In this document: in pieces, positions 1-64,000 of the stretch | Position numbering within the stretch: the stretch's first letter is position 1 | Layout of the letters: each line of letters starts with the position of its first letter | Origin: Owenia fusiformis | Taxonomy: Eukaryota > Annelida > Polychaeta > Sabellida > Oweniidae | DNA length: 64,000 nucleotides | Direction: 5' to 3' | Assembly (NCBI GenBank): GCA_903813345.2 | Contig: CAIIXF020000006.1 | Location: 16,372,348-16,436,347 of the forward strand | Translations under genes and position numbers: made by a program | Notes under the pieces: model-generated | Database searches by the model: none | What the model was told of the DNA's origin: nothing | What the model saw: the letters and a program-made list of their open reading frames with translations, nothing else

Positions 1-2
1 AG

Positions 3-182
3 GGCCGCATTCAAGTGGGATCAGATGCTGACCTTGTTCTCTGGGATGCCAACAAGACGCGCACTATCTCAGCCAAGACACATCACCAGGCAGTTGACTT
101 CAACATATTTGAGGGTATGGTGGTCCATGGTGTTGCTTCTACTGTGATCAGCGGAGGAAGAGTTGTACTGGATGAAGGAGAG
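3..182 (+). CDS. CRMP: CRMP exon A (partial at 5' side)
   Basis: This exon gives 60 codons in frame from base 3, beginning [10 protein letters not shown] and ending VVLDEGE, with donor GTATGT at 183. It encodes the end of the amidohydrolase domain ([19 protein letters not shown]). The upstream splice site lies outside the window. Confidence 0.9.
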
Positions 183-3100
183 GTATGTTCCATCAACACC
201 ATATTATATAAAAACTGTAAACCTAGACTAAAACAATTCAAGGTACAAGTACATAACATTACTCTTTTAAGTTTTTCAATAAGAGAACAAAGTTTTTTCA
301 ATCGAATGGTGTCATATGTCATAGGAAATGATTTATCTTTAAAATGATATATAATACATGGCAAAGTTTAACATGTATCATATTTCTTGCATTGAGTAAG
401 TTATTAATTATTTTGTTGTCACGTTTTAGCTTCACGTCACCCAAGGTGTGGGCAAGTTTGTTCCAACCCCTGTCAATGCTGAACATGTATATGGCCGTGT
501 ACGAAACAGGGAATCGGTGAGTTAATTAGACAGGCTTACACATTGGTACTGTCTAACTCACGCTACATAGAGTTTGCTCCCCTGTGTTATAGCTAAGGCA
601 ATTGGCTATGTGCACTAGCAAATTTGATGGGATGATCAGTCCATCATGGTATGATAGGAATTACACCGGAATTAATATATTAATCATCTTAGAATTTGTA
701 TGTAAATAACTTTAAATTTCCATTAAAATAGTAAAATGTTCTGGACAGAATGTATTCAGGACAGTGATGAAACAATGTTTGAAAGGATGAAAAGAACATT
801 TTGTAAGAATTTCTCATGGCAATAAATGCATACATTTCTATAAAATACCTTTTTTACAGGCCCGTATTCCACAAAAGGTAGTTCGTGATCCATATGAAGG
901 CAAAGTCATCGAGATTTCCAATACTGTCGCTGACAGCCATGCTCCCATCAATCCAATCTGTCCCAATGCCATCAATGGTGCAGACCCCTTCTCCACACAT
1001 AGCAGACCCCCTACAAGTAGTGGCGGTAGGAACCTGCAGGATTCTAGCTTCTCTCTTAGTGGTAGGCGTGGTTTGGCTTTTATATGGCACACCCAGCAGA
1101 AAACTTTGATATCTCAAATATTATCTGACACAGGGTTAATTTGGGGGAGTATGAGTTTCATAGGGACTAGGAGTTTCACTTATGTGACATGTAAAGTCTC
1201 AATTGTACAATTGTATATTGCAGTGTCATTCACATGCCTTTAAATTACCTTCTACAATGTATTTATTCAGAAAATATCAAATTGTAAAAATTTCACTTAG
1301 GGCAAATCTGCACTGGGCTTATCAAAGGGAAAATGGGCCTATTAGGCTAATTATTAGTGCAATTTTATCTTTATACTTCATCCTCTTTTTTAGTCACACA
1401 TAGCACATTAACTTTAATCTCACATCATCATTGTAATTTCAATACTATTTCATAACAAAATTTAAAGTTTTCTGCTTCGGTCATAGCTACATTATTTAAC
1501 AAACAAATCAGTCAACGATTCCTTTATTGAAAGATTTTGCTCATGTATTTGAGGGGTAATCGTTGATATGGTCAGCTCATAAAGCTGCACAGAAGTGTGT
1601 AATTTTCTACATGTGAATTGAAACCTTCCAAATTACAATTTCTTTGTGTCATGATGTCCAATCAAGACAGTATCTAGTGGGCTTTGTATAAAAAACCTCC
1701 TACCTCATAACCACCTACCCACCTACGTGGGACATGATACAGTCATTGAAGGGTTGAATTTTAAAGATTTTTAAATCTCAAAATAGCTCTAATTATTAAC
1801 ATTTCTACAATTCTGTCTTTATTTTATGACTAGACGGATGACAGATCCATAAATAAAGGCATATGGGTGCATTGTAATGTGTAATGACCCAAGGGCGCCC
1901 CAGGGGAATAACTAACTAAAGACAGCGAGCATAGGTCCAACAAGCCAGATAAAGAAATTGAAAGAAAGTGTGCTAAATTCGATGCCCCAAGTGGGAATCA
2001 AGCCCAGCTGGGCTGTAGTAGCAACTTGCTATCAAGGATTGTTACAAATGCATCTATAATTCATCATGAACTAAGATTTAATAAACTAAGATCTTTAAAA
2101 TTGAACCCTTCAAAAACTGTATCATGTCCAACGTACCTGGGTAGGTGGGTATGAGGTAGGAGGTTTTTTATACAAAACCTATCTAGTGTATACATACAGT
2201 ATCTACACTGAGATATCGTAACATTACTGAAGGATCCACAAAAACTTCAAAAGTCATGATACATTAAAAACAAAGAAAACATTTGTTAGATTTCAGGAAT
2301 TCTGAATTATTTGAAATGTTTCAATTCACAATCTTATGAGAGCCATCATAGTGGTTAATTTTATTGTAAGTTTTATTACCACCATGATATTGAAATTTCA
2401 TATTTAAAAGGGAATGAGCCCAACGCTGCGTATTATGCAAGCTTCAAATATGACAACGCGAGGCCATGACATGCAACAGCGCATTAAAGTACTTACTAAC
2501 TAAAATGCATCATATTTCATCTTTAAAAGAGCAGCATGTTTTTAAGAGAAATGTCTTAAATAACTTTGATACAATTAATCTATGAATATGATCTGATTTA
2601 ATATCATGGGTGGAAAAATGGTGGCCATTGAGTTCCTTTGTTATAGTTTTAATTGATAATGTAATAAATTCTTATAATCACATAGAAATGGCTAACGGGA
2701 CAGGTATAGTGAAAACTTTATTTTCAAATGTTTCCATGCAACAGATGTCTCCATAGCAACTCCCAGTTTAGTATCTATTTAGTTTAGATATGATTTAAGT
2801 TTTACTTACCACAAGTCTCTCATGCATTAATCTGCTAAAAGAATTGAGTTAGCTCTCTATGAACCCTCAGTTTTCTTTATTTATCCCATTGAATTGGGCA
2901 CGTGGGGGACAAAAAACTTTTCTCCAGATGAATGCAGGATATATGAGACTTATGGGTCATTCACCTTTTAGTCCCCCTCATTTTGTTCAGATTCTGCAAT
3001 ATGATTTTCTTCCAAAGGGACAATGTTTTTAAAGTTTTGTTTATTTTTAGGATTTAGGCTGCCTGCTTGAGTTCAGCTTTTAGCATGGAATTTGTTAAGA

Positions 3101-4646
3101 ATGAGTTGCATATTGTTTAATGCGATTTAGAAATCACAAATTATTGTTATTAATATTTTTATAGAACTATTGTATTATGTTTGATTTTATAGTTTCTATT
3201 TTTCCATAATTTATGTAATCTTTCGGTTTTTGTTAAATTTTAATTTTAAACATTATTTCCTCATAATTTTTGCTTTCCATCTACCTACCAATCATTTAGT
3301 TCAAATACGCTTACATATTGTAGTAGTTTTAATATTATTTTCTCCTTATATTAAGTTTCTCCATATTTAGATTTAATCATCCATATTTTGTTATAATTAA
3401 CTTTTTAAATAATAAATTAGCTTTGTTATTATTAATTTTAGTGCTTTTCCCTCCTGAAATTATGAAATCATTTTTGCTATTGGAAATATCATGCATTACT
3501 GTAGGCAGCATATCAGCCTATGTATAGTACATTAACATTATACATACATCATTATCATATCTGATTAGTAGCCTGAACATACATTTACTTCTATACATAT
3601 TGCAAATATTTAATTTGATATGGTAATGAAGTGTCTAATGTATTGTACAGGAAATATTCAGTGGATCAGTTATTAATTTTTTATGTTACTATCTTTTAGG
3701 AGCACAATACGACGAGAAGAAAAATAAAAAGCCTGCTACTAAAGTATCACAGCCACCAGGGGGAGCTTCATCCTCAATTTGGTAGATAGGTGGCAGCACT
3801 GTGTAGCCATTCCTGATTGGCTGATACATTTCAACGTCATTTAACAGTCATGTGCCAATGTTAGTGCATATATATTTGAGACAAAATCTCAACATGCTGG
3901 AGACAAACTTTTTAAATTTTTAAAGTGCAATGCAGGCTGTTTGAACATGGAAACCCAGAATTGTCCTATCTTGAGGCAAATGGAACTATGTGTATGCATT
4001 ATATCATGTGGTCCTTCTATTGTAGCCTTGATGTTTTGGTGTATATTAACAAGCATGAGTTGCTTTCCCTCCCCAGTCACCACCCAAAATGTGTTCTGCT
4101 TAAATATATTGGAGACTGCATTTAAATATTATATGTGTTTATATAACTAGGTGACCAGTGGGACCAATCATCCCCACGAAAAACAGGGAAACAAGTAAAT
4201 CAGCCACCAGGGGGTGCTAGTCATCAATTGTGGTAGAGCCATCTAGTGGTAAATCATAGAACTAAGTTTGTTTGCAGACGGATCAATTTCATTGGATATG
4301 AGGTGCCACACCTGCAGTGATAATTCCATTTGAATTTTCCATTGAAAATATTTCAAATGTTTTCCCATTATTAGTGCAATATGAAAGTTAGAGGATCATC
4401 AAGTATCATCAAGTATCATCCTCATTGAATGGAATAAATCAAGTTATCATGAAGGAAGGATCACTCTCTCACATGGTCATATTTGCACTAACCTAAAACA
4501 CAACTACAAATGAAATATACAAGTTTTCTACAGAATTTTTTATTCATTATTTATTTGAAGGTTCTCAATTTGATGATCGTAGAAAACAAAAATCTGGAAT
4601 GCGGGTGTCTCAACCACCTGGAGGCGCCACCAGTCAACTTTGGTAG
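3..4646 (+). CDS. CRMP: Collapsin response mediator / dihydropyrimidinase-family protein, 3' end of gene
   Basis: This is the C-terminal part of a dihydropyrimidinase-like protein. The gene starts left of the window. Joined exons are 3-182, 430-516 and 860-1061, followed by one of three last exons (3700-3785, 4151-4236, 4561-4646). All introns are GT-AG and all phases agree. The first exon reads [10 protein letters not shown] and later NIFEGM, hallmarks of the amidohydrolase fold end in DHP and CRMP proteins. Exon 3 ends with [12 protein letters not shown], which closely matches the RNL..SGFSLSG segment of vertebrate CRMP tails. The terminal exons carry a QPPGGA motif matching the APPGGR region of CRMPs. 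CRMPs are cytosolic tetramers that regulate tubulin and axon growth. The middle piece (RDPYEGKV) looks more like DHP, so an invertebrate gene making both DHP and CRMP forms is possible. The metal-binding residues are outside the window, so catalytic activity cannot be judged. Confidence 0.9.
430..516 (+). CDS. CRMP: CRMP exon B
   Basis: Twenty-nine codons, [12 protein letters not shown] through RNRES, are flanked by acceptor TTTTAG and donor GTGAGT. The GVGKFVP stretch aligns with the G.GKFIPRKPF segment of dihydropyrimidinases and CRMPs. Phase is 0 on both sides. Confidence 0.9.
860..1061 (+). CDS. CRMP: CRMP exon C, start of the regulatory tail
   Basis: This exon has 67 codons plus one base, after acceptor TTTTTTACAG and before donor GTAGGC. 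It encodes a linker rich in S, T, P and N and ends [12 protein letters not shown], the conserved CRMP tail motif. It ends in phase 1 with a single G that each of the three downstream terminal exons completes to a glycine codon. Confidence 0.9.
1680..2179. mobile_element. 500-bp foldback element with 9-bp target duplication (MULE-like MITE)
   Basis: The ends are GGCTTTGTATAAAAAACC on the left and the complement of GGTTTTGTATAAAAAACC on the right. The terminal inverted repeat runs about 95 bp. TATCTAGTG is present on both sides (1671-1679 and 2180-2188), a 9-bp TSD. Long terminal repeats with 9-bp TSDs are typical of Mutator-like elements. There is no ORF. It sits in the intron before the CRMP terminal exons. 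Confidence 0.8.
2189..3699 (+). other. Rest of CRMP intron before terminal exon 1
   Basis: This is AT-rich intron sequence in which I see no gene. The last 700 bases are very T-rich, as expected for intron DNA running into the acceptor at 3698-3699. Confidence 0.5.
3700..3785 (+). CDS. CRMP: CRMP alternative terminal exon 1
   Basis: This exon is 86 nt after acceptor CTTTTAG and encodes a 28-residue tail counting the split glycine: [10 protein letters not shown], then [13 protein letters not shown] and stop. The AQ.D start matches the GAQIDD of vertebrate CRMPs. I see no AATAAA between this exon and the next, so its transcript may use a non-canonical poly(A) signal or the downstream ones. Confidence 0.88.
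4151..4236 (+). CDS. CRMP: CRMP alternative terminal exon 2
   Basis: This exon is 86 nt after acceptor ATAACTAG and encodes [10 protein letters not shown], then [13 protein letters not shown] and stop. It has the same length and entry phase as the exon at 3700. AATAAA at 4433 is a plausible poly(A) signal. The acceptor has a weak pyrimidine tract. Confidence 0.85.
4433..4438 (+). terminator. Candidate poly(A) signal for CRMP terminal exon 2
   Basis: AATAAA lies about 197 nt after the stop of the exon at 4151-4236 and before the exon at 4561. It would allow that exon to be a true 3' terminal exon. Confidence 0.5.
4561..4646 (+). CDS. CRMP: CRMP alternative terminal exon 3
   Basis: This exon is 86 nt after acceptor TTTGAAG and encodes [10 protein letters not shown], then [13 protein letters not shown] and stop. 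AATAAA at 4738 lies 92 nt after the stop, giving a compact 3' end. It is the third member of the tandem set. Confidence 0.87.
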
Positions 4647-4737
4647 AACTCCATCTATTGAGCCAATAATGAATTCAAGCAACTCAAGCACCTTCCAAAA
4701 GCTAGTCAAATGAAATCTAATTTCATCTGAAACGGAC

Positions 4738-4743
4738 AATAAA
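4738..4743 (+). terminator. Candidate poly(A) signal for CRMP terminal exon 3
   Basis: AATAAA lies 92 nt after the stop codon at 4644-4646, at the expected place for the gene's final cleavage site. Confidence 0.6.
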
Positions 4744-5510
4744 TTACAGGACTTTATCAAACAGTTCTGTTTTAATTAATTTTATAATTAACATTTGTCT
4801 GATACTAGAACCTAGAACATAGTTTTTATGTTGGTAGTTCAATGAATTGTTGTCTGTAGAAAACATGTTAGTTGTGTTTTAGAATTTTAGTGCCTTTCCT
4901 TCAATTATGCCACATTTCAATATTTGATGATGCATGTTATTATCAACCTTTGGCACTTCATATCCATAGTAATTGCTTGCTGTCTTTAAACTATCTGATG
5001 TTATAACTTCCATGATTTAATATGCAAAAGTTTACAGATGCATGATATTTCAATGAAATCCATTCAATTTGTCATAGAAGGCAAAATGGATGAATATTTG
5101 TGATATAATGACAAGCAATTTGAAAAATTATGTAGACAAGTATTGTTTTGCATTCTGGAATCATTTGGATCTTTAAAGCTCACCTTCTAGTTCACATTTA
5201 ATCAAAGAGATAACTGATTGCTATTATTAGTTATCTGATGCATGTAATAGTTAACTGGTGGCTGACATAGTTAACTGATGGCTAATATAGTTAAATGGTG
5301 GTACTGTTTAGGAAGGCAGAGTTGATTGTGATTGACTATGAAACATGCTTACATATACATGCAGTGTCAGTATACAAAACTATGTGTAAAAGGTTCATGT
5401 TCATTGTCAAATTGCTATTTCTGTTCTGCCTGCCTTAACCGATGAATGGGTATAAGAAAACAACATCAAGCTATGTATAAGGTATGTATTGTAGAGCTTA
5501 TTAAGGTGGG

Positions 5511-5581
5511 TAAAGCAGGACACGTTTTGGACTTGAATATGCATGTCATCAGTATTCTTCATTTTACTTTGCCTACCTTAA
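5511..5581. mobile_element. 71-bp mini inverted-repeat element with TTAA ends
   Basis: The sequence begins TTAAGGTGGGTAAAG and ends CTTTGCCTACCTTAA, an imperfect inverted repeat bounded by TTAA. A related copy lies at 6966-7047. TTAA targets are used by piggyBac and Kolobok families, but 71 bp is too short to classify. Confidence 0.5.
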
Positions 5582-6016
5582 TTAAACATACAAAATCCAT
5601 TTACAAATAACATCATACAGTTACTCATTCAATTCAAAAATATTAATGTTTAAAATACTACAGTAAATATGGGAATGTGGACAAACAGCTACATGTATTC
5701 AATAGAAAATGTGTTCCAAAGCAACATTGCAGGGTTTACAGAAGAAAGATATCTGACCCAAATGATTTTATTTGTATTGAGATGTAAAGGGAAGGTGTGC
5801 ATGCACTAATACAATACTAACAATTACAAAGGAGGTAAACCAATGCTGTAATGCAACACATGAAATATGGAGCATGGGATATGAATTGTCCTGTATTAAA
5901 GTGCTGTTAATGACAAAAATGGATAAATAGAATGACACTATGACTAACTGTATATGAAAGAACTGTGAACAGTCATGAGTTTGGGGAAATTACAATTCGA
6001 ATAGTATCATTGGATG

Positions 6017-6124
6017 TAGGCTAGTCTCGCTACAAGCCCTTGTGATCCCCCCTGCTCCTACAATAACTGTTTGAGAATGTGGGTAGTCCATTAGAGGGGG
6101 TCACAGAGGCTTGTAACTAGGCTA
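6017..6124. mobile_element. About 108-bp foldback element
   Basis: TAGGCTAGTCTCGCTACAAG at the left is mirrored by CTTGTAACTAGGCTA at the right. TGTGATCCCCC is mirrored by GGGGGTCACA inside. It is non-coding. Confidence 0.5.
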
Positions 6125-6177
6125 AGGTCTTCCATCTTACAAAGCATCATCACTTGTCACAATTAAAGAAAAATATG

Positions 6178-6228
6178 ATGTCACAAGAGTCACAATGATG
6201 TCACAAGAGTCACAATGATGTCACAATC
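6178..6228. repeat. 20-bp tandem repeat with CRE-like words
   Basis: About two and a half copies of GATGTCACAAGAGTCACAAT occur. Each copy holds TGATGTCA, one base from a CRE (TGACGTCA). No promoter is evident near it. Confidence 0.6.
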
Positions 6229-6965
6229 ACATAAGGTAGATTTCAATGAAAATGCCATCACATCATCTACAGCTTATAAAGCATGAAAAAGATGTAAAAT
6301 TTAAGACATCAAAAATTTAGTTAAATCAAGATTACCCTGAAAATGTCATTCAGATCATGTATTTCTTTTCTTTCTAAATATGAGAAAATGAGAGATTTTC
6401 TTGCATTTCTATACAGCTTTAAGTTTTGACTTCATGTCAGTTTACTTTATTCCTTGCTTATTCCACTCCTTTCCTGAAATATTTCACATTTCAAAACATT
6501 ACGGTACCTCAATGACATTTTTATTTACATTTTGATAGCTAACATATGTAAGGGTATTGGTGCTCTCTCTGTTAGTATTCTAGTCTTGCTAGTTTCCTGG
6601 CTGTGTTTCTCGAAATCAATAATCTATTTATTATATAAATCACACAGCCAAGCCAAATAATGTCTGTGTAAACTCCCAAAGTCTATTGGGGACATATAAG
6701 TTGTTCCTTATATGTTCTTTATTTGAGATATAGATGCATGTACTTAATACATGACTTGATACATGGCTTGAATCTGTTAACTATGCCATCCCAAAATAAA
6801 ATAAGAAAAAGATATCGAAACACAGGCTTGGTAACTAGATTAATGAGAAACTGGATGCAATTGCAAGACTATGTATCTTTCTTCTATTGCTAACACACAA
6901 TGTTATGTACTTGTCTGGAAATTTTTTAATGATTGATTATATGATACAGGTATTTCCTTGTTACC

Positions 6966-7047
6966 TTAAGGTGGGTCAAGCTGGTCAACTCTTGGACATG
7001 CTTCAAGTTAACTAGTCATGCGTCTGACTTTCCTTGGCTTACCTTAA
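6966..7047. mobile_element. 82-bp mini inverted-repeat element with TTAA ends
   Basis: It begins TTAAGGTGGGTCAAGC and ends GGCTTACCTTAA, the same family as 5511-5581. Confidence 0.5.
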
Positions 7048-8559
7048 AAAACAGTTCATTAAAGATAGAATCATGCAGTATATAGTGAATCCATAATTTC
7101 ATGTAATAGCCTACGCAAAAATCTTTTATTGAACATGTTTTGAATTTTAAAATATATTTAAGTAATGGGCTGATATCTAGTTAAATAACATAGATTATGA
7201 TGAATGGGGTATCACTTATGATTGTTTGAGGATTTTCTACTGAACATCATTTCAGATTCACAATCTACAACCCGGCAGCCATAGTTACCATATAAGGAAT
7301 ATTTAGCATTGAATGGCCATATATGGACATCAGAAAAATCATTGAAGGAATCGAGGAACTGTGTTATTTAAGAGTCATAATACATCATGTCATATCACAT
7401 GTTCAAGTATCTTTAATGCATTTATATCATAACACCTGTATTTTCGCTAGTTGATTAAAAATATGTGATAAAAAAGTCTTTGAAATGATTGGAAAATTTT
7501 AGTGTTGAATTGTAGGACTAGTAATTATGAGTCCTAAAAGAACTGAACATGTGATGGTACAATTTACATTTGACATTACAGCAGTACAACAGATGTAAAT
7601 GTGCCTTTATCAGTTTTTGTGAAGTCATGCCAGCTAGAATGATGAAAATCACCCTTAACTTATTACTGTAAAATATTATGCTTACATTAGTACTCATGTA
7701 ATTTTGCTTTCGTCATGCATGTATTCATACAGTACATATACATGTAAACAATACCGTAGGTGCAATATGGCAAACAGTTGAAGTTTATGCCCTTGATATG
7801 TGTAACAGTGCTTGAATTAACAATTGAGAAAATCGAGAAAATTTGCTGGTAAAGCTTTTCTAGTAATTCATATACGCTTTGTGATAAGTTCATATTACTA
7901 TGGAACTTAAGGCACACAATAGAACGATAAGGTGTAAAAGCAGTCTGATATAAATATGTATAAATATCTCGAGACAGATAGATGTATGTTTTTGTCACTG
8001 TTGTCATTTTTATATTTACAACCATGTATGGGCTTTTGTAAGTCTAAAATATATCTGATTTATAGGATGAAATTTGTTACTTTTGTTCAGTTTTGAGTAG
8101 TTGGAGGATCTGGAATTTTAAAATATGATGCGGAACCATGAGGGATGGGCTTTAAAAGGATTAGGAGGGATAGAGATGAGTTGTAAGTGAGAGTTTCAAA
8201 AAAACTGTCTCAATTTTACACCTTTTTTCATTATTATTCCATGTCATGCCTACTGGTATACCTAAAAATCCAAAGTTCTGACTTTATTTCAGGATAATCC
8301 TTTGTTGTTAAGGTTATCTGGCAAAAATATTGGGATGTCCCCTTTTAACATGTTTTAAAATACTACATTTGATCAGATACAGGGCCGTGGGTGCGAATGC
8401 GGGCTACACCCATGAGATACATCAATTCCCCTTTTCAGAGAGTAATTTTGGATTTTCATGAAAAGATCTTTGAAAATATTGCTTTCAACACATGCTATCC
8501 CTTCTAGAACCAGGGCTGCAGCTTGAATAAACCTAAATCGTTCAACCAGAACAATGGGT

Positions 8560-8900
8560 TTAACTCAAGGTCCTTGCACTTAATAAAGTCAAACCCTGGG
8601 CTCTATAAACCTAGATAATATGGTCTATAAATCCAATACTTTAGGCTCTAAATTCAGACAATGCATGGGCTGAACATCTAAAACCTAGGCTCTAAGAATT
8701 CAGACACTGGGCTCTATAAATCCATACTTTAGGCTCTAAATTCAGACACTGCATGAGCTGAAGATCTAGAACCTAGGCTTGATAAAATCAGACACCGGGC
8801 TCTTCATCTGGACCCGAGGCTATATAAAAGACCCTAGGCTGTATAAATTTAGACCCTTAGCTTTAGAATCAAGACTTAGGGGTGACAAGAAACTCCAGAC
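8560..8900. repeat. Degenerate tandem repeat built on GGCTCTAAATTCAGACA-type units
   Basis: Words such as GGGCTCTATAAAT, TTTAGGCTCTAAATTCAGAC and AACCTAGGCT recur every 20-40 bases. Two neighbouring blocks of about 90 bp (near 8620 and 8710) are clear duplicates. It is non-coding. Confidence 0.6.
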
Positions 8901-9226
8901 CTATGGATCTAGAAACCTAAATAATGTATGGAACAGATAGAGAGCCAGGATTATGAGGGTATTAAATAATACTAGACTTTTATCACTGGCCCTAATCCAG
9001 CAGTCCACATGTTTGCAACCCTAGAGGATAATTATAAAGCACAAGCAAAATTAAGCACAAAAACATATCCATTTGATAAAAAAAAAGGATCAAGTTTAGT
9101 TGTATATGGTTGCTTTGAATTGAATCATGAATGACCCAGGCTGTGATGTCCACCAGGAGTGAGGGCTGAACTGTAAATTCACAACCAGTTATATCACCTT
9201 GCCTCAATCAAACAATATGGTTTATT

Positions 9227-9370
9227 ATGTCACCACCACAAGTGGTGACATATTGTTATGGCCTCCAACTTTTTTGTGAATGGTGGTTGGCAGGTGGTTT
9301 GCGGCAGTTGATGTTTGGAGGTCAATGTTCAGCATCTATAACAAATAGCATGTTGTGACATTTTGCATGT
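9227..9370. repeat. Hairpin-headed dispersed repeat, copy 1
   Basis: It starts with the hairpin GTCACCACCACAAGTGGTGAC, followed by ATATTGTTATGGCCTCCAAC. A near copy with the same start lies at 50645. The right limit here is uncertain. Confidence 0.5.
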
Positions 9371-10228
9371 TAATGCCTTGTTTCATAATTAAAATTATCA
9401 ACAATATAACACCACTATCAACATAACAAACGTCCTCATTGCAACTATGCTTCAATGGCCCAGACATCACAATCCTTAGAAGCCAAAGGAAATATTTAAA
9501 CCACTTGAGCTACACTGTAGTCTTGACCAATGTCATTGTGAAATGTTTTGTTTTGACTATAAAAAGTTGTTTTTGAAGGACTTTTGTTTGAAAAATTATG
9601 AACTAATATTTAAAATGAAATATTTAAAAGATGATAACCACTTCTTTCCAACAAAGACAGTCTATAATTATTGGTTTATTTTAGCATATTTAGAAAAAAG
9701 ACAAAAAATTACTAAATTTTGAAAATAAATGTTGTTCCCTAAATGACACCACTGCAGAACTAACGACATCACAATTTTCAAAAATGCCCAAAATAAATAT
9801 CAAATTCATTGATTGAAATAATGTAACTTTTAAGTTTACCTGAGCTATGCACTGGAGTTTAGAAATAGATAATAATGTGTTTTATAGTATAGAGTATTGG
9901 ATTTTAATGATTTAAAAATCAAGACTTGCTGCTTGAATGATGGAAAAATATATTGGTGGGAAATTCAAATATTTGAAAATTAAACCAATAATTTTTTTTT
10001 AAGTCATGTCAAATAATATTTGGATAATGAAATGATATTTTCACACTTTTGTATTGGGCCTGTGATATATTTAAAATCATAACAATAATCACAATGCTAA
10101 GGCTACTCAAAGTTTAAAATATGGTGAACATCACCTCCCTTCTATGATTTAGGCAAATTTTAAGTGAATTCAAAAATGGTGATCTTAGAATCTTGAAATT
10201 GAGATTATGGTGAAAGAATTGAAAACTA

Positions 10229-13200
10229 CAGTAAAACCTGTCTTACACCTCTCAAGCTGGAAACACCTGTATTTATTATGAGCTCCACTATAAGAAGACA
10301 CATTTTACATTGACGTCTATATAAAATCCCTTCTCTGTAGCAGTTGGACGGCACATTGCCTTAACCCATCAGCTTTATGACGTGCACTTCCGCGATGGAC
10401 TATATCTTTACAACGGGAATTTCAAGTTTTTGTCAGTGTAGACATAAAAAGTTGCGGTCCTCTTACTCGCGCAGTTTTTAATATTTTCATTTGAAACTTG
10501 CAGGAACGGTGCTTTGAATCTAGCTCTCTACTCTTTGAAAACGTCATGTATAATCAATACAGTTGACCTATTTATTTTTTGTCGCGAAAACATTATTTTT
10601 TTAGTTTATTTTTATTTTACAACTTTTTGGGAAAAAATGTAACAAATTTTTATTTCTTGTCATATTTATCCGATATTTTGTCATCATGAAATTCGAGATT
10701 CTTTTTAATGATGGTGCAAATTTCATAACAATTGATGAATTTTTATTATCAGTGTTATGTTTTCCAAAAAGGGTGTACCACTGTGCATGTTTCTTTAATT
10801 GACGGCACATTTGCTTTTAATTGGGCGAACGTACAGGTCCCGACGCAATAAGCTTTATTTGATTTAATACACTCAAAAATAAAGTTTGCTATCAAATCGG
10901 AATGTTCATAAAACATAAACCTTGCCTTCGTTTTCCCAATTCTAAAAGCAGACCAAATAAACTATGATAATCGTTTGACTCTCGAGACTACAGAACTTGA
11001 ACTTGAACATACTAAAATCGAAGTTGCCTATAGTTACGCTTGTAAAGTTAATTACATGTTTAACGGCCTGCTGAGTGAATGTATCTAATCAAACTTGTGA
11101 CATACCCATAAGATCGTAGATCACAATTCTAAGTTTAAATGTAATTTGGATTCGTAAGAAGTAATTCTATTTTAAACTTACCTTTGCTGTCTGAAAAAGA
11201 TCAATATTCATAGACGGGGATGTTGAAACCTATATTTCCTTTGAATGACCTGCATTTGTACTACGAAATGATCCTGTGGAGAAAAGTTGATGAATTCCAA
11301 ACAGCTAGTTCTAGCAAATCTACTAGTATAAGCTTACTTTCTTTCTTATTATTTCAATGTTAAAAATATCTATTCAAATGTTTCATTTTTAAAATGATCT
11401 TGGCTTCCCTTAACTTAAATGTGTGACTTATGAAGAATGCTTTTTACCACATCAAACTTAAGACGTGAACTTGACAATTACTCGTGTTATAACGCGATTT
11501 TCTTTCATTTTCTACAAAAATGGTATGTTTTCGAAAGGTCACTTATGTTAATCTATCACCTTGGTATGATTGAAAATGAAAGAACTGAACCAAGTATTGT
11601 CGACTTGTTTGAATTATAAGATTTATTTTGATTGATTTAATCTCTTCTTGAATTTTAAAACTTTTGTCCGAATTACATCTGCTATGGAATTAAAGTTCAA
11701 ATATACCTCAGAATTGCTTATTGAATTAACCTAGCAATTAATTTGAAAATAATGCTTTTCATAGGTTATATATCATAGATCATAGATATGTAAAAAATAA
11801 AAATGTGTTTTGAAAGATGAATTGATAACAAACGTTTTTGCACACGTGCCATTTCCACTTTCAGCCCACTTAAAGCACGAAATCCCGTATGACGTAATGT
11901 AACGAAAATGCTCAGATAATTGATATTTTTTATTTTAATTCAACTCACAATGACCGTTCAGTTATGAACGTTTTTAAAGTTCTCATGTTAAAATAAATAA
12001 ATATGTGGAAAGGCAATGGTTTAAAGCTTATGAAAATGTCAAAATCATAATTCAGTTTTAAAAAAAAAGATATTGACATGGTATGGTTCTTTATTTCCTC
12101 CAATTTGGAGAGCAAATTAATACAAAAGACAAATTATTATTTTCTCATGGAAGGAATCAAGCAAAAATTATAAAAATAATTCTGTGTAGAGGTGATGCCT
12201 CACAAATAATATTAATGTAAAAAAATTAATTCATTTCTTCAAAATTAAATACTGACGCGCATTTACGCACACATGACCTTTTCCAGTTTTGCATATTTCA
12301 TTGACCTTGAAAACCAATGAGACTGGACGCAATTGCCAAATACTTCGTTGATACGCGTGCCAGGTCTATAATTGCATTTTCTAATGGAAGGAATCAAGCA
12401 AAAATTATAAAAACAATTCTATGTTTAGGTGATGCTTCACAAATAATATTAATGTCAAAAAATGAATTCATTTCTTCAAAATTAAATACTGACACGCATT
12501 TACGCACACATGACCTTTTCCAGTTTTTCTTATTTCATCTACCTTGAAAATCAATGAGACTGGATGCAATTGCCAAATACTTCTTTGATACGCGTGCCAG
12601 GTCTATAATTGCATTTTCTCATGGAAGGAATCAAGCAAAAATTATAAAAATAATTCTATCTCAAGGTGATGCTTCACAAATAATATTTATGTCAAAAAAT
12701 TAATTCATTTCTTCAAAATTAAATACTGACACGCATTTACGCACACATGACCTTTTCCAGTTTTGCTTATTTCATTTACCTTGAAAACAATATGAGACTG
12801 GACGAAATTGCCAAATACTTCTTTGATACGCGTGCCAGGTCTATAATTGCATTTTCTCATGGAAGGAATCAAGCAAAAATTATAAAAATAATTCTATGTT
12901 AAGGTGATGCTTCACAAATAATATTAATGTCAAAACTTTAATTCATTTCTTCAAATCCAAATACTGACACGCATTTACGCACACATGACCTTTTCCAGTT
13001 TTGCTTATTTCATTTACCTTGAAAACCAATATGAGACTGGACGAAATTGCCAAATACTTCTTTGATACGCGTGCCAGGTCTATAATTGCATTTTCTCATG
13101 GAAGGAATCAAGCAAAAATTATAAAAATAATTCTATGTTAAGGTGATGCTTCACAAATAATATTTATGTCAAAAAATGAATTCATTTCTTCAAAATTAAA

Positions 13201-14528
13201 TACTGACACGCATTTACGCACACATGACCTTTTTCAGTTTTGCTTATTTCATTTACCTTGAAAACCAATATGAGACTGGACGAAATTGCCAAATACTTCT
13301 TTGATATGCGTGCCAGGTCTATAATTGCATTTTCTCATGGAAGGAATCAAGCAAAAATTATGAAAATAATTCTATGTTAATGTGATGCTTCACAAATAAT
13401 ATTAATGTCAAAACTTTAATTCATTTCTTCAAATCCAAATACTGACACGCTTTTGCGCACACGTGACCTTTTCTTCTTTTGCTCATTTTATTTATCCTCA
13501 AAATCAGTAGGCCTAAATACATTGTCCGATACTTCTCTAATACGTGTCAGGTCTAAAATTGCAGTTTATCATGAAAGAAATCGAACAATTATCATAAAAT
13601 AACTATGTGTAAAGGTGACTGATGTTCTTCAGATTATATAAACATCAAAATTGTAATTCATTTATTGAAGGTTAAATATCCACATGCTTTTAGGCACACA
13701 TAACCTTTTCCCTTTCGTTCATTTTATCTATCTTTAAAATCAGTGAGCCTGAACTCATTGCTAAATACTTTTTGATACGAGTCAGCTCCAGGTCTAAAAT
13801 TGCATTTCATCATGGAGCAAATCGAGCAATCATTATGAAAATAATTCTGTGTAAAGGTGATGTTCCAAAGACAATATATATGTCAATTTGATAATTCAGT
13901 TACTCAAAATGAAATATCCACATGATTTTACGCACACATGATAATTTCCTGAATGACGCTACTTTTTGGATTCAACCATGCATATAACGTCGTAAAATAC
14001 ACATTTCTACCGAAATTATGCCCAGCCGTTTTCGTAGAAAATGTAACAAATGAAGGCATTTTATCGGAACTGATTGATATTTGGTACTTATAGAATATCG
14101 TATTTACTTTAACTTTTAAGCGATTCAGACATTTAAAAAAATTATGTTTAATCAATGTTAATTTCGCACGAATATAGGGTACAAAATGAGTGAAAGTCCC
14201 ACGTGTTTGATTGCATTTTACTCCCATTTATGTGCATTTTTCTAACATTAAAACGAGATAGTTGGAAAGAAGAGATCAGTAGAATTTTATCCGTCACTTT
14301 CATTTTCAAATGTTTAAATGTTTCCCGTTTCATTGGACCTCATAAAGATGGTAGCCAACGAACCAGAAACAAGTAGTGCGATGACGTCATATATCGCTAC
14401 ACCACTTTGATATAAAGTTTGGTACAATGGGTTTTTTCAATGTGCCGTCCTACTGTAGTGAACACTTTTACCTACAGTGAACACTTCTTAGTGACTCCAT
14501 AGGTGTTCACTATATACAGGTTTTGCTG
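10229..14528. mobile_element. 4.3 kb non-autonomous element with pogo-type ends, holding a satellite
   Basis: The left end is CAGTAAAACCTGT and the right end is the complement of CAGCAAAACCTGT. Both are flanked by TA (10227-10228 and 14529-14530), as expected for a TA-targeting element of the Tc1/mariner/pogo kind. A second matched block, GACGGCACATTG, lies near 10348 and, inverted, near 14445. No transposase frame is visible. The interior is mostly the 238-bp tandem array. The ends are divergent, so the element is old, and the boundaries rest on short matches. Confidence 0.55.
12060..13945. repeat. 238-bp satellite array, about 8 copies
   Basis: The unit is marked by CGCACACATGACCTTTTCC and TCATGGAAGGAATCAAGC, recurring about every 238 bp (for example near 12268, 12506, 12743, 12980 and 13219). 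Central copies are nearly identical and outer ones decay, the usual pattern for unequal exchange. A diverged fragment appears near 11840. Short frames here, such as 12317-12547, are by-products. Confidence 0.85.
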
Positions 14529-14530
14529 TA

Positions 14531-15504
14531 CTTGTATTTCAGCTCCAGTCTTTATCAAAAAGTTCATGTGCTACATAAACCTTACTCGAGTCTCTATACT
14601 TACAGCTAGACGAAACTTCATTGATTTCGTATGTACTGTGCTACACGCACCTACACGCACCTAGAACTCATTTTTAATAAATTTTATAAATATTTTTAAG
14701 AATATTAATCATATTTAGGATGGAGCGTTGCTTGTCTGGATTTAGATATTTCAAAATTTCATTTCGGAGTTTTGACACATGGTGAAATTTTCTCGCTGTA
14801 GCTAAAAATGGCTTCCGGTTCTGGACGTGAATAACATTTGAAATTATTCTCGCTTAAAGAAATCAAATATAACAATAGATTCAGACGGGGATGTGAGCTG
14901 ATGTTCTTCAAATCTATACATAAAGGTATATTTCATATTATTATGCCATATTTACTGTGCGTGTGACACAATGATTTACAATATTTATAATACTAAGGCA
15001 GCTCAATCTTCCTCCTCAAAGCCGGAATATAGAGAAGGCTTTGGACCGAAGTAACATAAACCAATCAATTACTCTCTTTTGTGTCATTGCTTATTCACTA
15101 TTGAATCTTGTAAAATACTATGTTAAAGATAATTACTTTGAATAGAATGGCCTGAATTTGGTACAAGTACTGCCAAAGCATCACATTACTGGTAACAATC
15201 AATCAAATATATGGTAGTACACTTTAAAAGTCCACAAGTATCATCTATGTGTTAGCTTACAAGATTTTGTTTTGATCCAACACATCATCCATTACTTCAG
15301 GTGGATCTGCAGTGTATAAGCCGCCTTTTGTAGATTAGTCTATTGTATTGAGAGACTAATCAGACATAGACAATGCTTTAAATTGGTTGAGTTGATCATT
15401 GACATAAGAAATCATAATTATACATTACACATTATGACAATAGCAAACAAAACAAAATTCCACCAAACAAGGACACGTCTTGAAATGGGTCCACCTTTCC
15501 AGCA
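14531..15504. other. Intergenic region upstream of PIN1, probable promoter area
   Basis: No gene is visible. The PIN1 transcription start should lie in the right part, but I see no clear TATA box or CpG-rich block. Confidence 0.4.
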
Positions 15505-15512
15505 ATGGAAAA

Positions 15513-15554
15513 TTATCCCGTTCCTGGACTATCTATAGTCCAGGAACGGGATAA
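15513..15554 (+). promoter_or_regulatory. Perfect 19-bp stem hairpin just upstream of PIN1
   Basis: TTATCCCGTTCCTGGACTA is followed by the loop TCTA and then its exact reverse complement. It lies 80 nt before the PIN1 ATG and 8 nt after an upstream in-frame ATG at 15505. If transcribed it would form a stable RNA stem in the 5' leader. Confidence 0.7.
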
Positions 15555-15633
15555 ATGGAAAACATCTACATTGTTTTCGTTTCATGATTACGCGCCAAAT
15601 TTTACATTTAGAGGCGATCCAATCAGCTTGGAA

Positions 15634-15682
15634 ATGACAAGTTTACCAGTCGGCTGGGAGGAAAAAATTAGTAATTCCACTG
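15634..15682 (+). CDS. PIN1: PIN1 exon 1
   Basis: Sixteen codons plus one base ([16 protein letters not shown]) end at donor GTAAGT. It encodes the first half of the WW domain. An in-frame ATG at 15505 lies upstream without an intervening stop. Confidence 0.92.
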
Positions 15683-18600
15683 GTAAGTATACATTATATC
15701 CAGATATTATAGATTGTAAGTTAATCATAGAAACAAAAGTAATGTTCGTAAATAGTTAGCAAATGCATAGATTTGATATTGTTTCATTATTTGTCCACTT
15801 CCGCTAAAGATCGAGTTCTAATTTTTTGAGCGACAAAGAAAGTTTTAGAAGCAAGTTCAGGAACCTATATTTACGACGGTAGTTGAATTTCAATACAATA
15901 AGTAATACGTAGTTGTAAATAATAATGTGAAGGAAATTCCGTTCACTGTGATATCAACTGATATTCCTTTTGTACACGGGGCTAGGAAGAAGATTTATAC
16001 CGTAGGAATTTTGCTGCAACCCAATGTTATTTTTCAAATTTGAATCACTCCTTCCCCACAATGTCTACATCTCTCACTTTTGTGCAATGAGTGCACTAAT
16101 GTACACCCAGGCCTGTTAACTTGGCACCATGTAACATGAGTGACTTCCAAATGTTTGAACACATTCCTTCAAATTTTGGACACCTTACTGAACACTGGTC
16201 AATTTTGGACACCTAAAATTTTTCCTGTTCGGTACCGCTAGCGGTTCGCGAGGGCATACTTGTTAAATAGCGCCCCCAAGGACTCCTTAGAAAAAATACA
16301 TAAATTAGGTATAATAAAGCCCAAAATGATTTGATTTTTTAGACCCAGTGCCCAAAATTCGCGGGATTTTGCGGGACATCTACTAAATTCGCGGGATTTC
16401 GCAGGACATTTAAGGGATTTGCGTGATTGCGCTTATAGGCCAATTTTTTTTATCAAATTCGCGGGATTTCGCGGGACCATTCGAGGGACAAACACCCTAA
16501 TTCATGTAATTGCGGGACAGTTAACAGGTTTACCAGCAAAAACTTCATAGAGGGACAGATTTTCTAGAAAAAGTGCCCTAAATTTGCGGGATTTCGCGGG
16601 ACATCCACCTAAATTTGCAGGATGTCCCGGGACATTCAAGGGATTTGCGTGATTTGGACTAATGTAAAAGCGTGTAAAAGTACTTAAATCTAACTTTCAG
16701 AAACTGATTAATCAAATATAATGCACCGTTACATTGTAACTTAAATAAACGTCAACATAACTTCACAAAATACGCATAGAAATATTATTTCAATTGAAAG
16801 CCCATGGTATAGGGTTTCGATTAATCTACATCAAATTATAGGGAATGCGGTTACTTTTTCTAGATAGGGTTTGTAGAAAAAACCGGGTACCGGGTAGTAA
16901 ATCCTCAATGCTGGGTTCAAACTTGGTACCCGGTCGAAAAAACCGGGTACCCAAAAAACGAAATATACTAATATACAACATAATTAGATCATTAGAAAAC
17001 GTGTAATATTTGTTTTGAATTTACAAAAATGTATGTAACTTCCTTCAAAATTGAGATAGAAGCTTCAAATAAAAAGCATTTTAAGCCTCTTTTCTTCCTC
17101 TATCATCATGGTCATATTTCCATTGGTAATGAAGGGGGAGGGGGGGGGTGCGATCGCACCATCACACCCTCACCTGGCTCCGCCAATGACATTGTAAGAC
17201 GATTTGAATAACAAGGCAAATCAATTTTACTCTATTTTCAATAGTTCGTATGTTGGTACGTGAATTGTTTTGATTATGATTTAAATCTGTAAATTGCTAT
17301 CGTTGCTTTAGCAGAGAGGTGACGTGTGTTAATTTACATGATGCAATGTGTAAGATTTTGATTATTGATTTAAGTTATCCCAACTGTCGACAAAATGTCC
17401 ACTGAATTGTCCACTAAATTGTTATGTCTTACAATGTCATAGGCGTAGCCAGGAGAGGGTGCGATGGTGCGATCGCACCCCCCCCCCATAACCGATGAAA
17501 ATATGGTCATGACGATAGAGGAAGAAAAGAGCCTTAAAATATGCCTTTTATTTGAAGCTTCTAGCTCAATTTTGAAGGATGTTACACACATTTTTGTAAA
17601 TTCAAAACAAATCTTACACGTTTTCTGATAATCTAATTATGTTATACTCGTATATTCGTTTTGTTTTTGGGTAAGCTTACCCGTTTTTTGACCAGGTACC
17701 GGGTACCAAGTTTGAACCCAGCATGGAGGATTTACTACCCGGTACCCGGTTTTTTCTACAAACCCTTTCTAGATATCAGCGTCCATTTATTGTAACTCGC
17801 GTTTGCTAACATTTGCTCAGTTCTGAGATGAAGGCCACACGGATAGTAAAAAGGCCAACGTTGGAACTATTTGACCTACATCCCTATTGTCATAATTAAA
17901 ATGAAAGTTGAACCCTTCCTCTTTATTTTGATACCAAACAACAGCATGCTAGGTACTTAAAATTAGGTAAACTTTTACTCTTCAAAAGTGCAAAAACTTA
18001 GCTTCTTATATAAGATTAGATAATCACAATATAGGCTAGGGGATAATCCCGCCATTCGCGGGACACTTGACAGCTCTGATAAAATGCACCTTATTATCTA
18101 AAAAAAACTCTCCTAATGTATTAATACATTTTAAAATACAGGGTTCTTCTTATATGGTAACATCGTCTTCCTATATATAACTCGTCAAATAGCGCCCCTT
18201 CGCCATAAATCCAATGGGAAAATAACATGAAGGGGCGCTATTTGACGAGTTATATATAGGAAGACGATGTTCCCTAGATTTCGTTATTATAGACTAGGAA
18301 GAAGTGTCTTAATATAGCGCGCTAATTAACAAGTTATATTATACACTTATTAAACAAATTTTGTAAAATTTAAAGCAATTTTTTTTTTTTAATTTATTTA
18401 TTACAGACACTACAACGTAAGATTACATTCTAAAAGGGATTTATTTTTGGGGCCTTATATAAAAAAGGGGCAAGGTATTTTTTTGGGAAAAAAAAAATAA
18501 TTAAAATATGAAAAAGGGGCACTATTTAATAGCGCCCCTAACATTAGGATATTAGCATTGAGGGGCTCTATTTAATAGCGCCCCTTACATTATGACATTA

Positions 18601-21600
18601 GCATTGAGGGGCACTATTTAATAGCACCCATCGCTTAATAATATTACATTATATTAATAACGCCCCTCACATTATATTAGCATTATGGGGCCACTAATGA
18701 TATATAATAAAACTGCAAAGTAAATACTAATAGTGCCCCTTTACATTAAAATATAACATTATAGGGGCACTATTTAATAGCGCCCCTTACATTATAATAT
18801 AACATTTTTATAGACTAGGAAGAAGTGTCTTATTATAGACTAGGAAGAAGGCTCTTATTATAGCTCGTTAATTAGCGCCCCTCCGCCATAAATCCAATGG
18901 TGAAATGGCATGGAGGGGCGCTATTTGACGAGTTATATATAGGAAGACGATGTTCCCTAGATTTTGTTATTATAGATTAGGAAGAAGTGTCTTATTATAG
19001 CTAGTTAAATAGCGCCCCTCCGCCATAAATCCAATGGTGAAATAGCATGGAGGGGCGCTATTTGAAGAGTTATATATAGGAAGACGATGTTCCCTAGATT
19101 TCGTTATTATAGATTAGGAAGAAGTGTCTTATTATAGCTCGTTAAATAGCGCCCCTCCGCCATAAACCCTATGAGAAAATAACATGGAGGGGCGCTATTT
19201 GACGAGTTATATATAGGAAGATGATGATCACAATTTTTTTTTATTGTAGACTAGGAAGAAGTGTCTTATTATAGCTCGTCAAATAGCGCCCCTCCGCCCT
19301 AAATCCTATGAGAAAATAACATGGAGGGGCGCTATTTGACGAGTTATATATAGGAAGACGATGATCACAATTTTTTTTTATTGTAGACTAGGAAGAAGTG
19401 TCTTATTATAGCTCGTCAAATAGCGCCCCTCCGCCATAAATCCTATGAGAAAATAACATGGAGGGGCGCTATTTGACGAGTTATATATAGGAAGACTTTG
19501 TTCCCTAGATTTCGTTATTATAGACTAGGAAGAAGTGTCTTATTATAGCTCCTCAAATAGCGCCCCTCCGCCATAAATCCTATGAGAATATAACATGGAG
19601 GGGCGCTATTTGACGAGTTATATAAAGGAAGAAGATGATCACAATTTTTTTTTTTTTATTATAGACTAGGAAGAAGTGTCTTATTATAGCTCCTCAAATA
19701 GCGCCCCTCCGCCATAAATCCTATGAGAATATAACATGGAGGGGCGCTATTTGACGAGTTATATATAGGAAGAAGATGATCACAATTTTTTTTTTTTTAT
19801 TATAGACTAGGAAGAAGTGTCTTATTATAGCTCCTCAAATAGCGCCCCACCGCCATAAATCCTATGAGAATATAACATGGAGGGGCGCTATTTGACGAGT
19901 TATATATAGGAAGAAGAAGATCACAATTTCTTTTTTTTTTTATAGACTAGGAAGAAGTAAATTAGATAATAAGGTGCATTTATATGAAATTATTTTCAAT
20001 CTAATTCAATTTTTGAGATGTTTTTGAAGTATAGCTTTATTATACTCAAATGAAAGGCAATTTAGAGTAGATTGCAAAAATTGTAGCATTTTTCTGATCC
20101 GGGCCTCAAAAAATTCAAAATGGCTGCCTAATGTGGGATTTCGCAATTATTTTCGTATCTCTTTAAAGTATGGCTATATTAACTCAAATTGAAGGAATCA
20201 CAATTATGGCATTGTTTTTATCGCACCCTTAGGTGCTATATTGTAATCAGTTTGCCGGGCGGGTGGTTGGGCGGGCGGGTGTCCCAAATAATCTTGTCTA
20301 CAGGATTCCAGCCAAACCGTTTGAGGGATTCATTTGAAATTCTCAGGGATGTTTCTACCTATGAAAGTTTAGAACTGATTAGTTTTTCGACATTCTGGGT
20401 AAATGTTAAGGCGGCCATTTTGGATTTTCCGTCCCAAAATCTTGTCTGTCAAGGCTTGTCTACAGGTTTCCAGCCAAACCGTTTGAGGGATTCATTTGAA
20501 ATTCTAAGGGATGTTTCTACCTATGAAAGTTTAGAACTGGTTAGTTTTTCGGCATTCTGGGTAAATGTTAAGGCGGCCATTTTGGATTTTCTGTCCTAAA
20601 ATCTTGTCTGTCAAGGCTTGTCTACAGGTTACCTGCCAAACCGTTTGAGGGATTCATTTGAAATTCTCAGGGATGTTTCTACCTATGAAAGTTTAGACCT
20701 GATTAGTTTTCAGCATTCTGGGTAAATGTTAAGGTGGCCATTTTGGATTTTCCGTCCTAAAATCTTGTCTGTCAAGGCTTGTCTACAGGTTTCCAGCCAA
20801 ACCGTCCAAGGGATTCATTTGAAATTCTCAGGGATGTTTCTACCTATGAAAGTTTAGAACTGATTAGTTTTTCGGCATTCTGGGTAAATGTTAAGGCGGC
20901 CATTTTGGATTTTCCGTCCTAAAATCTTGTCTGTCAAGGCTTGTCTACAGGTTTCTAGCCAAACCGTTTGAGGGATTCATTTGAAATTCTCAGGCATGTT
21001 TCTACCTATGAAAGTTCAGAACTGATTAGTTTTTTGACATTCTGGATAAATGTTAAGACGGCCATTTTGGATTTTCCGTCCTAAAATCTTGTCTGTCAAG
21101 GTTTGTCTATAGGATTCCAGCCAAACCGTTTGAGGGATTCATTTGAAATTCTCAGGGATGTTTCTACCTATAAAAGTTAAGAACTTAATAGTTTTTCGGC
21201 ATTCTTGGTAAATGTTAAGGCGGCCATTTTGGATTTTTCGTCCTAAAATCGTGTCTGTGAAGGCTTGTCTACAGGTTTCCAGCCAAACCGTTTGAGGGAT
21301 TCATTTGAAATTTTCAGGGATGTTTCTACCTATGAAAGTTTATAACTCAATAGTTTTTTGGCATTCTGGGTAAATGTTAAGGTGGCCATTTTGGATTTTC
21401 CATCCCGAAAAAGTGTATTCTGTTCAAGGGTGCGATTCTGTTCACCGTGTGGCTTATTCTGATTTGTGTCTCTGAAAATTCAAAATGGCTGACTAGAGCA
21501 GAAATTCACCATTACTTAGAGTTATCTTGAAAGTATGGTTACATTATACTACAATGATCTAATATATTTATTGAAGGAAAGAGTAAATATTACATTGTGA

Positions 21601-23646
21601 CTGTACAGATTGATGATTTATATAGTGTTCGTTGGGATTTGCTATTCCGTGGAGTTGCCATTTTCTAGTTGCACAATGGTCTCCTGATTTTCATTTTTCA
21701 TTATGAAATATCAAACCTTTTCTTGTTCTGCCGATTAACCTACAGTTGGGGATTCTGTAATTCATTTTTATGTAGGTTTCGGAAGAAATTAGTTTTTGAA
21801 TGGCACAGAGTGTACATATACTATCCACAATAGGACCAATTTATGCCAAACATTACGGGAGTAGATGATATCAGTAACTCATTTCAGTCATTATGACTCT
21901 GTGGAAGGGAATGATTGGGACACTTTACTGTAAGTCAGTCTTAGTGTCAAGGTAACCGCTTCCCAGTTAATTACATGGATTATTTTCATATTCAGCAATA
22001 TATTTTTCTTTTCCAGGAAAAAAATACTACTTCAACACCAGCACTAAAGAGTCCCAGTGGGAACCACCAATGGCAGGAGAAAAAGTTCGCTGTTCCCATA
22101 TTCTTGTGAAACATAAAGATTCACGCAGACCATCCTCATGGCGGGAAGAAACAATAACTATAACAAAAGAAGAGGCCCTTGAAAAACTTACAGGTATGTC
22201 ACATGTATTGTTTTATCAAATAAAGCTATATCTTATATGTTGGAAATAGGGGTCAATTTAAATGGCACCGGATTATGTAAAGTTTGCTTGAGATCCCCCC
22301 ACCCCATGTGAATTTGATTCACAATATTGCCCCCGGGATAGGAATTTGATGCCGCCTCCAAAAAAAGTTGCACCTCCTCATTCTACTTGTATTCATAGAC
22401 AACTCTACAAGTTGCCCACCTATTCCATAAGAACTGATCCAACATACGTACAGCTTTATTATCCCAACGAACGAAGTTCGTTAGGGATATAGTGAAGCCC
22501 TCCGTCCGTCCGTCTGTCAGTCCATCAGTGCGTCAGTCAGTCAGTCAGTCAGTCCGTCCGTCTGTCCGGAAGATAACTCAAATACTAGTTGACAGATTTT
22601 CTTCATATTTAGTGGAAAGATGTATATTGGTGAATAGTTTTACGCTAAAAAAAATTTTCCAAGATGGCCGCCGCTTTAAAAATGACGGGACTTTTTCGCA
22701 AAAATCATAAATTTTTCATTCTAAACCAAAGTAATTAATATTATTGTTTGAAATTTTGGTAGTGCATTCACAACATTTATCTATTTCACATATATTCCGT
22801 GTTTTTCATCCTGACCCCCAGGGGCCATGTATGGGGGGACAGGAAAACAGAAATTTTCGCTAATTTTTAGATCTTTCTGAAGTATAGCTTTATTATACTC
22901 AAATGAAAGGCAATTAAGAGTAGATTGCAAATATTGTATCTTTTTTCTGATTCGAGCCTCGTAAAATTCAAAATGGCCGTCTAATGTACGATTTCGCAAT
23001 AATTTTTCGATCCCTCAAAGTATGGCTATATTATACTCAAATTGAAGGAATTTTGGAGTAGATCACAATTATGTTATTATTTTTCAGATTTGTACCTCAG
23101 AAAATTCAAAATGGCTGCTTTGCAGGAATTCGCAATTCTAAAATCTAATTTTTTCATTTTCAACCAAAGTATTGAGTATAATTGATTGGAATTCGGTAAT
23201 TGATATTTTGTTCGTTGGGATTTGCTACTCCGCGGAGTTGCCGTTATCTAGTTCTCCACTTTTGTTGAACAGATACAAACCATGGCCCTTCCCAGCCCAT
23301 TTTTGTCAAAAATATCAGGCATTAGACTGACATTCTACTAGAAAAACTTTTGAATGGTGCATTGTGGTAACCTTCAGATTTTTAATGCCTTGTTATCTGA
23401 TAAAATGGTTTCCATTATTTTTCAGGACTGTTTGAAAGGATTAAGTCTGGGGAGTCTCAGTTTGACGAAATTGCACAAGTTGAGAGTGACTGTAGCTCAG
23501 CAAAGCGAGGTGGAGATCTAGGATTTTTCGGTAGAGGGCAGATGCAAAAGCCGTTTGAGGATGCAGGATTCTCTTTAGGAGTTGGAGAGATGAAATGTCC
23601 TGTTTCGACAGATTCAGGAGTGCACATTGTCAAGAGATTAGAATAA
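15634..23646 (+). CDS. PIN1: PIN1 peptidyl-prolyl cis/trans isomerase, complete
   Basis: Exons 15634-15682, 22017-22193 and 23426-23646 join to a 148-residue protein. PIN1 isomerises phospho-Ser/Thr-Pro bonds in nuclear and cytoplasmic regulators. The N-terminal WW domain (residues 4-34) has W8 and W31 and the YYFN core. Phosphate-contact residues appear as K11 and S13. The parvulin domain (about 38-148) keeps H44 (CSHILVKH), the basic site K48, R53 and R54 (SRRPSSW), catalytic C98 (SDCSSAK), the GQMQKPFE motif with M115 and F119, and H142 near the end. The WW-parvulin linker is about 15 residues shorter than in human PIN1 (163 aa). The start is chosen at the methionine five residues before PVGWE. 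The frame is open further up to an ATG at 15505, so a 43-residue extension is possible. Intron 1 is 6.3 kb and repeat-filled. Confidence 0.96.
16112..16665. mobile_element. CCTGTTAACT-ended element with CGCGGGATTT repeats, in PIN1 intron 1
   Basis: It begins CCTGTTAACTTGG and has the mirrored end GGGACAGTTAACAGG at about 16514-16528. The interior and right flank repeat words like CGCGGGATTTCGCGGGACA. A relative with the same kind of ends lies at 27729-28041, and a lone right-end-like piece (GGGACACTTGACAG) lies near 18060. Confidence 0.5.
16867..17765. mobile_element. 899-bp foldback element with 10-bp target duplication (MULE-like)
   Basis: Both ends read GGGTTTGTAGAAAAAACC inward. TTTCTAGATA flanks both sides (16857-16866 and 17766-17775). 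The arms match for about 350 bp around a spacer of roughly 200 bp. They include GGTACCGGGTA, a shared short frame (MYVTSFKIE or MCVTSFKIE) and GGTGCGATCGCACC next to a G or C run. The termini resemble those of the 500-bp element at 1680-2179. Confidence 0.85.
18159..18271. repeat. Perfect 43-nt-arm hairpin, founder-like unit of the hairpin satellite
   Basis: Arms 18159-18201 and 18229-18271 are exact reverse complements around a 27-nt loop. The inner part (AACTCGTCAAATAGCGCCCC) is the same palindrome repeated in the satellite downstream, so this unit may resemble the ancestor. Confidence 0.85.
18400..18835. repeat. Degenerate AGGGGCACTATTTAATAGCGCCCCT palindrome block
   Basis: Short palindromic words pairing GGGGC.CTATTTAATAGCGCCCC recur about every 60 bp, between runs such as ACATTATAATATAACATT. 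It looks like a decayed side branch of the neighbouring hairpin satellite. Confidence 0.6.
18850..19965. repeat. Satellite of hairpins, 137-141 bp period, 8 units
   Basis: Each unit carries CTCGTCAAATAGCGCCCCTC, a 27-nt loop (GCCATAAATCCTATGAGAA and onward), and the reverse complement of the arm. AGGGGCG recurs at 18914, 19051, 19188, 19325, 19462, 19599, 19740 and 19881. Some left arms differ by a base (CTCCTCAAAT for CTCGTCAAAT), weakening but not destroying the stem. It lies in PIN1 intron 1 on the sense side. Confidence 0.9.
19985..21670. mobile_element. Dispersed element copy A, containing a 162-bp array
   Basis: The left part (GAAGTATAGCTTTATTATAC and onward) and the right end (GTTCGTTGGGATTTGCTATT) both recur in the copy at 22455-23245. 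The element holds a short GGGCGGGTGG block and seven 162-bp repeats. It has no coding potential of its own. Boundaries are approximate. Confidence 0.55.
20290..21415. repeat. 162-bp tandem array, 7 copies
   Basis: CCAAACCGTTTGAGGGATTC recurs at 161-162 bp spacing (CCGT at 20317, 20479, 20641, 20802, 20964, 21126, 21288). Because 162 is a multiple of three, one frame stays open over two copies. Most copies break it with TAA, so I do not call a gene. Confidence 0.9.
22017..22193 (+). CDS. PIN1: PIN1 exon 2
   Basis: This 177-nt exon follows acceptor TTTTCCAG and ends at donor GTATGT. It encodes the second half of the WW domain (KKYYFN, SQWEPP) and the basic substrate pocket ([17 protein letters not shown]). 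Confidence 0.96.
22455..23245. mobile_element. Dispersed element copy B in PIN1 intron 2
   Basis: It starts with the palindrome AACGAACGAAGTTCGTT and GGGATATAGTGAAG, followed by a GTCC/GTCA microsatellite (about 22500-22570). It ends GTTCGTTGGGATTTGCTACT near 23216-23245, as copy A does. The middle has repeated CAAAATGGC words. No intact ORF. Confidence 0.6.
23426..23646 (+). CDS. PIN1: PIN1 exon 3
   Basis: This 221-nt exon runs from acceptor TTTTTCAG to stop TAA. It holds catalytic cysteine 98 (ESDCSSAK), [12 protein letters not shown] and the terminal [12 protein letters not shown] strand. Confidence 0.96.
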
Positions 23647-24354
23647 ATGGTACTCATCAATCATACAAATATTTACTAACTTCAAGGAAATCATGGACCT
23701 AGCCTTATTTAAGATTTATTTTACAATGGAACCACAGAGCATTCTCTACATCACTAAACTTGTACTTAAGAGTTTGTCCAAGAAAGAAGATACACTATAT
23801 TGGGGCAGTTATCATAACCATATGAACTATACGCTTAGAAGGACATTCTCAACAGAGTGTGAAGTTAACATACCATATTCTATCTAATGAGCACAGTGAA
23901 GTTTCCAAATTGAAATTTTTAAAAGGATAAGATACTGAGAGATTCTATTAAGTGCACATACAATATATTTAGATAACAGCAACACCAACTAGTCGAAGTA
24001 TCATAAGACACTATGCCATGCTCATGTGTATTCACATATCAAATATGAACAAAATCACTCTATTACTTTTTGAGTTATCGTAAAAAGTAAAATAACACAC
24101 ATTTGCCTTCTAGCCAAACTGTCATGATAAAACAGTGTGCCATGCTTATGAGTATACATGTATCAAATTGTTGTGTAAATAATCGAAACTAATGCATTAA
24201 ACCTTTGTGCTTTCTTGAGACCATATTCCACATAAAAGTCGCATGTGCATTCATTGGAATAGTCATGTGTGCTCATTAGAAAGAATACAATAACAATTTT
24301 GCCAAATCTATTCATGTTTGTGCAAGGCATATTGAAATTTTCAACAGGGAGCTT

Positions 24355-24360
24355 AATAAA
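24355..24360 (+). terminator. Candidate poly(A) signal of PIN1
   Basis: AATAAA lies about 700 nt after the stop codon and is the first AATAAA after the one overlapping the stop itself. The 3' end cannot be confirmed from sequence alone. Confidence 0.4.
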
Positions 24361-25103
24361 TGCAGGTCATCCCTGATACTAGTATCTTGTACAAAGGATA
24401 TAAAACAAACAAGAGACCTATTTGAACAAGAAGTCATTGTTGTGTTTAATAATCCATTTTACTTTGAAATCATAGACTTTAGAGTACATTAAAATATTCT
24501 GGACATAGCAATTTTCTCTGACCGGTCATTTGTTTAGTAACAAGGTAGATATCATTAGTTTTGCAATTTAGTTTTGTATTGTTCTATTCATAAATGTAAA
24601 TTGGTTCTATTTCATTGAGTGTCTCTATTAAAAAAAATAGATATTTCTAAGAATATGTAAGCTATAATGCTATTGTATAGTATATATTTTGTTGTATTTT
24701 TACAGTATCACACGCATATTTTCTAATGCAATACAAATGACATTGTCTACTACAATAATATTATACTTTTGTCCTTTGAATTTGACCATGTGAAGTGAAA
24801 TCCATGATTGGCACAGAATGCATTTTACCATTGTTCACATTCAGGTCACTGTCTTCTTCAAATGATCCAAGCAAAGTCTACATACAGTAATAGCTAGAGA
24901 ATGATTCCACTGTTAAAAAAATTGTTTCCCTATTCTATAAGATAACATATTCAGAACTTTTATGAGAATTCACTGTTTTGATTTTTGCACAATGACAAAA
25001 TAGAAGTCAGTTGCTCTATTTATTACATCACCATCTCTTTTGTCAGCTCAAATACACAGAATGTCATAGAGGGCTAACAAAAAATTCAAAAAGGCCTTAG
25101 TTA

Positions 25104-25400
25104 GTACCCCAGACAGGTTGAATGATGCAGTTGTATTTTTACTCCATATTTGCAATAGAACAACCATTCTTATTGAAATTTTCAGGATTTACACTAGAGA
25201 CAATTTCTAATTTTATTGACAGTGCGGTATTTTTGAAAAAAGCCTATCAAAATCATAAAAATAGGAATTTCTTTAAAATATTTTTTTTCCATGTTGGAAA
25301 TTGTCTCCAAAATAAATCATGAAAATTTCAATAAGAATGGCTGTTCTATTGCAAATATAGGGTAAAAACATGACTGCATCATACAACCTGTCCGGGGTAC
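25104..25400. mobile_element. 297-bp foldback MITE flanked by TA
   Basis: The ends are GTACCCCAGACAGGTTG and the complement of GTACCCCGGACAGGTTG. TA is on both sides, and the arms match for roughly 110 bp. This fits a Tc1/mariner-type MITE. Confidence 0.8.
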
Positions 25401-26543
25401 TAAGCTAAAATGTCCTGTTTAAAAACCCATTCTTACTATTGAAAATGGATTCTACCAACTCTCCCACATAAATATACTTGTAATATGAGACTATCACTTG
25501 AGAAAATGAGGATTCTGTAACTATCCCCATGATGACATACAATTGATGATATGCAGGTTTTAAGTCAATTGTATCCCCATGTTAAGTCAATACATTGATT
25601 GGACAAATTGCGACCTACAACCAATGGCATCATTAATCTGGCCAACAGGCCCAATTTGTTTTTGATTCTGTCGTCTTCTTAACCTCTTGAATACCCAGAA
25701 TGACGGATATATCTGTCACAAATAAAATCCATTTGGAACCCAGAGCGACAGATATATCTGTCACAGAATTTTTCACTAAAACTGCTCTAACTTTGGCATT
25801 TTTTTTATCCAATCTTCACAACTAATGCTTTAGAATGTATGTAATGGGTCTATGTTTACTCTTCTTATGAAGTCAAATATCAAACATAGTGTTTTTAGAT
25901 GTAAATATCCAGAAAACTAGCAGAAAATGAAAAATGCTCTGGTTTCAAACCCTTTTTAGAGGCTGGTATTGAAGAGGTTAACTATCTGTTCGCAAAAGTG
26001 TAGATTTTCTTAAAAACATGATACTGACACATGTTACGTTTATGATATAAATGTCATGGAGATTTTTCCAACAACTCGATTCCAACAACTGAACAACTCG
26101 TGAAATAAGGAAAAAAGAAAAATCATACCTTGGAGGTTCTGAAACTTTGTTACCAAAATGGATACATTTTGCCTCTGGTTTGAAAAGTGCAGTACGAGTG
26201 ATACTGGGAAATAACATTTGAAGTTCTGAACTTTGAAAATATCAAAGGATTAGAGACTCACCTATATTTGTTATTTACTTAAGGTGAGAAAATTCGTCAT
26301 CCTACACAAGGTGTGTACTAAATTAAGTGTGACACTTGAACATGCAGAGTAAGGTACAACACAAGGGAGCAAACTAATGTTTTCATTGTTACAGAAAGAT
26401 CTGGTTTAGTTTCGAGATATTTTTATATGTAAATAGAGAGGTTAAGCTACATGTAATTTAAAAAATCTTGAACGTGAACTTCAATGTAACCTCTCAGTAC
26501 AAAATAACAGTAAAAAACATTCAACTTATTTCCATATTAAAGT

Positions 26544-26549
26544 TTTATT
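26544..26549 (-). terminator. Candidate poly(A) signal of CSNK2B distal form
   Basis: TTTATT on the plus strand reads AATAAA on the minus strand, about 535 nt after the stop of the distal terminal exon. Confidence 0.4.
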
Positions 26550-27082
26550 TTGACAATGTAGAAAAAAGTAATGAACAATTCATGAAACAGCTGTTCTAAA
26601 AAGTACTTCATTGTCTCAGTTATCACATCAGCTATCGGGTGGTTTTTGGGATTGGGCATTTTGTTCACCATATGAGGCCGGGTATGAGGCTTTGTGGGTT
26701 ATTTGAAGTGTCCAATGCTAGAGTAGTACCTCATTTAATGTTCAACCGGTGGACTGTGTATAATATTTCATTAACGTTTTTACAAAAAGTCTTTATATCA
26801 AAACAATATATATTACAGTACATATATCTAAACCTGACAACAAATGTCATATGCCCAATCAATATTATTAGAGTATATGTGAGGTGTTTGAGTATAGTAA
26901 ATCACTAAATCCTTGTCATGTGTTCTTATACATTTTACAGCAATTTGTCTTGCAGTTTCATATAAATATTGTCTTATCCACTAAGTGATCCATTCAGATC
27001 ATGAACACAAGACCTAGTATTTCTCAAAAATGAGAATATCTGAAACTGATAATTATGAATATCCCTCTGTTCACTGTGTTCA

Positions 27083-27203
27083 TTATTTAAAGATGGCTGT
27101 CTTTGATGTGCTACGTGGGCGTCCAGAGACTGATCTTGATCTTGCTTGTGAGGCCTGGGTTTGGATTTGGTATGCCAATGGGTGAATCTTGAACCCGTAC
27201 AAC
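27083..27203 (-). CDS. CSNK2B: CSNK2B alternative terminal exon, distal
   Basis: After acceptor CACTTTCAG the exon completes the same split arginine and encodes [20 protein letters not shown], then a serine- and arginine-rich stretch ending SKTAIFK and TAA. The first nine residues equal those of the proximal exon and the rest differs, giving a more basic, Ser-rich tail. Confidence 0.88.
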
Positions 27204-30200
27204 CTGAAAGTGCAGAAAATATTAACATTTTGTAGCAATGGAGATAAACTACTTGGAAGTGTACATGTATTTAAACACCAACGATTTTATAATAACATAA
27301 TTAAATTGCCATGGGGGGCAAACATGAATTCAAAGAATATTATTTTATATTGGAAATGGGATGGTGATAAAGGTATCCATAACTCATGTAACAATAATTT
27401 TATATTTGTTATTTACATAAAATTGTTTTTTAACTGTCAATGATTTGACAGATTCCATTTGGGACTATTAAACTGGCAAAAATACAAAGGAACCATTTCA
27501 AGGTAACTGTAATATTGAAAAATTGTGACAATCTTTGAAAGACAGCAGAAACATACCATGATATGGGCTATATACATCCTGTATGGGTTACAGGTAAAGT
27601 GAATTTAAGTTTGCCAAAATCGTTATTACTAATTCATTAATGTTTATCATTGTTTTAATACCATAATAGATTGTTTCTATAAACCCTGCCACCTTTCAAT
27701 ATATCAGAGAAACTAGCTTGATGATGTCATAGGCAGGCCTGTCAACTTGGGAACACCTAACATGAGTGAGGGTGGGGGGTAGGTACGAAATATTCCGAAG
27801 TAAATGCGTGACATATATACGGTATCAGCGTGAAGTCAGAAAATGTGTTCGGTTTTTTGGCGTTTGTTTTTTTGCTATATCGGTCATCACTTTTTTGAAG
27901 TTTTTCTTCAGAAATATTTTTGCTTGACAATAATCAAGTAAAATGCGTATGTCAGGCAAAAAAACTGGCGTGACTTCAAATTTTCCAGCAAATGTGTGAC
28001 AAATACGCAAATTGAGGGACAGTTGAACAGCCTGCATAGGTTGTATTTTTAAAATTAGCAATAAGTTAATCTTGTTTTTTTATGGTCAAATTCCTACCTT
28101 CAACCAATGACATCATCAATTTAGCCAATATATCATAGTTTTCTAATATATCAAAAGGTGGCAGGATTTAACGATCCATTGTCTCATTATTTTTAAATTG
28201 GAAAAAGGTAAATATTCAACTAGACTGCTTTTAAATCAGGATCATTTATTTGTTTGTAAAACATTAGCCAGAGACTTGACACAACATTCTTAGGAATTTT
28301 ACCTTAGGTACGCAATTTGGTATCCTATCTCCATTATTTTTCACAGACAATTTTATAATATTTATGTGCAATTTTTATTCTTTATTGTTTGGTCATACAG
28401 TCTATATATAATCACCCGTTCTATTTACAAGTGGCATTATTTCGGGTTTAAATACATAATAAATTCTAGCATACATTACAGTCATACGAAACAAAAAAAA
28501 ACAAAATAAATAGAATACATAATATCTATATGTACATACAATTAATTTTACTCTGAATTACCATTTATTGCTGAGAATTCTTTAAAGCTCAACTGTGGTG
28601 TTCATGTGATATGAAGACTTACTGTAACACATGTAATTTTTTGTATTTCCTGAATCCTGAACATTGCCTCTAAATGGGATATAACATCAGGGCTCTCACT
28701 AGGCTTTTAGACTGTGGCGCAGCACCACAGTCTGTTTAGCTTGCACCACAACCTATTGGCAAATCATGATTGTTCCCACAGTCTAAACTTGAATACATGT
28801 TAATAGCATGTAAAAGGGATAAAATATATCATACATATGATTTATCACGATTGAACGGTTATGCTGAAGATGTTTCCACCACACCCTTAATATTTCCTGG
28901 TGAGAGCCCTGAACATGATGTGAAAATAACATGCTTTACAGTAAGTAATCAAATAAAACTGGATATTATTGTGACTTGAGACAAAGCGGTTCAGAACATC
29001 ACAACTTAAGCGCAACATAATAAGAGAAAACAAGAAAAATCAGACAAAACATTTCATCCTAATTTATAATTCAAAGATAAAGTCCAAAAATAAAGTGAAA
29101 ACAATGCACAGTAAAACATTGATTTACAAATGAACAATTTCAACAAAACCTTCCTCAACCAAACCAACAGTAAACCATTATGATATATTGTATGTTAAAC
29201 ATGGAACTTATACACCCCACGGGGTGTCTTTTCATGTCAATGTAAAATACTGTATCTGAAACATTTAAAATAAAGTGAATTGAATTGAATTGAAAAAATT
29301 AGACCAGTACACAAGTGACAAAGTATGCCAATGGCCAACATCATTCTAATATGACTAAAATACAAGCTTGTGAACCATGATGAAAATATAAGGTGTTTTG
29401 AGCACAGATAATTTATCATTTAAATATGATGAGCGTAACTTCAATAGGTTGAAAAGAATCTTTTTCCATGGAAACTATCAACATTACAATGCATTGGAAT
29501 ATGTAATTTATTCATTTGGAGAAGTCAACGAAGTGAGGTACATTGAAGTATTGATAGTGTTGCCTGTGCTCATCTATTATTATACGCCAAGTAACCCTCC
29601 CTTCCATTCTCAAAAATGTCCATTTCGGGATCGAGATAAGGAATAGGGAGTGGGAGGCTGTTAGAGATTTCCCACAATAAAATAATTCAATGTAGATTTA
29701 TTCCAACCCTCAGTAAAGTTAGAAAGCAATAGTCACATCCGATAAAAATTATATCACTGGTTAACAAGCACTTCACTGTCTATAGTGCTTTAAGGTACTT
29801 GTATTTGATTCTATCACAAAGCAGTGAAGAGAGTTGCAATATGTGTTTCAGGAAACAGACCTTGTACGGGTCTGTTATACTATTATACATGTATTATCTT
29901 TAAATGTTAGTTAGCTTGATCTTCTATGTTAGAACAAGGTCATTGTTTTTCATTGTAACCTAGTGCTCCAATGGGTATATTAGCTTGTTTCCTATGTTAT
30001 AACGTGGTCAGCGCTTGCCATTGTGACCAAGTCCCCGCATGGGCATTTTAAAGTTAGCTGCGGCCTGATATTGTAGCTGGTAACTTAGAGGATGTATCTT
30101 GAACCCATAAAGCCTACAATCACACAAACGGAAGCATCAGTCACTGCAAGCTATTACCCATAACCCACTCAAAATTTCACATGGTATGTTATTGATATTT

Positions 30201-33200
30201 TCTTGCCTCTCATGTACCAGGTCAATATTTAAATAATGCCAAAAAATATTTATATTTCCAATCCTACCTCCCTCACAAATGTAACTGAACATTTACTGAT
30301 CATGATCAAAATGTATCTCACTTATACTAAAAGTGTAATGGACTTTTTACCCCCACCCAAACAAATTAATTCTTTACACTAGTGGATATCAATCATAAAC
30401 TAGCCTTTTCCTAATTTTTTTGCTAAAATGTCAAAAACATGACCATGTTAGAATTTTTGAGATGGGGACATCCTACACCTGATTAAGAGGAGGAGCGCTC
30501 CCATAATGCACCAATAACATTTTGAATGACAATAAAGTTATCTGGCCATAACTTTTGAAATTAAAATGAACAGAGCTCCATATAAATTAAGGCAAATAAT
30601 TCTAAAATTTTATCAAAATTATGAAAAAGCGCTGAGATTTTATAATGATACTAATACTAATGGAGCACTCATCCCATTTAATCATGCGGACACAAAACCA
30701 AATTGTGACAAAGGCAATTGCAAAAGTAGTTTTCATTTGTTAGGTTCACACTAACAGGTATCATTAGAAACAATTAATGGGTATTGAAGAGAATTTGAAA
30801 TGTTTGGGTGTAAAAAAAAACCAAGCAGCATGCTATCTTAAATGTGAAATTGTAGCTGATAAAATACATCAAAAAGAGATTGTTAATGTTCATATCATTT
30901 GCACAAACAATTTGAAAATGATACAAAACAGATTTAACTATATATGATGATATGTTAAATCAAGCATCTACAGGCAAAATAAGCAAGAAGCTGAGTTTTG
31001 TGTTTGTTCATTGCGAATATCAAGCCGTCAACACTTTAAAATGCCCAAGTGTCCTGGTGCGGAAGTCTCAACTTCTGGAGTTGCAATATTTCAGGCTCCT
31101 TCCTTGCGTCATCATTTGATTAATTTGACTAATTTATCTTAATCTATTATGCAGTGTGTGTACTTACTTACCATACTTAATTCGAATAACACACATGATA
31201 TTTCCAAACAAACCTGTGATTCAATGATAAAAGACATCCTGTTTTTCTTCTTAATATATTTCCTTTTTAAAACATTTTCGGTATTCTCTCCAGAATTTTT
31301 TTCAATTGGGTCAAATTCATTGGTATATATTCTGACTCAGTGAGATTCAAGGCTCGGCCAAAATTATCTAATTTATGATTTTTACAAAATTCTTAACTGA
31401 TATTTTTCTCATATGAATGATCACAGGTATGTACTTACTACTTAATACAAGAGAATATGTCCAAATAACGAGAACTTAATAAACTGTTATGTGTACATAT
31501 ATTACAGTCTGATTTTGAAAATATTGATTGCCCAAATGCAACTTAGCACGTGACCTTTTTTATTTTTATAGCAAAGTGTGACACGTCTTGCCTTAAACAT
31601 GACATCAAGCAGAAAATTACATATTTTCAAGTTGCTTTCTCGGGGGAAGAAGACCAAAATGAATTCATAATGTAATTATTTGTTTTTTCAGAAGTTGAGA
31701 TTTGGACATGATCCCTTAAGTAAAAAATTAAATAAATTCACACCCTGGATAAAAATTTCCAACATTGAATAAATCAAAAGACAGAGGAAATAAAGCGACC
31801 AGGGTTTATTTTTTAGAAATGAAGTGTATACTCAGTGTTCCAGAAACGAAACCAAAGAATGGCTTCAAAACTGGATCACCCTGTAGAAAAATGTTAACAT
31901 ACCTAGGAACAAATTGATTAGCCGGTCGCTTTGGTCGATACTCCGGGTGCACCATGAAGAGCATGTGTGGAAAGCCAGTGCCAAAATAAGCGCCATCTGT
32001 GTGGTGGTGTCGAGACGATTTTGGGGTGTAGACATCCTGACATTTTGGACAATATAGTTTCACCATTGCTTCACCAGGTACATCAGATAAACCTAACAAT
32101 TAAAGGAAAATGCCAAATATTTATATCTGGTTATTTTCCACATAAAATGAATCAAGGAACAAATAAACTAAAACTATATATTTTGTATGACATTACTAAT
32201 CACGTGGGGGCCAATCTGATTGATCAGTTGATTTTAGTACGTTATTTATGACCATTAACAGTTATCTAACATTTCTTTTATAATGGCTATCGCAAGAACT
32301 CTCTCGTTGGGCTTACAATGAAGAAAACCGCATTTTTGTAGCTGCAAGTTGAGAAAACCTTGTCCTTAAAAGGAAAATGCCAAATATTTATATCTGGTTA
32401 TTTTCCACATAAAATGTATCTCTCCTGTTTAAATCCAGCAGTTGAAAATATTAATCATTGGTCAGTAAATGCGATTAACATTCTATTTCAATATTTATTT
32501 AAGAGAGAATCAGATCTAAGCGAGCAGGTGAACAAAAAATTGTACCAATTTTAGAATATTTCTGGCTCATGTCATTTCTTGTCATATCTATTTTCTAGAA
32601 ATCCCCAAAGCGCACACTTTATTTCAGGAAAACTAGCAATTTTTACAATGATGTATTATTTTTCTATAAAAATGGTTAACATTCTTATTATTTGGGAGAA
32701 TTTAAACATTTTTCACCCAATTCTGCACTTTGAATCCATTATAACTTCACCAATTTATAACATATCATGAATCTTTTTGGAGATATTGTATTTGAAACTG
32801 TAAGGAATAGATTGGTAGGTCAATTGTACATTTTGCTTGTAATTTTGTCACCCCTATAGATCTGATTCTGCCTTTAAAGAAATCAATGAGTATGTTCTGA
32901 GACATGGTTCCACTACGAACAAGTTTCACTGTGTTTCAACAAAACTGAATTATTTACGTATGGGTTACATTACATTTGGTTGATTTCTGATTGGTCAATA
33001 TAATGCAATCAACATTTTATTTCAATATCAATATTCATTTAAAAAATCATTGAGTATATTCTCAGAAATGGTTCTACTAGGAACAAGTTTCATTGTATTT
33101 TAACATAACTGAATTATTTACCTATGGGTTACATTACATTTGGTTGATTTCTGATTGGTCAATACAATGCAATCAACATTTTATTTCAATATCAATATTC

Positions 33201-34480
33201 ATTAAAAAAATCATTGAGTATATTCTCAGAAATGGTTCTACTAGAAACAAGTTTCATTGTATTTTAACATAACTGAATTATTTATGTATGGGTTACATTA
33301 CATTTGGTTGATTTCTGATTGGTCAATATAATGCAATCAACATTTTATTTCAATATCAATATTCATTAAAAAAATCATTAAGTATATTCTCAGAAATGGT
33401 TCTACTAGGAACAAGTTTCATTGTATTTTAACATAACTGAATTATTTACCTATGGGTTACATTACATTTGGTTGATTTCTGATTAGTCAATACAATGCAA
33501 TCAACATTTTATTTCAATATCAATATTCATTTAAAAATCCATTGAGTATATTCTCAGAAATGGTTCTACTAGGAACAAGTTTCACTGTATTTTAAGATAA
33601 CTGAATTATTTACCTATGGGTAACATTGGTTGATTTTCACAATAAACTCTAGGACAATATCCAAAGTCTCCCTGTTGCCATTTTTCTATCTGAAAATACA
33701 AACGTATGTTTTCTAAGTAATAATCATAATTCAAATGGCAATATAAATATTTGAGTGATCTGTATATATATTTATTATATATATATATTAGTGATTCTCC
33801 CATTTTAACAATCTTATAAATCTTTCTTGTTTTTGTTAAAACATCATGCTGTAAACAAGGTGGCATGTAATTTTCAAGTTTTTAACTTGGTGGAGCATCA
33901 AGTTCAAGCTCTAACCCTAGTAAGATTACTTTACATGTAGGCCTATATGTTTTAATTCTTACCATCTGTCCTATACCCCTATTAGTCATTATATATCTTG
34001 CATGTATGAGTCCATATAACATCTCTGCTGCTTGTTCTATCAAATCACTCTGATTTGGATTATCTTCTAGTTCATCATCTGAAACAACCAAATCAAACAG
34101 AAACTGTCCTTGTACCTCATTAGGCATACAAGGTAGCAAAAGCCCTTCAATGACAGGGAAGAATATGCAGTTTACTGGAATACAAACACAAACTGGTGTT
34201 GACAAGCTACCATTTTCTAATAATTTTTTTTTTGAAATATAAATGGTGCTATTTTCAGTAGTGAGGGTATAAAATTTTAATTCTTGAAGCAAGACTAAAA
34301 CTCACCTGGTTCTAGGTCTAATATCATATCTAGAGCCTGTCTGTAATGTGGGACCTGTTCATTGAGACCCGTCAGGTTAAATTTGTCCTGTATATAATCT
34401 TCATCTACTTCACAAAAGAATTCATTTCCCCTGAGTCCACAAAACCATGATATCCACGACACCTCCTCTGAACTGCTCAT
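27083..34480 (-). CDS. CSNK2B: Casein kinase 2 regulatory (beta) subunit, complete, two C-terminal forms
   Basis: Minus-strand exons 34306-34480, 33963-34078, 33614-33689 and 31903-32092 join to either 30008-30113 (220 aa) or 27083-27203 (225 aa). CK2 beta forms the dimer that holds two catalytic alpha subunits and steers substrate choice. The start [16 protein letters not shown] carries the N-terminal autophosphorylation serines. The acidic loop DLEPDDELED lies at about 55-64. The dimerising zinc ribbon has C109, C114, C137 and C140 (YCPRVYC and YCPKC), at the same numbers as in human CK2 beta. Both terminal exons begin LYGFKIHPL, part of the alpha-binding tail. The human protein is 215 aa. 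Intron 3 holds a 164-bp array partly copied from exon 3. Confidence 0.96.
27729..28041. mobile_element. About 313-bp element with GGCCTGTCAACTT ends, in CSNK2B intron
   Basis: It starts ATAGGCAGGCCTGTCAACTT and ends GACAGTTGAACAGCCTGCATA, an imperfect terminal inverted repeat. It is related to 16112-16528. Confidence 0.5.
28688..28911. mobile_element. 224-bp hAT-like MITE
   Basis: The termini are CAGGGCTCTCACTAGG and CCTGGTGAGAGCCCTG, the CAGGG type of end common in hAT elements. The flanks share AACAT, but a clean 8-bp duplication is not seen. Confidence 0.6.
29150..29300 (+). mobile_element. 3' end of a LINE retrotransposon
   Basis: A CACCCCACGGGGTG hairpin is followed by AAATAAAGTGAATTGAATTG, a short tandem tail typical of CR1/L2-type LINE ends. 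The 5' limit is not clear. A relative with coding sequence lies at 40470-40990. Confidence 0.5.
30008..30113 (-). CDS. CSNK2B: CSNK2B alternative terminal exon, proximal
   Basis: After acceptor GATTGTAG the exon completes the split arginine and encodes [20 protein letters not shown], then [13 protein letters not shown] and TGA. The QLQ.QAA.NFK pattern is the closer match to the vertebrate tail (QLQLQAASNFK). Confidence 0.88.
30114..31902 (-). other. CSNK2B intron 4, proximal part
   Basis: AT-rich intron. I see no gene or clear element. Small frames such as 30566-30754 show no family likeness. Confidence 0.5.
31903..32092 (-). CDS. CSNK2B: CSNK2B coding exon 4
   Basis: This 190-nt exon ([17 protein letters not shown] through ANQFVP) carries C137 and C140 and the [19 protein letters not shown] core. 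The donor is GTATGT. Reading through the donor would add about 34 residues, ending in SIHFISKK, before a stop at 31806. Confidence 0.96.
32102..32416. repeat. 48-bp direct duplication in CSNK2B intron 3
   Basis: The segment from AAAGGAAAATGCC to CACATAAAATG at 32102-32149 recurs at 32369-32416. In the gene's sense it is the sequence just upstream of the exon 4 acceptor, including its TTTTCCTTT tract. Confidence 0.85.
32879..33620. repeat. 164-bp tandem array in CSNK2B intron 3
   Basis: Four and a half units recur at exactly 164 bp (GGG of TATGGGTTAC at 32962, 33126, 33290, 33454, then the exon itself at 33618). Each unit contains a copy of the end of exon 3 with its donor region. Units are nearly identical. 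Confidence 0.92.
33614..33689 (-). CDS. CSNK2B: CSNK2B coding exon 3
   Basis: This 76-nt exon ([17 protein letters not shown] through QPMLPI) carries zinc ligands C109 and C114. Its last bases and donor (CCCATAG/GTAAAT) are duplicated in the downstream intron array. Confidence 0.95.
33963..34078 (-). CDS. CSNK2B: CSNK2B coding exon 2
   Basis: This 116-nt exon follows acceptor TTTCAG and ends at donor GTAAGA. It encodes [12 protein letters not shown] through RGIGQM, the acidic loop and its following helices. Confidence 0.95.
34306..34480 (-). CDS. CSNK2B: CSNK2B coding exon 1
   Basis: Fifty-eight codons plus one base run from ATG (34480) to donor GTGAGT. It encodes the alpha-helical N-terminal domain, nearly identical to vertebrate CK2 beta ([20 protein letters not shown]). 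Confidence 0.96.
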
Positions 34481-35124
34481 GGTTTGATTGTCTTTTTACT
34501 TTTCAGCACTTATTTTTCTTTATTTGTAGTAGACCTGCAATGTTTACAACTTCTGAAGTCAATACATACAGCGTACAAAAATGCAAATAGTGCCTTTGAA
34601 TATTCATGCATGGCATTGCATGTACATTGGTATTTGACTGTGATCACTGGTGTTTGCGCTTATATCCAAGTTCTGTCTTCTCTGTCATGTTTGGTGCAAT
34701 CAAACAATGCTTGAAGCATCAACACACAGACTTGAAGTTGCTGGTCATTGAATGGTTTGGGAAAATTGTAGACTCTGACAGACTTATTGCATTGAAGAAT
34801 TACAGCCTCTGAACAATTCAGTTTAATTTTGAGAAAATTAAAAAATATGAATGTATTTTTCCAGATGACATTGCATTATTAAATATAATGACGTTTGGAA
34901 AACTTTAATTTTTCATTACCTCCCACATTTTTGAGGAGTCAACTTCCCCATGCGCAGTGCGCTAAATGACAATTATTAGACTGAATAATTTGATTTTTCA
35001 AACCATCAAGAAAATTTATCCTACTGTATTTGGATTGACTCCATTTTGGTTAGTCTATGAGACAGTGTTAGGCTACTAAAGGACCTAAATGAAAGACTTC
35101 CACTTAACTAATAATCTCAGCCTA
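34481..35124. promoter_or_regulatory. CSNK2B upstream region, probable promoter
   Basis: No gene is visible. TGCGCAGTGCGC at 34951-34962 resembles an NRF1 site with one extra central base. NRF1-type sites are common in housekeeping promoters. The transcription start is not determined. Confidence 0.35.
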
Positions 35125-35510
35125 CAGTCTGTTACACTGCTTCAAAGCAACCAGTTGAACTTAAAAATAAGAAATCTTATGACTATTGTGCAATAATATA
35201 GAGAAAAATATATTCATATTGCACATGAATGACATTTGTATATCTTGAATTGCTTGTGAATCGGCTTATAAAGTAACCTCTTATATTTTGATGTTTCTCT
35301 GCCATGTTAATTCTGAAAAAAATAACATGGTGGATTGACCAAATTACAAGAGGACACAGGCTTATTGCACTAATCACTTATAAATCTGAAATAAACAAGT
35401 GTCATTCGTGTGCATTATGAATATGTTTCTTCATATTTTATTGCACAATAATCTTTTGATTTCTCATTTTTCAGGTCCAACTGGTTGCTTTGAAGCATTG
35501 TAACAGACTG
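35125..35510. mobile_element. 386-bp foldback MITE flanked by TA
   Basis: The ends are CAGTCTGTTACACTGCTTC and the complement of CAGTCTGTTACAATGCTTC, with TA on both sides. The arms match for about 100 bp. Confidence 0.8.
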
Positions 35511-35531
35511 TAGAGATCTATTTGCCACTAG

Positions 35532-36299
35532 CACCCTATGCAGACAGAGCCTGTGGGAAATATTGGGTGCGGCGCAAATGAGCGGAGGGTGCGGAGCTAA
35601 CGGTCATTTTTGAATTTAAAATTGGGATATTTCTGAAACTAAGCCGTTTTGGGACTTCAAATATACCAAGATATGTCTATTTGACACCAAATATCAATAA
35701 AATTGTGAAAATAGTAGTGCAATTCATTTTATAGCGACGCATTATGCCTTAAACATTTCCCAGACCTATATATTTTGAAACTATCCTTTTAATACTGCGT
35801 CCCCAGCATTCATAAAAAATGGTGTTCAAGATACACTACCCATGCAAATTATTTTTGCATCTTGGAAGCCATGCAGTATCTGTGTGATTTTATAAAAATT
35901 CGGAAATGTTTTTCAGATATGAGCCCCCTCTAAATATTGGGTGCTGAGGAGCTCCATAAACGTACCTCCGCACCCAATATTTAGAGGGGGCTCATATCTG
36001 AAGAACATTTCCTTGAACACCATTTTTTATGAATGCTGGGGACTCAGTATTAAAAGGATAATTTCAAAATATATAGGACTGGGAAATACTGCGTCGCTAT
36101 AGAATGAATTGCGCTACTATTTTCACAATTGTATTGATATTTGGTGTCAAATACACATATCTTGGTATATTTGAAGTCCCAAAACGGCTTAGTTTCAGAA
36201 ATATCCCAAATTTAAATTAAAAAATGACCGTTAGCTCCGCACCATTCGCTCATTTGCTCCGCACCCAATATTTCCCACAGGCTCTGTCTGCATAGGGTG
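35532..36299. mobile_element. 768-bp foldback element, CACCCT ends, 5-bp target duplication
   Basis: Both ends read CACCCTATGCAGACAGAGCC inward. ACTAG lies on each side (35527-35531 and 36300-36304). The arms run about 360 bp around a 45-bp centre that again holds AAATATTGGGTGC. It has no ORF. The termini and TSD length match the 6 kb element at 44578-50550. Confidence 0.88.
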
Positions 36300-36660
36300 A
36301 CTAGAGACCCCGTAGTTTTCACCCATGCGCATTCTTCACCTGACATTTTTCTCCGGCTTATCATTGTGACCACATTTTATTACCATTGTTCTATTTACTA
36401 CTATGACCACATGGCAAGGATTATTGGCTACAAGGATTGGAACTCAATATTTTCCATCAATGAAAACATCGGAATGTTGTTATTTTGTTTGGAAATAAGA
36501 CCAATATTCATGATTCAAATGTTGAAGTGAACAAAATGGTGGCTGTTTGAATTCAAATTCTGTATCACGACATGCCCATATATAGGACAGAATATCGATG
36601 TTGCACCCTGGGAGACAATTCTCCCTGACCACATTGGTATAAAGGCGGTGAAAACTATAG

Positions 36661-37487
36661 TACTACTTTTTGCAAGGCCTGACTTCGTCGCTAACATGCT
36701 AAATATAAGAGTTAGCTGATGTTTGGGAGTCTGACTTACCTTCTAAAGGTTAGAACCCGAATCTTAATGAAACCATATCACCTTTGTTGCGTCGATGATG
36801 ATGCATAAACATAGCATTTGATAGAAATTAGTGTAAATGCTTTTCCGACTTTTTCATTTTTCATCATTGTGACTTTCGGGAAGGCGTTGTAGTTATCACG
36901 AAATAACGCATTGACCCTTGAACTTTACTTTGTTGACGTGTCAACCAAGCATGTCTGGTGTGAAAATTAAAAGAATATTAAGCAATGTTCTACATCCGCC
37001 AAGCTAAGTGAAGTAGCCAATATAAAATTACCAATTTCGAGTGAAGTACGCAACGAACGAAACTGCGTGATCTACAGTCCCACTATTTGTCTGAACAAAA
37101 TGCTACGTAGAAATATGAGCCGTCTGCTGTATTAGTCGATTAATAGAGTAAGACCTGTTGGTGATGCTTTATAATTTAGACCAAAACATTGAAGAACATA
37201 CGAACCTGTAAATCGTGAAAACAACGAACAAATATTCGGTTTACATATATGTTCGGTAATTTTTCGTATTGAAACTTCCGGAACTTACAAGGAAATCATT
37301 CATTTTCTCGGTCCATGATTTACCTCTTGGATGTTGTGGCAAATGCTCCATGGTTGACGGAACAAAGGTGATATGGTTTCATTAAGATTCGGGTTCTAAC
37401 CTTTAGAAGGTAAGTCAGACTCCCAAAAGTCAGCTAACTCTTATATTTAGCATGTTAGCGACGAAGTCAGGCCTTGCAAAAAGTAGT
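36661..37487. repeat. 131-bp inverted repeat arms around a 563-bp centre
   Basis: The arm at 36661-36793 (TACTACTTTTTGCAAGGCC inward) is almost identical to the reverse complement of 37357-37487. Each arm holds AGAAG/GTAAGT, a consensus splice donor pointing outward, toward CSNK2B on the left and PSMD2 on the right. It could be a transposon or a duplicated divergent leader. Confidence 0.85.
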
Positions 37488-37488
37488 A

Positions 37489-37758
37489 GGGCGAAGGGGT
37501 GTAATGTCGACGTGTGAGGTAATGTCGACATAATAGACGGGGTAACTTCGACACTTACGTATTAGAAGTAGAATTTCCGTTTTCCGCCATGTTTGATTTC
37601 TGGAAAAATTAAAATCTCGCGAGATCTCGATCCATGCGAGAACAAAAACATGGCTTCCCCCTAGATCGGAAATTAGAGCAAATAAACAACAAGGTGTCGA
37701 AGTTACCCCACATGTCGAAGTTACCCCAAAACGGTGTCGACGTTACACCCCTTCGCCC
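37489..37758. mobile_element. 270-bp MITE inserted at the edge of the preceding inverted repeat
   Basis: The ends are GGGCGAAGGGGTGTAATGTC and the complement of GGGCGAAGGGGTGTAACGTC, with TA on both sides. It contains repeats of GTCGAAGTTACCCC. Confidence 0.82.
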
Positions 37759-37999
37759 TAGGCCGAGACAAAATTGAGTTTCCAATCCTGTGAATCCCAT
37801 TTTTCAGGTCAGTGCTTTGAAGTATAGAAATAAACTTGAATAAAAGTAAACCTTTGCTAATTATTATATCACAAAACATATATTTGGGTATATTGCTTTG
37901 TTCAGAATATTCAATACTGGACTTACCACGTACATAAGTAGTAAAAGAACCAATATTTGACGAAAAAATATGATTTCCTAAAAATATTAAAAGTATAAC

Positions 38000-38011
38000 T
38001 GCGCATGCGCA
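38000..38011. promoter_or_regulatory. NRF1-type palindrome upstream of PSMD2
   Basis: TGCGCATGCGCA is a perfect match to the NRF1 consensus, 192 bp before the PSMD2 ATG. It fits a TATA-less housekeeping promoter. Binding is inferred, not shown. Confidence 0.6.
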
Positions 38012-38202
38012 AAAATTAGGTGTCTCAAAGTTCATCAAAATTCTAAAATATTCCTTCAACTGCTTCTGATTATTAGCAATTTATTCGTCAAAGAGGGAAG
38101 AATTTGATCAAATTTAATGTTTGATTCGCTGCATCTATCGATAAAATATCGAAATACTATGTGAATGAGCATAAGACGATACTTTCAAAATAAGATCTGA
38201 AA

Positions 38203-59336
<21,134 letters not shown>

Positions 59337-59919
59337 GTAGGTTCTAAAAGTTCTTGCACTTTTTGGATTCACTCCGAAACTTTTCAGTAATGGAAGTTAC
59401 CATGTAACAGTTCCTAAATGTGTTTGCTATGTGAATCTTCACTTTGGCCCACTGTATACTCTCAAAACGGTCGATTGTGGTAAATACTAATATTCATTTA
59501 AATATTATTTATACAATATTCATGATATGAGAATAGTGAAATCGAAAGTTTCCTATCTGAGATTTTATGCTTTATTTCTTTAGTTTTTAAAAAAAACATC
59601 TAAGTTAGCAAAATTCTCTTGGTCAAGATTTTACATTTGAATCCGAATAACCAAACATTAATTACAAGAGTCCATGGAAGCAAACTGATATGTCAAGTCC
59701 AAAAAGGCAGGAAAAGTTCAACATCGACCGCCATTTGTTGCTCTTCTAAATATGGTTGGCAATTGACTCCCAGGGGGGTTTAGCAATGCTTTAGATCTCC
59801 AAAATAGAGACCCAAAATGTAAAAAGGCTGTAAAAAAGATTGCTAAATAAACTTAATAACAGGCAATATACTTTCATATATTGGCTATATGGGGACATGC
59901 CGCTAAAGTGGGTCACTTT

Positions 59920-60130
59920 TTCGCCGAAAAATCCCTAGATGTGGGTCCCATTTTGAAGAAAAAACCCTATATATGGGTCCCATTTTGATGAAAAAAATCC
60001 CTAGAACTAGGTTTACTTTTTGAAAAATCCTAAAACTGGGTACTGTTTTTGAAAAAAGTATTTTTGAAAGAAAAACCCTAGATGTGGGTCCATTTTTAGA
60101 GAAAAAAATCCCTAGATGTGGGTAGATGTT
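59920..60130. repeat. Degenerate CCCTAGATGTGGGTCCCATTTT repeat, PSMD2 intron 11
   Basis: AAAAATCCCTAGATGTGGGT recurs with variation about six times. Frames crossing it (for example 60112-60453 minus) are by-products. Confidence 0.75.
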
Positions 60131-60869
60131 TTGAGCCTCAGCGGCACCCCCTGTACAAAAATTTGACCAGTACCCCCCAGGCTGTAAACAGACTCAGCCA
60201 CATTTTCGGCCCGACTTGACACTGATAACCAATAGAATAGAATGTATAATATTACATTAGTGGCTTCATAGCTCATGCAAGGCCGGAATACAGATATGGC
60301 CTTGGAAGAAGTGGAGCTAACAGCCAGAAATATGAGATGTATGAAGAGTGAACATGATATTCTGCTCATGCCAAGTAGTAGGCTGATACCATTTTTTTTG
60401 ATTATTTTTGCTGTGAGGAATAGGGTTTCAGCACCAGACATCTCACTCGGCAAAAATATTTGTAAATTCTCTAATAATTTATTAAAATGGCTTTGAGCAA
60501 ATGGTTACAGTTCTCATACTTATGATGATGATGGTAATGATGATGATGAAAATGAAGAACAAGGAAACAGCCTAAATAATTATTGAAAGTCATATCATGC
60601 TGAAGAGTTAGCTATATATGATATCGCAGTTGTAGTATATGTATTGTCAGTTTCATGAAGCATCTACAATTTTACTCAATCTCTCAGGGTAATAAAGATA
60701 TACCTCCTCAGGATAAACCCTATATCCTTTCCTGTAGACCTCAACTCTTATACAGAAATATCTTATTCATATTACCAAGACAGCTTTGTTGAAATAGGAT
60801 AATCTAAAAGCCTCATTAATAGCTACTAGTGATATATCTGATCCAGACCCACTCACTCATACTTGTTAA

Positions 60870-61702
60870 AGGCCCCGTATAAAGTTTAAACGGCTTTGGC
60901 TTATATTGTAGTCTTACCAAATGTTAGCAAAGTGTGATATGTGAAACTTTTTTTTTTATTAATTTCAAAAAGTGGTTTTTGATAGACTTTTTGTTCCAAA
61001 ATTTGTGAATTTATTTAAAACCAACTTTTAGAGGTCACGCATAACTTCTTATTAGCCACAATTCATACCAATGCATAGCATTCATCCTCCCGTGTTTTTT
61101 GCCGAACAAATCAAGAAAATCGGTTCATAAATAAGCAAGAAATGAACTTATCAGTGCATGAAAATGGTTCTGAGAAAAATGCATTTCAAAATTTTAGTTC
61201 TCATAGAAACCAATGGTACAATGATATCTAAAATATAATTTATTCTTCCTTTTAACCTGGTTAGACAATCATCATTGGTTTTTTATGAAAATCTAACATA
61301 TTTAGAAAAGATTGACATCGAAAAAAAAATTTCAATTTTTCAAAAAGTTTTTGGTACCTTAGTGACATCACTAATGTTTCAAAATATTTTTGATATGCTA
61401 AAACATTGAAGTGGCCCATTAAATATGGCATTTTATTATTGAAATAGTGTGTCCTTTGTTCAACCTTTGCATTGGTGTTAAAAAGATAATCTTTTTTGAA
61501 ATGCATTAAGAAATATTTGATGATTAAGAAATTTCAACTTTTTTTGAAAAATGGCGGGAAATTTGAATATTTGAGAAATGAAATGATCACAACTTTTTTT
61601 TCAAAAATTTTTTTTGTTCAAAAATCTCTAAAATCACTTTTTAAGTCTTGACAAATAGTAAATGAATGATAAAAAAATATTTTTAAACTTTAGACGGGGA
61701 CT
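60870..61702. mobile_element. 833-bp element with TTAA target duplication, PSMD2 intron 11
   Basis: The ends are AGGCCCCGTATAAAGTTTAAA and the complement of AGTCCCCGTCTAAAGTTTAAA, each bounded by TTAA (60866-60869 and 61703-61706). TTAA duplication points to the piggyBac or Kolobok type. It is T-rich inside with no transposase. Confidence 0.75.
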
Positions 61703-62080
61703 TTAAATGTTTAGGACTTCCGGTTAAACCAATATTTGCCTACACAGCTATTATTATATAATTTATAACCTGTGAATCAGAAATTTATTTTCTGTTATTG
61801 CAATAAAAGCGATTAAGCTTCTGTTTCCTGTTTTTATTGGATTCACATAGACAGTTATTCTATATAATTGATACTGAGATTTGACTAGTTTTGCTTGGGG
61901 TGTAATAGCAAAGTGGCAATTTGCTATATATAAATCCTACTTAAGGATGTCCTGTTTGAAATTGAAATTGAACAATATGGACCCTAAACCTTTAATTTTT
62001 AAATTTAAAATATGAAGTACCCTGCGTGCAGTCTAGTTAAACTACACTCTGCCTAGTAGAGACCATATTACAGTTTAGTA

Positions 62081-62310
62081 GCCCCGCCCCCACGACGGGT
62101 ACCGGTGACAGTTTGGGTAATAAATCACTTTTGACCTACGCGCTGACCTTTCTTCCACCAATCAGCGAGCTTGAAGAAACATACGCCAAATGCGTTTTAA
62201 TTAAATATGCGCATGTCATTGGTCAATTCCGGGCTCAACGATGATGTCAGAAGGAATGACCATATATAGAACGTCGATCAAATTTGGCCGACGAACAATG
62301 ATTGGCGCGG
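62081..62310 (+). promoter_or_regulatory. Candidate TATA plus CCAAT promoter inside PSMD2 intron 11
   Basis: A GC-box (GCCCCGCCCC, 62081), CCAAT (62158), inverted CCAAT (62218 and 62301) and TATATAGA (62263) are clustered in a stretch with more CpG than the surroundings. A donor-like GTGAGT follows at 62310. It could drive a nested gene or non-coding RNA, or be an LTR-type promoter. No ORF follows closely. Confidence 0.4.
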
Positions 62311-63084
62311 TGAGTTCACAGGTTTATTTTAGTTTGAAAGAGTGAAGACGAAGCTCTCTTTTAAGAATTGAAGTCAAACGAATGCAAAGGGTAAATATGA
62401 AGTGTACACCATAACTAAAAAATGCTAAATTCTCTGTCTGTTCCTCCATCCATTTGTCAAATACCAAATACCAATTGACATATTTGATTCAAATTTTATA
62501 AGCTGATACAAGAGGAGGGAAAAATCACAGAGCTTAGAGATGAACTTTTAATTACCTCTCTTGCTTACCACCTTTGTTTGTCCAAATTTCCACCCTCTAG
62601 TTTCTGAATACTACACCTCAATGCGATGTTTTAATTGATATAAGCATATTCCTTACACCTTTCTTTATCTTGACATGACAAGCTATAATATCAGGAAACA
62701 TACCAGAAATTAACATCATATGATTTTAAGATTTTTTACAAAATTTTGAATAAGGTCATTTCACCAATCGTTGACGATGGTCATCTCTATATAAATTTTC
62801 ATCAAAAATATGGTCATCTCTGAACCCTATTCCCCCTCTTATGCTGATACCGTATTGGCATATAGGCCCTCTGCTTGAGAAGGAATTTCTAATATGGCCT
62901 CCGTTTGTCCTAAAAAGATGTAATCTTTGATAACCGTTTTTCATGAATAAATGTAATTTTTGATAACTTAAATATCAGATATAGTATTTTGTCCACATCT
63001 TTTAGGCTCAATATATCTAATGGAAATTGGACCTTGCTTGAAAAGAATTTTCAATATGGCTGCTCATTTCAAAATGGCCACCAT

Positions 63085-63727
63085 TTTTATTAGCTCACAT
63101 GGTGAGCTTTTGCAATCACTCACTTGTCCGTCTGTCTGTCCGTGCGTGCTTGCGTCCGTCCGTCCGTCAACAATAGTGGCACCTTATAAAACCGCTGTCG
63201 ATAGGATTTCCGTTTTAAGTTATTTTTGTTCAACATCAATACAGAAAACTCCCCTGACTCCTGGTTCAAAAGCTCGCCTATTTTCAAGATGGTCACCATT
63301 TTTGTCTTGTGAAATTCATTTTTGACCCATTTCCTAGCTTTACAAATAATTTCAGGTGTCCTGCATTGTTAAAATCCATGTCAATGTGAAGTGTAGTTGT
63401 ATGAAATAATTTTGTAACAAAAAATCAGCAAATCAGCATTTTTTTCAGCCATTTTAGTTAACATTGATTTGTCCATCTGTCTTGTGAAATCCACTTTCGG
63501 ACCTTTTGCCTTAAAACCTATGTGTTAGGATTCCCGTTTTAAGTAATTTTTGTTCAACATCAATACAAAAAAACTCCCCTATGACTCCTGGTTTAAAAGC
63601 TTGCCTATTTTCAAAATGGTCGCGGAAAAAAGTTATATCCGTTTTTTTAAATTTTTTATTTGTTGTCATTTTAGCCATCATTCACTTTTGAGCAACACCA
63701 TGTGAGCCCAGTACCCACAGTACTATT
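63085..63727. mobile_element. Hairpin-headed dispersed element, copy 3
   Basis: It starts TAGCTCACATGGTGAGCT (a hairpin), followed by a GTCC/GTCT microsatellite (63125-63170). It ends ACCATGTGAGCCCAGTACCC and AGTACTATT, like 50643-51355. The interior has repeated CAAAATGG words. Confidence 0.6.
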
Positions 63728-64000
63728 TTTTTAGGAAAAGTAGAATTCATGATAACTTAAAAACCATTATTTTGTATTTAGTTTAAATTTTAAAGGTTGA
63801 TGCCTTCTACCCGAGAGGGAGTTTCTAAAATAGTGCCATGAGTGTAGATTTTGTCAAAAAGAGCAATAGCCTTTTCAAAATGATGTGCGATATGATAAAA
63901 TGTATTTTGTTTGCTGGAATCTGCTGCTCTGTATAAAAAATATGATATCCATTTAAAGGATGAAGAGTACTTCAAGCCAATTTTTTTTTTTATTTAGGTG

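Follow-up and report, generated by a model that had tools for sequence, protein, structure and literature searches.

CRMPs are nerve-growth proteins of animals, and the locus described here raises the question of whether a single gene of the CRMP/dihydropyrimidinase family could provide its product with three different C-terminal tails and, if so, how one tail would be chosen over the others. The window, meaning the whole stretch of DNA analysed, is 64,000 nucleotides of the Owenia fusiformis genome (contig CAIIXF020000006.1, positions 16,372,348 to 16,436,347 of the forward strand), and coordinates below count from its first letter. The window opens inside the gene, of which three shared exons are visible:

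3..182, + strand: CRMP/dihydropyrimidinase exon truncated at the start of the window, with 60 codons and its donor at 183 (translation; phmmer against dihydropyrimidinase and CRMP chains)
430..516, + strand: CRMP/dihydropyrimidinase exon of 29 codons, with a GTGAGT donor at 517 (translation, splice-site scoring, body match)
860..1061, + strand: last shared exon, with C-terminal SFSLSG, donor at 1062 (translation; SFSLSG matches CRMP chains)

When the 108 amino acid body visible here was compared with PDB chains it was nearer to dihydropyrimidinase (2vr2, 119.6 bits) than to CRMP1 (102.3), CRMP2 (98.5) or CRMP5 (75.6), a point absent from the original prediction for this DNA; with a tail included in the query, CRMP1 came ahead (132.2 vs 120.3 bits), the CRMP chains aligning on through the tail and the best dihydropyrimidinase match ending at query residue 115. 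The gene therefore combines the C-terminal part of an amidohydrolase fold, homologous to CRMPs and dihydropyrimidinase, with a CRMP-type tail (SFSLSG...PPGG) that is missing from the dihydropyrimidinase match. Pfam amidohydrolase matches of the body scored under the curated cut-off, and the metal-binding residues of dihydropyrimidinase lie upstream of the window, outside the visible 108 residues of the body. A dihydropyrimidinase-like body with a CRMP tail is consistent with an unsplit gene of ancestral type, and may be read as such.

The donor at 1062 (GTAGGC, phase 1) lies at the 98.8th percentile among GTs scored by splice-site frequencies, and from it an intron of approximately 2.6 kb extends to the first of three tandem exons, which were identified by translation, tblastn, PDB match and splice scoring:

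3700..3785, + strand: E1, alternative last exon 1, 27-residue tail and stop
4151..4236, + strand: E2, alternative last exon 2, 27-residue tail and stop
4561..4646, + strand: E3, alternative last exon 3, 27-residue tail and stop

The coordinates predicted for these exons all check: each is 86 nt including the stop, with an AG directly before it, the frame from donor 1061/1062 continues into every one of them, the G at 1061 supplying the first letter of one and the same Gly codon, and all end in QPPGGA-xxx-[IL]-W followed by TAG. Eleven of the 27 tail positions are identical in all three, and 12 of the 16 that differ lie ahead of QPPGGA. A tblastn search of the 64 kb with each tail returned the other two (E values from 1e-6 to 2e-8) and no other match with E < 0.2, so that a fourth copy was not found on either strand of the window. 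As a control, AG-led 86-nt open reading frames of this phase were counted over the 64 kb, giving 31 on the + strand and 35 on the - strand; when PPGG and W-stop were added to the search, three of the 31 (E1, E2 and E3 themselves) and none of the 35 remained. Since same-phase frames of 86 nt are this frequent by chance, equal length and phase alone are weak evidence, and it is the shared motif and the homology that are decisive. The exons are thus homologous, in the same phase and each provided with an acceptor AG and a stop, as tandem duplicated alternative last exons are, and their best reading is probably as alternative last exons used one per mRNA. Chaining of the exons through the GT at the W-stop codons was also considered and rejected, these sites scoring at the 67.8-87.6th percentile vs 98.8-99.4 for the three CRMP donors.

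The matched PDB chains, which we take to be human, showed where the tails come from. On their own, E3 and E1 matched CRMP5 best (4b90, E 1.7e-4 and 4.3e-4 respectively), in both cases up to the final residue W, and E2 matched CRMP1 best (4b3z, E 3.8e-4), with PR[KR]TG in common, while its alignment with CRMP5 (E 0.015) also extends as far as the W. All three align to the CRMP5 C-terminus, final W included, free of gaps, and among PDB chains the tails matched only CRMPs, except for a weak match of E2 to a CDC6 peptide (E 1.1). By best PDB match E2 is thus nearest to CRMP1 and E1 and E3 to CRMP5, a difference that is not taken as orthology as the tails are short. Since CRMP5 agrees with them in tail length and in its final W, the equal length and ending of E1, E2 and E3 are inherited from an ancestral tail; of the claim that one gene makes three tails through exons of identical length, the three in-frame alternative last exons stand as the probable reading, and the identical length is a matter of descent. 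The anchor role given to the PPGG..W end in the original prediction is a guess.

The most variable tail positions are 548-559 (CRMP2 chain numbering). These include T555, a Rho-kinase site of CRMP2, and most CRMP phosphorylation sites sit in the C-termini (PMC7325199, both points from the available part of its text). E2 has R-K-T at 552-554, reading R-K-T-G where CRMP1 has R-R-T-G, and is the only one of the three tails with the S-P-R-K (at 550) of a CDK-type site; E3 has K-Q-K-S, its last residue at 554; E1 has P-A at 554-555, and so no S or T there, its K-P-A-T ending at 556. A [KR]-V-S at 557-559 is found in E1 and E3, and the net charge of the tail is +3 for E1 and E3 and +1 for E2. As judged from these alignments, then, the three tails differ at the segment where CRMP2 has its Rho-kinase site. 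CRMP tails carry phosphorylation switches linking guidance cues to microtubules, and a triplet that proved old and phylum-wide would be a natural test of the role of the last 27 residues.

The copies are well diverged. At the nucleotide level E1 and E2 are identical at 45/86 positions, E1 and E3 at 49/86 and E2 and E3 at 47/86, and at the residue level, counting the shared Gly and the stop, at 14/29, 15/29 and 16/29 respectively. Nei-Gojobori pS was 0.68 for E1-E2, 0.89 for E1-E3 and 0.85 for E2-E3, the last two being past correction, and pN was 0.43, 0.30 and 0.35; with approximately 19 synonymous sites per pair in such short exons the estimates of saturation are coarse. Of 12 comparisons between flanking 100-nt blocks, nine gave z < 2 against shuffled bases (the other three 2.0, 2.5 and 2.7), while for the exons z was 3.2 and 3.3 for two pairs and only 0.9 for E2-E3, whose relation shows at the protein level. 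Synonymous divergence at or near saturation, lower pN and mostly shuffle-like flanks point to an old triplication in which three frames were retained. Neutral copies were simulated from E3 with substitutions only (6000 runs per rate). At 0.2, 0.5 and 0.9 substitutions per site, the share of runs in which the copy still had its AG, frame and stop was 19.0%, 3.3% and 1.0% respectively, and the share in which PPGG was also retained was 4.1%, 0.08% and 0.02%. We conclude that the duplications are old, with all three frames apparently under purifying selection. The stretch CAGCCACCAGGGGG.GCT is near letter-for-letter the same in E1 and E2, with E3 differing at five of these six codons, and this likeness could reflect later common ancestry, conversion or constraint at the DNA level.

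Splice sites were scored with site frequencies and expressed as percentiles among 3194 AGs. The acceptor of E1 scored at 95.8, that of E2 at 69.9 (weak) and that of E3 at 85.8, compared to 87.9 and 99.8 for the two upstream CRMP acceptors; the E2 acceptor ranks 76th of the 216 AGs in 1062-5200, with higher-scoring AGs near it, for example at 4077. Two candidate poly(A) signals follow the exons:

4433..4438, + strand: AATAAA downstream of E2, its candidate signal (sequence)
4738..4743, + strand: AATAAA downstream of E3, its candidate signal, followed after approximately 26 nt by T/G-rich sequence (sequence)

With AATAAA occurring at 1.3 per kb in the window, such signals are weak as evidence. 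The interval between E1 and E2 has no AATAAA or ATTAAA, so that the 3' end of an E1 mRNA would be either unexplained or extended through E2; at 4103 the interval does have an AATATA, which is preceded by two TGTA and followed by T/G-rich sequence at 4135. The plain model that we infer for the choice of tail is one in which acceptors and 3'-end sites compete.

Our preferred reading, which we hold at a probability of about 0.74, is that the last exon of an ancestral-type CRMP/dihydropyrimidinase gene was long ago duplicated twice in tandem, leaving three copies any of which could be joined to 1061/1062. With acceptor, phase, length and stop preserved in every copy, the donor would be able to join any single one, and the resulting proteins would have a common body and a common PPGG...W end with different tails between. 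Which tail is made would be decided by acceptor choice coupled to 3'-end formation, E1 offering the best acceptor but no standard poly(A) signal ahead of E2, and E2 and E3 each being followed by an AATAAA, with acceptors that are weak and middling respectively. The tails might in this way modulate charge and phosphorylation in the segment that is homologous to the T555 Rho-kinase site of CRMP2.

Two of the alternatives that have to be weighed against this concern which exons are used and what the RNA may do around E3, where a long imperfect inverted repeat was detected by folding and arm alignment:

4237..4540, + strand: 5' arm of this repeat, which encloses E3
4845..5045, - strand: 3' arm, identical to the 5' arm at 136 of 167 aligned positions

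It is unlikely, in our view, that mRNA includes just one of the exons (E3 or E1 being the likeliest), with the others being decaying relics or spliced at noise level. Tandem duplicates do frequently decay, and the weak acceptor of E2 and the lack of a standard poly(A) signal for E1 would suit such a history, but the frame, stop, acceptor AG and PPGG..W have been kept in all three in the face of near-saturated synonymous divergence, and neutral survival of even one copy with its PPGG would be expected in the 0.08% of cases given above for 0.5 substitutions per site. Less likely still is that RNA structure sets the choice, the repeat looping out E3 and covering the E2 poly(A) region. The repeat begins beside the E2 stop and encloses E3 together with its poly(A) signal; the fold of 4237-5080 has a z of -5.7 (20 shuffles) or -6.9 (12 shuffles), E3 being enclosed by 13 long stems nested in one another, and arm-to-arm pairing reaches -48.8 kcal/mol vs -8.8 +/- 3.9 (200 shuffles). 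Among 239 genomic pairs with the same spacing, three equal this strength, and all three lie at inverted repeats visible to blastn. There is also a precedent in the fly PGRP-LC gene, where competing RNA structures reportedly select 3' variable regions (PMC9013439, in the part of its text available). Against this, such repeats are common here and four of 41 other non-overlapping segments fold with a lower z, the stretch 3600-4300 containing E1 and E2 has a z of +0.9, the key sites, at an unpaired probability of 0.45-0.62, are no more than about half paired, and the first, gap-lenient local alignment of a wider region scored 70.6 when the best of 200 shuffles scored 74.2. Other gap settings gave arm identities of 136/163 and 142/162, and blastn detects only a 25-nt piece of the repeat. 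The mismatches are distributed as expected at random (P 0.54), with only eight G-U-compatible ones, so that neither the mismatch pattern nor the G-U counts gave any sign of selection for base pairing, and an ordinary decayed inverted duplication fits. The idea that the repeat is a copy that included E2 was tried and dropped, as the 5042-5241 side matched neither E2, its upstream flank nor E1 (P 0.27, 0.19 and 0.87 respectively). An aged inverted duplication explains the repeat, and a regulatory role for it is possible but unsupported.

The remaining alternative places the choice in the DNA, and it arises from CTCF-like sequences found with a vertebrate matrix:

3750..3768, + strand: CTCF-like sequence within E1, score 23.8, rank 2 in the window
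4201..4219, + strand: CTCF-like sequence within E2, score 26.0, rank 1 in the window
4611..4629, + strand: CTCF-like sequence within E3, score 19.7, rank 3
4234..4252, - strand: CTCF-like sequence at the E2 stop, mainly noncoding, score 17.8, rank 5

On this account the sequence coding for PPGG would be a CTCF site that slows the polymerase and so favours its own exon, which on the present analysis we consider as improbable as a choice set by RNA structure. The top three sites of the 64 kb are the three exons, with rank 5 adjoining E2, and the score of 23.8 was reached in none of 200 random 64-kb sequences. Matches to the CTCF consensus with at most one mismatch number three in the 64 kb vs 0.23 expected, all of them in or beside E1 and E2 (one in each and one across the E2 stop); with two mismatches there are eight, four being these exons and the E2 stop and four elsewhere. 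Precedents come from Cacna1b, in which an exonic CTCF site promotes inclusion of e37a (PMC7124252), and from CD45, in which CTCF is linked to exon 5 and to alternative polyadenylation (PMC8373115), both as given in the parts of these papers available. When the codons were redrawn for the same proteins (usage from 532 window codons, 4000 draws), the observed scores were reached in 3.8% of draws for E1, 1.1% for E2 and 28% for E3, but the redrawn means of 16.0, 15.5 and 17.4 respectively show that every PPGGA-coding stretch is CTCF-like, suggesting that the likeness is mostly, perhaps not wholly, due to the PPGG codons, with a small excess remaining. Rank 4 (18.6) lies at 17446, away from the exons, the E3 score is under the random maximum of 21.7, and 16 of the 200 random sequences had a best site of at least 17.8. 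The block in E1 and E2 may be common by descent and hence not two independent cases, and the E1 and E2 sites are without CpG, so that they would offer nothing for a methylation switch like that of the precedents to act on. A motif match is not binding, and in the echinoderms studied CTCF has diverged, lost zinc fingers and seems to act differently (PMC13317027, from the portion of text available). The combined form, in which an ancestral-type gene with three tails would use its PPGG codons as CTCF roadblocks that select the last exon co-transcriptionally, is the least probable of all; if it were true, a protein motif and the DNA switch selecting that motif would share the same bases.

Other features of the window were as follows. 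In the CRMP intron before E1 there is a 92-nt inverted repeat (1680-1771 with 2088-2179, 90% complementary) resembling a small foldback element, and longer inverted repeats (85-95% identity), which may be mobile elements, occur at 16859-17773, 35528-36304 and 36661-37488. Four satellite-like tandem arrays of 4.6 to 8.2 copies were found at 12139-13941 (unit 237 bp), 18830-19958 (137 bp), 20293-21405 (162 bp) and 32873-33627 (164 bp). A domain scan for side genes, covering 10 of 425 open reading frames, identified a WW domain and a PPIC-type rotamase in two frames at 21971-23643 (+), which we take to be a PIN1-like gene, two frames with the casein kinase II regulatory subunit at 33885-34495 (-), and, across 18 kb at 41524-59387 (+), two frames with the RPN1 N-terminal domain and two with proteasome/cyclosome repeats, presumably a PSMD2/RPN1-like proteasome gene. 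The window gave no Rfam matches at gathering threshold and no tRNAs.

The triplet is real and of interest for CRMP biology; its kind is already established and the CRMP case is apparently new. The tropomyosin C-terminus is a coiled-coil end and the CRMP tail a disordered phospho-tail. Like the CRMP gene here, the tropomyosin genes TPM1, lev-11 and Tm1 each have three tandem duplicated 3' exons encoding homologous C-termini, and C-terminal swaps make up 77 of 236 human tandem duplicated exon events, in a survey whose main text makes no mention of DPYSL (PMC9741552). Isoform use is established for tropomyosin, whereas the CRMP triplet is so far a matter of genomic sequence. No report of duplicated CRMP last exons was found among the matches listed for open papers, most of them represented by the title and the start of the abstract. 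The original prediction of a solution that had not been described consequently holds for CRMP genes as far as these sources go, but not for last-exon triplets as such, given those of tropomyosin. KRAS 4A/4B is similar in that alternative last exons exchange a short unstructured regulatory tail, but it has two exons, and 4A is suggested by its authors to derive from a duplicated NRAS exon and not from a local tandem copy (PMC9882654, available text). The Cacna1b pair e37a/e37b resembles E1 to E3 in being similar exons (approximately 60% identical in nucleotides), of which one is promoted in its inclusion by a CTCF motif, but it is a mutually exclusive pair under CpG methylation for which CTCF binding has been shown, where the exons here have only motif-like sequences (PMC7124252, same portion). 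Drosophila CRMP also has homologous mutually exclusive exons, with a zinc-binding His changed to Gly between isoforms, but the fly exons hold residue 192, in the body, and give an enzyme-type switch, whereas here it is the last exon that was copied (PMC7954323, part of text). The ends of vertebrate CRMP5 and CRMP1 are gap-free homologues of the tails, with the same SFSLSG ahead of them, but vertebrates have five CRMP/DPYSL genes, of which three give isoforms with either a long or a short N-terminus, and no duplication of the tail exon was seen for them in the available part of the source (PMC7325199). Vertebrates thus spread CRMP function across five genes, while here one gene could carry three tails.
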